Assembly (NCBI GenBank): GCA_019694165.1 | Contig: JAIBCL010000014.1 | Coordinates: 62,001 to 126,000, forward strand | Direction of reading: 5' to 3' | Length of the DNA: 64,000 nt | Source: Verrucomicrobiaceae bacterium | GTDB lineage: Bacteria; Verrucomicrobiota; Verrucomicrobiia; Verrucomicrobiales; Verrucomicrobiaceae | Shown: positions 1 to 64,000 of the stretch, in pieces | How the letters are laid out: each line of letters begins with the position of its first letter | How positions within the stretch are numbered: the first letter of the stretch is position 1 | Made by a program: the position numbers and the translations under genes | The notes under the pieces: model-generated | Told to the model about the DNA's origin: nothing | What the model saw: the letters and a program-made list of their open reading frames with translations, nothing else | Databases searched by the model: none

Positions 1-3000
1 ATCGGGTCCAAAGACAAAGCCACGCACGGTGAGCACGCCGCCGGGCAGTGCGATGCTGTCGATGAACGCGCCACTGAGATCGAAGCGCATGATCAAGCCG
101 CTGCCGTAGTTGCCCACATAGAGCTTGTTGTCGGTGCTCCAGAGCAGGCCCTGGAACGGTTGATTCAAGCCCGCCGTGCTCGGCACGAAGTTGTCGATGA
201 AGGCTCCGGTGCTGCCGTTGTAGCGTTTGATTTCGTTGCTGTTGCGGCTGGCGATGTAGCAGTTGCCATCGGGTCCCCAGGTGATGCCGCTGGGTGTGTT
301 CAAGCTGTTGCCGCTGGCGATGAAAGTGCCGACCACGGCTCCCGTACGCGAGTTGTAACGCACGATCTTGTGATCGAACGATGAGGTGACAAACAAGTCG
401 CCCGCAGGTCCGAAGGCGATGTCATACGGACGATTCAAACCTCCGGCGTTCGTCGCGAAGAGATCCGCTATGTAAACGCCGCCGCTGTAGGTGTGGCGGG
501 TGACGGTATCGCGCTGGTTGTTCGACACATACGATTCCCAAGTCATCGTGCCCGGACAGGTGAAGCCGAAGTCCACGGTGAGATTCGAGTTCGTGTCCGT
601 GTCGCCATCCGTCGCCGGTTCCGCGCCAGCGCTCAACGTGATGGCCGATGATGCGACTCCGAATCCGGCGACGGCAACGCCGTTGTCATCGTTGTCAATG
701 TTGTTGTCCGGATCGGTGCTGCCAGTGGTCGTGGTGAAGCCTTCCAACATGCCGCCTGCCGCGAAGTTGGACGCAGCCACTTCCACGATGTAGTCACCGG
801 CTGCGAGTCCGTTGAAGCGATAGTAGCCGCCGTTGCTCGTGGTCTGGGTGGCGACCAAGGTGTCCGTGGCATCGAGTGATCCCGCCGTCGCGCCGTTGTC
901 CTGATAGACATTCATCTTCACGCCATCGAGTGGCAGCTCGCCGCTGGCGAAGTCGAAGGTGCCATTGCCATTGGCGTCAAACCACACGCGATTGCCGATG
1001 GAGAACGTGGCGGTGATCGTCACCACGTAATCCTCCGTTTCACCCGTGGCACCGCTGCTCGTCGGCGTGGTGGCGCTGTTGTCGGTGAGACGGAACCGTG
1101 CGCCGCGTTGAGTGCCGGCGCTCGCAGTGGCGGGCACGGCGAAGATCACGTTGACCGTTTGGGCTGCTGCGTTCGCCGTGGTCACCGCGCCGTAGATGCG
1201 CTCACCGCCCGAGGCGACAGGTGAGTCGTTGAAAGTGCCGTCGTTGTTGAAATCGATCCACGCATGCAGGTATTTGCCCGCCGTGTTGTTGTTGAAGACG
1301 CTGACCGGAATGGTCACGATGGCATTCTGCGCGATGCTGCCAGGCATCGTGACACCGTCTTCATCCGCGCCGTCAGCAGTGGCGGCGACATCGGGAACAA
1401 CACTTGCCTCAGCATCGACGGTGGCACCGAGGCGGAGGTTGGAGTTCGCGATGGTCGATGCGGTGGTAGTCGCCGCGCCGCTACCGCTCCAGTCGCCAAA
1501 GTCCGTTGTGGGTGCAGTCACCGTGATGGCGTAATCCTCGACCTCGCCCTTGAGCGCGGACAGACCGGCTGAAGCTGGTGCCGTGATGCCCTCTGTGGCA
1601 CGGATGCGCAGGAACTTCGTGCCCCCCGTCGTGCCGGCTGGCGGAGTGAGGGAGAAGCTGAGATTGGTCGTGCCCGACGCGAGGATGGTCTGAACAGGGA
1701 GCGTTTCGTTGGTGCCGCCAAAGGAGCCGTCGCCATTCCAGTCCACCCACACGCCCACTTTGGCGGTGCTGCCGCTCAGACTGCCGATCACCGGGATGTT
1801 GACCGGAACAGTGATGCTCGTCGGGGAGCCTACTGTGAAGCTCGAAATCGTGAGGTCCTCGTCATCGGTGCCAGTGGTGTCATCCGCCGTCGCGGTGGCA
1901 TCACCGCTGTAGCCTGAGTCCGCGTCGGTGGCATTGGTGCCGATCTTGATGGCCGTGCTGGCCACCTGGCTGGCAAACGGGAAGCCGATGTAGTCACCGA
2001 AGTCCTCCGTCTTGGTTGTGAGTGCGGCCTTGAGCAGCGCGGGCCAGGTTCCCGTGTCAAACCAGGCGATGAAGTTCTTATACGTACCCGCCGTGTCGAG
2101 CGTGGTCTGGTCCACCGGGAAGGCCGTGAGGCCGCCGCTGCCATTGTAGGTGGGCTGGCCGCTGAACATGAACCAGTGCATCCACACGCCCACCTCGCTG
2201 CCGAAGCGGATGCCCGCCCAGTCCTGCGGGAGGCTGTAAGTGGGATAATTGTCGCGGTTGTTGATCAGGCTGGCGTCGATGCTGAAACTGAGACTGAAAT
2301 AGTTGCTGCCCTCATTGACGAGCGGTCCGGGACGGATGCGCGTGTCGTTGGCGCTCGATGCCAGCAGCTTGCCCGGATTCGACCAACTGTTGTCGCTCTG
2401 CGCAGGGTCGTACACATACACGGACATCTTCGGCTGGTTCGGCGTGTAGCCATCGTAGTAGATGATGGCTCGGTTGTCGCCACGGGGCAGCGGCCCTTCG
2501 CTCAGGGACAGCCACATGCCCTGGAGCGGCCTCGATGCCGAGTAGCACTTGATGCGCACGAAGACGTCGAGCAGCTTCGTCGTCGGATTGTAGCCCATGC
2601 GCATGTAGCGGACGGGTCCAAACGACTCGCCATTGATCAGCGGTGTCCAGCTCACCGCATCTGGTTCCAGTTCGGTATTGTCGAGGTCCCAATTCTCATT
2701 GGCATTGTCGGCGACGAAGGAATAGCACTGCGTGGCACCGATGGCGCTGATCGTGGTTACGTAGTCCTCGATCTCTCCCGAGCCGGTGGAACTCGTGGCC
2801 GTCACATTCGCATCGCTGGAGAGGCGGACGCGCACGCCTAGATTCGTGCCCGCAGTCAATGGCGTGACGGCATAGTAGAGTGTGGCACCGGACGTGCCGG
2901 TCGCGATCGTGTCGCGAATGACCATCTCCCCGGAGTCGGAGAAGTCACCGTCGTTGTTGTAATCAATCCATGCCCTGAGATAAGCAGGCGAGCCGGTGGT

Positions 3001-6000
3001 GTTGGTGGCCACGATGGTAAAGTTCTGCGCCTGGCCCACCGACCACGGAGCCGTCGGCAGCGTCACGCCGTCTTCGTCATCGCTGCCGGTGGTATCGTCA
3101 ACAGTCGCGGCGGAGGTTGGGCTGACAGAGGCTTCGGCATCCACCAGCGCGCCGAGGCGGAGATTGGAGTTCGCCGTGCTGAAAGTGGTCGTGGTCGCCG
3201 CGCCGGTGGTGTTGGTGGCATGCGCCCAGTCGCCGTAGTCACGGCTGTTGGTGTTGACGGTGACCAGGTAGTCCTCCACCTCGCCATCAAGCGCCCCGCC
3301 TGTGGCTGTGAGTCCGCCCGCCGTGCTGATGCGGAAGCGCGCGCCCAAAGACGTGCCCGTGGTGGCACCGGCTGGCACAGGCACGCTGAGGTTGTTGTTG
3401 CCGGCGACGACGCTCAACTCGGCGATGGCTTCACCAGCGTCGAGGAAGTCACCGTCGTTGTTCCAGTCAAAGAAGGCGTTCACTTTCGCGGCGGCGCTGG
3501 CATTGACCACGACGGTGGCAGTCGCGCCAGCAGTCAGCGTCGGGATGGTCACGCCGTCTTCATCATCGCCTTCAAGATCATCGCCATCGGCATTCAGAGA
3601 AGGCTGGCCATTGCCATCCACGTCCGGGGCCACGGTGCCCAGCTTCAAGGTGCCAGCGACGTGCCGCGGGCCGTTGTGCTCGATGACGGTGGGGTAGCGC
3701 AGCGGCAGATCGCCGAAATCGCTGGCCGCGCACGGCACGACCTGGATGCCGCACGGGAAGTTGGATGTGTTCGTCGTGATGGTGCGGAGCAAGGTGCCGG
3801 CGGACGAGTAGATGACGACGCGGTTCTGGGTGTAGTCCGTGGCCCAGAGCGTGCCATCGGGCGCCCAGGTGAAGGGCAGGTCGGAGCCGCTCGCGCCCGT
3901 CAGCGTGGTGAAGGTGGAAACGACACCGCCAGGAAGGGTGATCTTTTTGATCGTGATGACACCGGCATTCTCGTTGCAAGTGTAGAGGCTGCCATCGGCC
4001 CCGACTTCCAGCACATAGTTGTAGCCGGTGATCGTCGCCACTGTGGACTGGAAGGTGCCCGCGCTGTTATACTTCCGGATGCTGGAGGTGACTTCGTCCG
4101 TCACATAGCAATTGCCCGAGGTGTCGAACGTGATGCCCGTCGGAGTCACTCCGGTGATGAAGGTGCTCACCAGAGCGCCGGTGCTCACGTTGTAGCGCTT
4201 CACCGTCTGGCCGCCGTAGTCTGCCACGTAGAGATAGCCGTCCGGTCCCACCACGATGCCGCTGACATACGCCAGCGATGCGGTGGCGGTGATCAGGGTG
4301 CTGATGTAGGCCCCCGTCTGTGCGTTGACACGATACACGCCGCCGGAGGCATCGCTGTTGGCAATGAGCAGATCACCATTCGGAGCCATCGTCATCTTGC
4401 TCAGATAGGTGACAGAGTTCACGCTGTTCACCTGGCCGAGGTAGGCACCGGTGGAGTCGTAGGACTGCAGGGTTCCGTTGCTGAAGCTCGACACCCACAC
4501 CTTGAAGCAGTCACGCGTGTCCGCACTGACCGTGACCGCGTAATCCTCCACCTCGCCCTTCAGAGCGGAAGCGCCGTTGAATACGGGGGCCGTTGCACCT
4601 TCCGTGATGCGGATGCGCAGATACTTCGTTCCCACCGTGGTGCCTGCGGGCGGTGTGAGGGAGAAGGTCACATAGCTGGTCCCTGCTGTGGCCACCGTTT
4701 GCGCGGTGAGGGTTTCGTTCGTGTCGATGACGTCGCCGTCACCGTTCCAATCGACAAACACATTGATGCGCGAGGTGCTGCCGCTGAGGTTCGCCAGCAC
4801 GGGGATGGTAACCGGCACCACCAGATTGGAAGCCGTGCCCACATAGCAGGTCGGCATGATGAGGTCTTCATCATTCGTGCCGGTGGTGTCGTCTTTGTTC
4901 GCATTCGCGTCGGAAGGATCAGTCGCTTCGCCATCCGTCGCGTTGGTGCCGATCCTGATGTCGGTGGTCGCTGTCTGCGATGCGGTGCTGGCGGCCAGAC
5001 TGCCGAAGACATGGTCGCCGAAGTCGGTGGCAGCGCAGGTGCCGGAGAGGATCACGTTGTCGATAGAAACGCCGTCATTGTAGGAGGTGGCCATCGAACG
5101 GCCCAGGCCGCCCCACATGGCGATTTCGAGCAGGAAAGTCTTGCCTGCCAGCGCGGTGCCGGTGGGCAGGGCCGTGCCGTTGACGAAGGTCTGATCCGCG
5201 ATATTCCACGCACCGGGCACCAGCGTGGTCGTGTTCGTCCAGGCCGTGCGATAGGCGGTGCCGTCATGCCAGGTGAGGAAGAACCGGACACTCAACGCTG
5301 CGGAAGTGGACGGGCACAGGTCGGCCAGCACGCCGGTGATGTTACCGTTCGATCCGGCCCCGAAAGTGAACGTGGTGTAAACCGTCTTGGTGGTCGGCGT
5401 GAGATTCGCGCGGGCTGACTCGAGAGCGGAGTTGTAAGTCGTCGCCGCACCCCAGACGGACACCACTGATGAGCCTGTCCGGAGAAAACCATTCTCCACC
5501 TCTGAGATCACATCGAGCAGACCATTGGTGTTGGCCACCGGCTGGAGCTGCGATGTCGTGGTGATGCAAGCGCTCTTCACATCGGGATTCGCGGGCATCA
5601 CCGGGCTGGTGGTTTCAAAGCGATACTCGAGCAGCGGCGTCGGATTCGGCACGCTGGCCACGGTGACCGCATAGTCTTCGACCTCGCCCTTCAATGCACT
5701 GGCTCCGGAGAAAGCGGGGGCCGTGGTTCCCTCGGTAATTCTCATGCGCAAATACTTGGTGCCGGGAGTGGTGCCCGCAGGCGGATGCAGTGTGAAATAC
5801 AGCGATCCTGTGGCGCTGATGCTCTGCGCTGTGAGCGCCTCCTCGGTATCCAGCACGTCTCCATCACCATTCCAGTCCACCCAGATGTTAGCCCTGGCGG
5901 TGCCACCGCTCAGCGAGGCCGGGGTCAAGGTGATGGGCAGGGTGAGATTGGAGTATTTGTCCACATACAGCGGTGGCATCGTCAGGTCTTCGTCATCCGT

Positions 6001-9000
6001 GCCGGTGGTATCGTCCAAAGACGCCCCCGAGTCGGAGAAGTCGCCTTCAGCATCCGTGGCATTGGTGCCGATTTTGATGTCGGCACTTGGAACCTGAGCT
6101 GCAGAGCTGCCGATGGCGAAGAAGTGATCCCCGAAGTCGTAGTTGCATTGCTCGGTGATGATCGGCGTGAAGCCCATCGGATGCACGTCGATGCCGAGAT
6201 AGCTGGTAGCAGAAAAGTTCATCGCCGTGGCCTTGCCAGAGGCATCATACGTCGGAGCTGCGGTCATGTCGGTGGCGGTGCACCACATGCCTGCATTGCC
6301 CCAGAACTGAAGACCGCGCCAGTCAGTGTCGAGGCTCCATGCCACGGGCCATTGCGAGCGATCATTGATGCGCGTGCAGTCGAGCGTGAGGCGGAAGCGC
6401 ACCGTCTTGGCCACTGTATCTTCCGTCACGGACAGCGCTTTCACATCGCTCGCATTCTGACCTCCAGGCGCAGTGGACACCATGAGGTAGGCTGGCGAAG
6501 ACCAGCTATTGCCGTGCTGGAGGCTGTTCTCGACATAGACGAGAGCCTTCGGAGACGCGCGATTAAAGCCATCGATATAGACCATCGCGTAGCGCTGCAC
6601 CGGAGTCTGCAACGGCAGCGGACCAGTGTTGATCATGAACCAGACACCATCCGCACGGACACCGGTCGCGGTCTTTTGCAGCACGGTGCAGTCGAAGTTG
6701 AAGAGCTTCGTGGCGTTGTTGTAGGTCACGTCCACGTCCTTGTAGGTGCCAATGTCACCGGCATTGTCCCAGTAGATCGGCGAGTTGGTCTGCGCAGGCG
6801 TGATTTCGGTGGCCGGAGTAAAGATCACGTCGGCATTAGTATCCGAGAGATGGAAGTGATTGCAGTTCGTCTGCGCGGTGAAAGCCATCACGTAGTCTTC
6901 GATTTCACCCGTGCCGGAAGCGCCGGTGGCAGCTGTGTTCAACACATTGGACAAACGCACGCGCACGCCACGTTGGGTGCCGACACTCGCCGTGGCCGGA
7001 ACGGCAAACTGGAGGCGGTAATACTGATAGAGCGAGCTACCGGAATTGTAGGCAGCTGGATCGTAGTCCGTGGTCCCGGTCGGCACGTTCACGTTGGTCG
7101 CGACCTGCTCGGACACATCGAAGGTGCCGTTGTTGTCGAAGTCCACCCACGCATTCAAGTAGGCAGCCGCGCCAGTGAGATTCGTGGCCTTCACGGAAAG
7201 CTGCGCGTAGGAGCCTACCGGCACCGAAGGCGCAAACCACACACCATCTTCGTCAGCGCCGTCCGCCGTCGCGCCGACATTCGGAGTCACCCCGTTTTCC
7301 GAGTCCACCGTCGCACCGATGCGCAGGTTGGAGTTCATCATGCTGTAGGTTGTTCCCGTTTGCGCACCTGAACCGCTCCAGTCACCGTAGTCGGACGCCA
7401 CGGTGACGTTCACCGCATAGTCTTCGACCTCGCCCTTCAATGCGGACGCGCCGCTGAAGACCGGCGCGGTGCTGCCTTCGGTGATACGGATGCGCAGATA
7501 CTTCGTGCCTGTGGTGGTGCCTGCAGGTGGCGTGAGCGCGAAGGTGTAGTTGTTGGTGCCGGTGGCAATGGTCGCGGGCGTGGGCGTGATGGTCTCGCCT
7601 GCGTCGATGGTGTTGTTGCCATTCCAGTCCACGAACATCCTCACCTGCGCAGCTGTGCCGGAGAGATTGGCCAACGTCGCCATGATGGGGACCACGACGT
7701 TGGTGTTCACACCGACGGTGAAGCTCGGCATCGTCAGGTCTTCGTCGTTCGTGCCGGTGGTGTCGTCCTTGTTCGCATTCGTGTCGGAGGGATCGCTGGC
7801 TTCGCCGTCCGTTTGATTCGTGCCGATGCGGATGTCCGCGCTCGGAACTTGTGATGCCGTGCTTGCAGCAAGCGTGCCATAGATGTGGTCGCCGTAGTCG
7901 AGCAACACACCGCAGGGATTCACGATCATGCTCGTGCCCGCGCCACCGCTCGTCGCACCATACGGCGGATCGCCAGTGACCACGGGCTGCGTGCCGCGTG
8001 TGCCGCCAGTGAGGGTGATGGTGCCTGGGGTGATGCTGGTCAAAACGAGACCGCCGCCGCCGCCACCGCCGGGGCCGCGCGCGCCGGAGTTGGTGCCGTC
8101 GTTGGGTGCGTTGCCGCCGTTGCCGCCCTTCGCGCTGAAGGTCACGGTGCTGAGTGTGCCGCTGCCTGCGGTGAACAAGATCGTGCCGCCTGCGCCACCG
8201 CCGCCGCCTGCATCGGCAATGCCGCTGAGAGCGCCATCGGCTGCGCCGCCATTGCTGCCGCCCGTGCGTCCAGCACGACCTGGCGCACCATCGGCTGTGA
8301 CGCTGCCGGTGCCGGAGACACTGCCTGCATTGATCATCACCAGACCACCGCCCGCGCCACCACTACCGGAGGGCTGTGTCATGGATGTGCCGTGGCCGGA
8401 ACCGCCGCCACCACCCATGCGCAGGATGTTCGGTGATGCGGCCATGATATAGCCGCCGACGCCACCGATGGCTGTGCGTGCGAGACCGATCCAACTGGCG
8501 CTATCGCCGCCATTGCCGCCCGTGCCGACGTTGGCACCACCGCCGCCACCGGCCTGGTAGTTGTTGCCACCACCACCACCACTTCCCGCGGCACCACGCG
8601 AGCGTGAGCCATTCGGATAGCCCTGCTGCATCGAGTTGTAATGGTTGTAGTAGTTGAGCGCCTCATCCAGCATCACGCAGGGTGCCCCCCCAAAGCCTTC
8701 ACCTTTGATGCCTGCGAGGCCGCCGTTGATATCGGTGTAGTAATTCGTGTCCACGACGCTGGTATTGCCGCCTGCATACGCCACGCCCAGGCCGCCACGG
8801 AAGCCGCGTCCGGTCACGTCGATGAACGAACTCGCGCCAAAGGTGATCGCGCCCTGCACCTGGATCGCAACCACGCCACCGACGCCGAGGATGGCGGGAT
8901 CATCGTTGGTGGAGTTCGGCCACCAGCCTGCAGCAGCGGGGCCAGTGTTCCAGCGAGCCGCGACGATGGACGTGCTCGCGTTCAACGTGAGGGTTGAATA

Positions 9001-12000
9001 CAACGGCACACGGATGACCTGAAAGGTCTCCATGCCTTGGTCGGCCTTGTTCACCCAGCCAGACGAGCGGCGAACGACATACGGATTCACCAAGCCCGTG
9101 CTCAACGGCACCGCGCCGCTCGCGATCGGACCGGACGCGAGCACGTATTCATAGCGGCCCGCGATGACTGATCCGGCAACGGGCTGGCCGTAGTTCGAGG
9201 CGCTCGACGACAGCACATCCGCACCTTGCATCTGAATGACGAGGAGCAAATCCCCCGCCGCAATCGCGGTCGTCGCGCCAGCGGCATAGGCTGTTCCCAC
9301 CGGAATGGAGGTCGCGCCCTTTGCGACTGAGGCGGTGCCGGGATAATACGTGTTCACCACGGTGCTCGCCGCCGTGATGGTCTTGGCACCGTCTTTGCCC
9401 GCTGTGCCTGGAATACAAACCACCGGCTGCACGGTGATGCTGAGCTGCTGCGTGCTGCCGCAACCATTGGCATCCACCACGGTCACAGCAAAGATGTAGG
9501 TGCCCTGCGAGGTCGGCGTGCCGCTGATCACACCCGCGCTGGTCATCGTGATGCCCGTGGGCAACGCACCGCTGCTCACACTCCAGGTGTAGGGCGAGGT
9601 GCCACCGCTAGCGATCATCGTCGTGGATGCGAACAGAGTGTTCACCGTGACATTCGGCAGGATGGACGGTGCCATCGTGACCGTGGCGCAGGTGCGCACG
9701 CCGATGTCGATGGTGTTGTCCGTGCTGGTGCTGCCTGCGGAACCAGGCTCGGTGCCGGGGACCATGTTGAAGACGTTGCTGTAGATGGCCGATCCGGACC
9801 CGAGTGGCTGCACGCCGTTGTTGTCGTTGTCCACACCGTTGTCCGCTGTGAAGGCGACGCTGCTGACGGCTGTCGCGGCAGGCGGTGGGGCAGGAATCTT
9901 GATGAAGTAGCGACCGGTGGCGGCATTGGTGAACGAATACAAGCCGCCGCCTGCGGTGGTCGTCGAGCTGACGAGCCAGTCATCGCCGCCACCGATGACG
10001 AGATCGGGACCAGGGGACCACAGTTCGACGATCACATTATCCACGCCGGATTCGCCCGTATCCTTGAGGCCATTATTGTTGGCATCCAGCCAAAGGAGAT
10101 TGCCGATGGTCAAGCCAGATGGGCAAGGCAGCGTGGGGCTCGTGAACACGATGTCTTTGGCCCCATAGACGGAGTTGCTATACGGCACGAAGTCGTTGAT
10201 GTAGGCACCGGTGAGGCCGTTGAATTTGCGGACGGCACCACCCACGTCGCAGACGTAGAGATTGCCATCGTGGCCGAAGCGGATCCCTGACATTTGATAG
10301 CCTGCGCCCGTGGGAATGAAGTCGCTGATGTAGGCACCAGTGATACCGTTGAACTTCAAAACTCGCGAGTCTTCGAAGGAGACATAAAGATGGCCATCGG
10401 GACCGAAGGTGATGCCGCGCATGTTGACGCCGTTCATGACGATGCCGGAGGTGAACACATCGACATACGCGCCCGTGGTCGCATTGAAACGAAGGATGCG
10501 TCCGGTGTAAGAGTCAGGGAAGTAAAGAAGGCCATCCGGCCCCACACAACTGGTCTGACGTGAGTAACCATAGCCAGGTGTGGTGAAGGAATCGCTGCCC
10601 AAATAGGTGCCCGCCGAGCTGTAGCGCTGGATCACGTCACCTGCGGTCACGTTCAAGACGGAGCCATCCAAGGAGAAGGTGATACCGCGCGGGCGATACA
10701 GACCATTGGCACCCGGTGGCACGAAGGCATCAAGGTAGGCACCGGTGAGCAAATCGAAGCGCAGGACGGCGTTGGAGCGCCGATTGACACCACCGCCATT
10801 CTCGCCGCTGCTGCTCACATACAGTTTGCCGTCCAGAGGACTGATGCCGATGCCATACGGCCCGTCCAGCCCAGCCGCGCCGGTATCGTAGCCGCCGATC
10901 TTGGCACCGGTCAGGTCGTAGCTGCCGATGTAGTTGCTGTAGAAGCTCGTGAGGATCGCGCAGCCCACCGCAGGCGGATTGTAGAAGCCGAAGTCAATCG
11001 TGTTGTCCGTGTTCGTCGCACCGCTGGAGCCAGGCTCGGTGTTCGCGGCCAACGTGAACACACCGGAGAACACCGCCGCACCGGAGCCCGCCTGGCTGCC
11101 ATTGTCGTTGTTGTCGATGCCATCGTCTCTGATGTCGGTGAACAAGCTGCTCATCGGATAGCTCGCAGGCGGTGTAGGAATCTTCACAAAGTAAGTGCCC
11201 GGCGCGAGACTGGTGAAGCTGTAGAGGCCTGAGGCATCGGTGGTGGCATTGCTGCCGACCTGCGTGTCCGCCGCACCGCCTGAGCCGCCGATGGCATTGT
11301 CCGTGCCAGTGCTCCAGAGCTGCACCGTCACGCCGCTGATGCCAGACTCGCCCGTGTCCTTGATGCCGTTGTTGTTCGTGTCGTTCCACACGAGATTGCC
11401 CACGGCGAGATTGCTCTGAGGTGTGAAACCAAAATCCACGGTGAGATTGGTGTTGTTGTCATCCGCGTTGTCCCACGAGGCCAGCACGCCCTTCTCGGTG
11501 CCAGTGTCCATGACTTCACCGTCATTGGACAGAGCGATCACCGCGCTGCTGATGCCGTTGGTCTGTGGCGCGGCATCGTCGATGCCATTTTCGCTCCCGG
11601 ATGCCACGTCGTCGTCGTTGCCGGTGTCGCCCTCATTGCCGGTGACGGAGAGTGTGCCAGCGAGTGGCTGGCCGGTGGCAAAGTTGGTGGCAGGAATGTG
11701 GACATAGTAGCTGCCGGGCGAGAGGTTGGTGAAATTGTAAATGCCCGCCACGCCGTTGACGGTCGCAGTGGTGGTCGTCGCCGTCGGCGTGCCGCTGGTG
11801 GCGGTGCCGTTGGGGAAGAGCTTCACGGTGACGCCGTTCACGCCTTCGCCGGCGTCATACTTGCCGTTCTTGTTTGCGTCGATGAAGACGAGGTTGCCGA
11901 TGCCGACATTCGTGCAGGTGCTCCAGTAGGCGCTGCCTTCGAAATCCTGAATTTCGGTGCCAGCCAGCGGATGCGGGTAGAAGCTGGCGATGGCCGTGTT

Positions 12001-15000
12001 CAGACCGTCGCTGCCAAGGGTGACTTGGATGAATCGGTGTCCGCTGTTGTCCACGGCCACGAGCTTCTGGTTCAGCGGATCCCAGAAGATGGTCTCCACG
12101 TCCACACTGCCGCTGGGGCCGCCGATCACGTTCAAGTCCTGCGTGGCGATGATGGCGCCGTTGGCCTTGTTCACTTCATAGAGATCGTCGCCATTGCCAT
12201 CAATCACGAAGAGGCGGCCATCCGGTGTCATCTCCATGCCGTCGGTGTAGCGCACGTTGTAGGTCGTGCCGCTGACCACGCCGGTCATGGTGCCCACGAC
12301 GGTGGGTGCGGTGGCGGCGAGCTTGTTCGCATTCAGCGCTCCAAGATCGACGTACGCCAAACCGTCCGCCAGGGTATCCAGATTATCGGATGAGGCCACG
12401 CCATCAGGACGCTTGTCGCAGAGGTAGAGGCGGTTGGTGGTCGGGTCGTAGGCGAGAGATTCGCCCGTGTGTCCGCTGGGCTTGGTGATGTGACCGAGGA
12501 GCGTCAGGATGATGTTGCCCTGGTTGGCTGCGGCGTTTCCAAGATTGTAGGTCCAAAGAGCCTGCGTGCTTGACGCGGCGGCGGCAAGTTTGCTGCGTGA
12601 CATGAAATAGGCCTGGCCGGTGGCGCTGTTGATGGCCATGGCCTCCATGTCATCGGTCTCGGTGCCATCGGCAGGAAAATTGCGCACCGTCACGCCATCG
12701 GCGGGATCGTAATACTTCATGCGGCCATAGTTGATCGCCGTGGCGGCAGGATTGCTGTAGTCCATCGACCACAGGCGGAGGCGGGAGTTGTCTTCATCGA
12801 CCACCCAAACATACGGATTGGCGCAGCCAACAGGCGTGTTGATCACCACGAGGTAATCCTCCACCTCGCCAGTGCCGCCGCTAAGGCCGGTGGGTCCGGG
12901 ATTGCTGACGCTGGTCAAGCGCAGGCGCGCGCCGAGACCCACACCGGTGGTGACGCCGGAACTCGGAATAGCGAGCGAAATATTGACCGACCCGCTCGTG
13001 GACGTGGAGACTTCCGTGGCCTTCTCGTTGGCATCGAAGAGGCCGTTATTGTTCAGGTCGATCCACATGTTCAAGTAGGCCGCGCTGCCCGTCGTGTTCG
13101 TGACGAGCACCGGCACGGTCACCGTGCTGCCCGTGGTGATGGGCGGCCACATCGTCACGCCGTCCTCGTCATCGATGCCCTGCGCATCGTCGCCCGTCGC
13201 AACGCTGTTGAGCGTCTCCGCAAACTCCGCGTCAACCTGGGTGCCCAGTTTGAGGTTGCTGTTCACCGTGCTGCTGGCGGAGGCAAAGAGACTGAAGTCG
13301 CCAAAGTCCTTGGTGGCGGCACTGAAGCCGAAGTCATACGAGGGATTGGCCACGGCCGAAGCTGGAGTGACGACGGACGCAACGATTTCACTGCCGCTTA
13401 GCACACCGTTGGAGTCGATGAGGTTGTTGCCTGTGGCGGTGTGCGGATCACCTGGTGCCGTGCCCGTGATGTAAGCGGTGATGGGAGCGGCGCCGTTGAG
13501 AGCCGGGTCAGTGGAACTGATGGTCAGGTAATACTGCTTCGATGCCTGGATGGTGTATTTGGCTCCGGTCGTGTAGGTGATGCTGAGCGTGGGCCAGTTC
13601 GTCGATGTGGCAGCGAAGGTCTTCGCGGTGCGGTTCGCGGTGCCCGCGACACGTTTGAAGTAGAGAGCAATGGCATTGCCGCTGGCCCAACCGCCGCGGC
13701 TGACCACAGCTTGGATCAACGGCGCCAGATTGGGTGTGAGCTGTGCTGCCGTGCGGTTGCCGCTGGTCCATGCAGCGGGGCTCCAATTGATCATGCCGGC
13801 GCCCTTTGCGCGGGCGGACAAAGAAGAATTCGTCGAGGTGAAAGTGGCGGCGTTGTCCGCACTCTCCGCCTGAATGCCGATGGTCACGGTGCCGGATTCC
13901 GTTGCGTCAGCAGTGAATTGAACGGTGGCGCTGGTGATCGTCGCGCCCACTGGAATGGCCAGCGAGGGGAAGCGAATGCCGACGAGCTGGGAGATGGTGG
14001 TGTCGTCACCAAGTTCAAGATCGCTGCTGCTATAGCTGACACTGCCAGCCGAACTCTGACCTGCGATCAAGCCTTCCTCGGCGTCATCCGACTCCGCTCC
14101 GGGACCAGCGGTGATGGTGCTGCCCGCCACGGAACCCAGCATGTTCAGCGCCGCGCCGCCACCGAAATTGTATATGCCATTGCCATCGGTCAGCATCTGG
14201 CCGATGAGCACATCGTCCGCGTCGCCACGCGTAGCATTGGTCGAAGAATATAGTCTGACGTGTACATTCTGGATGTTCGTGTCAGCGGTCGATTGCTGAT
14301 TATTGGCATCCACGTCAACGAAGACGCGATCGCCCAGGCTAAACGTGGGCGAGGCGAATCCAAGATCGAGGGTGAGATTGCTGTTCGCATCAAACGCATC
14401 GTCCACCGTGCTCAGGTAGCCTGTTTCTCCCGTGGCGGCGGTAGGCTCACCGCCCGTGGAGAGAGTAAACACATTTGAGACGACACCGCCAGTCGTCGGC
14501 GTCGAGTTCTCGATGCCGTTGTCTCCCGAAGGTGAATTGTCATCGAACGCATCATCCGCCGAAGTGCCGGCGATCGAGACCAATCCATTGAGCGGCTTGC
14601 CGGCGCCAAACTCGCTGGCGGGAATGTGCATGAAGTAGCTGCCTGGCTGCAAACCGGAGAACAGGAAGCGACCGTCATTGTTGGTCTTCGTATCGACCAC
14701 CCAGGGGTAGTCGTTCTTGGTCTGCGTGGAGCGGAACAAGCGGACCTCCACATTATCCACGCCCTCACCGGAGTCATACTTGCCATTGTTGTTGAGGTCC
14801 TTGAAGACCACATTGCCAGCCATGAGCAGATTCGGCGAGCAGCTTTCCTGCACGACCACATTGTCGATCAGAGTGCCCTGCGAGCTGGCGCTGAAAATGA
14901 ACTGGCAGACCTTGTCATTGCTGATCGGAGAGGGCAGGAAGAACTGCACCTTTTTGCGCCGCCAGTTCAGATTGCTCCACGGAGACGCCTGATAGCTGAC

Positions 15001-18000
15001 GCTGATGGTTGATCCGGTCGCCGTATCGAGCATGTCATAATAGGATGCCACATAGCGGCCCGTCGTGTTCCAGGTGGTGCCAGTGGTCATGTCGCCCGTC
15101 TCTACCTCAAGGACAGGCTCGCCCACGGGAGTGGCGGGTGGCGTCGTTGGATTGTTCGGATCGAAGGCACACCAGTCAAACGAGACGGTGTAGTATTTTC
15201 CGCTGGGGAGTTGGGGCAGCCAGCTGGTCAGGGCATCGATGCTGAACTCCTTCCAAGCACACGCCCCATTGGTGAGGAACAGAAAGCGATTGCCATCCGT
15301 AGCCCTGGTCGGGCTTTGAATCCAGGCACCGTTGTCATATCCCCAACCGTCAATGTTGCCATTGCCCGGATAGGACCGACGGTCCGTCGAATTGGCCGGA
15401 TCGACGAATGTGTCGGTGCCCGTCCACATCGGAGCGGTGGTGCTGGCGTTTTCAAACGAACCGTTCACCGCCAGATTGGTGCGGTAGCAGGAAGAGAAAC
15501 CGAAGTCGATGGTGAGATCGCAATTGTTGTCCGCAGGTTTGCCACTGGTGCCGTCATCCCATGTGCCATTTGCCCCTGTCTCGCGCGTTGTGGGTTCAAC
15601 GGCCGAAGCCAGCGTGAACGTGCTCGAACTGATGCCGTTGGTGGCGGGCGCGGCATTGTCGATGCCGTTCTCATCGAAATCATCATCCAGACCATTGTCA
15701 CCGCCATTGCCGACCAGGGAATACTTGCCGTACAGGGCCTGACCGCTGGCGAAGTTCGATGCAGGTATGTGCACATAGTAGTTTCCCGCTGAAAGACCTG
15801 TGAAGCTGTAGCAGCCGTTGATGCCATTGACCGCGGCGGTGGTCGTCGTGGCCGTGGGCGTGCCAGTGGTGGCGGTACCCTGCGGGAAGAGCTTCACGGT
15901 CACACCATTGACGCCTTCGCCAGAGTCAAAGCGACCATTCTCATTGGCGTCGATGTAAACCAGGTTGCCGACGGCAACGGTGGGTGGGGCGGAGAAACCG
16001 AAGTCGATGGTGAGGTTGGTGTTTTTGTCGGCATCCACACTGCTGCCGTCGGCGTCCTTGTCGAAGCCGGTCTCGCCGCCGGCGGCATCAGGCGCGGCAT
16101 CGGCCGTGACCGTGAAGTTGTTGGACTGAATGCCGCTGGTGGCGGGCGTGGCGCTGTCGATGCCGTTGTCACCCGTGGTGCTGCCGTCATCCTGCCCGCT
16201 GGTGTCGGTGGGGTTGGCCGGAGAAATGGACAACTTGCCGTTCAACGGACGCCCGGCACCAAACTCCGCGGAAGGTATCCTCAGATAATACGTGCCTGCA
16301 GGGAGGCCGCTGAACATGTAACGACCGCTGGAGTCCGTGCAGGTGCGGCCCAACAGCGCATTGCTGCTGTTGTACAGGCTCAGGCGCACGTCGGCGACGC
16401 CTTCACCCGAAGTGTAGGCTCCGTTGCTGTCGGCGTCGTTGAACACGAGATTTCCAATGCTGCCGTACTTGGTGAACGTCGAGCACTCGAGGTTCACCTG
16501 GTCAAAGAACACGCCGCCGGCCGTGGGCGCGGCAGTCTGGCCGAGAAGCAGAAGCATCCCCTGGTAGTTTGGCTGGAACTGCACCCACACGAGCTGCCAG
16601 TTGAGCGAGGTGTAGTCGAGCGCCTTGCCCGTCGTCCACGCCGTGCCGTCAGTGGCCAGAGGGTTGCAGCTTCTAAGGCTCCACTTCACTCCGCGAATGG
16701 CATCGCCCGTCCCGCCCGCATGATTGCGCGTGACCACAGTGCCGCCGGCGGAGTAGCCCGTGATAGTGGCGGGAGCAGTGACCGAGTCACTCTCGACGAT
16801 CGAGTCGAGTTCCAGACGGACTTCGCATGTGGAATTCGCCGGTGCACTGGGGTCAAACGCGGCCACCCATGCCGCGTACTGATACGTGTTGGCCGTGTTC
16901 ATGGTGACAGCCGACGAACACAGGCCGGTGGTATCCGGTCCCGATGGGACCCATACGAGATAACTTCCGCTGGACGTGCCTCCCGGAACATTGAAAGCCG
17001 TGGTGCTCACCAGCTTCGGAAACGTGCTGGTTCCCGTGCTGGTCGATGGATAGGTCCATCCGAGCACGGGTCCCTGACCTTTCGGCAGATCTACAGAGGC
17101 AGTGCCGCCGGTACCCGGCCAGTTTCCGTAAGATGGAAGAACCATGGTCCCGCCACTCGTGTAAGTTCCGTTCCCCGTGCTGCTTGAAAGGGTGATCGTG
17201 GTGGAGGTCGGAGCAGACGCGACAACGAAAGTGCCATTCGCCGCTGTATTGCCGCCGACGCCGGAAATTACGACCGTCTGGCCGGCCGCGAGCCGGTGAG
17301 CAATGCTGGTTGTGATCGTGATAGGTGACGTGTTGGTTGCACCCGTCACGACGTATGTCAGATTGCTGGTTTCAAATCCGGGGTTTGGCGAAGTGTTGCC
17401 CGCGACACATCCACCTGCGGTCTCGGTGTGGAAGGCAAAATCGATGGTCAGGTTTCCATTCGAGTCTCCATCGGCATCGTCATCGGTGTTGCTGAAACCT
17501 GTCTCCGTTCCTCCATTCACGGGCTGGGTGCCGTAGCCGAGCGACACCACGCCGCTCTGCCGGGCGGTAATCGCAAACGAGTCGGTTCCGTTGTCGGAGG
17601 ATGCGGCGTTGTCATCAGTGGTGTTTGCGGTTTCGGCACCGGTGGATGATACGGCCTTCGCCAGCACGCCGGTGCCCATGTAAAAATTGCTTGCCGCGAC
17701 GCGCACCCGGTAAGGACCCGCAGGGAGTTTTGAGAAGAGATACCGCCCGCTGGAGTCAGTGGTGGTCGTGGCCAGGACCGTGGTGGCGTAGTTGGTGTTG
17801 AGCAGTTCCATCGTCACGCCGCTGTAACCCGTTTCAGCAGCATCCTTGGTGCCGTTGTTGTTGGCATCGTTCCATACCAGATTGCCAATGGTGCAGGTGG
17901 CCGGGGCAAAGGCGAGATCTATCGTAAGATCACCGTTGGTATCGCCGGGCACCGTGTCATCAAGCGTGTTGCCCGTGCCGTACTCACCGACGGCGGATCC

Positions 18001-19959
18001 CGATGTCGCCGTGTTGGTCGGCCCTGAACCGGCCGTGACGGTGAAATTCTGAGTGTAGGAGCCGGTCGTGGATGGCGTGATGCTTGGCAGGGTGTTGTCT
18101 TTGCCCGCGACGGACCAACCGTATGCATTGGTTGTGGTGTTGCTGCCAAAAGGTGCCAGTCCATTGAGCACGCCGCCCGACTGGAAGTAACTGGCCGCAA
18201 TAAACCCCTTGTAAGCCGTGCCGCTGGTGAGAGGACCGGCCACCCACTGGCCCAGCGAATTGGTGGTCACGGTCATCACTACTGCGCTGGTGGATGCATT
18301 CTGGATCTGGACCGGCACCCCGGCAATCGGCAGTTCGTCATCGGCATTGCCCGCGACGTTATCCACGCCGTCAGCGTCATACATGCCATCACCATTTACA
18401 TCTTTCCAAAGCAAGCCGCCAGCCACCACGCTCCCAGCCGTGAATGAGTTGACGGTGACGACATAGTCCTCCACCTCGCCCTTGCCGACGGCCCCGGTCG
18501 GAGCCGTGGTGACTTGGTCGGTCAGGCGGAAGCGCACTCCGCGCTGGGTGCCCGCCGAGGCCGCGGCCGGTGTGATGAAGCCGATGTTGACCGTCTGCAC
18601 CGAAGCGCTGCTCGGTATGGTCTGCACGATGAGCTTCTCGCCGCCTGAGGTGAGCAGTGTGTCATTGAAGGTGCCGTCATTGTTGAAGTCGATCCACGCG
18701 CTCAGGTAGGCATTGGCACCGGTGTTGTTGTAAACCGTGACTGGGATGGAGCTGCTGCACCCCTGCGTGATGCCCGAGGGCATCGTCACACCATCTTCAT
18801 CCGCGCCGTCTGCGGTCGCACCCGCGTCGGGAACGACGCTGTTTTCTCCATCCACCGTGGCACCGAGGCGGAGGCTGCTATTGGAGGTGCTGAAGGTCGT
18901 GGTCGTGGCCGCACTGGCCCCGTTCCAGTCGCCGTAGTCTGGCTGTCCGAGCACGGTCATCGTGAATGCCTTCGACGCCGTCGTTGGCACGGTGTCGGTG
19001 GCATTGATGGTGAAGGTATAGGTTCCCGCCGTCGTGGGTGTCCCCGACAGCACGCCGCCCGTAGTGAGAGAAAGGCCCGGCGGAAGCGTGCTGCCACTGG
19101 CGAGAGCCCATGTGACCGTTCCCACCGCATTGGTGGTGGCCAGTGTCTGGCTATAGGCAGGCGAGGCGTTGACCGTCCCGTTTGGCAACGGACTGGTGGT
19201 GGAGATGGCGATGCTCGAGTTCAGGCTGGCGGTTACCAACTGGATGTCGTCCACGTAGATGTTGTTGGTCGTGTTGGAGACGGTGTAGAACTCGATTTCC
19301 AGCAGGAACGGAACGCTCGCCAGGGCAGTGCCTGTCGGAAACGCCGTGGTGCCGTTTGAAAACGTGAGAGTGGGAGCAGCGGTCCATGCGGTGGTGGAAA
19401 CCGCTGCGGGCAGATTCGTTCCCGTCGTGTAACGCGTGTAGTAGCTGGCTCCCACCTGCCAGGTCAAGAATGCCTGGACATAAGTAGGGGATGCAGTAGC
19501 CGAACGCTGATAGTTGAACTTCAGCGTCAGATTGCTGAAGTCACCTGTCGTCTGGGGACGCATCGTGAAAGTGGCATAAACCGACTTCGTCGAGGTGCGG
19601 GGCGTCAGGGTCGTACGTGCCGCCGTGCTGTTCGTGATCGCATTCGTCCAGCTTCCCACCTGCGCAAAATAGCCGGTGTTGCCACTGGTGTTGAACTTCG
19701 ACGTGGTGGTGATCGTCATGTCGGTGATCGCCGGCGTCGCCGTGCTGATCAAGGCGCTCTGCGAAGACGCATTTTTTGAGAACGCCGCAGAACCGTAGTT
19801 CCACTGGATAACGTTTGTCGTCTGTGCTCCCGAGTCTCCCGCCCACCAGCAGGCACAGGCAAATACGAAGACACCAAGCATCCTGCGCCACGATACCGGG
19901 GGCCGGATCGTCTTCGTTGTGCCGGCGATTCTGCGGGATGGAGCGGATTCCACGATCAT
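1..19959 (-). CDS. Giant secreted multidomain surface protein (GEVED / SdrD-B / beta-propeller), C-terminus outside window
   Basis: One reading frame stays open from an ATG at 19959 to the left edge: 6,653 codons with no stop, and I could read a coherent protein along it. A basic N-terminus (SWRR) followed by LGVFVFACACWWAG looks like a long signal peptide; an alternative ATG lies at 19881. Then come a beta-sandwich (about residues 45-240), a He_PIG Ig-like domain (240-337), at least ten GEVED domains with the GEVEDY signature (ends near 18460, 12850, 7420, 6890, 5670, 4540, 3270, 2760, 1530 and 1025), about nine SdrD-B-like prealbumin-fold domains, propeller-type repeats (12.8-11.9, 10.96-10.1, 4.5-3.65 and 0.5-0 kb) and a glycine-rich block (8.7-8.0 kb). 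GEVED and SdrD-B modules are typical of exported adhesin-like proteins. A role at the cell surface is inferred. The anchoring or sorting region lies outside the window. Confidence 0.9.
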   Translation of the reverse strand, partial: MIVESAPSRRIAGTTKTIRPPVSWRRMLGVFVFACACWWAGDSGAQTTNVIQWNYGSAAFSKNASSQSALISTATPAITDMTITTTSKFNTSGNTGYFAQVGSWTNAITNSTAARTTLTPRTSTKSVYATFTMRPQTTGDFSNLTLKFNYQRSATASPTYVQAFLTWQVGASYYTRYTTGTNLPAAVSTTAWTAAPTLTFSNGTTAFPTGTALASVPFLLEIEFYTVSNTTNNIYVDDIQLVTASLNSSIAISTTSPLPNGTVNASPAYSQTLATTNAVGTVTWALASGSTLPPGLSLTTGGVLSGTPTTAGTYTFTINATDTVPTTASKAFTMTVLGQPDYGDWNGASAATTTTFSTSNSSLRLGATVDGENSVVPDAGATADGADEDGVTMPSGITQGCSSSIPVTVYNNTGANAYLSAWIDFNNDGTFNDTLLTSGGEKLIVQTIPSSASVQTVNIGFITPAAASAGTQRGVRFRLTDQVTTAPTGAVGKGEVEDYVVTVNSFTAGSVVAGGLLWKDVNGDGMYDADGVDNVAGNADDELPIAGVPVQIQNASTSAVVMTVTTNSLGQWVAGPLTSGTAYKGFIAASYFQSGGVLNGLAPFGSNTTTNAYGWSVAGKDNTLPSITPSTTGSYTQNFTVTAGSGPTNTATSGSAVGEYGTGNTLDDTVPGDTNGDLTIDLAFAPATCTIGNLVWNDANNNGTKDAAETGYSGVTMELLNTNYATTVLATTTTDSSGRYLFSKLPAGPYRVRVAASNFYMGTGVLAKAVSSTGAETANTTDDNAASSDNGTDSFAITARQSGVVSLGYGTQPVNGGTETGFSNTDDDADGDSNGNLTIDFAFHTETAGGCVAGNTSPNPGFETSNLTYVVTGATNTSPITITTSIAHRLAAGQTVVISGVGGNTAANGTFVVASAPTSTTITLSSSTGNGTYTSGGTMVLPSYGNWPGTGGTASVDLPKGQGPVLGWTYPSTSTGTSTFPKLVSTTAFNVPGGTSSGSYLVWVPSGPDTTGLCSSAVTMNTANTYQYAAWVAAFDPSAPANSTCEVRLELDSIVESDSVTAPATITGYSAGGTVVTRNHAGGTGDAIRGVKWSLRSCNPLATDGTAWTTGKALDYTSLNWQLVWVQFQPNYQGMLLLLGQTAAPTAGGVFFDQVNLECSTFTKYGSIGNLVFNDADSNGAYTSGEGVADVRLSLYNSSNALLGRTCTDSSGRYMFSGLPAGTYYLRIPSAEFGAGRPLNGKLSISPANPTDTSGQDDGSTTGDNGIDSATPATSGIQSNNFTVTADAAPDAAGGETGFDKDADGSSVDADKNTNLTIDFGFSAPPTVAVGNLVYIDANENGRFDSGEGVNGVTVKLFPQGTATTGTPTATTTTAAVNGINGCYSFTGLSAGNYYVHIPASNFASGQALYGKYSLVGNGGDNGLDDDFDENGIDNAAPATNGISSSTFTLASAVEPTTRETGANGTWDDGTSGKPADNNCDLTIDFGFSSCYRTNLAVNGSFENASTTAPMWTGTDTFVDPANSTDRRSYPGNGNIDGWGYDNGAWIQSPTRATDGNRFLFLTNGACAWKEFSIDALTSWLPQLPSGKYYTVSFDWCAFDPNNPTTPPATPVGEPVLEVETGDMTTGTTWNTTGRYVASYYDMLDTATGSTISVSYQASPWSNLNWRRKKVQFFLPSPISNDKVCQFIFSASSQGTLIDNVVVQESCSPNLLMAGNVVFKDLNNNGKYDSGEGVDNVEVRLFRSTQTKNDYPWVVDTKTNNDGRFLFSGLQPGSYFMHIPASEFGAGKPLNGLVSIAGTSADDAFDDNSPSGDNGIENSTPTTGGVVSNVFTLSTGGEPTAATGETGYLSTVDDAFDANSNLTLDLGFASPTFSLGDRVFVDVDANNQQSTADTNIQNVHVRLYSSTNATRGDADDVLIGQMLTDGNGIYNFGGGAALNMLGSVAGSTITAGPGAESDDAEEGLIAGQSSAGSVSYSSSDLELGDDTTISQLVGIRFPSLAIPVGATITSATVQFTADATESGTVTIGIQAESADNAATFTSTNSSLSARAKGAGMINWSPAAWTSGNRTAAQLTPNLAPLIQAVVSRGGWASGNAIALYFKRVAGTANRTAKTFAATSTNWPTLSITYTTGAKYTIQASKQYYLTISSTDPALNGAAPITAYITGTAPGDPHTATGNNLIDSNGVLSGSEIVASVVTPASAVANPSYDFGFSAATKDFGDFSLFASASSTVNSNLKLGTQVDAEFAETLNSVATGDDAQGIDDEDGVTMWPPITTGSTVTVPVLVTNTTGSAAYLNMWIDLNNNGLFDANEKATEVSTSTSGSVNISLAIPSSGVTTGVGLGARLRLTSVSNPGPTGLSGGTGEVEDYLVVINTPVGCANPYVWVVDEDNSRLRLWSMDYSNPAATAINYGRMKYYDPADGVTVRNFPADGTETDDMEAMAINSATGQAYFMSRSKLAAAASSTQALWTYNLGNAAANQGNIILTLLGHITKPSGHTGESLAYDPTTNRLYLCDKRPDGVASSDNLDTLADGLAYVDLGALNANKLAATAPTVVGTMTGVVSGTTYNVRYTDGMEMTPDGRLFVIDGNGDDLYEVNKANGAIIATQDLNVIGGPSGSVDVETIFWDPLNQKLVAVDNSGHRFIQVTLGSDGLNTAIASFYPHPLAGTEIQDFEGSAYWSTCTNVGIGNLVFIDANKNGKYDAGEGVNGVTVKLFPNGTATSGTPTATTTTATVNGVAGIYNFTNLSPGSYYVHIPATNFATGQPLAGTLSVTGNEGDTGNDDDVASGSENGIDDAAPQTNGISSAVIALSNDGEVMDTGTEKGVLASWDNADDNNTNLTVDFGFTPQSNLAVGNLVWNDTNNNGIKDTGESGISGVTVQLWSTGTDNAIGGSGGAADTQVGSNATTDASGLYSFTSLAPGTYFVKIPTPPASYPMSSLFTDIRDDGIDNNDNGSQAGSGAAVFSGVFTLAANTEPGSSGATNTDNTIDFGFYNPPAVGCAILTSFYSNYIGSYDLTGAKIGGYDTGAAGLDGPYGIGISPLDGKLYVSSSGENGGGVNRRSNAVLRFDLLTGAYLDAFVPPGANGLYRPRGITFSLDGSVLNVTAGDVIQRYSSAGTYLGSDSFTTPGYGYSRQTSCVGPDGLLYFPDSYTGRILRFNATTGAYVDVFTSGIVMNGVNMRGITFGPDGHLYVSFEDSRVLKFNGITGAYISDFIPTGAGYQMSGIRFGHDGNLYVCDVGGAVRKFNGLTGAYINDFVPYSNSVYGAKDIVFTSPTLPCPSGLTIGNLLWLDANNNGLKDTGESGVDNVIVELWSPGPDLVIGGGDDWLVSSTTTAGGGLYSFTNAATGRYFIKIPAPPPAATAVSSVAFTADNGVDNDNNGVQPLGSGSAIYSNVFNMVPGTEPGSAGSTSTDNTIDIGVRTCATVTMAPSILPNVTVNTLFASTTMIASGGTSPYTWSVSSGALPTGITMTSAGVISGTPTSQGTYIFAVTVVDANGCGSTQQLSITVQPVVCIPGTAGKDGAKTITAASTVVNTYYPGTASVAKGATSIPVGTAYAAGATTAIAAGDLLLVIQMQGADVLSSSASNYGQPVAGSVIAGRYEYVLASGPIASGAVPLSTGLVNPYVVRRSSGWVNKADQGMETFQVIRVPLYSTLTLNASTSIVAARWNTGPAAAGWWPNSTNDDPAILGVGGVVAIQVQGAITFGASSFIDVTGRGFRGGLGVAYAGGNTSVVDTNYYTDINGGLAGIKGEGFGGAPCVMLDEALNYYNHYNSMQQGYPNGSRSRGAAGSGGGGGNNYQAGGGGGANVGTGGNGGDSASWIGLARTAIGGVGGYIMAASPNILRMGGGGGSGHGTSMTQPSGSGGAGGGLVMINAGSVSGTGSVTADGAPGRAGRTGGSNGGAADGALSGIADAGGGGGAGGTILFTAGSGTLSTVTFSAKGGNGGNAPNDGTNSGARGPGGGGGGGLVLTSITPGTITLTGGTRGTQPVVTGDPPYGATSGGAGTSMIVNPCGVLLDYGDHIYGTLAASTASQVPSADIRIGTNQTDGEASDPSDTNANKDDTTGTNDEDLTMPSFTVGVNTNVVVPIMATLANLSGTAAQVRMFVDWNGNNTIDAGETITPTPATIATGTNNYTFALTPPAGTTTGTKYLRIRITEGSTAPVFSGASALKGEVEDYAVNVTVASDYGDWSGSGAQTGTTYSMMNSNLRIGATVDSENGVTPNVGATADGADEDGVWFAPSVPVGSYAQLSVKATNLTGAAAYLNAWVDFDNNGTFDVSEQVATNVNVPTGTTDYDPAAYNSGSSLYQYYRLQFAVPATASVGTQRGVRVRLSNVLNTAATGASGTGEIEDYVMAFTAQTNCNHFHLSDTNADVIFTPATEITPAQTNSPIYWDNAGDIGTYKDVDVTYNNATKLFNFDCTVLQKTATGVRADGVWFMINTGPLPLQTPVQRYAMVYIDGFNRASPKALVYVENSLQHGNSWSSPAYLMVSTAPGGQNASDVKALSVTEDTVAKTVRFRLTLDCTRINDRSQWPVAWSLDTDWRGLQFWGNAGMWCTATDMTAAPTYDASGKATAMNFSATSYLGIDVHPMGFTPIITEQCNYDFGDHFFAIGSSAAQVPSADIKIGTNATDAEGDFSDSGASLDDTTGTDDEDLTMPPLYVDKYSNLTLPITLTPASLSGGTARANIWVDWNGDGDVLDTEEALTAQSISATGSLYFTLHPPAGTTPGTKYLRMRITEGTTAPAFSGASALKGEVEDYAVTVASVPNPTPLLEYRFETTSPVMPANPDVKSACITTTSQLQPVANTNGLLDVISEVENGFLRTGSSVVSVWGAATTYNSALESARANLTPTTKTVYTTFTFGAGSNGNITGVLADLCPSTSAALSVRFFLTWHDGTAYRTAWTNTTTLVPGAWNIADQTFVNGTALPTGTALAGKTFLLEIAMWGGLGRSMATSYNDGVSIDNVILSGTCAATDFGDHVFGSLAASTASQTATTDIRIGTNATDGEATDPSDANANKDDTTGTNDEDLIMPTCYVGTASNLVVPVTIPVLANLSGSTSRINVFVDWNGDGDVIDTNETLTAQTVATAGTSYVTFSLTPPAGTTVGTKYLRIRITEGATAPVFNGASALKGEVEDYAVTVSADTRDCFKVWVSSFSNGTLQSYDSTGAYLGQVNSVNSVTYLSKMTMAPNGDLLIANSDASGGVYRVNAQTGAYISTLITATASLAYVSGIVVGPDGYLYVADYGGQTVKRYNVSTGALVSTFITGVTPTGITFDTSGNCYVTDEVTSSIRKYNSAGTFQSTVATITGYNYVLEVGADGSLYTCNENAGVITIKKITLPGGVVSTFTTLTGASGSDLPFTWAPDGTLWATDYTQNRVVIYSSAGTLLRTITTNTSNFPCGIQVVPCAASDFGDLPLRYPTVIEHNGPRHVAGTLKLGTVAPDVDGNGQPSLNADGDDLEGDDEDGVTIPTLTAGATATVVVNASAAAKVNAFFDWNNDGDFLDAGEAIAELSVVAGNNNLSVPVPAGATTGTSLGARFRISTAGGLTATGGALDGEVEDYLVTVNTNSRDYGDWAHATNTTGAATTTTFSTANSNLRLGALVDAEASVSPTSAATVDDTTGSDDEDGVTLPTAPWSVGQAQNFTIVATNTTGSPAYLRAWIDYNNDGDFSDSGEMVIRDTIATGTSGATLYYAVTPLTAGTNLGVRVRLSSDANVTATSSTGSGEIEDYVTTISAIGATQCYSFVADNANENWDLDNTELEPDAVSWTPLINGESFGPVRYMRMGYNPTTKLLDVFVRIKCYSASRPLQGMWLSLSEGPLPRGDNRAIIYYDGYTPNQPKMSVYVYDPAQSDNSWSNPGKLLASSANDTRIRPGPLVNEGSNYFSLSFSIDASLINNRDNYPTYSLPQDWAGIRFGSEVGVWMHWFMFSGQPTYNGSGGLTAFPVDQTTLDTAGTYKNFIAWFDTGTWPALLKAALTTKTEDFGDYIGFPFASQVASTAIKIGTNATDADSGYSGDATATADDTTGTDDEDLTISSFTVGSPTSITVPVNIPVIGSLSGSTAKVGVWVDWNGDGSFGGTNETLPVQTILASGTTNLSFSLTPPAGTTGGTKFLRIRATEGITAPASAGLSALKGEVEDYAITVTAPTTDFGDWSGSGAATTTASTIANSNLRLGATVDAEASVVPDVAATADGADEDGVTMPGSIAQNAIVTIPVSVFNNNTAGKYLHAWIDFNNDGTFNDSPVASGGERIYGAVTTANAAAQTVNVIFAVPATASAGTQRGARFRLTDNSATTPTSSGATGETEDYVVTITATFSIGNRVWFDANGNGTFDFASGELPLDGVKMNVYQDNGATAGSLDATDTLVATQTTSNGGYYRFNGLAAGDYIVEVAASNFAAGGMLEGFTTTTGSTDPDNNIDNDDNGVAVAGFGVASSAITLSAGAEPATDGDTDTNSNLTVDFGFTCPGTMTWESYVSNNQRDTVTRHTYSGGVYIADLFATNAGGLNRPYDIAFGPAGDLFVTSSFDHKIVRYNSRTGAVVGTFIASGNSLNTPSGITWGPDGNCYIASRNSNEIKRYNGSTGAFIDNFVPSTAGLNQPFQGLLWSTDNKLYVGNYGSGLIMRFDLSGAFIDSIALPGGVLTVRGFVFGPD
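1525..7870 (-). repeat. Closely related GEVED domain copies within the giant gene
   Basis: Four copies, roughly 1525-1985, 4535-5035, 5660-6115 and 7410-7870, share a subfamily pattern. Each has TDIKIGTNATD or a close variant, then an acidic DDTTGTDDEDL-type calcium-loop-like segment, a VDWNGDGD segment, a KYLRMRITEG-type strand and a final ALKGEVEDYAVTV. The DNA of these copies is visibly similar, for example at 4545-4660, 5675-5790 and 7425-7540. This points to internal duplication or recombination between repeats. Boundaries are approximate. Confidence 0.7.
8000..8700 (-). other. Glycine-rich low-complexity block inside the giant protein
   Basis: In the giant frame this stretch encodes about 230 residues dominated by Gly, Ala, Ser and Asn, with runs such as GPGGGGGGGL and AGSGGGGGNN. 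It follows a domain (about 9420-8700) that reads like a passenger beta-helix or choice-of-anchor segment. Similar glycine-rich loops occur in autotransporter-like and PE_PGRS-like proteins. It could be a flexible spacer or a beta-helix decorated with glycine loops; the sequence alone does not decide. Confidence 0.75.
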
Positions 19960-20090
19960 TTTGCGGTCCGGTTTGGTGTTATCCCGCCCTTCAGACTTTT
20001 GGCCGGGGATGGGTGTCCACGGTGGCCACAAGCCGGCACGCGCTGACCAAGTCGCCCGGAAGCGATGGACACAGTTCGACACAATGACAC

Positions 20091-20112
20091 AAATACCATA
20101 AATTTGGTATTT
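20091..20112. promoter_or_regulatory. Palindrome overlapping the predicted start site (candidate operator)
   Basis: AAATACCA and TGGTATTT form a perfect 8-bp inverted repeat around a 6-base spacer (TAAATT). It begins directly downstream of the predicted -10 element of the giant gene, so it would cover the transcription start. That position suits a repressor operator. It could also fold as a weak hairpin at the end of the upstream gene, but there is no good U-tract on the minus strand. Confidence 0.4.
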
Positions 20113-20140
20113 ATTTTAGATTGTTCGGCCTGAATTACAA
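20113..20140 (-). promoter_or_regulatory. Putative sigma70-type promoter of the giant gene
   Basis: Read on the minus strand, TTGTAA (20140-20135) is separated by 16 bases from TAAAAT (20118-20113). This fits a -35/-10 pair (4/6 and 5/6 matches to the consensus) in a locally AT-rich stretch. A start site near 20106 would give a leader of about 147 bases before the ATG at 19959. The promoter is predicted from sequence only. Confidence 0.45.
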
Positions 20141-20370
20141 CTGTTTTATATCTTCCATAAATAATGAAGGGCTATTGAGACGACTTTGGATCACCTGAAA
20201 TCGGCATCTTCCCGATCAGAATCTGGCCAATCGAGGCGGGAAAGGGATCGGTGGGGAGCAACAATACCCGGTCAATCCAAACGCCAGGCAAGGAGCGGGA
20301 CAGCCGTGTCCATCACAGCCCGGGGGCTCGGCAAACAAAGCCGCACCCGGCCAAACCCGCGAAGCTCAGA

Positions 20371-21426
20371 TCACTTTTCCGCTTTGGGCTGTACGATGGC
20401 GTTCACAGCCTTCTGGTCACTCAGTGGCAGCTGAGTCAGCCAGGCACCGGCCGCACGAGGATTGGAATTCAGCCAGGAACGCATGACACCCGAAATGGCC
20501 TCCACGCGCGCAGTTGGGTCCGTCAGTTGCTGAGACCATCGGGCGGCGGCCTCGGGTGCTTCCCTGCCCCACTGGCCCGAAGCAAATGTAAGGGCCTGTC
20601 GCCGGGCCATCCCGGCGGGAAACTTCAAAGCTGACTCCGCAGCTGCCTCGGGATCGGTGGCGGCAAGAACCTTCACGGCTTTCACCAACACACCGGTCTG
20701 CACATAGGAATCCGGAATCGAGGCGGCCCACTGGATCAGCCCGTCCATGTCCTCCGCAGCCCAGGTCTGGGCAAGGCCCTGCGCGATGGAAGCCTTGTGC
20801 AATGGATTGGCTGTGGAGTTGATCCACTCCGCCACCGCCTGGCGGTCTGTGCGCGCCCACTCGCGGCCGACGACCTCGTGCGCATTGCGGGACATGTCGT
20901 GCCCGCCAAGGCCGTCTGCCCACGCAGCGGCTGCCTTCGGATCGGTGGCGGCGAGCCTGCCGGCTATGCCGACGGCCATCACCTGCTGGTCGTGCAAATC
21001 CGTGAGCTGGCGCAGGACCTGCGCACCGCCGGCTGGATCCGATGCGGCCAACTGATCGATGGCGCTGCCCAGCAACTGCGAATGTTCCGCAGGCTTAAGG
21101 CGGCTGCGGCTGGTGTTCAAAAGTTTCGCGATCACCTGCGGTGCCGCCCGGTCGTTGATCGCTCGAGCCAGCGCCTTGTTGAACTCCTCCAGAGTTTGGT
21201 ATGGCAGCACTTCTTTTTCAGCGTCACCAGACACCACCGACGACTGCGATGAACCGCCGACGTCATCGTTCGCTCCCGCCTTTGAATGAAAAGAAGGTGC
21301 CGGCTTGGGCTTCTGGGACTGCACTGCTTGCTCCGGCTCATGGCTTTTTCTCAAGAATAGAGCCGCAGCCGCGAGCAGGACGACAGCGAACGCGGACAGA
21401 ATCTTGAATGCAGGCAAACGGGCCAT
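20371..21426 (-). CDS. Membrane-anchored alpha-helical repeat protein, function unknown
   Basis: The product has about 351 residues starting MARLPAFKIL. A single N-terminal hydrophobic segment (about residues 8-24) is followed by a charged Ser/Pro/Lys linker and then an alpha-helical repeat region. The repeats carry recurring motifs such as ATDPKAAAAWADGL and NSNPRAAGAWLTQL, a loose repeat of roughly 35-40 residues centred on a DP-A-A-W pattern. Repeats of this style are common in secreted or anchored proteins of Verrucomicrobia and Planctomycetes. I do not recognise a catalytic motif. The frame is open further upstream to 21528, but the hydrophobic N-terminus favours the start at 21426. A protein-interaction role outside the cytoplasmic membrane is likely but inferred. 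Confidence 0.75.
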   Translation of the reverse strand: MARLPAFKILSAFAVVLLAAAALFLRKSHEPEQAVQSQKPKPAPSFHSKAGANDDVGGSSQSSVVSGDAEKEVLPYQTLEEFNKALARAINDRAAPQVIAKLLNTSRSRLKPAEHSQLLGSAIDQLAASDPAGGAQVLRQLTDLHDQQVMAVGIAGRLAATDPKAAAAWADGLGGHDMSRNAHEVVGREWARTDRQAVAEWINSTANPLHKASIAQGLAQTWAAEDMDGLIQWAASIPDSYVQTGVLVKAVKVLAATDPEAAAESALKFPAGMARRQALTFASGQWGREAPEAAARWSQQLTDPTARVEAISGVMRSWLNSNPRAAGAWLTQLPLSDQKAVNAIVQPKAEK

Positions 21427-21451
21427 GAGAGGAAAGGCTGGAAAAAGTGAA

Positions 21452-21481
21452 GAGGGTCCGGCGGAATCCCGCCGGACCCTC
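21452..21481 (-). terminator. Strong hairpin, probable terminator of the PKD-protein gene
   Basis: GAGGGTCCGGCGG pairs perfectly with CCGCCGGACCCTC (13 bp) around a 4-base loop. On the minus strand it is followed by TTCACTTTTT. It sits between the stop of the upstream gene (21565) and the start of the next gene (21426), which suits a rho-independent terminator for transcription coming from the right. Confidence 0.75.
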
Positions 21482-21564
21482 AGTATCTGAACACGCGATA
21501 CATTAAGCGCCTTTGCCGGCCCGTTCAAAGAAACGATGCGGCGGGCACAGCCTGCTTCTCACGA

Positions 21565-22641
21565 TCAGCGCTGCTTATTGCGGGCTGCGGGATTGCCGGG
21601 CTGGTAGCATGGCGCGTCCGCCTGCCGGTCGCAGCCAAGCGACCCAGAGCCGTTCAATCCCTCGCATTGCTTCCTGCCCGGCGTCCCTTTCCCCTCCTGC
21701 ACGATATTGATCGTGAGCCACTCCTCAGCACCGGCATTGCCGCAGTCATCGACCGAGGAAGCGGTGAATCTTACCGACGTGCCGACGCTCGCCTGGGTTA
21801 TGGTGTAGGTGGCTCCACTGAACTTCACCTTCGAGCTGCCCGCCAGGGAGGCACTGGAGAACTTCGAGAGCGTCGCTCCGCCGCAAAGATCGACCGCCGC
21901 CACACGCACCGTGATGGGGAGGTCTTTTTTCGTCAGCGTGTAAATGGCGGCATCGTCCGCGACGGCATCATCGACGTACCACACGAGGACCGGAGGCGTC
22001 GTGTCCACCACGGTAAAGGTCGCCGTCGTGGTCGCGGTCTTGCTTTGCGGATCGGTGGCAGTGAATGTCACAGTCACATGACCGGCCGCGCACCCCGGGC
22101 TGTCATACACGAAGCTGCCCGGGGCATAGTCATTGCTCCATGTGATCTGGCCGTTCGGACTGGTTGCCACGGCTCCGCCGTGAGCACCCAGCCATGCCTG
22201 TAGCGCGGCATTGTCACCGAGGCCGTCACACTCGACGGTCTGCCCCTGCGCCTGAGTGACGATTGTCGGCGCCGCGTCCGGACTCGGCTGCACCGTGACG
22301 ATCAGGGTGTCCGTGCTGACGTTTCCGAACAGATCGGCGACCGTCAGCGTTACGATGTGGGTGCCGACGGACATCTGCACGGTCGGGTTCACGCCGTAGG
22401 CTGTTATGCTGTTCGTCCACACGTAGTCCAGTTCGTCGTTCGGATCCAAATCAAACGTCTCGCTGCCGTCGAACGTGACGGTGCCGTAGCCTGTAAGATC
22501 GGCGGTTACGGTCTGGTCAGGGCCGGCATTCGCGACTGGAGGAACATTGGCGCGAAGACTGAACGTCATGCACAAGGACAACAAAACGGCCAGAAAACCG
22601 GCCGGCGGAACGGGTATCGGAGAGAAACGTTGTGTGCTCAT
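21565..22641 (-). CDS. Secreted PKD/HYR-type Ig-fold protein with GNPAARNK tail
   Basis: The product has 358 residues from the ATG at 22641, chosen because a signal peptide follows (FLAVLLSLCMTFSLRANV). A PKD domain (about residues 30-120) starts with PPVANAGPDQTV. It is followed by a linker with VECDGLGDN, then HYR-like Ig-fold segments containing FTATDPQSKTATTTATFTVV and VDTTPP. The C-terminus is cysteine-containing and ends in YQPGNPAARNKQR. The frame extends upstream to 22797 but that extension lacks signal-peptide character. PKD and HYR domains act as spacers or binding modules in exported proteins; no enzyme domain is visible. A decayed relative lies directly upstream, with the same GNPxARNK tail. 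Confidence 0.8.
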   Translation of the reverse strand: MSTQRFSPIPVPPAGFLAVLLSLCMTFSLRANVPPVANAGPDQTVTADLTGYGTVTFDGSETFDLDPNDELDYVWTNSITAYGVNPTVQMSVGTHIVTLTVADLFGNVSTDTLIVTVQPSPDAAPTIVTQAQGQTVECDGLGDNAALQAWLGAHGGAVATSPNGQITWSNDYAPGSFVYDSPGCAAGHVTVTFTATDPQSKTATTTATFTVVDTTPPVLVWYVDDAVADDAAIYTLTKKDLPITVRVAAVDLCGGATLSKFSSASLAGSSKVKFSGATYTITQASVGTSVRFTASSVDDCGNAGAEEWLTINIVQEGKGTPGRKQCEGLNGSGSLGCDRQADAPCYQPGNPAARNKQR

Positions 22642-22794
22642 GGGGTGTGTGGATTGGAGGTCGGTGAGAGGCAACAGCGGTTCTTTGTCAAAAAAACCCT
22701 GATGCTTTCGCTGTGGTTTTATCTGGAAGCCAAAAACCTCACAATCTTTTTTTTGGTCATTTTCACATGATTGAGGCACACCCGCCCCGTCCCG

Positions 22795-22827
22795 CAAAAA
22801 AGAAAACCCGGAGGGGTTGCCTCCGGG
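22795..22827 (-). terminator. Rho-independent terminator downstream of the PKD pseudogene
   Basis: CCCGGAGG (22807-22814) pairs with CCTCCGGG (22820-22827) around a 5-base loop. On the minus strand the hairpin is followed by TTTTCTTTTTT. It lies downstream of the pseudogene stop at 22912. Confidence 0.75.
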
Positions 22828-22837
22828 CTTTGGTTGA

Positions 22838-22860
22838 GCGCGAGTTTTGCAAACTCGCGC
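22838..22860. repeat. Second perfect hairpin in tandem with the terminator
   Basis: GCGCGAGTTT pairs with AAACTCGCGC around the triloop TGC, a 10-bp perfect stem. It is 10 bases from the terminator hairpin and downstream of the pseudogene. There is no U-run on either strand next to it. It may reinforce termination or protect the 3' end. Confidence 0.5.
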
Positions 22861-22911
22861 AAGTCATGGTGGCGACCGGCGGGAAAAACCGTCGGTCACA
22901 CGCCGTCAATC

Positions 22912-23574
22912 TCAGCAAACCTTGTTGCGTGCGCCGGGATTGCCAAGGGTGTAGGACGGATCGTCGTTTCCGCCGTTGTGGATGTGGCCGGGCGTGTTGG
23001 GATCTTCACCCTTGCCGAGGCCTTCGTTGCCTTTGACCGACCAGTCCGCCTTGCCCGGAGCTACGATCTTCACGATCACCCACTCGTCGCCGCTGGCATC
23101 GCCGCAGTCATCGGTGGCCTTCGCGATCAGCTTGCTGCTGGTGTTGAGGCTGCCGGAGACGACCGTGAACGAATTGCATGTGAAAGTGGTGAACGCCGGC
23201 AATCGTCAGCGCCACATGCTTCGAGAAGTAGGGACCTCCGCAAAGGTCAGCCGGAACCAGCGTTACATTGAAGGGCAGGTCCTTGGAACTGACATCGTAG
23301 GTGTTCGCTTCATCAACGTCATGACCGTCAGCATTCCACGACATGAAACGTGGCAGCGGTGTCCACGCTGCAACCGTTGACCGTCGCAGTGCAGACCACC
23401 GTCACATGACCTTCGGCGCAGTCCCCGTTCGTCTCGTCGAAACGAAACTCGCGGGGTTGTAGTTGTCCGTCCAGGTGAGCGGGCCGCTGGGAGCAGTGGC
23501 CACGGCACCGCCGTGGTTGTTGACCCAGGTCGTGAGCGCATTGTCGTCACCGGGACCGTCACACTTCATCTACT
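22912..23574 (-). pseudogene. Frameshifted, 5'-truncated relative of the PKD/HYR protein gene
   Basis: Read on the minus strand, three frames together reproduce the C-terminal half of the neighbouring intact protein. MKCDGPGDDNALTTW matches VECDGLGDNAALQAW. HGGAVATAPSGPLTW matches HGGAVATSPNGQITW. Then, after a frame change, come GDCAEGHVTVVCTATV, SSKDLPFNVTLVPADLCGG, ATDDCGDASGDEWVIV and finally LGNPGARNKVC. Frame changes fall near 23440-23450, about 23340 and about 23190. The signal peptide and PKD domain are missing, with the break near 23574. This is a decayed duplicate; sequencing error is a less likely alternative because several changes plus a truncation would be needed. Confidence 0.8.
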
Positions 23575-24070
23575 CATGCATGTGCATTGTTACCGCAGGC
23601 GGCGAAACCGAGGGCAAACGAGCAATGACTCGTCTTGCGGCCTGCAACGAGGCCATCGACTGCCTATTCCGTGGTCGCGTGGCGTGCAGCGTGGTCGTGC
23701 TGCCGCTGACGGCGGCGGCCCCCGCCACCACGCTCTTGCTCGATGCGAGCGTTCAGTTCATGCCACCGCTCGATTTGTAGCTGCTGGTGGAGCGCTCATG
23801 GTTCGCGAGTTGTGTGGAGTCAGCGTCATGGATATCCCGTTTTGTTGGGAAAACCATCCGCAACAGCGCGGTTTTGTCGGAAACGGCATGGCAGCACAAC
23901 CACGATCTTGTATCACATCAGTCCTCCGGGCCGGGGCCTCACGCCACGTTCGCAAAGTCATCGAGTTTTCAATTGACACCCGAAATCAGAAACCTATTCT
24001 CCCGGCTCTTTTCCCCGGAGCCACCTCCCATTTTTCCGGCCGGATTTTTCACCCCGTTCACGCCATTTTC
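23575..24070. other. Intergenic region between the pseudogene and rplM
   Basis: No convincing gene is visible. The first 200 bases adjoin the pseudogene breakpoint and give only short frames that I could not assign. The right end holds the putative rplM promoter. A GC-rich dyad at about 24031-24042 (CCGGCCGG) lies in the leader. Confidence 0.5.
23973..24000 (+). promoter_or_regulatory. Putative promoter of the rplM-rpsI operon
   Basis: A perfect -35 hexamer TTGACA (23973-23978) is separated by 16 bases from TATTCT (23995-24000). The pair stands about 70 bases upstream of the rplM ATG and nothing else intervenes. Confidence 0.6.
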
Positions 24071-24502
24071 ATGAAGACCTTCTCAGCCAAAACCGAAGAC
24101 CAGCAGCGCCAGTGGTTCCTCATCGATGCCAAGAACCAGATTCTTGGAGATGTGGCCGTGACCGCCGCCAACATTCTGCGCGGCAAGAACAAGCCGGCCT
24201 TCACACCTCATGTGGACACCGGTGACTTCGTGGTTGTGGTGAACGCCGCCGAGGTGCGCCTCACCGGCAAAAAGGAGACCCAGAAGCAGTACATGACCGT
24301 CAGCGGCTATGTGGGCCGCGAGAAGCGCGAGTCCGTCGAGCGCGTCCGCGCGCGCCGTCCGCAGGTTCTGGTCGAGCGCGCCATTCGCGGCATGATCCCG
24401 CACAATTCGCTGGGCCGTCAGGTCTTCACCAAGCTGCGCGTGTATCCTGGTGCCGAGCACCCGCATGAGGCGCACTCGCCGAAGACCGTCGCCATCGCCT
24501 AA
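24071..24502 (+). CDS. rplM: 50S ribosomal protein L13
   Basis: The protein of 143 residues starts MKTFSAKTEDQQRQWFLIDA and shows the L13 hallmarks: the DAKNQILGDVAVTAANILRGKNK N-terminal region, the AAEVRLTGKKETQKQY segment and AIRGMIPHNSLGRQVFTKLRVYPG towards the C-terminus. L13 binds 23S rRNA early in large-subunit assembly. The length matches the family. It is 36 bases upstream of rpsI, the usual bacterial pairing, and both are probably transcribed from the promoter near 23973. The frame extends upstream to about 23513, but that part has no L13 similarity. Confidence 0.97.
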   Translation: MKTFSAKTEDQQRQWFLIDAKNQILGDVAVTAANILRGKNKPAFTPHVDTGDFVVVVNAAEVRLTGKKETQKQYMTVSGYVGREKRESVERVRARRPQVLVERAIRGMIPHNSLGRQVFTKLRVYPGAEHPHEAHSPKTVAIA

Positions 24503-24538
24503 GCGTCACTCAGCCAGTTTCACATTCCGTTTCCCCGC

Positions 24539-24931
24539 ATGAGCACCCCCGTCAAGTCCGCCACCGGCCGCCGCAAGACCGCCGTCGCCCGCGTCCGTAT
24601 CGCCGAAGGTTCCGGCCAGATCCTCGTCAATGGTCGCGCCTTCGAAGACTACTTCACCACCGTGACGCTGCAGAACCAGCTCACCGTGCCTCTCACCCTT
24701 ACAAACACACGCCAGACGGTGGACGTCTTCGCCAATACAAACGGCGGCGGCATCGGCGGCCAGGTCGGTGCCATCCGTCTCGGCATCGCACGCGCCCTAA
24801 TCGTCCAGGACCCTTCATTGCGCCCTGTGCTGAAAAAAGGCGGCATGCTCACCCGTGACCCACGCGCCAAGGAACGCAAGAAGCCGGGTCGGCCGGGTGC
24901 ACGCAAGCGCTTCCAGTTCTCGAAGCGTTGA
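24539..24931 (+). CDS. rpsI: 30S ribosomal protein S9
   Basis: The protein of 130 residues starts MSTPVKSATGRRKTAVARVR and ends KKPGRPGARKRFQFSKR, the typical basic S9 tail that reaches towards the P-site tRNA. The internal GGGIGGQVGAIRLGIARAL and GGMLTRDPRAKERKK segments are standard S9 signatures. It follows rplM in the same direction, is full length, and is followed by a clear rho-independent terminator. Confidence 0.97.
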   Translation: MSTPVKSATGRRKTAVARVRIAEGSGQILVNGRAFEDYFTTVTLQNQLTVPLTLTNTRQTVDVFANTNGGGIGGQVGAIRLGIARALIVQDPSLRPVLKKGGMLTRDPRAKERKKPGRPGARKRFQFSKR

Positions 24932-24981
24932 TCCCCAAAGAGGCGGTTCCGCCGCCACTCCGGCCCACTCAGTTTTCAAAG

Positions 24982-25012
24982 CAGCCCGCTGGTTTACCGC
25001 GGGCTGTTTTGT
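24982..25012 (+). terminator. Terminator of rplM-rpsI, overlapping the prmC 3' end
   Basis: CAGCCCGC (24982-24989) pairs with GCGGGCTG (24999-25006) and is followed by TTTTGTT. It lies 50 bases after the rpsI stop. The opposing prmC gene ends at 24994, inside the hairpin, so the two convergent transcription units share this element. Confidence 0.85.
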
Positions 25013-25893
25013 TGTGGCCGGATGTGCTGCACGACAGCGTCGCGAGGGCGCATCGCCCATACAAATCGCTCCACGCCTTGCAGGTCGCGCGCGGTTTCAA
25101 CGTCGGCGAGTCCGGCATCTGCACACAGGGCCGCCACGGCAGCGGCTTGATCGTGCCCGACCTCGAGCGCGACGGTGCCGCCCGGAGTAAGGTGCGCCAG
25201 GCAACCGGCGATGAGGCGCGCGATGATCTCAGTGCCGGACGGTCCACCGACGAGCGCACGGATGGGATCGCGGCGTACTTCGGCGCTGAGCACCGGTATT
25301 TCGGCAGCCGGAATGTATGGCAGGTTTGCTACGACAAGGTCGAACTGGCCCGCAGTCTTTTCGAACAAATCGCTGCGCAGGATGCGGACTGCGGTGCCGT
25401 CGAGCGCGAGGCGGGAGGCATTGAGCCGCGCGAGTTCCAGCGCATCCTCCGAGACGTCCGCCAGCGTGAAGTTCGTGCCCTTCCCGGTCCACGCTTTGGC
25501 GAGCGACAGACCAATGCAACCGGAGCCAGTGCCGACATCGAGGACTGACGCCGGTGCTCGGACGGCAAAACGCTCCAGCAGCAGCTCCACCAGCCGCTCC
25601 GTCTCCGGACGCGGCACGAGCGCGCGGTGGTCGCACACCAGCTCGTGGCCACAGAATTCGACGGAGCCGAGCAGATGCTGAAGCGGCTCGCCTTCGCCCC
25701 GGCGCTTCACCAGACCGCGCAGGGTTTCTAGGTCATCCTCGCGCATCGACTGGCTGAACCGCAGATAAAGCTCGAGCCGCCGGCACTCCAACACATGGGC
25801 CAGGAGGTGTTCCATGTTCAGCCGCGCCTCTTCGATGCCCCGCTTGTCAAGGTAGCCTGCGCCGGCTTTGAGCGTTTCCAGGAGCGTCTTCAT
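24994..25893 (-). CDS. prmC: Peptide chain release factor N5-glutamine methyltransferase
   Basis: The product of 299 residues has the HemK/PrmC N-terminal helical domain (about residues 1-75), the linker RALVPRPETERLVELLL, and a Rossmann-like SAM methyltransferase with motif I LDVGTGSGCIGLSL. The catalytic tetrapeptide reads NLPY (VVANLPYIP) instead of the usual NPPY. PrmC methylates the glutamine of the GGQ motif in release factors. It starts 26 bases after the prfA stop, so enzyme and substrate are co-transcribed (order rpmE-prfA-prmC). The C-terminus extends slightly beyond the fold and overlaps the rpsI terminator. Confidence 0.93.
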   Translation of the reverse strand: MKTLLETLKAGAGYLDKRGIEEARLNMEHLLAHVLECRRLELYLRFSQSMREDDLETLRGLVKRRGEGEPLQHLLGSVEFCGHELVCDHRALVPRPETERLVELLLERFAVRAPASVLDVGTGSGCIGLSLAKAWTGKGTNFTLADVSEDALELARLNASRLALDGTAVRILRSDLFEKTAGQFDLVVANLPYIPAAEIPVLSAEVRRDPIRALVGGPSGTEIIARLIAGCLAHLTPGGTVALEVGHDQAAAVAALCADAGLADVETARDLQGVERFVWAMRPRDAVVQHIRPQQNSPR

Positions 25894-25919
25894 CCGTGGT
25901 TCGCAGGTGACGGGCGCGA

Positions 25920-26996
25920 TCAGTTCAATCCGGCCTCCACCAGACGCTCGTGCAGGTCGCTGGCTAGAAGCTTGTCCACGATGTCCTCAATCCTGCCTTC
26001 CATGAAACCTTGGAGATTGTAGATCGTGGTCTCGATGCGGTGGTCGGTCACGCGGTTCTGCGGGTAGTTGTAGGTGCGGATTTTCTCCTCTCGGCCGCCG
26101 CTGCCGATGAGGCTGCGCCTGTGAGATGAATACTTAGCCGCCTCGTCCTGCTGCTTTTTTTCCAGCAGGCGGGAGCGCAGAATGCTCAGGGCCTTTTCCT
26201 TGTTCTTGATCTGGCTGCGGCCATCCTGGCAGCGCACGATGAGGCCCGTGGGCAGATGCATCACCTGCACGGCAGAGTCGGTGGTGTTCACGCCCTGCCC
26301 GCCCGCGCCAGACGAGCGGCACACTTCGATGCGCACCTCGTCCGGCTTGATCTGCACGTCCACATCTTCGGCTTCCGGCAGCACGGCCACGGTGGCCGTC
26401 GAGGTGTGAATGCGGCCCTGCGCCTCCGTCACGGGCACGCGCTGCACACGATGGACGCCGCTCTCGTAGCGCATGGTCCGGAAGACATCCTGCCCGCTGA
26501 TTTTCACAATCACCTCCTTCAGCCCTCCGGCATCCGACGCGCTGCCCTCGATGGACTCGACCTTCCAGCCACGCCCCTCGGCGTAGCGCGTGTACATGCG
26601 CAGCAGATCAGAGGCAAAAAGCGCCGCTTCGTCGCCCCCAGTGCCGGCCCGTATTTCGACGATGGCATCGCGGCCTTCCAGCGGGTCGGGCGGCAGAATG
26701 GCGAACTGGACCTGTTCCTCCAGCGCCGCCACGCTCCGCTCCAGCACGGGAATTTCCGCCTCCGCCATCTCGGCCAGCTCCGCATCGCCACCCTTGGCCA
26801 TTTCACGGCTTGCGGCCAGTTCGCGCTGCGCCTTCTGATAAGCATCCCAGTCCGCGAGCAGCTTCTGCAGCGTGCGGTGCTCGCGCAACAGCTCGCCGGC
26901 CCGCTTCGCGTCGTCAAAGAAGTGCTGGTCGCCCATCACGGCTTCGAGCGTCGTGAGGCGGTTGCGTTTGGCTTCGATGATCGTGGTGTAATCCAT
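25920..26996 (-). CDS. prfA: Peptide chain release factor 1
   Basis: The protein of 358 residues has the RF1 arrangement. An N-terminal coiled domain is followed by EIRAGTGGDEAALF, then HRVQRVPVT-EAQGRIHTST with the tripeptide PVT (residues 188-190) in the position of the RF1 PxT stop-codon recognition motif, and the universal GGQ at 232-234 (SSGAGGQGVN). It terminates translation at UAA and UAG and triggers peptidyl-tRNA hydrolysis. It is followed closely by prmC, which modifies Q234. Length and motifs are normal. Confidence 0.97.
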   Translation of the reverse strand: MDYTTIIEAKRNRLTTLEAVMGDQHFFDDAKRAGELLREHRTLQKLLADWDAYQKAQRELAASREMAKGGDAELAEMAEAEIPVLERSVAALEEQVQFAILPPDPLEGRDAIVEIRAGTGGDEAALFASDLLRMYTRYAEGRGWKVESIEGSASDAGGLKEVIVKISGQDVFRTMRYESGVHRVQRVPVTEAQGRIHTSTATVAVLPEAEDVDVQIKPDEVRIEVCRSSGAGGQGVNTTDSAVQVMHLPTGLIVRCQDGRSQIKNKEKALSILRSRLLEKKQQDEAAKYSSHRRSLIGSGGREEKIRTYNYPQNRVTDHRIETTIYNLQGFMEGRIEDIVDKLLASDLHERLVEAGLN

Positions 26997-27019
26997 GGGC
27001 GCGCGAAGGATGCGTCATC

Positions 27020-27066
27020 CGGACAAAGAAAAACGGCGCCGCACCCGCAGGTGACAGCACCGTTCG
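27020..27066 (-). terminator. Possible attenuating hairpin between rpmE and prfA
   Basis: On the minus strand AACGGTGCTGTCACC can pair with GGTGCGGCGCCGTT, using G-U pairs and one bulge, and is followed by TTTCTTTG. It sits between the rpmE stop (27088) and the prfA start (26996). It may terminate part of the rpmE transcripts so that the ribosomal protein is made in excess over RF1. Confidence 0.5.
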
Positions 27067-27087
27067 CTGATGACAAAAGATGAAAAG

Positions 27088-27327
27088 CTAGGCCGTGGCG
27101 GCGGGCTTCGGCGCACGACGGCCGGCGCGGATGGAACCGTAACGCTGGGCGAACTTGTCCACGCGGCCCGCTGTATCGACGAAGCGCTGCTCACCGGTGA
27201 AGAACGGGTGGCAGCCCGCGCAGATGCCGACGCGGAGGTTCTTGACGGTGGACACGGTATGATACACGGCACCGCAGGTGCAGGTGATCGTGGTCTCGTG
27301 CGTTTCAGGATGGAAGTTCTCTTTCAT
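27088..27327 (-). CDS. rpmE: 50S ribosomal protein L31, zinc-binding type
   Basis: The protein of 79 residues starts MKENFHPETHETTITCTCGA. Cys16, Cys18, Cys36 and Cys39 (CTC and CAGC) form the zinc site of the C+ class of L31, and FFTGEQRFVDTAGRVDKFAQRY is the conserved core. L31 bridges the large and small subunits. It heads the rpmE-prfA-prmC cluster. The C-terminal tail is rich in Ala, Pro and Lys. Confidence 0.96.
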   Translation of the reverse strand: MKENFHPETHETTITCTCGAVYHTVSTVKNLRVGICAGCHPFFTGEQRFVDTAGRVDKFAQRYGSIRAGRRAPKPAATA

Positions 27328-27351
27328 GGGGGGGGTTGGGCCGCACGTAAG

Positions 27352-27375
27352 CCGGCGGGGGATTTCATCCGCCGG
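27352..27375 (-). promoter_or_regulatory. Hairpin in the rpmE 5' leader
   Basis: CCGGCGG and CCGCCGG form a 7-bp stem around a 10-base loop about 25 bases upstream of the rpmE ATG. Several ribosomal protein mRNAs carry autoregulatory leader structures. Assigning this one to L31 autoregulation is speculative. Confidence 0.25.
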
Positions 27376-27502
27376 GGCGTGAGGGCCGCGAACCTAACGG
27401 ACTTTGCCAGAGGGTCAACTTCGTTTTCCTCGACCGTTTCCAGCTCCTGCCCGCCTCCATTTCCCGCCTCGCCACGCGCTGATTCCGTGACAGAGTCGCC
27501 GC

Positions 27503-28471
27503 ATGTCGATGACGCACATTTTTTCTCGCGGGTTCGCGGACGCTCTGTCCATCGCTCTCGCGCTTGGGTTTGTGGCCGGCGATGCGGTGCGTGCGGCGGC
27601 GGAAACACCGCCGCTGGTTTACTCCGACCGCCGCACTGACGCCACCGTGATGAAACGCGCCGGCGAGCTGCGCGATGCCGGCAGCCTGCCCGCCTCCGAT
27701 GTCCTGTTGCCGCAGCTCAACAACAAAAAGTGCGCGCTTATCCTCCCGGTGACCCACACGCAGAAGCTCGCCGGTCGCGACCTGTGGGCCGCCGCGCGGC
27801 AGAGCTACCTGCGCGTCGGCTGGTTCTATTTGTGCAGCAAATGCAGCCACTGGCATCTCGATCTGGCCGGCGGCTACGTCATCACCGCGGACGGCGTCGC
27901 CGTCACCTGCCATCATGTGGCAGAGACCCCCGAGAAATTCATCAAGGGCCACTTCATCGCCGCTACTGATGATGGCAGCGTCCTGCCTGTCACCGCCATT
28001 CTCGCAGCAAACGCAAAGTCAGACGTATGCATCGTGCGCCTGAAGGCGGACGCGCCGCTCGTGCCCCTGCCTCTCTCTGACGCCGCGCGGCCCGGCGACA
28101 TCGTGTACTGCTTCAGTGATCCGATGGGCTTCCGCGGCTACTTCAGCCAGGGCATCGTGAACCGCTATTACCGCGAGCTGCCGCGCCGCCGGGATGCGAA
28201 GAACGGTTCATCCGTCGAAAACCAGCCGCTCAGCCTCAATGTCTCCACCGATTGGGCGCCAGGCTCCAGCGGCGCGGCGGTCATCGACGAATGCGGCAAT
28301 GCCATCGGCCATGTGGCGCGCATCCTGCCGGTCGAGGAAGAGCCGCGGAAGAAAAAGAAAACCGCCGGCCCGGACGAGCCGGCTTCGCAGCACGAAGACC
28401 GCGGCACGCTGATGGTCATGCACAATGCGGTGCCAGCTCAGGAAGTGCTGGCGCTCATTGAAAAGAAGTAA
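27503..28471 (+). CDS. Exported trypsin-like serine protease
   Basis: The product of 322 residues begins with a hydrophobic signal-like segment (SIALALGFVAGDAVRAAA). A chymotrypsin-fold triad can be placed: His138 in AVTCHHVAE, Asp174 in AKSDVCIVRL and Ser256 in APGSSGAAV (GxSG). A pair of cysteines, CSKC at 111-114, precedes the core. The upstream part (residues 35-100) is not recognised. A C-terminal Lys-rich linker (RKKKKT) is followed by a short tail; no PDZ domain is seen, so this is not a standard DegP. It probably acts in the periplasm or outside. The gene is divergent from rpmE, with a 175-base intergenic region. Confidence 0.85.
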   Translation: MSMTHIFSRGFADALSIALALGFVAGDAVRAAAETPPLVYSDRRTDATVMKRAGELRDAGSLPASDVLLPQLNNKKCALILPVTHTQKLAGRDLWAAARQSYLRVGWFYLCSKCSHWHLDLAGGYVITADGVAVTCHHVAETPEKFIKGHFIAATDDGSVLPVTAILAANAKSDVCIVRLKADAPLVPLPLSDAARPGDIVYCFSDPMGFRGYFSQGIVNRYYRELPRRRDAKNGSSVENQPLSLNVSTDWAPGSSGAAVIDECGNAIGHVARILPVEEEPRKKKKTAGPDEPASQHEDRGTLMVMHNAVPAQEVLALIEKK

Positions 28472-28541
28472 ATGGCGAGACCCGCGCGCCGCCTCCATGC
28501 GTCATCCACAAGCTGCGTCCCACCACCACAACCCGCCCACC

Positions 28542-29018
28542 ATGAAACTGTGCATCTTCACAATCACCACCGCCGCCCTGCTCCTCTCGCAGTGCTCTCA
28601 CTCCGTGAAGCCATATTCGTCAAAACAAGAAGCCAGACGAGTGGAAGCACGCGAGGCCGAAACCACCATGGAGCAACTGGTCTTCAAGGACGGCAAGGAA
28701 GCCGGCCAGGCCGACAAGGCATCAGGCGGCCCCGACAGCTACCGCCGCCACAGCCCGCTCTACACGCCGCACACCGAGCGCGCCTTCGCCGACGGCTACC
28801 GCGAAGGCTACCATGCCGGTGACACGACCGCGGCGGCACCGAATGCCAGCACCGCCGCGCCACGCGATGAAGGCTACGAAAGCGGTTACGACCGCGGCAC
28901 CCGCGACCGCGCACGGCGCAAGGCAGCCGACCCAGACGCCTATGTGGGCGACTACGATCCGCAGCTCCGCGCCTCGTTCGAGCGCGGCTACGCCGACGGG
29001 TTCAACGGTACGCGGTGA
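28542..29018 (+). CDS. Small exported protein with Tyr/Gly repeats, possible lipoprotein
   Basis: The product of 158 residues starts MKLCIFTITTAALLLSQCSHS. The hydrophobic core followed by LSQC resembles a lipobox, though Gln at -1 is atypical, so lipidation is uncertain. The mature part has repeated short motifs, FADGYREGYHAGD, EGYESGYDRGTRD and FERGYADGFNGTR, i.e. a GY-x-x-G periodicity. No known domain was recognised. It follows the protease gene by 70 bases in the same direction and is probably co-transcribed. An envelope-associated role is inferred. Confidence 0.75.
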   Translation: MKLCIFTITTAALLLSQCSHSVKPYSSKQEARRVEAREAETTMEQLVFKDGKEAGQADKASGGPDSYRRHSPLYTPHTERAFADGYREGYHAGDTTAAAPNASTAAPRDEGYESGYDRGTRDRARRKAADPDAYVGDYDPQLRASFERGYADGFNGTR

Positions 29019-29361
29019 GCGCGGCAGCACCTCGACCGAGCACACGCTGCTGAAGATGATGCCATGAGTGCACGCCTCCCGGTCACGTCCCGCCTTGGCA
29101 ATGTTGTCGGAATGGACATCGAATCCCGGATACAACACTTCTCGGCTCATCTTCGTTCTCGTTTATGTGTTGTGTCGGTTGCTGTTTGTTCTGTTCGTCC
29201 GGCCAAAGCTTCTGCTCCTGCCCAGAACATGCGCATAGGCCCCGCCAGAGACGGCCCGCGATTCCCATGCGGCCGGCACATCACTCCCTTTTCAAACAGC
29301 CCTGCAACGCTCCGGATCCGCTCTAGCTGGCCGGTCCTTGTCGGGGCCACCTCGCATACGC
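29019..29361. other. Intergenic region upstream of two accessory genes
   Basis: This 343-base stretch has no convincing gene. Its base composition is more mixed than that of its neighbours, with a T-rich part at about 29140-29215. Short frames on both strands show no recognisable protein features. I looked for integron attC-like inverted core sites here and around the next two genes and did not find a convincing pair. Confidence 0.5.
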
Positions 29362-29805
29362 ATGAGCAAGCCAGACCTGATCGCCATTGAGCACGACGAC
29401 TATCACGCCAGGCACATCGGTTGCTTGCCCGATGGCCGCCAGTTCTTCCTCACGTCACCGTTTGTTCCGGCCATCGGCGGGAGTGCTGGCAGAGAGTTTG
29501 TGGCGTTGTTCTTCTTCGACGAGTGCGGTCGGTTTCTCGAAGCACTCATCGACGACTTGGGCACCCGAGCCGAGATGGACGCACAGAGAGCCGCCAGCAT
29601 TTACGAGCGACGACTCGCAGAGCTTGGCGACGTCGAGTTTGGTCGGATCGAGGTGCAGCCGTTTGAGGTCGAGCGCTTCGGCACGAAGTTTGGCCTTTTG
29701 CCGCGCCCACCAGAGGACGACGATGATGTATGGGCTGTCGAGTTGCACCCCGGAAACTACATGGCGTTTTTTGAGCCGTGGGACAGCGGAGAGTATGACA
29801 CTTGA
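29362..29805 (+). CDS. Hypothetical acidic protein, accessory
   Basis: The protein of 147 residues starts MSKPDLIAIEHDDYHARHIG. It is soluble, acidic, with an alternating strand/helix pattern and an acidic stretch PPEDDDDVWAVEL near the C-terminus. No domain was recognised. A cytosolic immunity-type protein is one possibility, because the next gene ends in a barstar-like domain and such small acidic proteins often cluster with immunity genes, but nothing in the sequence proves it. A start at 29338 is also possible. Confidence 0.65.
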   Translation: MSKPDLIAIEHDDYHARHIGCLPDGRQFFLTSPFVPAIGGSAGREFVALFFFDECGRFLEALIDDLGTRAEMDAQRAASIYERRLAELGDVEFGRIEVQPFEVERFGTKFGLLPRPPEDDDDVWAVELHPGNYMAFFEPWDSGEYDT

Positions 29806-29877
29806 AACCACAGACCGGTGGACTTGATCTCGCCGCCGCAGCGGAGCCTACGCCAGGGTGCCCAAGAACCAAATGCC

Positions 29878-30495
29878 ATGCCCAAGACCTACTATTGTTG
29901 GCGCTGCAAGATGCCGATTCCGTTTCTAACTCGGGATGAATGGGAGCAGGTTCATCCATTGTTGGTGACTGACTTCGAGCGCATCAAGAGCCATCGGCTG
30001 AAAGATGGGGAGACACTTTCATCAGCCATCGCTGCGCTTCGACATGGTGCGTGCGAGCGCTATGCACAGATCACAGGTTTTGCCGAGACAAACCCCAATG
30101 CACTTTGGCATCACCACTTGGACATTTACGGCCCAGAGTGCCCTGCATGTGGGCACCTGTTTCGCACACCAAAAGCATCATTCTGCGCCAACTGTGGCTG
30201 GAGAGCAGGCCACATTCACATTGATTGGATGGAGATTTCGAGCTTGGACGACTTCTACCGGAGAGTTTTTCGTCAGATGGAGGCCCCTGCCTGGCATGGT
30301 GCGAACCTCGATGCTTTGTACGACAGTTGGGTGACCGGGGGCATCTGTCCGACCGGCCCGCCGTTTGAGTTTCGTTTCACATCTCAGATCGCAGATGCCC
30401 GCCTACCAGCAGGGGTGGCAGGTGTCATCCTCGAGACCGCCGGGAGGTCAGTGGCTGAGAACGGTGGAACCATCAAGATCGCAGAAGCGCCATGA
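29878..30495 (+). CDS. Zinc-ribbon protein with C-terminal barstar-like domain
   Basis: The protein of 205 residues starts MPKTYYCWRCKMPIPFLTRD. Cysteine pairs CWRC (7 and 10), CPACG and CANCGW suggest one or two zinc ribbons in the N-terminal 115 residues. The C-terminal part (about residues 118-200) resembles the barstar family: a short strand IDWMEI, then helix SLDDFYRRVFRQM, then WHGANLDALYDSW, which fits the barstar pattern of G-x-N-x-D-A-L-x-D. Barstar binds and inhibits barnase-type RNases in the cytoplasm. A role as an immunity protein or as a regulator using the barstar fold is inferred. It is 72 bases after the previous gene, in the same direction. Confidence 0.75.
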   Translation: MPKTYYCWRCKMPIPFLTRDEWEQVHPLLVTDFERIKSHRLKDGETLSSAIAALRHGACERYAQITGFAETNPNALWHHHLDIYGPECPACGHLFRTPKASFCANCGWRAGHIHIDWMEISSLDDFYRRVFRQMEAPAWHGANLDALYDSWVTGGICPTGPPFEFRFTSQIADARLPAGVAGVILETAGRSVAENGGTIKIAEAP

Positions 30496-30543
30496 ACAAC
30501 ATCCAAGGAACGAGCGAGGGCGAACAAGACGCCGGCACCCCTG

Positions 30544-31947
30544 TCACTTCGTCTCCGGGATGCTCGTGCCTTCGCAATCGAGCAGGGCTGGGCGGATCTC
30601 GCCGGCGATGTCCATCCAGCTCAGGAGCACGCGGCCGAAGTAGAACGTCTCCCAATTCACATGGCTGGCAAAGTGGCGGCCAAGCGGTGATTCCTTTGCA
30701 ACGAATGTGATCACACGACCGGTGCCGTCCGTGGAGCCGTCGATGTCGATGGCGTCAAAATCCGCGCGTACGGTCTCGGGCAGCTCGAAGGAGTGGCAGC
30801 GGCGAAGGCCGACGGAGAACCACTTCGGCTCGCGGCTCCGGCTCGCGATGTAGCGCGCGAGCAGGCCCTCATGCGTCTCGTAAAACAGCGGCCAGTAGAT
30901 GAAGCGGGCGCCGTCATCACTGTCGGTCATTTGCAGAAGGGCGCCGGCGGCACACGTCGTGGTGACGACGCGGAACATCGGCAGGCGCTGGCCGTTCGCG
31001 AGCGAGAGCGGGGGGTTGGTAATGGGTGTGAGCGCCAGAAGCCGCGGCGGCGCGGGGTTCTCATCGAACAAAGCACTTACCGCGGTGCGGTGCTTGTCCG
31101 CGGCAGCGATGGCGCGCAGGCGGTCTTCAAGCGTGGGGCTCTTGAACAGCGTTTGCGTGAGGCGCTCGGCATCGCTCATGGCGGCGTCGGTGATGAGGCG
31201 GTGGTTCAGCTCCTCCATCGGATCCGGGCGGCCGCCGGCCATGAGCACCGGTCCCGTGCGGGCTGCGGTGTCGGCGTGTCGCGCGGACTGCCCGGCACGC
31301 AGCAGCCGGATGCGCTCGCGTATCTTCTCACGGGCAAGCAACCCGGTGACACAACACACGGCGATGATCACGGCGGACATCGTGCACCAGAAGCCGAGCC
31401 TGCTGGTCTTCTGCGGTGTGATGACAGTCTCACTCCCACGCACCGCAACCGCAGCTTCGGCCTCGGCGGCCATGCCAGACCCACCCCGCGGCCTGCCGGC
31501 TGAAGAAGCCGGTGCGGCGGTGGCAGGAACCGGAAGCTGGGTCCATGCGGAAGGAAAAGGGTGCGACGGCGTGCCTGTTGCACCCCCGCTCGGCCCCGAT
31601 GGCGCGGCGGGCGGTGGCGGCTGCTGCCAGCCTGACTGCGGCATCACCATTTGTTGTTGTGGCGCAACCGGCTGCTGCGGCATCTCCGTTTGTTGCGGCA
31701 TCACGAGGTGCTGCGGATTCACCGGCAGCTGCTGCTGTTGCTGCGGCACCGGGTCGTTCAGGCGTGGCATGCGTTTCTGAAAGCGCACGGGCTGGGCGCT
31801 GAGGGATTGCGTCGCGGCACGGAATTGTGTACGCGGCGCCACGAAGGCGCAGTGTGCGCAGGTCTCGGACGCGCCAGACTGCGGCCGCGTGGACATGAAC
31901 ACATGTCCGCACACGGGGCATTGCAAGTTGGCGGGTCCGCTCAGCAT
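30544..31947 (-). CDS. Zinc-ribbon, Gln/Pro-rich, single-pass membrane protein
   Basis: The protein of 467 residues has four cysteines (10, 13, 30 and 33: CPVC and CAHC) forming a probable zinc ribbon. A low-complexity Gln/Pro/Met segment (about residues 68-155) follows, then a transmembrane segment (GFWCTMSAVIIAVCCVTGLLA, about residues 205-225). The C-terminal region has about 240 residues and is predicted to be outside the cytoplasm; it contains FRVVTTTCAAGALLQM and PKWFSVGLRRCHSF. I do not recognise the C-terminal domain. Zinc ribbon, low-complexity linker, TM and extracytoplasmic domain is a recurring design in Planctomycetes and Verrucomicrobia. It is 48 bases downstream of the M48 protease gene and may be its last operon member. 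Confidence 0.75.
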   Translation of the reverse strand: MLSGPANLQCPVCGHVFMSTRPQSGASETCAHCAFVAPRTQFRAATQSLSAQPVRFQKRMPRLNDPVPQQQQQLPVNPQHLVMPQQTEMPQQPVAPQQQMVMPQSGWQQPPPPAAPSGPSGGATGTPSHPFPSAWTQLPVPATAAPASSAGRPRGGSGMAAEAEAAVAVRGSETVITPQKTSRLGFWCTMSAVIIAVCCVTGLLAREKIRERIRLLRAGQSARHADTAARTGPVLMAGGRPDPMEELNHRLITDAAMSDAERLTQTLFKSPTLEDRLRAIAAADKHRTAVSALFDENPAPPRLLALTPITNPPLSLANGQRLPMFRVVTTTCAAGALLQMTDSDDGARFIYWPLFYETHEGLLARYIASRSREPKWFSVGLRRCHSFELPETVRADFDAIDIDGSTDGTGRVITFVAKESPLGRHFASHVNWETFYFGRVLLSWMDIAGEIRPALLDCEGTSIPETK

Positions 31948-31995
31948 CCAGCGACTATCGAACGGACCCCACCGCAGGGCGAGCCGATTTTTTCT

Positions 31996-33270
31996 TCACG
32001 CGCGCGTCTCATCCGGCGCACCGCGTGATTCCAGCGCGCGCAGCCGCTCCGCCACGGGCGGATGCGACAAATGCAGCCGCACATAAAACGGATGCGGCGA
32101 CGGATGGGAGAGCTGGTCATGCGAGAGTTTCTTGAGAGCTCCAGCCAGTGATGACGCCGTGCCTGTGGCATCCGCCGCAAAGGCGTCCGCCTCGAATTCA
32201 AAGCGACGGCTCAGGGCGAGCTGGCCCACGTCCAACAAAGTGGAGAGCGGACGGAAGATGATCATGCAAAGCACCAGCCCCATTCCCGGCGACATTTCCC
32301 GCACGCCAAAAGCCACGAACAGCGACGGCGAGCGCAGGGCGACGTGCAGCAGCACAAAGATCACGGCCATCTGCGCGAAGCCCGCGAGCATCAGCCACAC
32401 GACATGCCGCCTCTTGAAATGCCCGATCTCGTGCGCGAGCACGGCGACGATCTCGTCCGCCGGGTGCGCCGAGACCAGCGTGTCGAAAATGGCGATGCGC
32501 TTGTTCCGCCCGAAGCCCGCAAAGAAGGCGTTGGCCTTGCTCGAGCGGCGCGAGCCATCCACCACACTCACCTCGCTCACGGGAAACTCGAGCCGGCGCG
32601 CCATTGCGAGGATGGCGTCGCGCAGCGGTCCCTCCCGCAACGGCTCGAACTTCAGAAACCACGGCATGATCAGGCGGGGGGCGAGCCATGACATCAGCAC
32701 GCCGGCCGCGACGACGCTCAGCCACGCATACAGCGCGGCAAGCGGCTGCGTGGCGAAGAACCACACCACCAGCCACACCACCGGCAGGCCGATGACGGCG
32801 GACAAGACCAGCCCCTTGACGTGGTCCGCGATGAACGTGGCCGGAGTGCTGCGGTTGAAACCAAAGCGCGCTTCGATGCCAAAGGTGTCCCAGACATCGA
32901 ATGGCAGCGCCAAGACCGATTGCACAGCACCGAGCACCGCGACGAGGAGCACGCCGGTGCCCGCGGCATCCCATCCGCTGGACCGCGTCCACGCATCGAG
33001 CCAGCCGAAGCCGCCGCAAAACCAGAACGCCAGCAGCAGGCCCAGCGAGATGCTGCTCCGGACGATCCCGGCCTTTGTGACCGCGGTGTTGTATCCCACC
33101 AGCCGCTCGATCTCCTGCTTCTGGTCCTGCGTGCCCGCCGAGTCCGCCCCAGGCAGTCGCGACAGATTCAAAAAGTCGGCCGCCAGCTCCAGGTGAAAGA
33201 GGCCCAAGCTGCCCAGCAGGGCGAAGAGAAACCAGGGATTGTCCACATTCATGAAGGCGCGAAAACTCAC
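31996..33270 (-). CDS. Ste24-type M48 integral membrane metalloprotease
   Basis: The protein of 424 residues has about six transmembrane segments. The zinc motif HEIGH lies at residues 280-284 (AVLAHEIGHFKRRH), and a third ligand is provided by Glu360 in SRRFEFEADAFA. The N-terminal region includes the CAAX-protease-1 segment DVWDTFGIEARFGFNR. Bacterial homologues are assumed to take part in membrane-protein quality control because prenylated CAAX substrates are lacking. The chosen GTG start at 33270 overlaps the stop of crcB (GTGA), which supports translational coupling; an ATG at 33252 is the alternative. Confidence 0.92.
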   Translation of the reverse strand: MSFRAFMNVDNPWFLFALLGSLGLFHLELAADFLNLSRLPGADSAGTQDQKQEIERLVGYNTAVTKAGIVRSSISLGLLLAFWFCGGFGWLDAWTRSSGWDAAGTGVLLVAVLGAVQSVLALPFDVWDTFGIEARFGFNRSTPATFIADHVKGLVLSAVIGLPVVWLVVWFFATQPLAALYAWLSVVAAGVLMSWLAPRLIMPWFLKFEPLREGPLRDAILAMARRLEFPVSEVSVVDGSRRSSKANAFFAGFGRNKRIAIFDTLVSAHPADEIVAVLAHEIGHFKRRHVVWLMLAGFAQMAVIFVLLHVALRSPSLFVAFGVREMSPGMGLVLCMIIFRPLSTLLDVGQLALSRRFEFEADAFAADATGTASSLAGALKKLSHDQLSHPSPHPFYVRLHLSHPPVAERLRALESRGAPDETRA

Positions 33271-33656
33271 AGACTGCCGGCAATGCGCCAGCCAATGGCC
33301 GCTGCAGCGATGCCGAGGAGACTGCTGCCCGCCGAGTTCAGCAGCGCCAGCCAGCCATGGTGATTCTGCCAGAGGATGAAGGAGTCATTGCTGAGCGTGG
33401 AGAAGGTCGTGTAGCCGCCGAGCACGCCGGTGGCACAGAAGAACCACGCCGCCGAGTCACGCGTCTTCATCGCCGGAAGCCCGAACAAGAAACCGAGGAT
33501 GAAACTGCCGAGCAGATTCGCCACGAAAATGCTCCAGGGAAAGACACTCGTGGCCGTCACCCGCGCCAAGGCCAGCACTGTGCCGTAGCGCAACACGGAG
33601 CCGATGCCGCCGCCGATGAAGATGAGGAGCACGTTCTTCATCGCGCGCCAGGGCAT
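33267..33656 (-). CDS. crcB: Fluoride exporter CrcB/Fluc
   Basis: The protein of 129 residues has four transmembrane helices and the family signatures GGGIGSVLRYG, NLLGSFILGF and GVLGGYTTFSTLSND. Fluc channels dimerise and expel fluoride. The start at 33656 overlaps the previous stop as TGATG, suggesting coupling; MKNVLL at 33641 is the alternative start. No fluoride riboswitch was noticed upstream, as expected for an internal operon gene. Confidence 0.93.
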   Translation of the reverse strand: MPWRAMKNVLLIFIGGGIGSVLRYGTVLALARVTATSVFPWSIFVANLLGSFILGFLFGLPAMKTRDSAAWFFCATGVLGGYTTFSTLSNDSFILWQNHHGWLALLNSAGSSLLGIAAAAIGWRIAGSL

Positions 33657-34660
33657 CAGTGGTCCCGCAGCAGAATGAGCAGCTCGCGCATCCGCAGCTC
33701 CACGCTGAGCAGGCAGCGGTGCATGAGCGTGAGCCACTCGGTGTCCGTCCCCGGGCGCGCATCGCGCAGCAGCCGGTCGCAAGCGTTCACCCCCGCGCCG
33801 AAGATGGGCAGCGACTGCTCGAGATCGACGACGAGGAACTGCCACTGTGTGCGGCTGCCGCTCGAGAACTGGCGCAGCGCATGGCCGAGATGCGCCGCCA
33901 GATCACCCACGGTGGCGAGCAGGCGCATCACGGCGGGCTGCGAGCGCGCATCCGCGCTGGTGTTGAGGAGGCCTTCAAAGCGGCGCAAGTCGTCCGCGAG
34001 GCTGGCCGAACGTTGTGCGGGATGGGGCGGGTCCACCGGCGGCGTGGTCATGCCACCTGCCGGCCCGCCGGCGGACGCGAACGGATCCCGCAGCGCCTCG
34101 TGCGGCGCAAAGGGATCCTCCAGCGTGGGGGGCGTGAGTCCACGCGCCGAGGGCGGCTCCTCGGCACGCTTGAGAAGGAAGTGCTTCCGCCGCGCGCGGT
34201 TCTGCCTGAGCTGCGCCGTCTCCGCATCCTTCGAGAGCCGCCACTGCGGCACCGTGACACGCAACTGCAGATGCCATGACTGGATGAGCACACGCTGGTT
34301 CTGTTCATTGAACCACTCGAAAAACACCAGATTCTTCAGCCCGGCCGGATCGGGCAGCGCGTAGCCGGCAAAGGAAGAGTTCCGCCGGCGCGGCAGGCGG
34401 CCCGCCCGGTGGGAGGCAGTCATCACACCGGCGTGTCCACGCTGATCCAGCGCCAGGGTTTGGATCAGGTCGGGATCCGTGTCAGGCAGCGGATTTAGGA
34501 AGTCCACGCGGCAGCCGGCGATGTCCCGCAGAAAATTGCCGGCCAATTCCACCACCAAGGGCTTCCTCTGCCCGGCAAGGTGAATCGCGCCGGACACCAT
34601 GCCCGGCACTTCGTTCGAGAGATGACCTCCGAGCACGGAGGATTCGAGACAGATGACCAT
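33656..34660 (-). CDS. Hypothetical protein upstream of crcB
   Basis: The protein of about 334 residues starts MVICLESSVLGGHLSNEVPG. The N-terminal 75 residues contain predicted strands with VSGAIHLAGQRKPLVVELAG. The middle is Arg-rich, then Pro-rich (DPFAPHEALRDPFASAGGPAGG), and the C-terminal 120 residues form a predicted helical domain (SASLADDLRRFEGLLNTSAD to ELLILLRDH). No family was recognised. The frame is open upstream to 34810, but the beginning of that extension is rich in Arg and Cys and unconvincing. It is coupled to crcB by a TGATG overlap, so it belongs to the same transcription unit. Confidence 0.65.
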   Translation of the reverse strand: MVICLESSVLGGHLSNEVPGMVSGAIHLAGQRKPLVVELAGNFLRDIAGCRVDFLNPLPDTDPDLIQTLALDQRGHAGVMTASHRAGRLPRRRNSSFAGYALPDPAGLKNLVFFEWFNEQNQRVLIQSWHLQLRVTVPQWRLSKDAETAQLRQNRARRKHFLLKRAEEPPSARGLTPPTLEDPFAPHEALRDPFASAGGPAGGMTTPPVDPPHPAQRSASLADDLRRFEGLLNTSADARSQPAVMRLLATVGDLAAHLGHALRQFSSGSRTQWQFLVVDLEQSLPIFGAGVNACDRLLRDARPGTDTEWLTLMHRCLLSVELRMRELLILLRDH

Positions 34661-34808
34661 GAATGCGGGTACGCTACCGAATGGAGCAAAATCCCGCAAG
34701 CAACGGTTGCAAGGCGGCAGCAAATAATGCGCACAGCCACGCGCGACAAGTCCCGGTGCGCGAAGGATTTGCACAACCAACGGGCATGGGGCACTCTGCG
34801 CGCCTTTC

Positions 34809-35399
34809 ATGTTCCAGGACTTGTACGACTACCTCTATCATCAGGCCGATCAGGGCGGCATCCCGCTCAAGGGCACGGGCATCGTGCTCGGCCTGTTGCT
34901 CGTGGCCTCCCATCTCGCCGCGTTCCTGCACACGGATGCGACCCAGGGTTTCCTGAAAAAATTTCCCCGCAATTACGCCTGGGGCGTGGCGCTGCTGAGC
35001 ATCGACTTCCTCTGGGCGATGCTCATCATGAGCTACATGGACATGGGCGAGTTCTTCAATCTCCGGTCGAAGTTCATGTTCCTCATGCCGGTGGCATTTG
35101 TGCTGGTGCTGATTTTCGTGAAGGAGTTCCTCGCCGTACGCGCGTTCGGCGCATTGCTGCTGCTGGTTTCGGGTCCTGTGCTCACCGCCGCCTTTCTCCA
35201 GCCGCCGGCCAGCCGCCTGCTGGTGCCCGTGCTCGCCTACGTCTGGATCATCGCGGGCATGTTCTTCGTCGGCATGCCATTCGTCATGCGGGACTGGGTG
35301 AACTGGGTGACGGCCACCCCCGCCCGGTGGAAGGCGGCCACGCTCGGCGGTGTGATCTACGGCGCGCTTATGCTGGCAGCGGCCGTCACCGCGTGGTGA
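34809..35399 (+). CDS. Integral membrane protein, function unknown
   Basis: The protein of 196 residues starts MFQDLYDYLYHQADQGGIPL and has about five transmembrane segments: GIVLGLLLVASHLAAFL, WGVALLSIDFLWAMLIMSY, FMFLMPVAFVLVLIFV, a stretch around LLVPVLAYVWIIAGMFFVGM, and the C-terminal GALMLAAAVTAW. A short loop carries TDATQGFLKKFPRNY. No known family or active site was recognised. It is divergent from the 33656-34660 gene and convergent with the NdpA-like gene. Confidence 0.8.
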   Translation: MFQDLYDYLYHQADQGGIPLKGTGIVLGLLLVASHLAAFLHTDATQGFLKKFPRNYAWGVALLSIDFLWAMLIMSYMDMGEFFNLRSKFMFLMPVAFVLVLIFVKEFLAVRAFGALLLLVSGPVLTAAFLQPPASRLLVPVLAYVWIIAGMFFVGMPFVMRDWVNWVTATPARWKAATLGGVIYGALMLAAAVTAW

Positions 35400-35481
35400 A
35401 CAGGCCGAACAGGCCCCGCCTGTCCGAATTTACGCGGAGGCCGGGTGGCCGCACCTGCTGTTGTTCCTCCGCATCCGTTGT

Positions 35482-36546
35482 TCACGATGCCGACAGATCT
35501 TCGTTAAAGAAGACCTTGATGAACTTCATGTCCCTCTTGTCGTCGTAGCCGCGCTCGAGCGCGGGGGCGGGCTGGTCAGGTGCGGCAGGCTTGATGTGGA
35601 TCTCGACTCCGGTGTCCAGCTTGATGACGGCACCGGCACGGCGCATGACCTTCTTGATGTCCTTTGGCGAGATCTCAAATGTCGTCTCCAGCGGCTGGCC
35701 GTGGTCTTCCTCCAACTTTGTGCGCTGGTCGGCGAAGCGGGCCTGCGCGTCGGGCGTCTTGAGCACCTTCTTCTCGAAGTCATCGAGGTCGAAGTGCTCA
35801 TGCTCATCGAAGTAGGCGATGACGTCACGGGCGGCGTGGCTCTGATCCTCGGGCGGGATCGTCTCGTCGAGATCGTGCTTCACGGCGGACACAGCCATGT
35901 CGGCAAAGGTGCGGGTGAGGAAGGCGGAGTCGGTCACGGCCTGCACGCCGAGGAACTCGCGCACCCAGAAGCGTGCATCGGCGCCGGCGCGGTCGAAGGT
36001 GAGCACGCAGTAGCCGCGCTGGGGCCAGTGGTTCAGGATGAGCGCGCCTTTGTCGATCTTCTCGGGATTGATGCCGTGCTCGGTGTGCAGCTTCAGGTCG
36101 CCGTCCTCGGCTGAGATGCTGAGGAAAGGGACGACGCTCTCGGATTTCAAGATGCAGATGGCCTGCGTCACCTCGCCTTCAATCTCGATGTCATCGACGA
36201 GCGCGATGCAGAGGTCGCCCGACTTGATGTTCGGGTGGTTCGACTTGGCGTGCAGCCGCTTTGCGATCTCGCACCCCTTCTTGTGGAGTTTGCCGGGAGC
36301 GGAAAAGATGTCGCCGCAGAGCTGGTTCATCTCGTGATGATCGAGCGATGAGTGGTGGAAGAAGCGGTGCGGGGCGAGATTCTTGAAGGGTTTGAGGAAA
36401 AGCGCGGTGAGCGTCTCGCGGTCGTCGTCCCCGACCTTGTACGCCGCCTTGGAAGTCTGCATGCCTTCGTCGCGCTGCGGATTGCCGACTTTGGCGAGCA
36501 CGAGACTGGTGACGGAGGCAGTATTGAAACGGATGTGGAGCGACAT
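35482..36546 (-). CDS. Nucleoid-associated protein, NdpA/YejK-like
   Basis: The protein of 354 residues starts MSLHIRFNTASVTSLVLAKV. It has the features of the 37-kDa nucleoid-associated protein family: an N-terminal alpha/beta part with KNLAPHRFFHHSSLDHHEMN, the central SGDLCIALVDDIEIEGEVTQ and FLSISAEDGDLKLHTEHGIN, then FDRAGADARFWVREFLGVQA and a helical C-terminus. YejK-type proteins associate with the nucleoid, and some members are linked to foreign-DNA or conjugation functions. The same frame remains open far upstream, antisense to the next gene; the start at 36546 is fixed by the family N-terminus. Confidence 0.8.
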   Translation of the reverse strand: MSLHIRFNTASVTSLVLAKVGNPQRDEGMQTSKAAYKVGDDDRETLTALFLKPFKNLAPHRFFHHSSLDHHEMNQLCGDIFSAPGKLHKKGCEIAKRLHAKSNHPNIKSGDLCIALVDDIEIEGEVTQAICILKSESVVPFLSISAEDGDLKLHTEHGINPEKIDKGALILNHWPQRGYCVLTFDRAGADARFWVREFLGVQAVTDSAFLTRTFADMAVSAVKHDLDETIPPEDQSHAARDVIAYFDEHEHFDLDDFEKKVLKTPDAQARFADQRTKLEEDHGQPLETTFEISPKDIKKVMRRAGAVIKLDTGVEIHIKPAAPDQPAPALERGYDDKRDMKFIKVFFNEDLSAS

Positions 36547-36738
36547 GGGGCGCGGAGAGTAGGAGGGAATCGCGCGGTGCAAAATGAATCGGTGGAATTT
36601 GTCGCGTGCATCGTGAAAGCCGGCGGCGGTGGATGTGAAAGCGTGCAAGACGACCGTGCCCCGGCTTGTTTCCCTCGGTGGAAAACAAACCCGCCTCGAA
36701 TCTTGAAAAGCTCCATTTGTCTTGTCCCTGACCCGCCG

Positions 36739-39063
36739 GTGCGCCGCCTTATGGCGCTCACGGCGTGTGCCGTCGCGCTCGCGTGCCCGGCATCGCGCGC
36801 AGCGTCCGCCCACCCCGGCGCGGTCATTTACAAGAAACTCTGCGCCGAATGCCACGGCGATCGCGGACAGGGCGTGGAAGACGAATACGACGATCCGCTC
36901 GCCGGCGAAAAATCCCTCGATGCTCTCGCGCGCTACATCGAGCGCACGATGCCGGACGATGATCCGAAGAAGTGCGTGGGCGAGGACGCCCGACAGGTGG
37001 CGGCCTACATTTACGATGCGTTTTACTCGCCCGAGGCGCAGGCGCGGCTGCATCCGCCGCAAAAAGACCTGGGCAGGCTGACGACAGATCAGTTCCGCAA
37101 CAGCGTGATGGACGTGATGGCGCGCTTTCGCATGGGACCGGGGTTCGACCGGCCCGTTGGCGGCGAGCCGGGGCTGAAGGCGACGTTTCGGGGCGTGGCG
37201 CTGCCAAAGCCCGGCGACAAGCCCGAGGACACGACGCCGAAGAAAGGCATCAAGGCGAAGCGACCGAACAAGACGATCGAGCGCACAGAGCCCGTGGTCG
37301 CGTTTCACTGGGGTGCGGACAGTCCGGTGAAGGACGTGCTGGAGGCGGAGCAGTTTCAAAATCGCTTCGAGGGCTGCGTGATCGCGGAAGAGACGGGCAT
37401 GTATGAATTCGCGGTGAAGAGCGAGAACGGCTTCCGCCTGTGGATCAATGACACGGACGAGGGTCACGCCCTGCTCGACGGCTGGGTGAGCGCCGGCCCC
37501 CAGGTGCGCGAGGAGAGAAAGAGCATCTTCCTCATCGGCGGCCGCGCCTTCCGGCTGGTGTTGGAGCATTTCAAATTCAAGGAGCAGTCCTCGTCCATCG
37601 AGCTGTGGTGGAAGCCGCCGCATGGCGTGAAGGAGCTGATCCCGGCGCACGCGCTGCGCACGGAGCGGCCGCGGGAGCTGATGATCGTAAAGACCGAGTT
37701 CCCGCCCGATGACAGCAGCGGCGGCTACGCGCGCGGCACCACGATTTCCAAGGCTTGGGATCAGGCCGTGACCGATGCAGCCATCTCGACCGCCGAACAT
37801 GTGGCGGACAATCTCGACGAACTCGCGCAGACGAAGGCCGGCGCGCCGGATCGTGCGGAGAAGCTGCGCAAGTTTGCGCGGGAGTTTGTCGCCACCGCGT
37901 TTCGTCGTCCGCTGAGTGACGAAATGCAGGACGCGTTCGTCGAGTCGCAATTCAGGGCGGCAAAGACAACTGAAACTGCGGTCAAGCGCGTGGTGATGCT
38001 GGCGCTCAAGGCGCCCGAATTCCTCTACCCAAACCTGCGCGAGAAGGAGGGCGTGAAGTCCGACGGGTTCGACGTGGCCTCGCGTCTCGCGCTCACGTTG
38101 TGGGACTCCGTGCCTGACAAGCGGCTCGCGCAAGCCGCCGCAGATGGAAAGCTGGGCACGCGCGACCAGGCAAGGGCGGAAGCGCAGCGCATGATCACCG
38201 ACTCCCGGGCGAAGGCGAAGATGCACGGCTTTTTTTACAAGTGGCTCGAGTTCGAGCGCGCGGAGGGCACGTCGAAGGATCCGAAGGTGTTCCCCGATTT
38301 CACGCCCGAGATGCTGGCCGATCTGCGCGGGTCATTGATGCAGTTCATCGACCAGGTGGTGTGGAGCGGAAAGTCCGACTACCGGGAGCTGTTGCAGGCC
38401 GATTACCTCCTGCTCAATGAGCGCCTCGGCAAATTCTACGGCAAGCCGGTGAAGGGCGATGAATTCCAGCGCGTGAGCTTCGACCCGAAGCAGCGTGCCG
38501 GCGTCGTGACGCATCCCTATCTCCTGGCTTCGCTCGCCTACACGAAGCAATCGTCACCCATACACCGCGGTGTCTTCCTCACGCGGAACATCGTCGGCAT
38601 GTCGCTCAAGCCGCCGATGAAGGCCGTGATCTTCGAGGACAGTCATTTCAACCCTGCGCTGACCATGCGCGAGAAGATCACGGAACTGACGCGGAGCGGA
38701 GGCTGCATGGCATGTCATCGGATGATCAATCCGCTCGGCTTCAGCCTGGAGAACTTCGACGCCGTCGGCCGCTGGCGCATGAAGGACAACAACAAGCCTG
38801 TCAACGCAGTGACCGACTTTGCCACCGACGAGGGCAAGACCGTCCACCTCACGGGTCCGCGCGACATCGTGAACTATGTGGCGGACAATCCAAGCGGCCA
38901 CCGCGCATTCATCCGCCATCTGTTTCACCATTTCGTCAAACAGGAGCCAATGGCTTACGGGGTCCCCACGCTCGACAATCTCCAGCGCGACTTCGCCGCG
39001 AACGGCTGCAACATCCAGCGACTGCTGGTGGAAGTCGCCGTCACGGCCGGCGAGGTGAAATAG
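36739..39063 (+). CDS. Exported cytochrome c / PA14 / DUF1592-type protein
   Basis: The protein of about 774 residues begins with a signal peptide (RRLMALTACAVALACPASRA). Next come a class-I cytochrome c domain with CAECH (residues 35-39), a PA14-like domain (about 190-310, with ETGMYEFAVKSENGFRLWIND), and the DUF1587/1592/1588/1585 tail. The tail carries FVATAFRRPLSD, RRNIV-type segments, GGCMACHRMINPLGFSLENF and a C-terminal helix. The second CxxCH (CMACH) is typical of this family. Such proteins are abundant in Planctomycetes and Verrucomicrobia and are thought to act in periplasmic redox or polysaccharide-related processes; the exact reaction is unknown. The usual DUF1552 partner is not next to it. 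The GTG start is chosen for its RR-rich n-region; ATG at 36751 is also possible. Confidence 0.85.
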   Translation: MRRLMALTACAVALACPASRAASAHPGAVIYKKLCAECHGDRGQGVEDEYDDPLAGEKSLDALARYIERTMPDDDPKKCVGEDARQVAAYIYDAFYSPEAQARLHPPQKDLGRLTTDQFRNSVMDVMARFRMGPGFDRPVGGEPGLKATFRGVALPKPGDKPEDTTPKKGIKAKRPNKTIERTEPVVAFHWGADSPVKDVLEAEQFQNRFEGCVIAEETGMYEFAVKSENGFRLWINDTDEGHALLDGWVSAGPQVREERKSIFLIGGRAFRLVLEHFKFKEQSSSIELWWKPPHGVKELIPAHALRTERPRELMIVKTEFPPDDSSGGYARGTTISKAWDQAVTDAAISTAEHVADNLDELAQTKAGAPDRAEKLRKFAREFVATAFRRPLSDEMQDAFVESQFRAAKTTETAVKRVVMLALKAPEFLYPNLREKEGVKSDGFDVASRLALTLWDSVPDKRLAQAAADGKLGTRDQARAEAQRMITDSRAKAKMHGFFYKWLEFERAEGTSKDPKVFPDFTPEMLADLRGSLMQFIDQVVWSGKSDYRELLQADYLLLNERLGKFYGKPVKGDEFQRVSFDPKQRAGVVTHPYLLASLAYTKQSSPIHRGVFLTRNIVGMSLKPPMKAVIFEDSHFNPALTMREKITELTRSGGCMACHRMINPLGFSLENFDAVGRWRMKDNNKPVNAVTDFATDEGKTVHLTGPRDIVNYVADNPSGHRAFIRHLFHHFVKQEPMAYGVPTLDNLQRDFAANGCNIQRLLVEVAVTAGEVK

Positions 39064-39298
39064 GCGGCAGGTTCCGGGTAGTCTGGGAAAACTTAACCCT
39101 GCGGCTGCCAGCAGACGGAGGACCCATCCGGAGCGGTGCGCGGTAGCGGGACAGAACAAAATCGGGCTTGCTGGGCCTTGATATTATGGTTATTATAATA
39201 AATTCACTCGATTTACAATTGACCCACCCGGTGCCTACACCCTCCGCAAGTCACCGACAGCATCAATCCTCCGACCCATCCAACAAATCCCAGCCTCC
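39064..39298 (+). promoter_or_regulatory. AT-rich leader upstream of the signalling operon
   Basis: The 235-base gap contains a sharply AT-rich segment at 39179-39220, with TTATTATAATAA as a perfect palindrome (about 39193-39204). Several overlapping -10-like hexamers (TATAAT, TTATAA) can be placed there, but I could not fix a convincing -35 partner. It is the only obvious site from which the three-gene operon starting at 39299 could be transcribed. Confidence 0.4.
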
Positions 39299-39781
39299 AT
39301 GGACCGACTGTTCATCATCTTCGCTTTTGCGTCCATGTGGGCGGCAGGCTCACCACTTACGCGTGCGGAGGAAGCATTGGCTGTGGTGGTCAACAAGGCC
39401 AATGGCGTGGAGAATCTGACGCTGCCCGAACTCCGCAAACTCTGCCTTGGTGAATCGAACCGCTGGGATGGAGGCAAGCGGGTGACCGTGGTCCTGCGTG
39501 ATCCCGGCCAGGAGGAGCGCGCCGCCGTACTGCGCCAGGTGTACGGTATGAGCGAGGACGAGCTGGCTCGGCATTTTCCCCAGGGCGAATCCTCCAAGAG
39601 GATGCAATTCGCGCCGAAGAAGCTCTCCACGGCGGGAGGCGTGCAGCGTTTCATTTTCAACGTGCCAGGTGCCATCGGCTTCGTGCGGGTGTCGGAGGTG
39701 GCCTCGAGCGTGAAAACCGTGCGGGTGAACGGATGCTCACCCGGAGATGCGGACTATCCGCTGAAGCTCGCCGCCCGATGA
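39299..39781 (+). CDS. Periplasmic PstS-like single-domain binding protein
   Basis: The protein of 160 residues has a signal peptide (FIIFAFASMWAAGSPLTRAE). It resembles the short PBP-like domain seen in PstS-related proteins: AVVVNKANGVENLTLPELRKL, an LGESNRWDGGKRVTVVLRDP segment, and GGVQRFIFNVPGAIGFVRVS. Full PstS proteins are about twice as long, so this is a half-size version that may bind an anion or act as a sensor accessory. Its stop overlaps the start of the histidine kinase gene by four bases (ATGA), which strongly suggests that it feeds a signal to that kinase. Confidence 0.8.
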   Translation: MDRLFIIFAFASMWAAGSPLTRAEEALAVVVNKANGVENLTLPELRKLCLGESNRWDGGKRVTVVLRDPGQEERAAVLRQVYGMSEDELARHFPQGESSKRMQFAPKKLSTAGGVQRFIFNVPGAIGFVRVSEVASSVKTVRVNGCSPGDADYPLKLAAR

Positions 39782-41796
39782 AGCCGTCTGCACGCCTGCC
39801 GCTTTTCACCATCGGCATGATCGCGATCAATGTGTTCGCGGTCTGCGTGGCGGTGATCCAGTTTCTCGACATCTACGATTCGCTCGAGAACTCGCGGTTG
39901 AACTACACCGAAGCCGCGCACGGCCTGGACATCATCGGCGACATGCAATACCAGACGCAGGAGGCGCGCCGCACGCTGCTCTACGCCCTGGCCACCGATG
40001 ACAGCAACCTGCAGGTCATGCACGCAGACCAGTCGCGCGCGGCGGATGCCGAGGTGGCCGGGCTGCTCGACCAATACGAGGGACTCATGGCCGGCGTGCG
40101 CGAGGGTGCGGCGGTGGAGAAACTCTCGCAGGACTGGGCGCGGTTCCTCATCCTGCGGGACGAACTCATCACCACCATGCTGGAGGGTGATGCACGCACC
40201 GCCGTGGCGCGCGATCAAAAGGAGGGCGTGCCTGCCTTCAACGCAGTGCGCATGGATCTCGAGATGATGAAGAGTCTGCTCAAGCAAAATGCCGGCGAGC
40301 TGCTCGAGCGCGCGGGCAGCTTCCAGCACGCGCTGTTGCGCATGGCATTCCTGCTCGGGACGCTGGCGGTGATAGCGGGCGTGTCCGTTGTGATGGTGCA
40401 GAGCCGCTCGAAGGTTGATACGCTCCGCGCCTCCGAGGCGCGCCTGAAGGAAGACTTTGAGCGCGTGCGCGCCGAGGAGCACGCCATCGCCGAGCTGCTC
40501 TCCGCCGTGCTGCGCGCCGCCACCGAGTACTCCATCATCGGCACCGATCCCGACGGTTTCATCAGCGTGTTCAACCGCGGCGCCCAACTGCTCCTCGGCT
40601 ACGAAGGCGAGGAAGTGCTCGAAGTGTTCAAGCCGGACGCCTTTCACGACCCGGTGGAGATCGCGGCGCGGGCGGCCGTTCTCGGGATGGCGCCGGGCTT
40701 CGATGTGCTGGTCGCCGCCGCCCGGGAAGGCGAGGCCGAGACCCGCGAGTGGACCTATGTGCGCAAGGACGGCAGCCGGGTGCCCGTCACCGTCACAGTC
40801 ACAGCCATGCGCGATCCAGAGGGCGTGCTGCTCGGCTTCATCGCCATCGCCGCCGACATCAGCGCGCGTTTACATGCTGATGCCGAGTTGCGCGAGCTGC
40901 ATGAGAAGCTGCTGCTGACCTCGCGTCAGGCCGGCATGGCCGAGGTGGCCACCGGCGTGCTCCACAATGTGGGCAACGTGCTCAACAGCGTGAACGTCTC
41001 CGGCAATCTCATCAACGAGCGGCTCCGCGCCTCGAAGGTGGCGGACCTCGCCCGCGTCGCCCGTTTCATCGACGAGCACCGCGCGGACTTCGCCGGGTTC
41101 GTCACGCGCGATCCGCGCGGCGTCATGATCCCGGAGCTGGTGTCCAGGGTGAGCGCCGCACTCCTCGCCGAGCGCGACGCGCTCGTCTCCGAGGTGGAGT
41201 GTGTGACGAAGAACATCGGTCACATCAAGGAAATCGTCTCCATGCAGCAGAGCTTCGCGCGGATGGGCGGCCATGTGGAGATGAAATCCGTCGAATCGCT
41301 CATCGAAGACGCCGTGCAGATCAATTCCGCCTCTCTCACCCGCCATCACATCAAGATCGTCAAGGAGTACGAGCCGGTGCCGGACGTGCTCATCGACACT
41401 CACAAGGTGCTGCAAATTCTCGTCAATCTCATACGCAACGCCAAGCAGGCGCTCGAATCGACCGATCCCGAGGCGAGGCGCATCGTGCTGCGCATCGCGA
41501 GGAAAGGGGACAAAATCATCGTCATTCAGGTCAAGGACACGGGCATGGGCATCGAGCCGGGCAATCTCAAGCACATCTTCTCCCAGGGCTTTACCACGAA
41601 GAAAAACGGTCACGGTTTTGGCCTGCACAGCGGCGCGCTCGCCGCACAGGAGATGGGAGGCACCCTTCGGGCTGACAGTCCGGGACCCGGCAAAGGCGCC
41701 GTCTTCACCCTGGAGATACCGGTCACACTTCCGCCGCCGGTCACCGGACTCCGCAATGCCGGCGACACCGTCTCCGAGCCGGCACTTGCCGCGTGA
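39778..41796 (+). CDS. Membrane sensor histidine kinase with PAS domain
   Basis: The protein of 672 residues starts MKPSARLPLFTIGMIAINVF. Two transmembrane segments (about residues 8-28 and 183-205) bracket a helical periplasmic domain of about 155 residues resembling a four-helix-bundle sensor. A PAS domain follows (about 235-355; EYSIIGTDPDGFISVFNRGA), then a divergent dimerisation/phosphoacceptor helix with GVLHNVGNVLNSV (His near 395), in place of the common HE[ILF] box. The HATPase domain has N (NLIRNAKQAL), G1 (DTGMGIEPGN) and G2 (GHGFGLHSGALAAQ) boxes. It is translationally coupled to the PstS-like gene, so the periplasmic protein probably modulates it. Confidence 0.9.
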   Translation: MKPSARLPLFTIGMIAINVFAVCVAVIQFLDIYDSLENSRLNYTEAAHGLDIIGDMQYQTQEARRTLLYALATDDSNLQVMHADQSRAADAEVAGLLDQYEGLMAGVREGAAVEKLSQDWARFLILRDELITTMLEGDARTAVARDQKEGVPAFNAVRMDLEMMKSLLKQNAGELLERAGSFQHALLRMAFLLGTLAVIAGVSVVMVQSRSKVDTLRASEARLKEDFERVRAEEHAIAELLSAVLRAATEYSIIGTDPDGFISVFNRGAQLLLGYEGEEVLEVFKPDAFHDPVEIAARAAVLGMAPGFDVLVAAAREGEAETREWTYVRKDGSRVPVTVTVTAMRDPEGVLLGFIAIAADISARLHADAELRELHEKLLLTSRQAGMAEVATGVLHNVGNVLNSVNVSGNLINERLRASKVADLARVARFIDEHRADFAGFVTRDPRGVMIPELVSRVSAALLAERDALVSEVECVTKNIGHIKEIVSMQQSFARMGGHVEMKSVESLIEDAVQINSASLTRHHIKIVKEYEPVPDVLIDTHKVLQILVNLIRNAKQALESTDPEARRIVLRIARKGDKIIVIQVKDTGMGIEPGNLKHIFSQGFTTKKNGHGFGLHSGALAAQEMGGTLRADSPGPGKGAVFTLEIPVTLPPPVTGLRNAGDTVSEPALAA

Positions 41797-41815
41797 TTTT
41801 CCAACCGACGACGCC

Positions 41816-43987
41816 ATGCACACCGCCACCGACTCGCACTCCAGCCACCGGATTCTCCTCGTGGATGACAATCCGGCGATTCACGAGGACTTCCGCAAGA
41901 TCCTGCAGGCTGCGCCGCCCGAGGACTCCGCCCTCGACGATGTGATGGCGTCCGTTTTCGGCGAGCGGCCGCGGGCCGCCTCCAGGCACGCGGACTTCGA
42001 GATCGATTCCGCGCATCAGGGCGAGGAGGCGCTCGGGCGCGTGGTGCAGTCCATCGAGGAAGGCCGGCCGTACGCGATGGCGTTCGTTGACATGCGCATG
42101 CCTCCGGGCTGGGATGGCGTGGAGACCATCACGCGCATCTGGGAGAAGGACGCGTCCATCCAGATCGTCATCTGCACGGCGTACTCGGATTACTCGTGGC
42201 AGGAAATCGTCACGCAGCTCGGCAATTCAGACCGGCTTGTAATTCTCAAGAAGCCCTTCGACAGCATCGAGGTGCTTCAGCTCGCGCACGCGATGACGAA
42301 GAAGTGGCTCGTCACCCGCCAGGCCGGACAGAAGCTCGACGAACTCGACCGCCTCGTGCACGAGCAGACCGAACAGCTCCGCGCCAGCAACAAGAAGCTC
42401 CTCGCCGAGATGGCAGAGCGTGAGCTTGCGGAGAAGGCACTGCGCATTTCCGAGGAGCGCATCACCAAGGGCTTCGACGCCTGCCCCCTGCCCATCGCCA
42501 TCCTGCGTCTGCACGATCACACCTGCGTGGAGATGAACCGCGCTTTTGTGGAGGCCACGGGTTACTCGCGTGAAGAACTGATCGACCGCTCGCCTTGGAA
42601 CGCGGGCCTGAGCCTCGATGCAAAATCACGCCTCGATGCCATGGGCCGCATCGCCGAAGGCCGCTCCGTGCATCAGCAGGGATGCAGGATCATCTCCAAG
42701 GCGGGAGACGACCGTGCCGCACTCCTCTGGCTCGAGCCCTTCGATCTCGCCACCGGGCCGCACCTGCTGGCCATCGTGCAGGACGTCTCCGAGCAGCACC
42801 GCCTCGAGTCTCAACTCCGTCAGGCACAGAAAGTGGAGGCCGTGGGCCATCTCGCCGCGGGTGTGGCGCACGACTTGAACAATCTGCTCACCGTGATTCT
42901 CGGGCACACGAGCCTGCAGATGGAGCGCCCGGGCCTTGATGGCGGAACGCAGGCCGCGCTCGGTGAAGTAAAGGGCGCGGGCGAGCGCGCCGCCGCGCTC
43001 ATCCGCCAGTTGCTCGCGTTCAGCCGCAAGCAGGTGATGTGCAAGCGCGCGGTGGTTCTCTCCAGCGTGATTTCGAACGTGCAGGCGATGCTGCGCCGCC
43101 TCATCCCCGAAAACATTGATTTGAGCATCCAATCCCCTCCCCTGCTCCCGCCCGTGCACGCCGACGTGTGCAATCTGGAGCAGGTCCTGGTCAATCTCGT
43201 GGTCAATGCGCGCGATGCCATGCCGGACGGCGGCGTGATCGCCGTCCGCACCGGCGAGGTGCAACTCGACGCCTCCGCCGCCGCGCGCCATCCCGATGCC
43301 CGGCCCGGCCACTTCGTACGCCTCATCGTCACCGACACGGGCACCGGTATGGATGAAGAGACAATGGCAAAGGTCTTCGAACCATTCTTCACCACCAAGG
43401 AAGTGGGAAAGGGTACCGGCATGGGGCTGGCCACCGTCGTCGGCATCGTCAATCAGCACCAAGGCTGGATCGAAGTCCGCAGCGCAGTCGGTCGCGGCAC
43501 CACCTTCGAGGTTTTCCTGCCGGTGACGGAGCAGCAGGTCGAGCCCCGCCCCCAGGCCGTCCGCACCGATGCCGTCAGCGAGGGCCGGGAGATCATTCTC
43601 GTCGTCGAGGACGATCCGAACGTCCGCTCACTCGCGCGCTGCGTGCTCGAGGCCGCCGGCCACCGCGTTCTCGAGGCGGCTGACGGCATCCAGGCCGTCG
43701 CCCTGTGGAGGACGTTCGAGGACCGCATCGACATCCTGCTCACCGACATGGTCATGCCCGGCGGCCTCTCCGGCTGCGATGTGGCCGAACGCTTCCGCGC
43801 CGAGCGGCCCGAGGGAAAAATCCTCTACAGCAGCGGTTACAGCGTGGAGCTTTTCGCCGACGATCTGGACCTGCGCGAGGGGGTGAACTACCTGCCGAAA
43901 CCCTACTTCGCCCACCAACTCACCTCCGCCATCGCCCGCGCTCGGGCGAGTGATGCACCGGCGGGCTGCGTCTCAGCCGCCGCATGA
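41816..43987 (+). CDS. Hybrid histidine kinase, REC-PAS-HisKA-HATPase-REC
   Basis: The protein of 723 residues is soluble. An N-terminal receiver domain (residues 12-150) has Asp92 in [12 protein letters not shown] and Lys145 in LKKPF. A coiled linker and PAS domain (about 210-325) are followed by HisKA with His352 ([15 protein letters not shown]), HATPase with [10 protein letters not shown] and DTGTGM, and a C-terminal receiver with Asp644 ([10 protein letters not shown]). It starts 19 bases after the membrane kinase gene. A plausible flow is membrane kinase, then N-terminal REC, then autokinase, then C-terminal REC. No DNA-binding output domain exists in the operon, so the final output must be elsewhere. 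Confidence 0.93.
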
Positions 43988-44010
43988 GCCACCGCCCCCG
44001 GACGCTCAAC

Positions 44011-44034
44011 GCTCACGCAAACAAATGCGTGAGC
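44011..44034. terminator. Hairpin at the convergent end of two operons
   Basis: GCTCACGCA (44011-44019) pairs with TGCGTGAGC (44026-44034) around six bases. It spans the last codons of the minus-strand DUF1501 gene and lies 24 bases after the hybrid kinase stop. There is no U-tract, so termination by this element alone is doubtful. Confidence 0.35.
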
Positions 44035-45314
44035 GGCTGGCCCTTGTCGGCCACGGTGAAAGGACGCCTGCTTGGCGAGTAGATCACTTGGTCGAGCGGC
44101 AGGCCCAGCGCATATCCAATCGTCGCATTGAACTCGGGCACGCCGACCTTGTCCTCGGCCACTCCCGAGCCGTCCTCGGTCGTCTTGCCGTATTTGATGC
44201 CGCCTTTGATGCCGCCGCCAAACATGACGGTGCTGAAAACCGGATAGTGATCCCGGCCCTGGTTCTGATTGATCTTCGGCGTGCGGCCAAACTCCGAGGT
44301 GACGACGACCATCGTGCTCCCTAGCAGACCGCGACGCTCAAGGTCGCCGAGCAGCGCGCCGAGCGCGGTATCAAGCGTGTCGCAGAGACGCGGGGTGTTG
44401 ATGAAGTTCGCCACATGAGTGTCCCAGCTTCCGAGACTCACTTCCACGAAGCGCACGCCGTGCTCGACGAGACGGCGGGCAAGCAGGCAGCCCTGGCCGA
44501 AGGTGTCCTTGCCATAGGCCTTGCGCAGATCGTCAGGTTCCTGGCTGATGTCAAAGGCGCGCAGGTCCTCGCTGCGCATCAGGCGCACGGCATCGTCATA
44601 CGAGTCCGCGTAGGCCTTCACATTGCGCGTGTCGAATTGATGCTGGAACTCGGCGTCGAGTCCCTGCGAGATTTCGCGGCGCAGTGCGAAGCGATCTTCC
44701 GTCACGCCTTTCTGCGGCTTCACATTCTGCAGTCCGGCTTCGGGATTGTTCACCATGAGCGGACCGTGCTTCTTGGCCAAGAATCCAGCGCCGGGATGAC
44801 GACTGTCGTTGCCGACGTACACATACGGCGGCAGAGCGGGATTGCCCGGCCCTTGGAACATGCTGAGCCATGCGCCCATGCCCGGATGTTTGATCGTGCT
44901 GCGCGGGCCGAAGCTCGTGTGCATGAAGTAGTTCGCCGGCTCGTGGGCCGCCGTGTTCGTGGCCATCGAATTGATCACGCACGCGTGGTGCATGAACTTC
45001 GCCGTCCGCGGCAGGTACTCGCTGATCTGCACCCCATCGGCGCTCGTTTTGATCGCCTTGGTGGCACCCATCACGGTCTTGTTCTCCGGCTTGGGATCCC
45101 AGGTGTCGAGGTGGCTCTGGCCGCCGCTCATGTAGAGAAAAATCACATTGCGAGCCGTGGGCACCTGCTTGGCAGTGGCGGAGCCTTCACCGACGGCGAA
45201 CGCCTTTCCGGTGAAAAAGTGCTCCGTCACCGGCATCAATCCGACGCCCAGCGCGGTCTTGGCGATGCCCGCCATGAACTGGCGGCGCTGAAGTTCGTTG
45301 TTCAAAGGGTTCAT
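44013..45314 (-). CDS. DUF1501 family exported protein (sulfatase-like fold)
   Basis: The protein of 433 residues has a twin-arginine-like leader (LQRRQFMAGIAKTALGVGLM). The DUF1501 signatures are NVIFLYMSGGQSHLDTWDPK, the AHEPANYFMHTSFGPRS region, VEVSLGSWDTH, and VVTSEFGRTPKINQNQGRDHY near the C-terminus. DUF1501 proteins share the alkaline-phosphatase/sulfatase superfamily layout, and the D, H and GRDH residues are consistent with a metal-binding site; the substrate is unknown. It lies 51 bases downstream of a DUF1549/1553 gene, the standard pairing in this phylum. Confidence 0.92.
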   Translation of the reverse strand: MNPLNNELQRRQFMAGIAKTALGVGLMPVTEHFFTGKAFAVGEGSATAKQVPTARNVIFLYMSGGQSHLDTWDPKPENKTVMGATKAIKTSADGVQISEYLPRTAKFMHHACVINSMATNTAAHEPANYFMHTSFGPRSTIKHPGMGAWLSMFQGPGNPALPPYVYVGNDSRHPGAGFLAKKHGPLMVNNPEAGLQNVKPQKGVTEDRFALRREISQGLDAEFQHQFDTRNVKAYADSYDDAVRLMRSEDLRAFDISQEPDDLRKAYGKDTFGQGCLLARRLVEHGVRFVEVSLGSWDTHVANFINTPRLCDTLDTALGALLGDLERRGLLGSTMVVVTSEFGRTPKINQNQGRDHYPVFSTVMFGGGIKGGIKYGKTTEDGSGVAEDKVGVPEFNATIGYALGLPLDQVIYSPSRRPFTVADKGQPLTHLFA

Positions 45315-45365
45315 GGTGTTGTCGGTTTTGGGTTTCGTGAATTCGTTTCTCTGCGCTGCGCTGCG

Positions 45366-47534
45366 CTACTCGATGAACAGGAAGCGCTGCGTGCTCAGGG
45401 CACCGAGGACGAGATCGTCCCAGATGGTCTTGCTCGTGGCATAGGTCTCCAGCGCCTGGAGGAAGATGGTTTTCTCGGCAGGCTTCGGCTTGCGGCTGTA
45501 GAGGCTGAGGAACAGCGCATCGATCTTGTCCTCGGTCTTCTCCGCTTTCTTCAAGTTCATCGACAGCACCGACCACGGGCTGGTCAACTGGCTCACGGTG
45601 GAGCCGTTCATCATCGTCAGCGCCTGCGGCACGGATGCCTCGTCGTTTGCATTCTCGATGATCTCGCGGTCGCTCTGTCCGAACTCACGCAGGAAGTGCC
45701 CGCGCGGCGCAGGTGATGGCAGCTCGGCGGCGCGGCTCCATGTCTGATGGAGCGAGCGCTGGTAGTTCTCGTATGACTTCGCGCTCTTCGGATCCTTGAT
45801 GCCGAGAGTCTGCTCCTCGGCCTTGATGCGGGACATGGTCTTGTCGTCCATCGGCATCTCGGCGATGTCCACGCGGCTGTCGCCCATCATGTTCATCATT
45901 GCCATTTCCATCGACCCGCCGCCCGCCGCAGCGGCGAGCGCGGCCTGGATTTCCTTGTTGCCGGATTTCTTCGCCGCCTCGTAGAAGCAACGGGACACGG
46001 TCTCGCGCAGGATGCGCTGACTGTCGTTGAGCTTGCGCTGGATTTCCTTCGACTTCTCCTTGTCGTCCTTCGCGCGGGCCTCGTCGAGTTCCTTGCGCAA
46101 CTGGTCAAAGCCGCGGTTCTGCTCGCGCATGGCCTCCGCCACTTGCTTCGATGCCTCGATGAGCAGCGGTGCCTCCGTCTTCTCCAGCAGGCCCGCCAGA
46201 TTTTTCCGGTGCTCCAGGTCACGCTTCTCGCGCTCGCGCGCCATCCAGTTCGGCTGATCGGGTGCCGGGCTGACCAGCGTCACCATCGAGTCCCAAACCT
46301 GTTCGGCCGTCATGCGTCGGAACACCGGGCCTTGGAAGTAGTAGGGCGTGCCGGGCGAGACTTCCTTCGTGCTGGCGCGGGCGAAAGCCTGGGTGTTCAG
46401 CAGCATCCGCAGATAAGCCTTCATGTCGTACTTCATCGCGATCATCTGCTTCTCCAGGAACTGCATCAATTCCGGATTCGAAGCCGCGCTGCTGTCGGTC
46501 ATCTCATCGACCGGTTCATAAAGGCCCGCCCCGAAGACCTTTTTCCACAAGCGGTTGGCGACGATGGTGGTGAAGCGCGGATTCTCGGCCGATGTGAGCC
46601 ACTTGCCGAATTCCTGAATGTTGTTGGATTCCTTGGAGAGCGAGACGGGCTTGCCAAACATCACGGAAGCCTGCACCACATCATTGGGCTTGCCGTTGGC
46701 ATACTTATAGATGGCCGGCAGTTTCAGCGCGGCCTTGCCCTGTGTCACCAGCGTGTCGCGCAACGGACGGAATGCCTCGGTGAGCGCCTGACGCATCAGG
46801 TCCTTGGTTTCATTGTCCAGCGACTTGTCCTCCCGGATGATCTTTTGGGCATCGGCATCCGACTTCGAGCGGTAGCTGGTGCCGTTCATGTTGTGCGTAA
46901 AGGCGGCCATCTCGTAGAATTGCTTCTCGGTCCACTTGTCGAACGGATGGTCGTGACACTGGGCGCACTCGACGCGGGTGCCGAGAAATATGCGCACGGT
47001 GTTCGCGATGTTGTCCAGCGGCATCCCGCGGTCGCGCATGTAATAGCCTATCGCCCCAGTGTCGAAGCATGTTCCTTCGGCGGATACCAGTTCACGGGCA
47101 AACTTGTCATACGGCTTGTTCTCGCGCAGCGACTGGCGGATGAAGTTCAGGTAATTCAGCGAGGTCGTGCTGTCTCCCACTCCCTGGCTTTGCGCGCGCA
47201 GCACGTCGGCCCAAAAATTGAAAAAGTGGTGCACGTATCCGTCGCTCGCGAGCAGGTTGTCCACCAGCTTTGTGCGCTTCTGCGGAGACTGCCAGGTGAG
47301 AAACGCCTTGGTCTCATCCAGCGTCGGGATTCGGCCCACTACGGTGAGATATGCCCGGCGCAGGAACACTTCATCGCCCACCAGGGTGTTCCCCTGGATG
47401 TTTTGCTTCTTCCAGCTTTGGGCGAGCAGGGCATCAATCTGCTTTGACGCCGCCGTCGTGTCCGCACCGGCCGCACCACCGGCGAATCCAACCAGCACCG
47501 ATGCAATCGAGAGGAGGAGAAATTTTGTTTTCAT
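45366..47534 (-). CDS. DUF1549/DUF1553 exported protein
   Basis: The protein of 722 residues starts MKTKFLLLSIASVLVGFAGG, a signal peptide. The N-terminal DUF1549 part contains FLRRAYLTVVGRIPTLDETK, HFFNFWADVLRAQSQ and the cytochrome-like CAQCH (VECAQCHDHPFDKWTEKQFY). The DUF1553 part contains NPRFTTIVANRLWKKVFGAG and RRMTAEQVWDSMVTL, followed by a Lys/Glu-rich coiled segment and the C-terminal GHFLREFGQSDREIIENAND and FLSLYSRKPKPAEK. It forms a pair with the DUF1501 gene downstream. A second pair with the same architecture lies at 60950-64000. The single CxxCH may bind haem or be structural. Confidence 0.92.
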   Translation of the reverse strand: MKTKFLLLSIASVLVGFAGGAAGADTTAASKQIDALLAQSWKKQNIQGNTLVGDEVFLRRAYLTVVGRIPTLDETKAFLTWQSPQKRTKLVDNLLASDGYVHHFFNFWADVLRAQSQGVGDSTTSLNYLNFIRQSLRENKPYDKFARELVSAEGTCFDTGAIGYYMRDRGMPLDNIANTVRIFLGTRVECAQCHDHPFDKWTEKQFYEMAAFTHNMNGTSYRSKSDADAQKIIREDKSLDNETKDLMRQALTEAFRPLRDTLVTQGKAALKLPAIYKYANGKPNDVVQASVMFGKPVSLSKESNNIQEFGKWLTSAENPRFTTIVANRLWKKVFGAGLYEPVDEMTDSSAASNPELMQFLEKQMIAMKYDMKAYLRMLLNTQAFARASTKEVSPGTPYYFQGPVFRRMTAEQVWDSMVTLVSPAPDQPNWMAREREKRDLEHRKNLAGLLEKTEAPLLIEASKQVAEAMREQNRGFDQLRKELDEARAKDDKEKSKEIQRKLNDSQRILRETVSRCFYEAAKKSGNKEIQAALAAAAGGGSMEMAMMNMMGDSRVDIAEMPMDDKTMSRIKAEEQTLGIKDPKSAKSYENYQRSLHQTWSRAAELPSPAPRGHFLREFGQSDREIIENANDEASVPQALTMMNGSTVSQLTSPWSVLSMNLKKAEKTEDKIDALFLSLYSRKPKPAEKTIFLQALETYATSKTIWDDLVLGALSTQRFLFIE

Positions 47535-47829
47535 GTGCAAACCAACGCCACGCCTGTGCGCCAATTGTCGCGGCACCCCGGCAATGCCAACACCCGCACA
47601 TGGATGCTCAAATTCCGCATGGTATAAAGACTCGCCAAGCTCCGCCGCATCTGATTGGAGCGCGCGGAACAGGGTGCCCCGGCGGGTCGGGTGACCGCTT
47701 CGAGAAAATCACATGTTCGAGGTGGCGCCCGGCAGATCTCTCGCCATTGAAATCGAGCAGGTCTCTGCATTTTGTGTGTTCCATCACAGCTCAATCCGGG
47801 CACACCGCACTTTCAATCAGCACTTCGCC

Positions 47830-47973
47830 ATGACAGCCTTCTGGCACTTCCTCATCTGGGCCTGCGTCATTTGGTACTCCACGATCACGATCTACGTGGC
47901 TGTCCGCGGCGTGTCTGACATCCGTTCGATGTTGAAGCGCCTGCGCGAAGGCGCGCCTCCCGAGGAAGTTTGA
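47830..47973 (+). CDS. Small single-pass membrane protein
   Basis: The protein of 47 residues starts MTAFWHFLIWACVIWYSTIT. One transmembrane helix (about residues 4-24) is followed by a basic tail VRGVSDIRSMLKRLREG. A longer frame begins at 47713 but its first 39 residues do not look like protein. Small membrane proteins of this shape occur in the phylum; the function is unknown. It ends 10 bases before the left copy of the direct repeat. Confidence 0.6.
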   Translation: MTAFWHFLIWACVIWYSTITIYVAVRGVSDIRSMLKRLREGAPPEEV

Positions 47974-47982
47974 CGAGCCTGC

Positions 47983-48028
47983 ATTTCACCTCAGCGGCCT
48001 CCCGAGCAGTGTCGCGGTCGGCCCGGCA
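47983..48028. repeat. Left copy of a 45-nt direct repeat flanking the STAND gene
   Basis: This copy begins ATTTCACCTCAGCGG and contains GTCGCGGTC. It aligns to the copy at 53426-53470 with 40 of 45 identical positions and one single-base gap. It lies 50 bases upstream of the STAND gene ATG. It could be an insertion duplication, a recombination scar, or a shared upstream control element. Confidence 0.8.
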
Positions 48029-48077
48029 ACGGGAAAAACCGGTATCCGGGACGCGAAACAAGGGCTAGCCTCGCAGC

Positions 48078-51000
48078 ATGGTAAACGCTCCCGACCGTTT
48101 CGTGCCGCATGACCGCCAGATGCGCGTTTTCGTCAGCAGTACGTTCCGTGACATGCACGCGGAGCGGAACCACCTGGTGAAATTCATTTTCCCGCAGCTT
48201 CGCAAACTTTGCGAGTCACGTGGCGTGATGTGGGGCGAGGTCGATTTGCGCTGGGGCGTGACCGATGAAGAAGCCGCGGACGGCAAAGTGCTGCCGATCT
48301 GCCTGGAGGAAATCAAGCGCTGCCGTCCCTACTTCATCGGCATCCTCGGCGAACGTTACGGCTGGGTGCCGGAGTCGGTTTCCGTCGATCTTCTCGAACG
48401 AGAGTCGTGGCTGCAAAAGCAGCTTGCGGACAAGAAGTCCGTCACGGAATTGGAAATCGTCCACGGCGTGCTGCGCAATGCGCGGATGCATCAGCATGCG
48501 TGCTTTTACTTTCGCGATCCGAAGTTCGTGGAAAGCATGCCCAAGGACCGGAAGGCGGATTTCATGGCCGAGAGCCCGCAGCACGCCGAGCGGCTGGCGC
48601 GGCTCAAGTGCGAAATCCGCCGCGCGAGCCACCAACGGTTTTGCCGGCTGCGCGAGCCGTTCGCCAGCGCCGAGGAGCTGGGCCGCTGGGTGCTGGACGA
48701 TGTCACCGCCATCATCAACGACTGCTGGCCCGAAGGCTCGCAACCCGATCCGCTCGACCGCGAGGACGCGGCCCATCAAAACCACGCACGGAATCTTCGG
48801 ATGGGATTTGTCGGGCGTCTCGACGCGCTGAAGGAATTGAACGCATTCGGCGCGTCGGGCGGCGAGCCGCGCATCGTCTCCGGCGAGTGCGGAGCTGGAA
48901 AATCAGCCTTGCTCGCGACATGGGCACAAGAATGGCGTGCCAGCCACAAGGACGATGTCGTCATCGATCACTACGTCGGCGCCACGCCGGAGAGTTCCAA
49001 CTGGCGCGGGCTGGCAAGAAGGATTCTCGGTGAGCTGAAGCGCGCATTCTCGATGCCTGAGATTCTGCCGGAGAAGGATGAAGATTTGCGCGATGCCCTC
49101 GAGACCTGGCTGGCCAGGACCAGCGGACTCAATACCGTGGTGCTCGTACTCGACGCGCTCGATCAACTCTCTGAAGACGGCCAGGTCCCGGAAATCGGCT
49201 GGCTGCCCACCCAATTCCCCGCAAACGTCCGGCTGATCATATCCGCACAGCCTGGCAGCATGCTGGACGCCTTGCGCGACCGCCAGTGGGCCGAGCTGCC
49301 GCTTCCTCCGCTTCCGCAGCCGGAGATTGTGAGCGCGGCGATCTCCTATTTCGAATTCTTCGGCAAGCGACCTCCCTCGCAACTCCTGAGTCTGCTGGAA
49401 TCCACGCCAACGGCCGGCAACGCGCTCTATCTCCGCGCGGTCCTTGATGAACTGCGCCAGTTCGGCAGTCACGAAGATCTCACGGCGCGCGCCGCCTACT
49501 ACCTTGCGGCGTCGGATCTGCCGCAACTGTTCGAGCGCATTCTCACGAGGTGGGATGGCGACTTCGGACGCGATCCGCACTATCCGGACCTGGTGCGCCG
49601 CTCGCTGTGCTTGATCTCCTCGTCACGATCGGGGCTGCTGGAGAACGAGCTGCTGCTCCTGCTCGGCAAAGACGGCGAGCCTCTACCCCGTCGCACATGG
49701 ACGCCCCTGTTCCTGGCGATGGAACGCGCCCTGTCGTTGCACGAAGGATTGGCGGGAATCGGGCAGGAGCATTTCCGGGCCGCAATTCGCACGCGCTGGC
49801 TGCAGGACTCCAGCGCAGCGCGTGCTTTCCGCGAGGAACTTGCATCGTTCTTCAACCGGTCGGAGGATCCGGGCGATCGTGATCTCGACGTGCTGCCGTG
49901 GCTGCTCTTGAAGCTGGAGAACTGGGCCGAGGCGAGAAACCTCCTGACGAGAATCCCTGTCTTTCTGCGCCTGAGCAAGGCACGCACTGACGACCTGCTG
50001 GCCCACTGGCGGCTGCTCGGCCGGCATTTCAACCCCGCGGAGCACTACGAGGAGGCGCTGCAAAGCTGGATTGCCGCAGCGGCTCCTGGTCCGAACGAGA
50101 TTGCGGCCGCGCTCCGTTCGCTGGCCGGGTTCCATTCTTCACGTGACGAGACGAAACCTCAGGAGTCGCTGCTTCGGCGCGCCCTCGCCATCGACGAACA
50201 GCGCCTCGCGAACCACGACAAAGGCGCAGTCGCGGACGTGCTCGACGACAGCAGCTCGCTCGCGTTTCTGCTTGGGCACACGCACCGGCCCGAGGAGGCG
50301 GAGTCACTGCATCGGCGCGCGCTCAAACTCGCCGAGGACACTTTCGGCCCCGATTCAGAAAAGGCGATGAATCATGTGGAGGGTCTTGCGGCGTGGCTCT
50401 CGATGACCCGGCGATACGCGGAGGCGGAGGATTTGATTCAGCGCGCATTGGAGCGCTGCCGTCGCACCGAAGGCGAACATTCCGCCCGGGCGGTTTCCAT
50501 GCTCTCGATGCTCGGCCAGACGATGAAGGAGTCCGGCCGGCTGGCCGAAGCGGAAAAGGTCCTCCGCGAAGCCCTGGCCATCTGTGAAAGGACTCTCGAT
50601 GGATTCTCGGTTCTGCGCAGCAGTTGCATGAATCTGCTGGCCGGCCTTCTGTTTGAAACGGGAAGATTCTCGGAAGCCGAGCCGCTGATGCGCAAGACCC
50701 TGGAACTGGCGATCCACGACTTCGGAGAGCGGCACACGAGGGTTGCCACGGAACTCAACAATCTCGCCTTGCTGCTTGCCGCGAGCGACCGGGCTGCGCT
50801 CGCGCGGCCCCTGATGAAGGAATCCGCGCACATTCTCGCCGCCTTCACCCGCGCCAATGAGCACACCCACCTGAAGTTCCCCAACACGCTCGACGCCTAC
50901 GTCGGCGTTCTTTTCTCCTGCGGACTGCGGGGCGATGAGGTCGTGACCGAGATCAAGGCCATGGTGCCTGAGCTTTTTCCCGCCACCACCCATGGTGCCG

Positions 51001-53390
51001 GCGGCTTTTGCGCGCGGCATTGGATACTGCCGGCCATCGCCTGCGGCGACGCTTTTGCGCGACGCGACGAACACGAGGTCGCCAGATCTCTTTATCAGTG
51101 GGCGCTCGAAGGCTCGCGCCATTTGTTCGGAACCGATCATCCAGATTCACGCGATATCCTCCACCGGCTCGGAGGAGCCCTCTTTGGCTCGGGGAACTTT
51201 GCCGCGGCTGCAGCGCTCCTGCGCGAAATGCTGGCCGATTATCAGCAGCGCTTCGGACCCGATCATCCAGCCACGCTCGAAGTGATGCAAAACCTGGGTG
51301 GAGCGCTCATCGAGCTTGGTGAATTTTCGGAAGCCGAAAAATTGCTGCGCGCTGCCCTCGCGACGAGAGACCGCCTGGGAGAGATGGACTCGCGTGATGC
51401 GCTGACCATTCAGGGCAATCTGGCTGAACTCTGCCGCAGGAAAGGCGATCTCGAGGAAGCGGAGACGCTGTCAATCCGCGTGCTCGAACTCGCACGGCAG
51501 ATATCCCACCCAAATCTGGACTCCTTCGCTGACAACTATATCAACATGCTGGGCCGGCGTGGCATGTGCCAGGACGACATCCTCCGGCAGCTCCGGCGGC
51601 TCGTGCCCGACCTGATGGCCAGGCGCGGCCACTCCACTGCCGAAGAGAACCGCGCCTTTGAGCAGACCTACGGCCTCATTGCTGCCGCCGAGCAGCACCG
51701 GTCCACCGGCGATCTGACCGGCGCGCTACGGATTTTCAGGGAGGCGTATCAGGCGCGATTGAGAATCGCCAACGAACAACCCAGCCAGATCCACCAGTTC
51801 CATGGCGGGGCCGCTTTTGCGTTGATGCGCGTCGGTGAACTGCAGCGACAGATGGGGGACGATGGCGCGGCATCGGCTTCGTTCCGGGAAGCGCTGGAAA
51901 AGTTCGAGACAATCCTCTCCGCCAAGCCTGACGACGCTCCGTGCCTCTCAAACGTTGCCGCACTCTACGAGAGGATGGGCGATCTGGAACTGGACAAAGG
52001 GAACACCGCCAGCGCCGTGGAAAACTATCGCGCGGGCCTTGCCGCCGACGAGCGTCTCGCCGCCGTGCAGCCCGACAGTGCGCAAACTCGGCGCATGATC
52101 CTGGTCACTCGTGAGCGGCTCGGCGCCGCCCACATGTGCCGTGGTGATGAACTGGCGGGCACGGGACATGCCGAAGATGCGCTTCACAGCTATCGGCAGG
52201 GCCTCACCGAAAAACAGATGCGCAGTGAAGCAACAGATGACGAGGATGACCGGAACGATTTTCTCGCGTCGCTCAGGCGCGTGGTTGATTTTGCATCCAC
52301 AACGCCGTTCGCCGAGCAACAGCCGGGCGTGGCTTTCGATTTGGGCCGGCTGGCGATGTCGGTGCTCCATGCCGGCCATCTCGATGAAGCAGAGTGCCTG
52401 TTCCGCCGCGCTCTCGCATCGCACGAGCACCGGCACGGCGCATTCCATCCCGATGTAGGCAGGGCGCTCGACAACCTCGGCATGGCGCTCCTCAGCAAAG
52501 GCCGTGCAGCGGATGCCGAACCGCTGGTGCGCCGGGCTCTCGAAATCTTCGAGACGCGTCACTTCCACCTCCGCGGTGATTTGGCCGCCTGCCTGGACAA
52601 CCTCGCCTCCATCCTGCAAACGGAGGGGCGCTTCGACGAAGCCGAGACCGTGGCGCGGCGGGCGCTAGCGATATGGGAGGCTGCCTTGGGATCGGAGCAT
52701 CCCGATGTAGCCGTCTGCCTTGAAAATCTGGCGGCCCTGCTCAGAAAGAGCGGGCGTGCGGCGGAGGCAGTGCCGCTTCTCTCGCGCGTCTTCTCCATCC
52801 GCAAAGTGGCGTTCGGATGGCAGCATCCAAAGACGCTCCAGCCCCTTCAGACCTGCATCATGCTGCGCGAGTCACTCGGACACGACCGGGACGAAATCCG
52901 CCGGTTTCTCTGCGAATTGGCGCCCGAATTGGCTGAACTCGCGCGCCAGAGTGATCAGGCCGTCGCCGAAAGCGAAGCACTCGACCATCGAAATGACTCC
53001 CCACCGCAGATGACGCCGATGAGCCGCTCGACGGCGGCCGCTGCGCCCGCCACTCTGCCTCCGCCTCCGCCGCAGCCATCATCAACCGACGACCTGCGCG
53101 AGATGGCCGAACGCGCCTTTCACAAGTGCCAGTGGGAAGGCGCGGAGACCATGTACGGCCAGCTTGTCGAACGCGACGGCTCGCTCATTGCCGGCATCGG
53201 TCCCAAGATCGCCTCGTGCATCCTGTCAGCACACTCCAAACTCAGCGACTTCGACCGGCGGAAACTCGAACTCCTCACGCAACGTCTCGACCAGGCAGGA
53301 TGTGCCGAAATCGCGGACGACATCCGTCGGCAGATCGAGGAACGGGAGGCCATGAGTCAACCGAAGAAGCCGTGGTGGAAGGTCTGGTAG
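48078..53390 (+). CDS. DUF4062 - STAND NTPase - TPR protein
   Basis: The protein of 1,770 residues has three parts. Residues 15-110 form a DUF4062 domain (MRVFVSSTFRDMHAERNHLV, GEVDLRWGV, FIGILGERYGWVP). Residues 240-480 form a P-loop STAND NTPase: Walker A GECGAGKS at 269-276, and Walker B around Asp359 with the following DQL (VVLVLDALDQL). A winged-helix-like segment with SGLLENELLLLLG follows. From about residue 690 to 1600 there are many TPRs of the kinesin-light-chain type, with EAEPLxRRALEI and FGPDHP..T patterns. A Pro-rich linker and final repeat end in KKPWWKVW. The architecture resembles nephrocystin-3 and TEP1-like proteins. STAND NTPases act as inducible switches that oligomerise after ligand binding by their repeats. 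The N-terminal domain would be the effector or signalling part. A defence role is inferred. Confidence 0.9.
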   Translation: MVNAPDRFVPHDRQMRVFVSSTFRDMHAERNHLVKFIFPQLRKLCESRGVMWGEVDLRWGVTDEEAADGKVLPICLEEIKRCRPYFIGILGERYGWVPESVSVDLLERESWLQKQLADKKSVTELEIVHGVLRNARMHQHACFYFRDPKFVESMPKDRKADFMAESPQHAERLARLKCEIRRASHQRFCRLREPFASAEELGRWVLDDVTAIINDCWPEGSQPDPLDREDAAHQNHARNLRMGFVGRLDALKELNAFGASGGEPRIVSGECGAGKSALLATWAQEWRASHKDDVVIDHYVGATPESSNWRGLARRILGELKRAFSMPEILPEKDEDLRDALETWLARTSGLNTVVLVLDALDQLSEDGQVPEIGWLPTQFPANVRLIISAQPGSMLDALRDRQWAELPLPPLPQPEIVSAAISYFEFFGKRPPSQLLSLLESTPTAGNALYLRAVLDELRQFGSHEDLTARAAYYLAASDLPQLFERILTRWDGDFGRDPHYPDLVRRSLCLISSSRSGLLENELLLLLGKDGEPLPRRTWTPLFLAMERALSLHEGLAGIGQEHFRAAIRTRWLQDSSAARAFREELASFFNRSEDPGDRDLDVLPWLLLKLENWAEARNLLTRIPVFLRLSKARTDDLLAHWRLLGRHFNPAEHYEEALQSWIAAAAPGPNEIAAALRSLAGFHSSRDETKPQESLLRRALAIDEQRLANHDKGAVADVLDDSSSLAFLLGHTHRPEEAESLHRRALKLAEDTFGPDSEKAMNHVEGLAAWLSMTRRYAEAEDLIQRALERCRRTEGEHSARAVSMLSMLGQTMKESGRLAEAEKVLREALAICERTLDGFSVLRSSCMNLLAGLLFETGRFSEAEPLMRKTLELAIHDFGERHTRVATELNNLALLLAASDRAALARPLMKESAHILAAFTRANEHTHLKFPNTLDAYVGVLFSCGLRGDEVVTEIKAMVPELFPATTHGAGGFCARHWILPAIACGDAFARRDEHEVARSLYQWALEGSRHLFGTDHPDSRDILHRLGGALFGSGNFAAAAALLREMLADYQQRFGPDHPATLEVMQNLGGALIELGEFSEAEKLLRAALATRDRLGEMDSRDALTIQGNLAELCRRKGDLEEAETLSIRVLELARQISHPNLDSFADNYINMLGRRGMCQDDILRQLRRLVPDLMARRGHSTAEENRAFEQTYGLIAAAEQHRSTGDLTGALRIFREAYQARLRIANEQPSQIHQFHGGAAFALMRVGELQRQMGDDGAASASFREALEKFETILSAKPDDAPCLSNVAALYERMGDLELDKGNTASAVENYRAGLAADERLAAVQPDSAQTRRMILVTRERLGAAHMCRGDELAGTGHAEDALHSYRQGLTEKQMRSEATDDEDDRNDFLASLRRVVDFASTTPFAEQQPGVAFDLGRLAMSVLHAGHLDEAECLFRRALASHEHRHGAFHPDVGRALDNLGMALLSKGRAADAEPLVRRALEIFETRHFHLRGDLAACLDNLASILQTEGRFDEAETVARRALAIWEAALGSEHPDVAVCLENLAALLRKSGRAAEAVPLLSRVFSIRKVAFGWQHPKTLQPLQTCIMLRESLGHDRDEIRRFLCELAPELAELARQSDQAVAESEALDHRNDSPPQMTPMSRSTAAAAPATLPPPPPQPSSTDDLREMAERAFHKCQWEGAETMYGQLVERDGSLIAGIGPKIASCILSAHSKLSDFDRRKLELLTQRLDQAGCAEIADDIRRQIEEREAMSQPKKPWWKVW

Positions 53391-53425
53391 CCGCTCGCCA
53401 TCGGCTCGGGCGATTGATCGTCCGT

Positions 53426-53470
53426 ATTTCACCTCAGCGGATTCCTGAGCAGCGTCGCGGTCAGCCGGCA
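53426..53470. repeat. Right copy of the 45-nt direct repeat
   Basis: This copy starts ATTTCACCTCAGCGG and aligns with 47983-48028 (40/45 identical, one gap). It begins 36 bases after the STAND gene stop and ends 20 bases before the ATG at 53491. The distance between the copies is about 5.44 kb, exactly the STAND gene and its upstream leader. Confidence 0.8.
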
Positions 53471-53490
53471 GTTGTCGGAGGCGCGGCCAG

Positions 53491-54969
53491 ATGGCCGGTT
53501 GGCCCGATGACCAGCAGGACTTCATTCTCCATTCCCGGCCGGTACAGCGCAGCCCGGATTCCGATGTGACTGCGACCTACGCCAGCCCCGCCGTGCGCCA
53601 GCGCCTCACCGAGTTCCTCGGCGGGGATACGCTGGATCATGCCACGGCGGTTTACATCACCCGCACCGACGGCTGCGGATTCGACCGGCGCGACCTGCGC
53701 CCTCCAGCCGAGTTGGACTGGTATCTCGATCGCGATCTCGACATCGCCCGCTCGCTCGCGGACTCGGCTTCGCTGCTGATGCATCTGGATCTCGAGTACG
53801 TGAACTTTGACTCACCGGCGGAGGCGTTTGTCGATCCGTGGCGGACCTTCGATCTTCAAGAACCCGCCGTGCGCGTGATCGAGACGCTGCTGCTCGAGTG
53901 GGGCATCCGGCCGCTGCACATCGTCACGGGCCAGGGGCACCACTTCGTGTGGCGCGTGGCGCGCACATCGCCGGTCGCAAAACACATGGCCTCTCTTTCA
54001 CCCGCTCCGGAGCTGGTGGATGCATGCCAGATCCGCATGCCGCCCATTCTGGCGGGCCGCATCGACCGCGACACGCACGGCGCGTTCGCCGCGCTCTCGC
54101 TCATCATGGAATTCGTCGCGCACCGCGTGAAGGAGCTGGCCGCGCCGCTCTGCGCGCTGCCGGTCGAGGTCACGGCCGTGCACGTCGGCCCGTGCGTGTC
54201 GCGGCAGCGTGAGATGATCTCCATCGACATCTCCGAGTACGGCGATCCGCTGCAGACGCGCATGATCCGCGCGCCGTTCACCAATTACCTGAAGCCGTGG
54301 GTCACCGGACTCGCGCGCTCGCTCGGAGTCGAGGGCGAGATTCCCACCTTTCCTGCGATCCCGCTGCACGAGATGGACATCCGCCAGGCGATCACGCTGC
54401 GGCAGGTCGAGGGAGAGGTGCATGATCTCGCGCGCCGCGCCTGCGTGCGCATCCCGGAGCAAAACGACGGCACGGCGCGGCTGATGGAAGCCTATCTCGC
54501 GTCACGGCTGCGGCGGTTTCACGAGTTCTACTACTCGGCGCGTCACGACGCGAAGGATCGATGGCCCGATACCTACGCACGCACGCCGCTCGATCCGCTG
54601 CCGCCGTGTGTGCATCGCGTTCTGGAGTGGCCAAACGATCTGCTGCTCAAGCCGGCGGGCATCCAGCTTGTCACCCGCACTTTGCTGGCCGCGGGCTGGC
54701 ATCCACGCCACATCGCGGGCCTCATCCGCTCGAAGTTCGAAGACGCCGGCCATCACTGGGGCGTCAGTTGGGACGACTATGAGCCGGCCACGCGCGCGGA
54801 CTTCTACACACGCCTCTTCGCCGGCCTCCATCTCACCGGCCTCGACAAGCTCGTCGATTTCAACTGCACCTCGAACCGCGAAAAAGGCTTCTGTTTCCCG
54901 CCGCCAGATGCCATGTGCAGCCTCGAACCCGCGCGGCACGCGCTTCTCTCCAAACTTCCCCATGTCTGA
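53491..54969 (+). CDS. Archaeo-eukaryotic primase (AEP)-like protein
   Basis: The protein of 492 residues is preceded by GGAGG nine bases before the ATG, a good ribosome-binding site that decides the start. Three motifs fit the AEP catalytic pattern: LMHLDLEYVN (Asp100 and Glu102, motif I DxE), HIVTGQGHHFVWRV (His150 and His151, motif II) and MISIDIS (Asp246, motif III), followed by RMIRAPFTNY. The C-terminal half has a helical region, VHRVLEWPNDLLLKPAGIQL, like a primase C-terminal helical domain, and a cysteine-containing tail. AEP enzymes make primers or fill gaps in DNA. The overall similarity to named families is weak, so this is a motif-based call. It overlaps the next gene by eight bases. 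Confidence 0.55.
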   Translation: MAGWPDDQQDFILHSRPVQRSPDSDVTATYASPAVRQRLTEFLGGDTLDHATAVYITRTDGCGFDRRDLRPPAELDWYLDRDLDIARSLADSASLLMHLDLEYVNFDSPAEAFVDPWRTFDLQEPAVRVIETLLLEWGIRPLHIVTGQGHHFVWRVARTSPVAKHMASLSPAPELVDACQIRMPPILAGRIDRDTHGAFAALSLIMEFVAHRVKELAAPLCALPVEVTAVHVGPCVSRQREMISIDISEYGDPLQTRMIRAPFTNYLKPWVTGLARSLGVEGEIPTFPAIPLHEMDIRQAITLRQVEGEVHDLARRACVRIPEQNDGTARLMEAYLASRLRRFHEFYYSARHDAKDRWPDTYARTPLDPLPPCVHRVLEWPNDLLLKPAGIQLVTRTLLAAGWHPRHIAGLIRSKFEDAGHHWGVSWDDYEPATRADFYTRLFAGLHLTGLDKLVDFNCTSNREKGFCFPPPDAMCSLEPARHALLSKLPHV

Positions 54970-55801
54970 CTGGCCCATCGGCTTCTCCACCGGCTGCTTT
55001 TATCAGCGCAGCATCTTCGACGTGCTCGAAGAAATCCAGCGCAGCGGCTTTCGCGAGATCGAGGTGTGCTCGTTCCCGAAGCATCTCGATTATCACAACG
55101 AGGAAAACGTGCGCCGCGCCGGCGAGCGGATGCGCGAGCTGAACCTGCGGCCGTTCTCCCTTCACGCGCCGCTGGCGCCCAGCATCGACATCACATCACC
55201 CGATGACGGCGCGCGCCATGCGTCCGTCGCCGAGCTGGTGAAGGCGTGCGAGTCCGCCGCGCTCATGGGCGTGGAGCACATCGTGCTGCATCCCGGCCCC
55301 GAGCGCGAGGGCCGGCCGCCGCAGGAGGAATTCGTCCTGCGCATGAGGCACGCCGCGGAATCACTGAACCGCGTGGCCGCGCGCTGCTGCGAGCTTGGCC
55401 TGCATCTCGTACTGGAAAACATGCTGCCGCACCTCCTCTTCGGCCATGTGAGCGACATGATGTACCTCCTCGGCGAGATCAAGAACTGCGACGTCGGCAC
55501 ATGCCTCGACACGGGACACGCCTTCCTCGCCGGCGAGATGGGCATGGTGATCAACAAGCTCTCCGGCCATCTGAAAATGGTCCACATCAATGACAACCGC
55601 GGCGACTGGGACTCGCACCTCCCGCCCGGCGAAGGCCGCATCGACTGGCCCTGGGTGCTCGGCGAACTCAAACGCTCAAATTTTAACGGCCAGCTCGTGC
55701 TCGAACTCCACGGCGGCGAGCACGAGCCCGCGCGCGAGGTCATGTCCCGCGCCGTGCGCGCACGCGAGCTTCTCTCCGACATCATGCGCCGGGAGGCGTG
55801 A
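54962..55801 (+). CDS. TIM-barrel protein, AP endonuclease 2 / sugar isomerase family
   Basis: The protein of 279 residues starts MSDWPIGFSTGCFYQRSIFD. It has the xylose-isomerase-like TIM-barrel pattern with metal ligands in typical places: VEHIVLHPGPERE, LHLVLENMLPHLL (Glu), GTCLDTGHAFLAG (Asp and His), MVHINDNRGDWDSHLPPGEG (His and Asp) and LVLELHGGEHE (Glu). The family includes sugar-phosphate isomerases and epimerases as well as endonuclease IV; sequence alone does not say which. Its ATG lies inside the end of the primase-like gene, so it is translationally coupled. A repair nuclease would fit the neighbourhood, but that is inference. Confidence 0.85.
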   Translation: MSDWPIGFSTGCFYQRSIFDVLEEIQRSGFREIEVCSFPKHLDYHNEENVRRAGERMRELNLRPFSLHAPLAPSIDITSPDDGARHASVAELVKACESAALMGVEHIVLHPGPEREGRPPQEEFVLRMRHAAESLNRVAARCCELGLHLVLENMLPHLLFGHVSDMMYLLGEIKNCDVGTCLDTGHAFLAGEMGMVINKLSGHLKMVHINDNRGDWDSHLPPGEGRIDWPWVLGELKRSNFNGQLVLELHGGEHEPAREVMSRAVRARELLSDIMRREA

Positions 55802-55847
55802 GCTTGCACTGACCGGCCGCACGCAACACAATGAGGCGCAGCAGGCC

Positions 55848-56708
55848 ATGACCGAGAACCAGCAGATCGCAGGCAGTCTCGAAGAAGTGTCGCGCATCCT
55901 CGCCGAGCAGGGCGCGAACCGCTTCCGTGTGCAGGCCTACGTTCACGCCGCCGATGCGCTGCGCGCCATGGCGGAGCCCGCCTCGCTCGTGCTCGAGCGC
56001 GAGGGGCTCGACGGCCTGGAGAAAATCCCCGGCGTCGGCGACACGATCGCACATGTAATCCGCGACATCATCCAGCACGGACGCTCCGCCATGCTCGACC
56101 GCCTGCGCGGCGAGAGCGATCCCATCGCCTTGCTCTCGTCCGTGCCCGGCATCGGGAAGAACACCGCGTGGAAGCTGCACGATGAACTCGGCATCGAGAC
56201 GCTCCAGGAACTCGAAGCCGCCGCGCACGACGGACGCCTCGCCTCCCTCTTCGGCTTCGGCCCGAAAAAACTCGCCGGCATCCGTGACACGCTCGCGCAG
56301 CGCCTCGGCCGCCTGCGCCAACCGCCGCCCCGGCCCTCGAACGAGCCGTCGATCGCCGAAATCCTCGACGTGGACCGCCAGTACCGCGACGACGCCCGCG
56401 CCGGCAAGATCAAGCTCGTCGCACCCAGACGCTTCAATCCCACCGGCGAGGCCTGGCTCCCCGTCATGCACACCACGCGCGGCCCGCGACACTACACCGC
56501 GCTCTTCTCAAACACCGCCCGCGCCCACGAACTCGGCACCACGAACGACTGGGTCGTCCTCTACTACGACGGCGACAAAACCGAGCGCCAATGCACCGTC
56601 ATCACCTCCACCTTCGGCCCCCTCAAAGGCCGCCGCATCGTCCGCGGCCGCGAAGGCGAGTGCGCGATGTTTTACGACGAGACGACTGGCCATGACGAGG
56701 ACGACTGA
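55848..56708 (+). CDS. Helix-hairpin-helix protein related to the N-terminus of PolX
   Basis: The protein of 286 residues starts MTENQQIAGSLEEVSRILAE. The first 170 residues resemble the N-terminal helical region of DNA polymerase X: GANRFRVQAYVHAADALRAM, then two helix-hairpin-helix motifs, LEKIPGVGDTIAHVIRDI and LSSVPGIGKNTAWKLHDELG, then FGFGPKKLAGI. The nucleotidyltransferase palm and PHP domains of PolX are missing. The C-terminal 100 residues (from about NPTGEAWLPVMHTTRGPRHY to FYDETT) are not recognised. A structure-specific DNA-binding role is likely. It follows the TIM-barrel gene by 46 bases and closes the operon. Confidence 0.8.
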   Translation: MTENQQIAGSLEEVSRILAEQGANRFRVQAYVHAADALRAMAEPASLVLEREGLDGLEKIPGVGDTIAHVIRDIIQHGRSAMLDRLRGESDPIALLSSVPGIGKNTAWKLHDELGIETLQELEAAAHDGRLASLFGFGPKKLAGIRDTLAQRLGRLRQPPPRPSNEPSIAEILDVDRQYRDDARAGKIKLVAPRRFNPTGEAWLPVMHTTRGPRHYTALFSNTARAHELGTTNDWVVLYYDGDKTERQCTVITSTFGPLKGRRIVRGREGECAMFYDETTGHDEDD

Positions 56709-57139
56709 ACTGCCGACGCGAGTCATGACCCATGGCTTCCGCAACAACTGCCGGCAAGTCTGTCCCTTGCCGGCCAGTCACATGATGAGATGTGAGGCCG
56801 CCATGAAATTCCGCTCTCCATGATACTCGCTCTCGAGCTTGGATTTGCAATATGGCTGGCATCCACCGCTTGCATTAGGCGGAGGGCCTTCGTTGACGCC
56901 GACCGCGCTGTTCGTGAACATCCTTTCGCTGAGACCGTGACTGAGTTTATGTTCCGGCAGTTTTTATCCAGCATCACGCCCTCAGTTTTTGGTGCCCGCG
57001 TCATTGGGGCTGCCTGCCGCATCGAGTTTCTCCGGTGGCATTTCGTCCGAGGCTACGGCCCACACCGCGCCGAGGCTGCGTGCAACTGCGCTGCGGCGCC
57101 GAAGCCGTGAAACCCGAGCCGCCTCGAGCATCATGGCTT
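56709..57139. other. Intergenic region between the HhH gene and lon
   Basis: No convincing gene is visible in these 431 bases. The longest frame (56820-57110, plus) starts with a hydrophobic stretch but soon becomes Arg- and Ala-rich and looks random. A hairpin near the left end is listed separately. Confidence 0.5.
56751..56775. terminator. Hairpin after the HhH gene
   Basis: GCCGGCAAG and CTTGCCGGC form a perfect 9-bp stem with a 7-base loop, 42 bases after the stop codon. No U-tract follows on the plus strand. It may mark the 3' end of the operon. Confidence 0.4.
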
Positions 57140-59554
57140 TCATGACGAGCGGCGGCGCTTCGATGGCGCGCGCTTCAACCTCTTCGCCACGGGCGGCTCG
57201 AGGGCTTCGCGCAGCACTTCGTCCACAGTCTCCACGGGCACGATCTTCAGGCGCTGCCGCACTTCCTCGGGCAGGTCGGGCAAATCTTTTTCGTTGAGCT
57301 TCGGGATCAGTATCTTTTTGATCCCGGCACGCAGCGCGGCGATGGATTTTTCCTTGAGACCGCCGATGGGCAGGACAAGGCCGCGCAACGTGACCTCGCC
57401 GGTCATGGCCACGTCCTTGCTGACGGGCCGGCTGGAAAAAAGCGATGCAAGCGCGGTGAACATCGCAATGCCGGCGGAGGGGCCGTCCTTCGGCACGGCA
57501 CCGGCGGGGACATGGACGTGCACTTCGTGCCGGTCGAAATCTTTCGGCTCGATGCCGAGCTGCTTCGCACGGCTGCGCACGAGGCTGTAAGCGGCGCGGA
57601 CGGACTCCTTCATCACATCGCCGAGCTGGCCGGTGAGAGTGACGCCGCCTTTGCCGGGGAAGCGGATGGCCTCGATGTGCAGCACGTCGCCGCCCGCGGT
57701 GGTGTAGGCGAGTCCGGTGACGACACCCGGGGCGCTGGTCTGAAGCCTGCTCTCCCGCACAAAGTACGCCGGGCCGAGCGCCTCGCGCACGACAGCAGGC
57801 GTGATCGCGGCCTCGCCGATCTCATCGCCGGCGATGCGCGCGGCGACGTGGCGCGTCACGCTCGCGATCTGCCGCTCGAGATTTCGCACGCCAGCCTCGC
57901 GGGTGTAGTCCTCGATCACGCGCTCGATGGCAGCGTCCTCCCAGCGGCACTTCTCCGCGCTGATGCCATGCTCGGCGAGCTGGCGCTTCACGAGGTAGCT
58001 GCGTGCGATGTTGAGTTTCTCGCTCTCGGTGTAGCCGGGCAGCTCGACGACCTCCATGCGGTCGCGCAACGGCGGCGGGATGGTATCGAGCGTGTTGCAT
58101 GTGGCGATGAAGATGACCTGCGAGAGGTCGAAGGGCACGTCGAGGTAACGGTCGGTGAATTCGTGGTTCTGCCGCGGATCGAGCACTTCGAGCAGCGCGC
58201 TGGCGGGATCACCGCGGAAGTCGGCGCCGAGCTTGTCGATCTCGTCGAGCATGATGACGGGATTGCGCGTGCCGAGCCGGCGCAGTTCTTGAATCAAGCG
58301 TCCCGGCATCGAGCCGATGTAGGTACGCCGATGGCCGCGGATCTCCGATTCGTCACGCACGCCGCCGAGGCTGATGCGCGCAAATTTGCGGCCGAGCGAT
58401 TCGGCGATGGACTGGCCGAGGCTCGTTTTGCCGACCCCGGGCGGTCCGAGAAAGCAAAGGATCGGCCCTCTGCCGGCTGGGTTGAGCTTTCGCACGGCGA
58501 GGTACTCGACGAGGCGCTTCTTCACCTTCGCAAGACCGAAGTGGTCCCGATCCAGTATCTCCCTCGCCTTGTGCAGGTCCACGCTCTCCTCGCTGACCAC
58601 GCTCCAGGGCAGCTCTGCCATCGTCTCGAGATAGCTTACGATGACGGAATGATCCGGACTCTGCGGGGGGATGATCTCGAGCCGCTTGAGTTCCCGATCC
58701 GCCTGCGCACGCGCTTTCTCAGGCAGCGCGGCTTTGTCGAGGCGCTGGCGGATGTCCTCGACCTGCTCTTCGTTGCCGCCTTCCTCGCCGAGTTCTTTTT
58801 GGATCGCGCGAAGCTGCTCGCGCAAATACGCGCGCTTCTGTGCTTCGGAAAATCCGCTCTGCACGTTCTCGCGCAGCTTCGACTGGAGTTCGGCAATGTG
58901 GAGCTGGTTGTCGAGATGCGACTGAAGCGCAGCCAGACGTGCCTTCACATCGGTGGTCTCCAAGAGCCTCTGCTTCCCGGCGGTCTCGATGCTCAGATGC
59001 GCGGCGAGAAAGTCGGTGAGCGCGCCGGCATCTTCGACGGATGCGAACACAGCCTTCACCTCGTCCGGCACGTCGGGGCGATGCTCCAGGAGCCTCTGCG
59101 CGGACTCGCGCACATTGCGCGCGGCGGCCTCGGACATCTCATCGTCCTTGGCGATGGCCGTGCTCGCGAGCGTCTCCACTTCGGCCTTCAGATACGGCTC
59201 CTCCTGCACGGCGTGCAGGATTTTCATGCGGCTCTCGCCGTGGACGAGGATGACCACGCTGTTGTCGCCCTGCCGCATCATGCGCACGACGCGGGCGATG
59301 ACTCCGTGATCGTGGAGCGAGTCGAGGCCGGGCGAGTCCGCGGCTTTTTCTTTTTGCAGTGCGAGGCCGAGCAGCTTCGACTGCGGCAGGCTCTCCTCGA
59401 GCAGACGCAGGCTCGATGCGCGGCCGATGCTCAGCGCCTGGATGGTGCCGGGGAACACAATCGTATCGCGCAGCGGCAGGATGGGCAGCACCTGTTTTCC
59501 ATCTTGCGCGCGTCCGGCGGTTGATTCGGCGGGGCTGATCTCGTTTTCGCTCAT
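57140..59554 (-). CDS. lon: ATP-dependent Lon protease
   Basis: The protein of 804 residues starts MSENEISPAESTAGRAQDGK. The LAN substrate-binding domain starts with VLPILPLRDTIVFPGTIQAL. The AAA+ core has Walker A FLGPPGVGKTSLG and Walker B NPVIMLDEIDKL. The protease domain has Ser in PKDGPSAGIAMFTAL and Lys in LPIGGLKEKSIAAL. Lon degrades misfolded and regulatory proteins in the cytoplasm. The ATG overlaps the stop of the upstream hsp20 gene (ATGA), so both are expressed together. The C-terminus has a basic extension, KRLKRAPSKRRRSS, longer than usual. Confidence 0.97.
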   Translation of the reverse strand: MSENEISPAESTAGRAQDGKQVLPILPLRDTIVFPGTIQALSIGRASSLRLLEESLPQSKLLGLALQKEKAADSPGLDSLHDHGVIARVVRMMRQGDNSVVILVHGESRMKILHAVQEEPYLKAEVETLASTAIAKDDEMSEAAARNVRESAQRLLEHRPDVPDEVKAVFASVEDAGALTDFLAAHLSIETAGKQRLLETTDVKARLAALQSHLDNQLHIAELQSKLRENVQSGFSEAQKRAYLREQLRAIQKELGEEGGNEEQVEDIRQRLDKAALPEKARAQADRELKRLEIIPPQSPDHSVIVSYLETMAELPWSVVSEESVDLHKAREILDRDHFGLAKVKKRLVEYLAVRKLNPAGRGPILCFLGPPGVGKTSLGQSIAESLGRKFARISLGGVRDESEIRGHRRTYIGSMPGRLIQELRRLGTRNPVIMLDEIDKLGADFRGDPASALLEVLDPRQNHEFTDRYLDVPFDLSQVIFIATCNTLDTIPPPLRDRMEVVELPGYTESEKLNIARSYLVKRQLAEHGISAEKCRWEDAAIERVIEDYTREAGVRNLERQIASVTRHVAARIAGDEIGEAAITPAVVREALGPAYFVRESRLQTSAPGVVTGLAYTTAGGDVLHIEAIRFPGKGGVTLTGQLGDVMKESVRAAYSLVRSRAKQLGIEPKDFDRHEVHVHVPAGAVPKDGPSAGIAMFTALASLFSSRPVSKDVAMTGEVTLRGLVLPIGGLKEKSIAALRAGIKKILIPKLNEKDLPDLPEEVRQRLKIVPVETVDEVLREALEPPVAKRLKRAPSKRRRSS

Positions 59555-59970
59555 GACAATCCCTCCCGGCTGGCAATTGGCAGCGTGATCCAGAGCCAGC
59601 CGTTGTCCTGCCGCGCGGTGACGCGGTCGGGATCGACATCGGCGGCGAACTCGATCACACGCTCGAAGTCGCCGTCGGCGATCTCCATCACGAGGATGCG
59701 CCCCTCGCGCGGTGCCGCGCCGCTCTCCGGCAGCGCGCGGTGGCCACGGATGGCGAGGCGGCGCGGCTCGACGTCCACCTTGATGTCCTGTTTGCGCACG
59801 CCGGCGAGATCGACGCACACCTCGATGCGTTCAGCGCCTGCGTACACATTCACCGCCGGCTGCCATGCGGCCTCGGCCTGGCGCAATGAAGAGAAGTGCA
59901 GCCCCTGGAGCTGCGCGGCGATCTGGTCCGCCATGGAGGCGATCCGGGTGAGTCTGATGCTGCGTGCCAT
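59551..59970 (-). CDS. Small heat-shock protein, Hsp20 family
   Basis: The protein of 139 residues has the alpha-crystallin domain from about residue 35 onwards: WQPAVNVYAGAERIEVCVDL, AGVRKQDIKVDVEPRRLAIR and VIEFAADVDPDRVTARQDNG, with the conserved final strand WLWITLP. It is an ATP-independent holdase that keeps unfolding proteins soluble. Coupling to lon (ATGA overlap) joins holding and degradation of damaged proteins. The gene is transcribed divergently from a membrane protein gene. No CIRCE element was noticed in the 185-base divergent region. Confidence 0.93.
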   Translation of the reverse strand: MARSIRLTRIASMADQIAAQLQGLHFSSLRQAEAAWQPAVNVYAGAERIEVCVDLAGVRKQDIKVDVEPRRLAIRGHRALPESGAAPREGRILVMEIADGDFERVIEFAADVDPDRVTARQDNGWLWITLPIASREGLS

Positions 59971-60155
59971 ATATGAAACCTACGCGCGGCACGAGAAGCA
60001 CGATCACACCAACCCGCCGCGGATGCGGGTTTGGCAGAGGAAACATCGTTTCCATGCCGTTGCGCAGACATCGCCCATCCGCACGAGACCGGCTCACATT
60101 CCGGGCGGAAGACTGGCATGAAACGGACGGCCGCCTGCTTTATACTTCGCGCCGC

Positions 60156-60884
60156 ATGACCTACGAACGCCACGCCCGCACGCTCTCCGCGCTTTTCGTG
60201 CTGCTCTGGATCGCGCTCGCCGTGCGGCCCGTGAGCCGCATGGACTGGTTGCTGGAAAACGTGCTGCTTCTCGTCGTGGTGCCGGTGCTCTTCGCCGCGC
60301 ATCGGCGTCGCCTCTTCTCGCGCCTGTCGCACTCCCTCATTTTCGTCTTCATGTGCCTGCACGAGATCGGCGCGCACTACACCTACTCGCAGGTGCCCTA
60401 CGACGACTGGTGGCGGCATCTCACCGGCCACACGCTCAACGACGTCTTCGGCTGGCAGCGCAATCACTTCGACCGCGTCGTGCATTTCCTCTACGGCCTG
60501 CTCGTTGCCTATCCGATCCGCGAGGTTTTCCTGCGCATCGTGCGCGCACGCGGCTTCTGGGGTTACTTCCTGCCACTGGACCTCACCATGTCCACCTCGC
60601 TCATCTACGAACTGATCGAGTGGCTCGCCGCCAGCGTGCTCGGCGGCGATCTCGGCCAGGCCTACCTGGGCACGCAGGGCGACATGTGGGACGCTCACAA
60701 GGACATGGCTCTCGCGTCGCTCGGCGCCCTGCTCGCCATGCTCGTCACCGCCGCAGTGAACTGGCGCTGCCAGCGCGACTTCGCCCTCGAGTGGTCCGCA
60801 AGCTGGCGCATCCGGGGACGGAACCGGGATTTTGTCGCCAAGATGCCCGGCCCCGGCAGCAAAAGCCGCGGCCACAGCCGGTGA
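60156..60884 (+). CDS. DUF2238 family membrane protein
   Basis: The protein of 242 residues starts MTYERHARTLSALFVLLWIA. About six transmembrane helices are present. The DUF2238 pattern is visible in MCLHEIGAHYTYSQVPYDDW, FGWQRNHFDRVVHFLYGLLV and LTMSTSLIYELIEWLAA, followed by QGDMWDAHKDMALASLGALL. Conserved His, Asp and Glu in these segments face the membrane or its surface; the biochemical function of the family is not known. A short basic C-terminal tail ends the protein. It precedes the DUF1549 gene by 65 bases. Confidence 0.88.
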   Translation: MTYERHARTLSALFVLLWIALAVRPVSRMDWLLENVLLLVVVPVLFAAHRRRLFSRLSHSLIFVFMCLHEIGAHYTYSQVPYDDWWRHLTGHTLNDVFGWQRNHFDRVVHFLYGLLVAYPIREVFLRIVRARGFWGYFLPLDLTMSTSLIYELIEWLAASVLGGDLGQAYLGTQGDMWDAHKDMALASLGALLAMLVTAAVNWRCQRDFALEWSASWRIRGRNRDFVAKMPGPGSKSRGHSR

Positions 60885-60949
60885 CTCGCCGGCCAGGGAA
60901 AACTTCGCCACTTGTGAAAAACTGTGCGGCTCTTGTCGTTGGTAGCCAC

Positions 60950-63478
60950 ATGAGACACAGATTCCTCCTTCCTTTTCTTGTTGCCTCGGCAGCCTGCGGT
61001 TTTGGGGCCGCCGTGGCAAAGCCCAAGCTTGATGCGGCCGCGGCCGCAAAGCAGATCGACGGCATCCTCGCCGCCGACTGGGCGAAGAACAATCTCCAGG
61101 GCAATCCCGCCGTGGATGACAACACCTTCGTCCGCCGCATTTACCTCGATGTGATCGGCCGTATCCCGACGACGCGTGAAGCGGAGGATTTTCTGAAATC
61201 CAACGACGCCGGCAAGCGCGCGAAGCTCATCGACAAGCTGCTCGCTTCCGAGGGCTACGCGCAGCATTTCTTCAATTACTGGGCCGACGTGCTCCGGCTC
61301 ACCTCGAACGGCAACCAGACGGGAACCATCACTGGCGCGGCGTACATGAAGTTCGTCAAGGAGAGCCTGCGCACGAACAAGCCGTATGACAGGTTCGTGG
61401 CAGAGATGATCGCCGCGCAGGGCAAGGCATGGGACAACGGCGCGATCGGCTATTACATGCGGGACCGCGGCATGCCGCTGGACAACATGGCCACCACGGT
61501 GCGCATCTTCCTCGGCACCCGCATCGAATGCTCGCAGTGCCACAATCATCCCTTCGACAAGTGGACGCAAAAGCAGTTCTACCAGATGGCCGCCTTCACC
61601 TATGGCGTGAACGCCCAGGACTACTACGGTGGCACGATGGGCCAGGTACGGGACATGCTGCGGGAGGAAGAGCAGGCACTGCGCGCCTCTTTCAAAGAGC
61701 CACAGCGACCGCGCCAGCCCGAGCCGCCTCGCATCAAAGGCAAGATGACGGCCGAGGAGCAGGCGAAGCTCAAGGCGGACTACGCGGCCGCGATGGGCAA
61801 ACACAAGGCCACCCTGCAGGACTACGAAAAGCAGATGAAAGCGGTCAATGAGAAGCGCCGCGAGGCCCAGGACAAGCTGCGCCGCGAACAGCGCAACTAC
61901 CAGGAGGCCTTCCAGGACATCCGCGACACGATGCGCTACACGTCCGTGTCCTTGGACGAGAAGCGCCTGCCGCAGCTCCCGCATGATTACAAGTACGAGG
62001 ATGCCAAGCCGAAGGACCGCATCAGCCCCGGCGCGATGATGGGGCATGAGTGCGTCTGCCAGCCAGGCGAAACACCGCTGGAAGCCTATGCCCGCTGGAT
62101 GACTTCGAAGGACAACCCCCGCTTCACCACGGTGATCACCAACCGCCTGTGGAAAAAGGCCTTTGGTCTCGCGCTCATCGAGCCGCTCGACGAACTGATG
62201 GACAACACCGTGCCGGCCATCCCCGGGCTGCAAAAGCACCTCGAAAAACTCATGGCCGATCTGAACTACGACATGAAGGACTACCTCCGCGTCCTCTTCA
62301 ACACCCGTGCCTATCAGTCACAAGTCAGCCGCCAGGAAGTCGCCCCGGGTCTGGCCTTCCATTTCACCGGCCCGATTCTCCGCCGCATGACCGCCGAGCA
62401 GATGTGGGACAGCTTCGTCACCCTCATCAATCCGAACCCCGACATGATCAACGTCGATGCGCGTGAAGCCATGGACCAGCGCATCCTCCAGGCCCGGAAG
62501 AATGCCGAGAGCATCGACATCCTCACCCCCGAGGAGGCGCTCAAGGGCCTGAAGGTCACCGCCGCCGTGTACGACCGGAACCAGGACGATATCCGCGAGG
62601 AACAGCAGAAAGTGAGCGAGCTGCGTACGCAGGCGAAGGCCCTCGAAACGAAAGCCGACAAGCTCCCCGCCGGCGCCGAGCGCGACAAGTTGCTCGCGGA
62701 TCTGAAGAAGGTGCGTGAGGAGCAGCAGAAGCACCGCGAGAATCTCAGCAAGGCGCAGGGAGAGGGACGCAAGTCCACCTTCGCGCAGCTACTCGTCCCC
62801 GGACAAAAGAAGCTGTACGAAAAAGTCACCGGCAAGCCCTACCAGACCGTCTCTCTCGCCGCCAACGCCAAGGGCACTGTGGATGCGCCCGCGATGATGG
62901 CCGGCGACAGCAGCATGATGATGACCGTCAATGGCGCGCGCATGGAGAAGGTGCTGATCCCCGGCTACGACCGGAAGGAAAAGACAGCCGACGAGCGCAA
63001 GGCCGCCGAAGATGCCCGCATGAAAGCCTTTGCCGAGGAAGCCGACTTCTATGGCATCCCCGACAAGCAGCGCAAGGACTACTACCGCGCCCGCCAGCAG
63101 CAGATGCGCGACACCCTGCGCGCCGCCGAGGTGGAAAGCCCGGCACCGCGCGGCCACTACCTGCGTGAGTTCGGCCAGAGCGACCGTGAGACCATCGAGA
63201 ACGCGAACAACGAAGCCAGCGTGCCGCAGGCACTCGCCATGATGAACGGTTCGCTCCTCCCGCAGATCACCAGCAGCTACAGCCAGCTCATGCTCACCGT
63301 GAACAAGGCGCCGTATCCTGATGAAAAGGTCGATGCCGCCTACATGACCATCCTCTCCCGCAAACCCACCGCCCGCGAGAAGGACGCCTGGCTCAAGGCC
63401 CAGGACAAGGGCCTCACGGACATGCAGGACCTGGTCTTCTCCCTGCTCAATACCCAGCAGTTCATTTTCATCCAATAA
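60950..63478 (+). CDS. DUF1549/DUF1553 exported protein, long form
   Basis: The protein of 842 residues starts MRHRFLLPFLVASAACGFGA (signal peptide). The DUF1549 part has VRRIYLDVIGRIPTTREAED, HFFNYWADVLRLTSNG and IECSQCHNHPFDKWTQKQFY with CSQCH. An insertion of about 100 residues after the CxxCH region (about residues 225-330) is rich in Gln, Lys and Glu and should form a coiled coil; the paralogue at 45366-47534 lacks it. The DUF1553 part has NPRFTTVITNRLWKKAFGLA and RRMTAEQMWDSFVTL, then a second coiled segment and GHYLREFGQSDRETIENANN near the end. It is followed by a DUF1501 gene after 33 bases. Confidence 0.93.
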   Translation: MRHRFLLPFLVASAACGFGAAVAKPKLDAAAAAKQIDGILAADWAKNNLQGNPAVDDNTFVRRIYLDVIGRIPTTREAEDFLKSNDAGKRAKLIDKLLASEGYAQHFFNYWADVLRLTSNGNQTGTITGAAYMKFVKESLRTNKPYDRFVAEMIAAQGKAWDNGAIGYYMRDRGMPLDNMATTVRIFLGTRIECSQCHNHPFDKWTQKQFYQMAAFTYGVNAQDYYGGTMGQVRDMLREEEQALRASFKEPQRPRQPEPPRIKGKMTAEEQAKLKADYAAAMGKHKATLQDYEKQMKAVNEKRREAQDKLRREQRNYQEAFQDIRDTMRYTSVSLDEKRLPQLPHDYKYEDAKPKDRISPGAMMGHECVCQPGETPLEAYARWMTSKDNPRFTTVITNRLWKKAFGLALIEPLDELMDNTVPAIPGLQKHLEKLMADLNYDMKDYLRVLFNTRAYQSQVSRQEVAPGLAFHFTGPILRRMTAEQMWDSFVTLINPNPDMINVDAREAMDQRILQARKNAESIDILTPEEALKGLKVTAAVYDRNQDDIREEQQKVSELRTQAKALETKADKLPAGAERDKLLADLKKVREEQQKHRENLSKAQGEGRKSTFAQLLVPGQKKLYEKVTGKPYQTVSLAANAKGTVDAPAMMAGDSSMMMTVNGARMEKVLIPGYDRKEKTADERKAAEDARMKAFAEEADFYGIPDKQRKDYYRARQQQMRDTLRAAEVESPAPRGHYLREFGQSDRETIENANNEASVPQALAMMNGSLLPQITSSYSQLMLTVNKAPYPDEKVDAAYMTILSRKPTAREKDAWLKAQDKGLTDMQDLVFSLLNTQQFIFIQ

Positions 63479-63511
63479 ACCAACGGCCAACCCTCAACCC
63501 CATCCAAGCTC

Positions 63512-64000
63512 ATGAACCACGAACTCTGCACCCAGCTCCTGCGCTCCGGCGAGATCACCCGCCGCGACTTTGCCGCCAAGACCGCATCATCGCTCCTCGG
63601 CGTCGGGCTTCTCGGAAACTTCATGCAAGGCAAGGCTCACGCCGCTTTCGAAGGCTCCTCGAAGCTCCGTCAGGTCGCCACCGCGAAGAACGTCATCTAC
63701 CTCTACATGAGCGGCGGCCAGTCCCACCTCGACACCTGGGACGTGAAGGAAGGCGTGGCCACCGCCGGTTCCACCAAGCCCATCAAGACCAGCGCCGACG
63801 GTGTGCGCGTCTCCGAGTATCTGCCCCTCACCGCCAAGCAGATGCATCACGGCACTCTCGTGAACTCCCTTTCCTCCAACCAAGGCGCTCACGAGCAGGG
63901 CAATTACATCATGCACACCAGCTATGAGTTGCGCGGCACCATCCGCCATCCTGCCATGGGCGCCTGGCTCAATGTATTTCAAGGCGGCGGCAACAGCACC
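63512..64000 (+). CDS. DUF1501 family exported protein, C-terminus outside window
   Basis: The first 163 residues are present. A twin-arginine-like leader (ITRRDFAAKTASSLLGVGLL) is followed by NVIYLYMSGGQSHLDTWDVK and the AHEQGNYIMHTSYELRG segment, clearly matching the paralogue at 44013-45314. It pairs with the DUF1549/1553 gene directly upstream. The frame is open to the right edge. Confidence 0.92.
   Translation, partial: MNHELCTQLLRSGEITRRDFAAKTASSLLGVGLLGNFMQGKAHAAFEGSSKLRQVATAKNVIYLYMSGGQSHLDTWDVKEGVATAGSTKPIKTSADGVRVSEYLPLTAKQMHHGTLVNSLSSNQGAHEQGNYIMHTSYELRGTIRHPAMGAWLNVFQGGGNST

Follow-up and report, generated by a model that had tools for sequence, protein, structure and literature searches.

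A Four-Gene Stretch in a Verrucomicrobiaceae Genome

The window analyzed here is a 64,000-nt stretch of contig JAIBCL010000014.1 from a Verrucomicrobiaceae bacterium, and between its positions 47983 and 56708 four open reading frames, designated A to D, lie on the same (+) strand. Gene A (48078–53390) is followed by B (53491–54969), C (54962–55801) and D (55848–56708), with B and C overlapping by 8 bases and C and D spaced by 46 bases, as the preliminary description of this locus had stated. Position 47983, the start given there for the set, is not a gene start but the first base of a 41-nt direct repeat (47983–48023, + strand), a second copy of which (53426–53466, + strand, 36/41 nucleotides identical) lies between A and B, such that gene A is framed by the two copies. 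No third copy was detected in the genome using a 26-base pattern with up to 3 mismatches, and nothing near B in other loci convincingly matches a small open reading frame upstream of the repeat (47830–47973). Downstream of D, genes for a Lon protease (57140–59818) and an Hsp20 small heat-shock protein (59551–59970), both on the – strand, provide a stress context.

Family matches agree with the domains originally read from three of the four genes. The 1770-aa product of A carries DUF4062, a NACHT/AAA domain with a Walker A motif at residue 269, and a long TPR array (Pfam); C matches AP_endonuc_2 (Pfam, E 2e-40); and D, of 286 aa, has an HhH region (HHH_8 and HHH_5 in Pfam) with no polymerase domain, its C-terminal part having no family match.

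The Conserved Unit Is a Two-Gene Operon

Relatives were located by two short peptide patterns, and 80 of 83 were kept, giving 80 loci of which 59 are labeled Verrucomicrobiota. C lies directly 3′ of B in 19/19 relative loci, drawn from 18 genomes, and in 77 of the 80 loci, which carry ten phylum labels, the phyla with a single locus being possible products of mis-binned contigs. Of the three exceptions, two lie at contig ends and the remaining one (L107, discussed below) is real. The gap between the two genes ranges from −28 to +132 nt, excluding L111, where just the last 70 residues of C are present; in L132, C is cut by the contig end. Evolutionary distances of B and C are correlated (r 0.81, n=75, 0/999 permutations as high), a result that would also be expected from shared inheritance alone. 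In genome G048 (L046, L092) the reading frame of B is disrupted by a frameshift or stop, and an inner stop interrupts the C stretch of L081; these were left out of the B and C alignments. B occurs in 19/57 genomes of the kin set and in 10/387 genomes sampled across the phylum, the genome under study being included in both counts, and the B-C operon is therefore accessory, which removes the possibility, raised in the preliminary description, that these are housekeeping genes present everywhere.

Gene A does not share in this conservation. It adjoins B-C in 0/19 other relative loci, three of which (L005, L038 and L051) are short and carry little information, and in 0/80 loci of other genomes with flanks of up to 8 kb. 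Its homologues occur in 3/57 kin-set genomes, own included; G028, one of the remaining two, lacks B, and the second (G048) carries B on a separate contig. DUF4062 has 13 matches in the genome under study, 11 of them above cut-off, and A itself has no PADLOC match. Synteny thus rejects the four-gene module that had been proposed, the absence of A beside the other genes elsewhere being an outcome that the preliminary description itself named as refuting it: the conserved unit is the operon B-C, and gene A is a mere passing neighbor. The proposal that the AEP, TIM-barrel and HhH proteins act on DNA survives as an inference, whereas the role of the STAND protein as their sensor does not.

Gene B Encodes a Putative Primase-Type Polymerase

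Translation of B is predicted to begin at 53491 or, alternatively, at a GTG at 53572 that is close to the start in most relatives. The archaeo-eukaryotic primase (AEP) superfamily is defined by motif I (hhhDhD/E), motif II (sxH) and motif III (hD/E) (PMC5862659). Corresponding segments are found in B at nt 53782 (HLDxEY), nt 53926 (TGQGHH) and nt 54220 (SIDISEY), and in an alignment of 51 sequences (the window plus 50 of the 80 loci) D73, H124 and D219 are invariant and E75 is present in at least 90%. A confidently predicted structure (pLDDT 93.5, pTM 0.93) has the AEP fold, followed by a helical C-terminal part of ~160 residues. The primase-like motifs noticed earlier are thus borne out.

The best solved structure for this model is mycobacterial Prim-PolC with gapped DNA (6sa0_A, Z 16.6; 244 residues, 3.4 Å, 16% identity), followed by LigD polymerase domains (Z 15.5), CRISPR-associated Prim-Pol (Z 13) and PriS/Prim1 (Z about 10–12). 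Foldseek returned nothing at E≤0.001 (best E 0.002), and the B sequence has no match at E≤10 among PDB sequences nor any family match at E≤1 in Pfam, PADLOC or NCBIfam. By its motifs and predicted fold, B is therefore a member of the AEP superfamily belonging to no family named in the libraries searched, with a putative activity. Membership in the LigD_Prim-Pol family was considered and rejected, there being no Pfam family at E≤1 and a profile-to-profile hhalign probability of 0.1%. The protein is acidic (net charge −9). Tests of a mobile-element or viral origin found nothing: B had no match among 50,697 records of phages and 72,556 of plasmids and no relative in viral contigs, and this AEP looks chromosomal.

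Gene C Encodes a Predicted Three-Zinc-Site TIM Barrel

Nine positions of C are predicted zinc ligands (H68, H110, E152, D183, H186, H208, D217, H219 and E248), and all nine columns are invariant in 44/44 aligned sequences (the window plus 43 of the 77 loci). We take these columns to be ligands on the basis of the numbering and roles familiar from endonuclease IV (EndoIV). All nine pair with those of M. tuberculosis EndoIV (5zhz), and eight of nine pair with those of a protein encoded at another locus (L109), H68 being shifted in a loop. This second barrel, also AP_endonuc_2 in Pfam, is presumably of EndoIV type, judging from motifs read by eye.

Other comparisons place C at some distance from EndoIV. 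Its score against the NCBIfam nfo model is 41.6 bits, far below the cut-off of 129.65, and its best NCBIfam match is CbiR, also below cut-off (63.2 versus 105 bits). The top sequence match is MJ1311 (3wqo, E 5e-33), which is also first among the structural matches listed (VIA-align, Z 32.5), ahead of sugar epimerases (Z about 30). EndoIV chains are absent from the best 50 structure matches listed, which is no argument against kinship; among the matches listed, C is nearer in fold to MJ1311 and the sugar epimerases than to EndoIV. The nine ligands are also present in MJ1311, which is not known to have the DNA groove of EndoIV. The net charge of C is −12.

With the Nfo model as the sole query, Nfo was above cut-off in 0/14 B-carrying genomes (hand-picked from 19), and all 15 weak matches were C itself. 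In L109, the EndoIV-type gene lies 1 kb from C, and C is therefore not always a stand-in for EndoIV.

Stress and Repair Genes in the Neighborhood of B-C

Two sets of neighboring genes were scanned, comprising 124 and 111 of the 344 genes selected in 68 of the 80 loci, using gene calls that are longest-frame guesses and leaving out proteins >1,100 aa. Among the families listed, stress genes are the commonest neighbors. USP occurs near B-C in 12/39 loci versus 0.80 expected (tail 4e-12), its label requiring 13 changes on the B tree, and HSP20 in 7/39 versus 0.35 expected (tail 4e-8). The 39 loci were chosen from the 80 for diversity, with L085 left out and genome sizes rounded, and the stress families were picked only after the neighbors had been inspected. 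Loci were counted by iterated HMM at E 1e-6 and genomes by Pfam at E 0.001, a difference that renders the enrichment test stricter.

Repair genes near B-C are few, and their counts stand without a background rate. L107 has no C, its genome containing a single weak match to C; directly 3′ of B, in the place of C, it carries a UDG-superfamily gene (PF03167, E 3e-9), and a LigD polymerase fragment and two Ku genes are also present at the locus. At L110, an Fpg gene lies 1.7 kb upstream of B; the EndoIV-type gene of L109 and gene D complete the set. The LigD fragment and Ku of L107 have homologues near B in 1/80 loci, namely L107 itself, and a LigD/Ku neighborhood, looked for as a mark of the LigD/Prim-PolC family, is not a general feature of B. 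LigD Prim-Pol is absent from the genome under study and from 5 more of the 18 B genomes searched. ATP-dependent ligase matches exist somewhere in 19/19 B genomes, a link that is weak inside the family (16/16 versus 14/20, p 0.02); the genome under study has two ligase matches, both weak (E 2e-8). Ribosome-hibernation-type genes are found near 4/80 loci.

Gene D was detected near B-C in 5/80 loci by tblastn; in the neighbor scan its seed matched only 2 loci because of the longest-frame gene calls. D is best read as an occasional third member of the operon. Its one PADLOC match is weak (OGG, E 0.002).

A Possible Stress-Linked Repair Operon

B-C probably serves to repair DNA damage in cells that are stressed or resting, and the best reading of the data is a stress-linked base-excision or gap-repair operon. 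In this model, C, a candidate phosphoesterase given the general chemistry of three-zinc sites, would clean or open a damaged or abasic site on its 3′ side; B would then fill the short gap as an AEP polymerase; and a ligase, probably ATP-dependent, would seal the product. D, where present, might bind the gap through its Pol-beta-type HhH motifs, and the operon would serve stressed or non-growing cells. From results computed directly (the B-C pairing, the fold and motifs of B, the nine ligands of C, the Nfo test, the glycosylase-type gene of L107 and the stress-gene enrichment) we infer that the substrate of C is DNA, that zinc is bound, that B fills gaps, that a ligase is used and in what order the steps occur. 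Counting against this reading are the lack of sequence likeness between B and LigD Prim-Pol, the nearness of the C fold to MJ1311 and the epimerases, the net acidity of both proteins, the EndoIV-type gene beside C in L109, the small number of repair genes nearby, the absence of LigD Prim-Pol from several B genomes and the weak link to ATP-dependent ligase. On balance we lean toward B-C being a chromosomal DNA-repair operon of patchy distribution, similar in its working to the Prim-PolC/EndoIV branch of mycobacterial base excision repair. A bolder version, offered tentatively and with more doubt than conviction, is that B-C(-D) constitutes a hitherto undescribed excision-repair pathway, complete in itself and used by resting bacteria of about ten phyla, in which the AEP fills gaps, possibly by ribonucleotide patching as in Prim-PolC, and an MJ1311-type three-zinc TIM barrel replaces EndoIV. 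If true, it would provide the first function for a protein of the MJ1311 kind.

The same observations on C can be read differently. Its fold, closest to MJ1311 and the epimerases among the matches listed, its acidity, and the identity of its best NCBIfam match, a cofactor phosphodiesterase under cut-off, would all suit an enzyme whose substrate is an RNA end or a small molecule resembling a nucleotide, with B as a nucleotidyltransferase on the same substrate in RNA repair or in making or breaking a nucleotide; the ribosome-hibernation-type genes near a few loci fit as well. We consider this rather unlikely: the gene directly 3′ of B in the C-less L107 is of glycosylase type, the B model is closest to gap-bound Prim-PolC, and the Nfo-model matches are C alone in the 14 genomes tested. 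Patchy distribution could also indicate an anti-phage pair, an AEP acting with a nuclease to attack invading DNA or to copy it, and AEPs do occur in CRISPR loci, as with the CRISPR-associated Prim-Pol matched by the B model. PADLOC matched nine models among the 124 nearest neighbors, led by MzaA (2 genes, E 9e-25) and BrxL (1 gene, E 4e-16), but each model accounts for at most 2 genes, with no background rate, and neither B nor C has a PADLOC match that would place it in a known system. With stress genes as the commonest neighbors listed and the phage, plasmid and viral-contig collections searched yielding no match, a defense role seems improbable.

Bacterial AEPs of the PrimPol-PV1 supergroup are nearly all found in mobile elements (PMC5862659), a precedent for regarding B as the replication primase of an integrated element. 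In contrast, B looks chromosomal and has a fixed partner under ten phylum labels; those same collections hold no match to it, and no integrase or replicative helicase is present among the recurrent neighbor families listed (25/120 and 25/129 in the neighbor scans), leaving such an origin very hard to credit. The STAND-controlled conflict module, suggested by four adjacent same-strand genes headed by a DUF4062-NACHT-TPR protein, is the least credible reading and is refuted as a conserved module by the absence of A beside B-C in the other loci compared, by the rarity of A, whose homologues elsewhere lie on another contig than B or in a genome lacking it, by the repeat that frames it in just two copies found in this genome, and by the many DUF4062 matches in the genome.

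Relationship to Known Systems

Returning to the repair reading, the closest known system is mycobacterial Prim-PolC/LigC/EndoIV, with which B-C shares an AEP polymerase fold, the company of an EndoIV-type enzyme and a link to stationary phase (PMC5663958). In that study, Prim-PolC/LigC repair in vitro benefited most from EndoIV among the end-processing nucleases, and EndoIV used as bait co-purified LigC, while in the blots described there Prim-PolC bound only LigC1 and not EndoIV (PMC5663958). B differs in showing no detectable relationship by sequence to the LigD_Prim-Pol family, in its long helical C-terminal part, barely covered by the structural match, and in having an EndoIV-type gene rather than a ligase as its fixed operon partner. 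Among the open-access PMC papers listed by literature searches, none was seen to concern an operon pairing an AEP with an EndoIV-type gene. If the repair reading is right, stressed or dormant environmental bacteria would have an additional, operon-encoded route of short-gap repair, and the function of an orphan TIM-barrel family would become testable through its partner B.

C resembles EndoIV (Nfo) as a TIM barrel with all nine zinc ligands and differs from it in its low model score, in the loop after the first ligand and in a fold nearer to MJ1311. The last of these, an uncharacterized D-tagatose 3-epimerase-like protein, is the best match of C by both sequence and VIA-align; a literature search for it returned no match, and we know of no AEP partner for it. 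With CbiR, a cobamide phosphodiesterase below whose family cut-off it falls, C shares the AP endonuclease 2 superfamily; conserved His/Asp/Glu metal residues are described for CbiR (PMC7733943). D, finally, has an N-terminal HhH region of the PolX/Pol-beta kind, as in bacterial PolX, and differs from that enzyme in having neither a polymerase nor a PHP domain in Pfam. A second HhH match lies in a 655-aa frame elsewhere on the same contig.

Conservation of the B-C pair

The four genes of interest, which the preliminary description had tentatively grouped into a module with a STAND switch, are present where it placed them, all on the forward strand. Gene A (48078-53390) encodes a 1770-aa DUF4062-NACHT/AAA-TPR protein, as judged by family search; gene B (53491-54969) matches no family in the libraries searched; gene C (54962-55801) encodes an AP_endonuc_2 barrel; and gene D (55848-56708) encodes a PolX-type HhH protein without a polymerase or PHP domain. 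We compared 20 loci carrying B, one from the genome itself and 19 from 18 relatives, and a profile scan of named genomes yielded 80 loci with B. C lies immediately downstream of B in 19/19 other relative loci and is present in 77 of the 80 profile-scan loci; two loci without it (L080 and L123) lie on contigs that stop inside B, and from a third (L107) C is truly absent. Ten NCBI phylum labels occur on these 80 loci: Verrucomicrobiota (59), Planctomycetota (6), Acidobacteriota (6), Thermodesulfobacteriota (2), Fibrobacterota (2) and five others (1 each). B was found in 19 of 57 genomes of a kin set, own genome included, and in 10 of 387 genomes sampled phylum-wide, two of these by partial profile match. 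The protein distances of B and C are correlated (r 0.81, 75 loci), as co-inheritance would give. No match to B was detected in phage, plasmid or viral collections.

D is a much rarer neighbor. It matches one other relative locus among the 19 searched and occurs in 5/80 profile-scan loci (L057, L058, L059, L075 and L127), immediately after C in L059, as in the window, and separated from C by a P-type ATPase gene in L057 and L075. Close homologues (E 1e-148 or better) are found in 2/57 kin-set genomes, the own genome and G027, and in both the D homologue and B-C lie no more than about 9 kb apart. Other repair genes also lie near B and offer clues to function: in L107 the gene immediately behind it (6350-7096) belongs to the uracil-DNA-glycosylase superfamily (PF03167, E 3e-9), with two Ku genes upstream and a LigD polymerase fragment at the contig end, and in L110 Fpg lies 1.7 kb upstream; these cases, like those of D, are few and have no background rate behind them.

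Gene A does not belong with B-C-D

The inclusion of A in a module was not borne out, as A stands beside B in none of the 19 other relative loci and none of the 80 profile-scan loci. Among the 20 compared loci, its N-terminal 600 residues match at the own locus only, with three of the other 19 being so short that absence there means little. Homologues of its first 507 residues occur in 3/57 kin-set genomes, own included; of the others, G028 lacks B, and G048 carries them on a different contig from B. DUF4062 proteins are numerous in the own genome (13 matches, 11 above cut-off). A 41-nt repeat lies on both sides of A, its copies identical at 36/41 positions, and no third copy turned up in the genome in a pattern search that tolerated up to three mismatches. 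Third-position GC, too, is lower in A than in the other three genes (0.745 vs 0.828-0.874). The simplest reading is a putative insertion of A upstream of B, the empty site not having been seen. The DUF4062 part of A, residues 13-185 (48114-48632), resembles a domain of known structure from telomerase protein component 1 (11gz_A, E 1e-35), a lead on the role of DUF4062 in bacterial STAND proteins. Immediately upstream of the first repeat copy is a small 47-aa ORF (47830-47973), with no convincing match near B-C at other loci.

Identity of B and C

B matched nothing at E<=1 in Pfam, PADLOC or NCBIfam, and 0/51 members of its family matched PHROGs at E<=0.01. A structure model built from 51 sequences (pLDDT 93.5, pTM 0.93) was submitted to Foldseek, which returned nothing at E<=0.001; the top five matches were chains of the mycobacterial AEP polymerase Prim-PolC (best E 0.002). 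After realignment, Prim-PolC with gapped DNA led the list (Z 16.6, 3.4 A, 244 residues), followed by LigD polymerase domains (Z 15.5 and below), CRISPR Prim-Pol (Z about 13) and, at Z about 10-12, primases of eukaryotes and archaea. These matches mostly cover residues 1-311, leaving the C-terminal part of B almost uncovered. B retains intact AEP motifs, with D73, H124 and D219 invariant and E75 nearly so. Because fold and motifs match, while profile comparison gave no sequence link to LigD Prim-Pol, B is classed as an AEP that, by sequence, represents a separate family.

In C, the nine zinc ligands of endonuclease IV (EndoIV) are invariant in 44/44 sequences, and a profile alignment places them opposite their counterparts in M. 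tuberculosis EndoIV. In EndoIV, such a three-zinc site carries out phosphoester hydrolysis. The nearest solved structure is the uncharacterized protein MJ1311 (E 5e-33 by profile, Z 32.5 by fold), alongside which D-tagatose 3-epimerase chains rank in Foldseek, and C scores under both the Nfo and CbiR cut-offs. Using the Nfo model only, with ExoIII outside the search, we found no Nfo above cut-off in any of the B genomes tested (14 of 19), where the weak Nfo matches (15/15, positions checked) fall on C. These genomes do carry other barrels of C's superfamily.

A possible role in gap repair

In published work, mycobacterial Prim-PolC is described as preferring gaps of 1-3 nt, which it fills with ribonucleotides (PMC7442782), and EndoIV as its best partner nuclease for repair in vitro; in the blots, LigC1 was the one protein that Prim-PolC itself bound (PMC5663958). 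Because B-C unites the same two kinds of enzyme within one operon, its most likely role, by analogy, would be one in which C cleans DNA ends, B fills the gap and an ATP-dependent ligase seals. Ligase matches occur in 19/19 B genomes and 20/38 others (within the family, 16/16 and 14/20, p 0.02). Against this repair role, C is more like MJ1311, B is without sequence kinship to Prim-PolC, both proteins are acidic in charge, and in L109 a gene 1 kb from C is of EndoIV type by its motifs as read by eye (AP_endonuc_2 in Pfam).

Stress genes near B-C

Usp is the commonest Pfam family among neighboring genes (8 in the nearest 124, 9 in the next 111), followed in the nearer set by HSP20 (4 members) and P-type ATPases (3) and in the farther one by response regulators (4). 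Measured against genome-wide family counts in 39 genomes, USP genes lie near 12/39 loci vs 0.80 expected (tail 4e-12), and HSP20 near 7/39 vs 0.35 expected (tail 4e-8). The USP label requires 13 changes on the B tree, and the association therefore does not reflect one inherited neighborhood. In the window, Lon and Hsp20 come after D. Nine PADLOC models matched among the nearest neighbors, each in at most two genes. Elsewhere in the window, a 914-aa protein (35482-38226) has a C-terminal third that matches the 37-kD nucleoid-associated family.

Follow-up and report, generated by a model that had tools for sequence, protein, structure and literature searches.

Enzymes of the AEP superfamily are defined by three motifs, hhhDhD/E (motif I), sxH (motif II) and hD/E (motif III) (PMC4538821). 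In mycobacteria the AEP enzyme Prim-PolC and endonuclease IV (EndoIV) act in one reconstituted excision-repair reaction, and EndoIV was the best end-processing partner (PMC5663958). The EndoIV superfamily also includes the phosphodiesterase CbiR (PMC7733943). Some primases carry a further helical domain, either the Fe-S domain of the primase large subunit (PriL), which is nearly exclusive to archaeal and eukaryotic replicative primases, or PriCT, which is nearly exclusive to mobile-element primases, and these two domains have been argued to be homologous (PMC5862659). PolpTN2 of the Thermococcus nautili plasmid pTN2 has an AEP domain fused to a four-cysteine PriL-like domain in a plasmid-borne, archaeal protein of 923 aa with additional domains (PMC3973330), and is not known to have an EndoIV-like partner.

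Here we describe a locus in which a bacterial AEP gene with a PriL-like C-terminus is followed by a gene for an EndoIV-like protein. The locus lies in a 64,000-nucleotide stretch of DNA from a Verrucomicrobiaceae bacterium, which we call the window. A reading made from the sequence only had proposed that a hypothetical gene of the window hides a divergent primase-polymerase, and we recovered that ORF with exactly the same coordinates, on the + strand and with a length of 492 aa. The features of the locus are collected in Table 1.

Table 1. Features of the AEP locus, in positions of the window (residue numbers refer to the 492-aa AEP protein)
Feature	Position	Strand	Remarks
NACHT-TPR gene, 1770 aa: DUF4062, NACHT ATPase and long TPR array	48078-53390	+	directly upstream of the AEP gene
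AEP-type primase-polymerase gene	53491..54969	+	492 aa; end coordinate includes the stop; alternative start GTG 53566
AEP catalytic domain, about residues 30-320	53578..54450	+	AlphaFold2 model; VIA-align rows over model residues 18-338
Motif I, HLDLEY (98-103)	53782..53799	+	candidate metal ligands D100, E102; identical in 40/40
Motif II, TGQGHHFVW (146-154)	53926..53952	+	sxH with H151; identical in 40/40; aligns with SGGH/AGGH of remote relatives
Motif III, REMISIDISEYGDP (240-253)	54208..54249	+	candidate metal ligand D246; followed by R260-x-P262-F
C-terminal helical domain (322-492)	54454..54966	+	resembles the 4Fe-4S domain of the primase large subunit
C373, candidate cluster ligand 1	54607..54609	+	40/40
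C459, candidate cluster ligand 2	54865..54867	+	40/40
C468, candidate cluster ligand 3	54892..54894	+	40/40
C476, candidate cluster ligand 4	54916..54918	+	36/40
Partner gene, EndoIV/CbiR-type TIM barrel (AP_endonuc_2), 279 aa	54962..55801	+	PF01261 E 5.8e-40
Third gene, helix-hairpin-helix protein like the PolX N-terminus	55848..56708	+	HHH_8 E 2e-15; PRK08609 over residues 3-146

The AEP gene may in fact begin at GTG 53566 instead of ATG 53491, because residues 1-26 nearly all have a pLDDT below 50 in the AlphaFold2 model and most relatives start near residue 26 of the 492-aa protein. Inspection of the sequence also revealed GGAGG nine bases 5' of ATG 53491, which speaks for the ATG.

Searched on its own, the AEP protein passed no curated threshold in Pfam, NCBIfam, PHROGs or PADLOC and matched no PDB sequence. 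A single scan of genome contigs found relatives at 53 loci, with identities of 47-73%, and all of these came from Verrucomicrobiota MAGs or genomes except one, L022, a MAG labelled Planctomycetaceae whose AEP is 64% identical. Such a scan of all genome contigs reaches close relatives, not relatives of 20-30% identity in other phyla; remote relatives were sought within Verrucomicrobiota. We found the gene in 16 of 38 genomes near the window genome, with the sole sister genome of the genus in that set lacking it, and in 10 of 387 genomes sampled across the phylum when remote members were included, usually as a single copy. The relatives farthest from it, L070 and L071 from another family of the phylum, share 22% identity with it across an alignment of 336 columns (hhalign 99.2%, E 1e-19). 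Thus the AEP protein belongs to a real, conserved Verrucomicrobiota family. This supports the proposal of an uncharacterised AEP lineage in Verrucomicrobia, with the single Planctomycetaceae-labelled MAG as the exception. A literature search of incomplete coverage found no earlier description of the family, and an earlier mention is possible. In L070 two convergent copies of the remote relative, about 50% identical to each other and without the C-terminal cysteines, were observed at L070:1-1140 (+) and L070:1471-2784 (-), neither with an adjoining TIM-barrel partner.

We compared the catalytic region with the AEP motif definitions in an alignment of 40 members with identity as low as 46%. HLDLEY at residues 98-103 and MISIDIS at 242-248 lie where the sequence-only reading had placed them, and the two adjacent histidines that it had noted within 143-154 are H150-H151 of motif II. 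LLMHLDLE fits hhhDhD/E, G149-H150-H151 fits sxH and the hydrophobic residue before D246 fits hD/E, so that the assignment of these segments to motifs I-III agrees with all three definitions. D100, E102, H150, H151, R240, S244, D246, S248, Y250, D252, R260 and P262 were unchanged in 40/40 members. At 22% identity, L070 and L071 retain D-x-E, GGH and INIDNSW...RSIRSPFS at the equivalent places. Since the catalytic residues are identical throughout the alignment and kept in remote relatives, the AEP active site is under selection. With this conservation, the motif residues are not chance matches.

The full-length protein was modelled with AlphaFold2 using the 40-sequence alignment (pLDDT 90.6, pTM 0.91), and the motif residues fall within or at the edge of the confident core strands 94-105, 149-157 and 241-246. 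The top PDB match by Foldseek was M. smegmatis Prim-PolC, with a probability of 1.00 at an E of only 2e-3. VIA-align against Prim-PolC 6sa0 gave Z 16.8 and rmsd 4.1 over 258 aligned residues; other Z values were about 15 for the LigD polymerase, 12.8 for CAPP, 10-12 for eukaryotic and archaeal PriS, 9.2 for S-2L PrimPol and 8.8 for RepB'. All of the best 50 VIA-align rows (50/50) were AEP enzymes or complex chains of one. Among viral folds in BFVD one match had E <0.001 (a 723-aa protein), but with TM-scores <=0.25 and rmsd 15.6, and we drew nothing from it. The AEP RRM-like fold, on which the assignment had been staked beforehand, is therefore present in the model. Taking the motifs and the predicted fold together, we conclude that the ORF encodes a member of the AEP superfamily.

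The structural likeness to Prim-PolC and LigD does not extend to a shared sequence family. Prim-PolC, the LigC-associated enzyme of M. smegmatis (6sa0/6sa1/5op0), is the best structural match and has similar motifs I-III, but it is only about 15% identical to the AEP protein, comes from a different phylum, and has the LigC ligase as its operon partner where the AEP gene has an EndoIV-like protein. To our knowledge, Prim-PolC has no cysteine-bearing PriL-like domain. The LigD polymerase (TIGR02778) shares the fold, the D-x-D, G-x-H-type and hD motifs and, by eye, a D-x-S...R-x-P-[FY]-[ST] pattern after motif III. However, TIGR02778 (ligD_pol) matched none of the 40 AEP members, and hhalign against five verrucomicrobial LigD polymerases gave a probability of 0.1 with no sequence similarity. 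TIGR02778 also had no match anywhere in the window genome, which has no LigD polymerase. Across 61 loci we found no operon or fusion with an ATP-dependent ligase, the TIM barrel being the sole consistent neighbor. By sequence, then, the AEP protein falls outside the LigD/Prim-PolC family, but it may work in a similar way. Those verrucomicrobial genomes that have a LigD polymerase encode it as a separate gene, and in the stand-alone LigD-type polymerases L072-L077 we observed that Gln replaces His in motif II (TSGSKG[ML]Q), a departure from the canonical sxH.

The C-terminal part is helical in the predicted model, in line with what the sequence-only reading had stated. Modelled separately, residues 322-492 reached pLDDT 93.5 and pTM 0.89. 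The top four VIA-align rows for this region were eukaryotic PriL Fe-S domains, at Z 5.7, 5.0, 5.0 and 4.5, followed by RepB' at 3.4 and then noise, and Z values of this size prove little by themselves for a likeness to PriL. Foldseek against PriL was weak (E 2.9). The Pfam family PF04104 (DNA_primase_lrg) matched three members from different branches in one profile register (E 0.0013, 0.0042 and 0.024), the best at 18.5 bits versus a gathering score of 22.4. Other weak hits, to a Bacteroides lipoprotein (5fq6) and to Terminase_5, were taken as chance or short helical resemblance.

Because the fold rows and the single-register PF04104 matches come together with four conserved cysteines, the C-terminal domain is likely homologous to PriL/PriCT. 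These cysteines probably hold an Fe-S (or Zn) site. The domain resembles the PriL C-terminal 4Fe-4S domain (PF04104; 6du0, 3q36, 5f0q) in being helical, in its four cysteines and in its top fold rows, but differs from it in being bacterial and in sharing one chain with the catalytic domain. Its cysteine spacing, 373-459-468-476, is presumably tighter at the end than that of human PriL. The cysteines are absent from L068, L070 and L071, which keep the helical C-terminal region. The C-terminus had been called PriCT-type in the sequence-only reading, which mentioned neither the cysteines nor the partner gene. What holds of that description is the kinship, since PriL Fe-S domains have been argued to be homologs of PriCT (see above); a plain PriCT is disfavored by the four conserved cysteines, and neither PriCT-1 nor PriCT-2 gave a Pfam match in any of the 40 members.

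We found that the partner ORF and the AEP gene share 8 nt and that a partner lies directly downstream of AEP in 60 of 61 loci, the remaining contig ending inside the AEP gene. The two genes co-occur in exactly the same 16 of the 38 relatives, and G007 has two copies of each. In L022 they form one uninterrupted reading frame, although sequencing error may have removed a stop in what is only one MAG. The pair is also retained in L068, from another family of the class. In another class-level relative, with a 2.3-Mb genome (L069:1198-3550), both genes of the pair have shifted or truncated frames, and this copy is possibly decaying. AEP and partner form a two-gene, apparently translationally coupled operon.

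The partner shares the TIM barrel and nine metal-ligand positions with EndoIV (Nfo, TIGR00587) and CbiR (NF041277) but scores well under both curated cut-offs: 63.2 bits against 105 for CbiR, its best NCBIfam match, and 41.6 bits against 129.65 for EndoIV, the next best. Its substrate may therefore not be DNA. The partner also matched sugar epimerases. H68, H110, E152, D183, H186, H208, D217, H219 and E248 were invariant in 22/22 sequences. Eight of these positions align with M. tuberculosis EndoIV (5zhz) and E248 was assigned by position; we take the nine to correspond to the metal ligands of E. coli EndoIV. The D-x-H ligands D217 and H219 are absent from the epimerases in the alignments listed. 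On these matches the partner is a member of the EndoIV/CbiR superfamily and neither equivalog. It is the only EndoIV match in the window genome, in which we found no canonical EndoIV. At phylum level, more remote TIM barrels (L086-L090) were seen beside unrelated genes without AEP upstream and were read as paralogs. In L087-L089, and in part in L086, the barrel sits between isocitrate-dehydrogenase-like and small lipoprotein-like genes in 2.2-2.5-Mb genomes; the L087-L089 barrels appear to be another uncharacterised EndoIV/CbiR-type subfamily.

Apart from the TIM barrel, no neighbor cluster recurs in more than 12 of the 61 loci. We rejected a conserved operon of more than two genes, the histidine kinase, response regulator, Usp and cation-ATPase neighbors being confined to sub-branches. 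The third gene is linked to the pair only in the nearest relatives (L011, L013 and L029); its product is without a polymerase or PHP domain and has an additional C-terminal part. The NACHT-TPR protein upstream is of the STAND-type NTPase, nephrocystin-3-like kind, and its gene is not common to the AEP loci of relatives. No ligase or glycosylase was linked to AEP across the 61 loci, which leaves a repair pathway incomplete on paper.

On balance we lean toward a chromosomal repair pair, in which the EndoIV-like enzyme prepares damaged ends and AEP fills the gap; the mycobacterial reaction with Prim-PolC and EndoIV is its closest precedent (PMC5663958). The EndoIV-like enzyme would open or clean the damaged site, an abasic site or a blocked 3' end, and the PriL-like domain would hold AEP on the template and the end, possibly a 5' end. 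AEP would then fill a short gap or synthesise a short primer; D100, E102 and D246 would serve two-metal catalysis, and H151 would bind the incoming nucleotide. More tentatively, the pair could be an undescribed bacterial repair system in which a PriL-like Fe-S AEP and a dedicated EndoIV-like enzyme stand in for canonical EndoIV and LigD and make up a compact excision-and-fill, or lesion-bypass, unit in Verrucomicrobiota. The main rival is repriming during replication, which we regard as unlikely: AEP would act at stalled forks as a damage-tolerance primase that lays a primer downstream of the lesion, its PriL-like domain would initiate, and the EndoIV-like enzyme would remove or process the lesion or the primer end. 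De novo primases such as PolpTN2, RepB' and pRN1 combine an AEP domain with a PriL/PriCT-like one (PMC5862659, PMC3973330), and the fold matches include CAPP, RepB' and PriS. However, the closest folds belong to the gap-filling and NHEJ group (Prim-PolC, LigD) and not to plasmid primases, and no helicase is fused or linked.

Two other roles are less likely than repriming. The best NCBIfam match of the partner, CbiR, together with the epimerase matches would agree with an AEP fold re-used for non-DNA nucleotidyl transfer, for example to a cofactor or RNA, beside a small-molecule phosphodiesterase. We consider this very improbable, since AEP retains all polymerase motifs and a domain of the PriL kind, which is known to function in nucleic-acid synthesis, and since D217/H219 place the partner on the phosphodiesterase branch. 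Hardly more probable is an anti-phage or mobile-element function for a pair that moves between loci. The pair is patchy, as its presence in 16 of 38 relatives and its absence from the one sister genome of the genus illustrate, its neighbors beyond the TIM barrel vary by locus, and its upstream neighbor in the window is a NACHT-TPR gene. The latter is not a shared neighbor, however, the pair is usually single copy, and no PADLOC or PHROG relative was found, which leaves patchiness as the only support for a defense role. By tblastn, phages gave chance-level matches (E about 0.7) and plasmids no AEP relative; scanning of viral contigs found none, and L070 likewise had no phage or plasmid relatives. 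In these searches AEP gave no sign of mobility in phages, plasmids or viral contigs, unlike the mobile-element primases of the PolpTN2 or PrimPol-PV1 kind.

Our data describe a chromosomal bacterial AEP that combines a fold of the Prim-PolC/LigD group with a cysteine-bearing PriL-like domain and so fits neither the replicative nor the mobile-element class of primases. The fixed pairing with an EndoIV-like protein suggests a self-contained repair route, probably a DNA repair pair of Verrucomicrobia that has so far gone undescribed. If so, abasic-site processing would be tied to AEP gap filling by operon structure, a link that we otherwise know only from mycobacterial biochemistry. The pairing thereby offers a testable function for two unnamed protein families.
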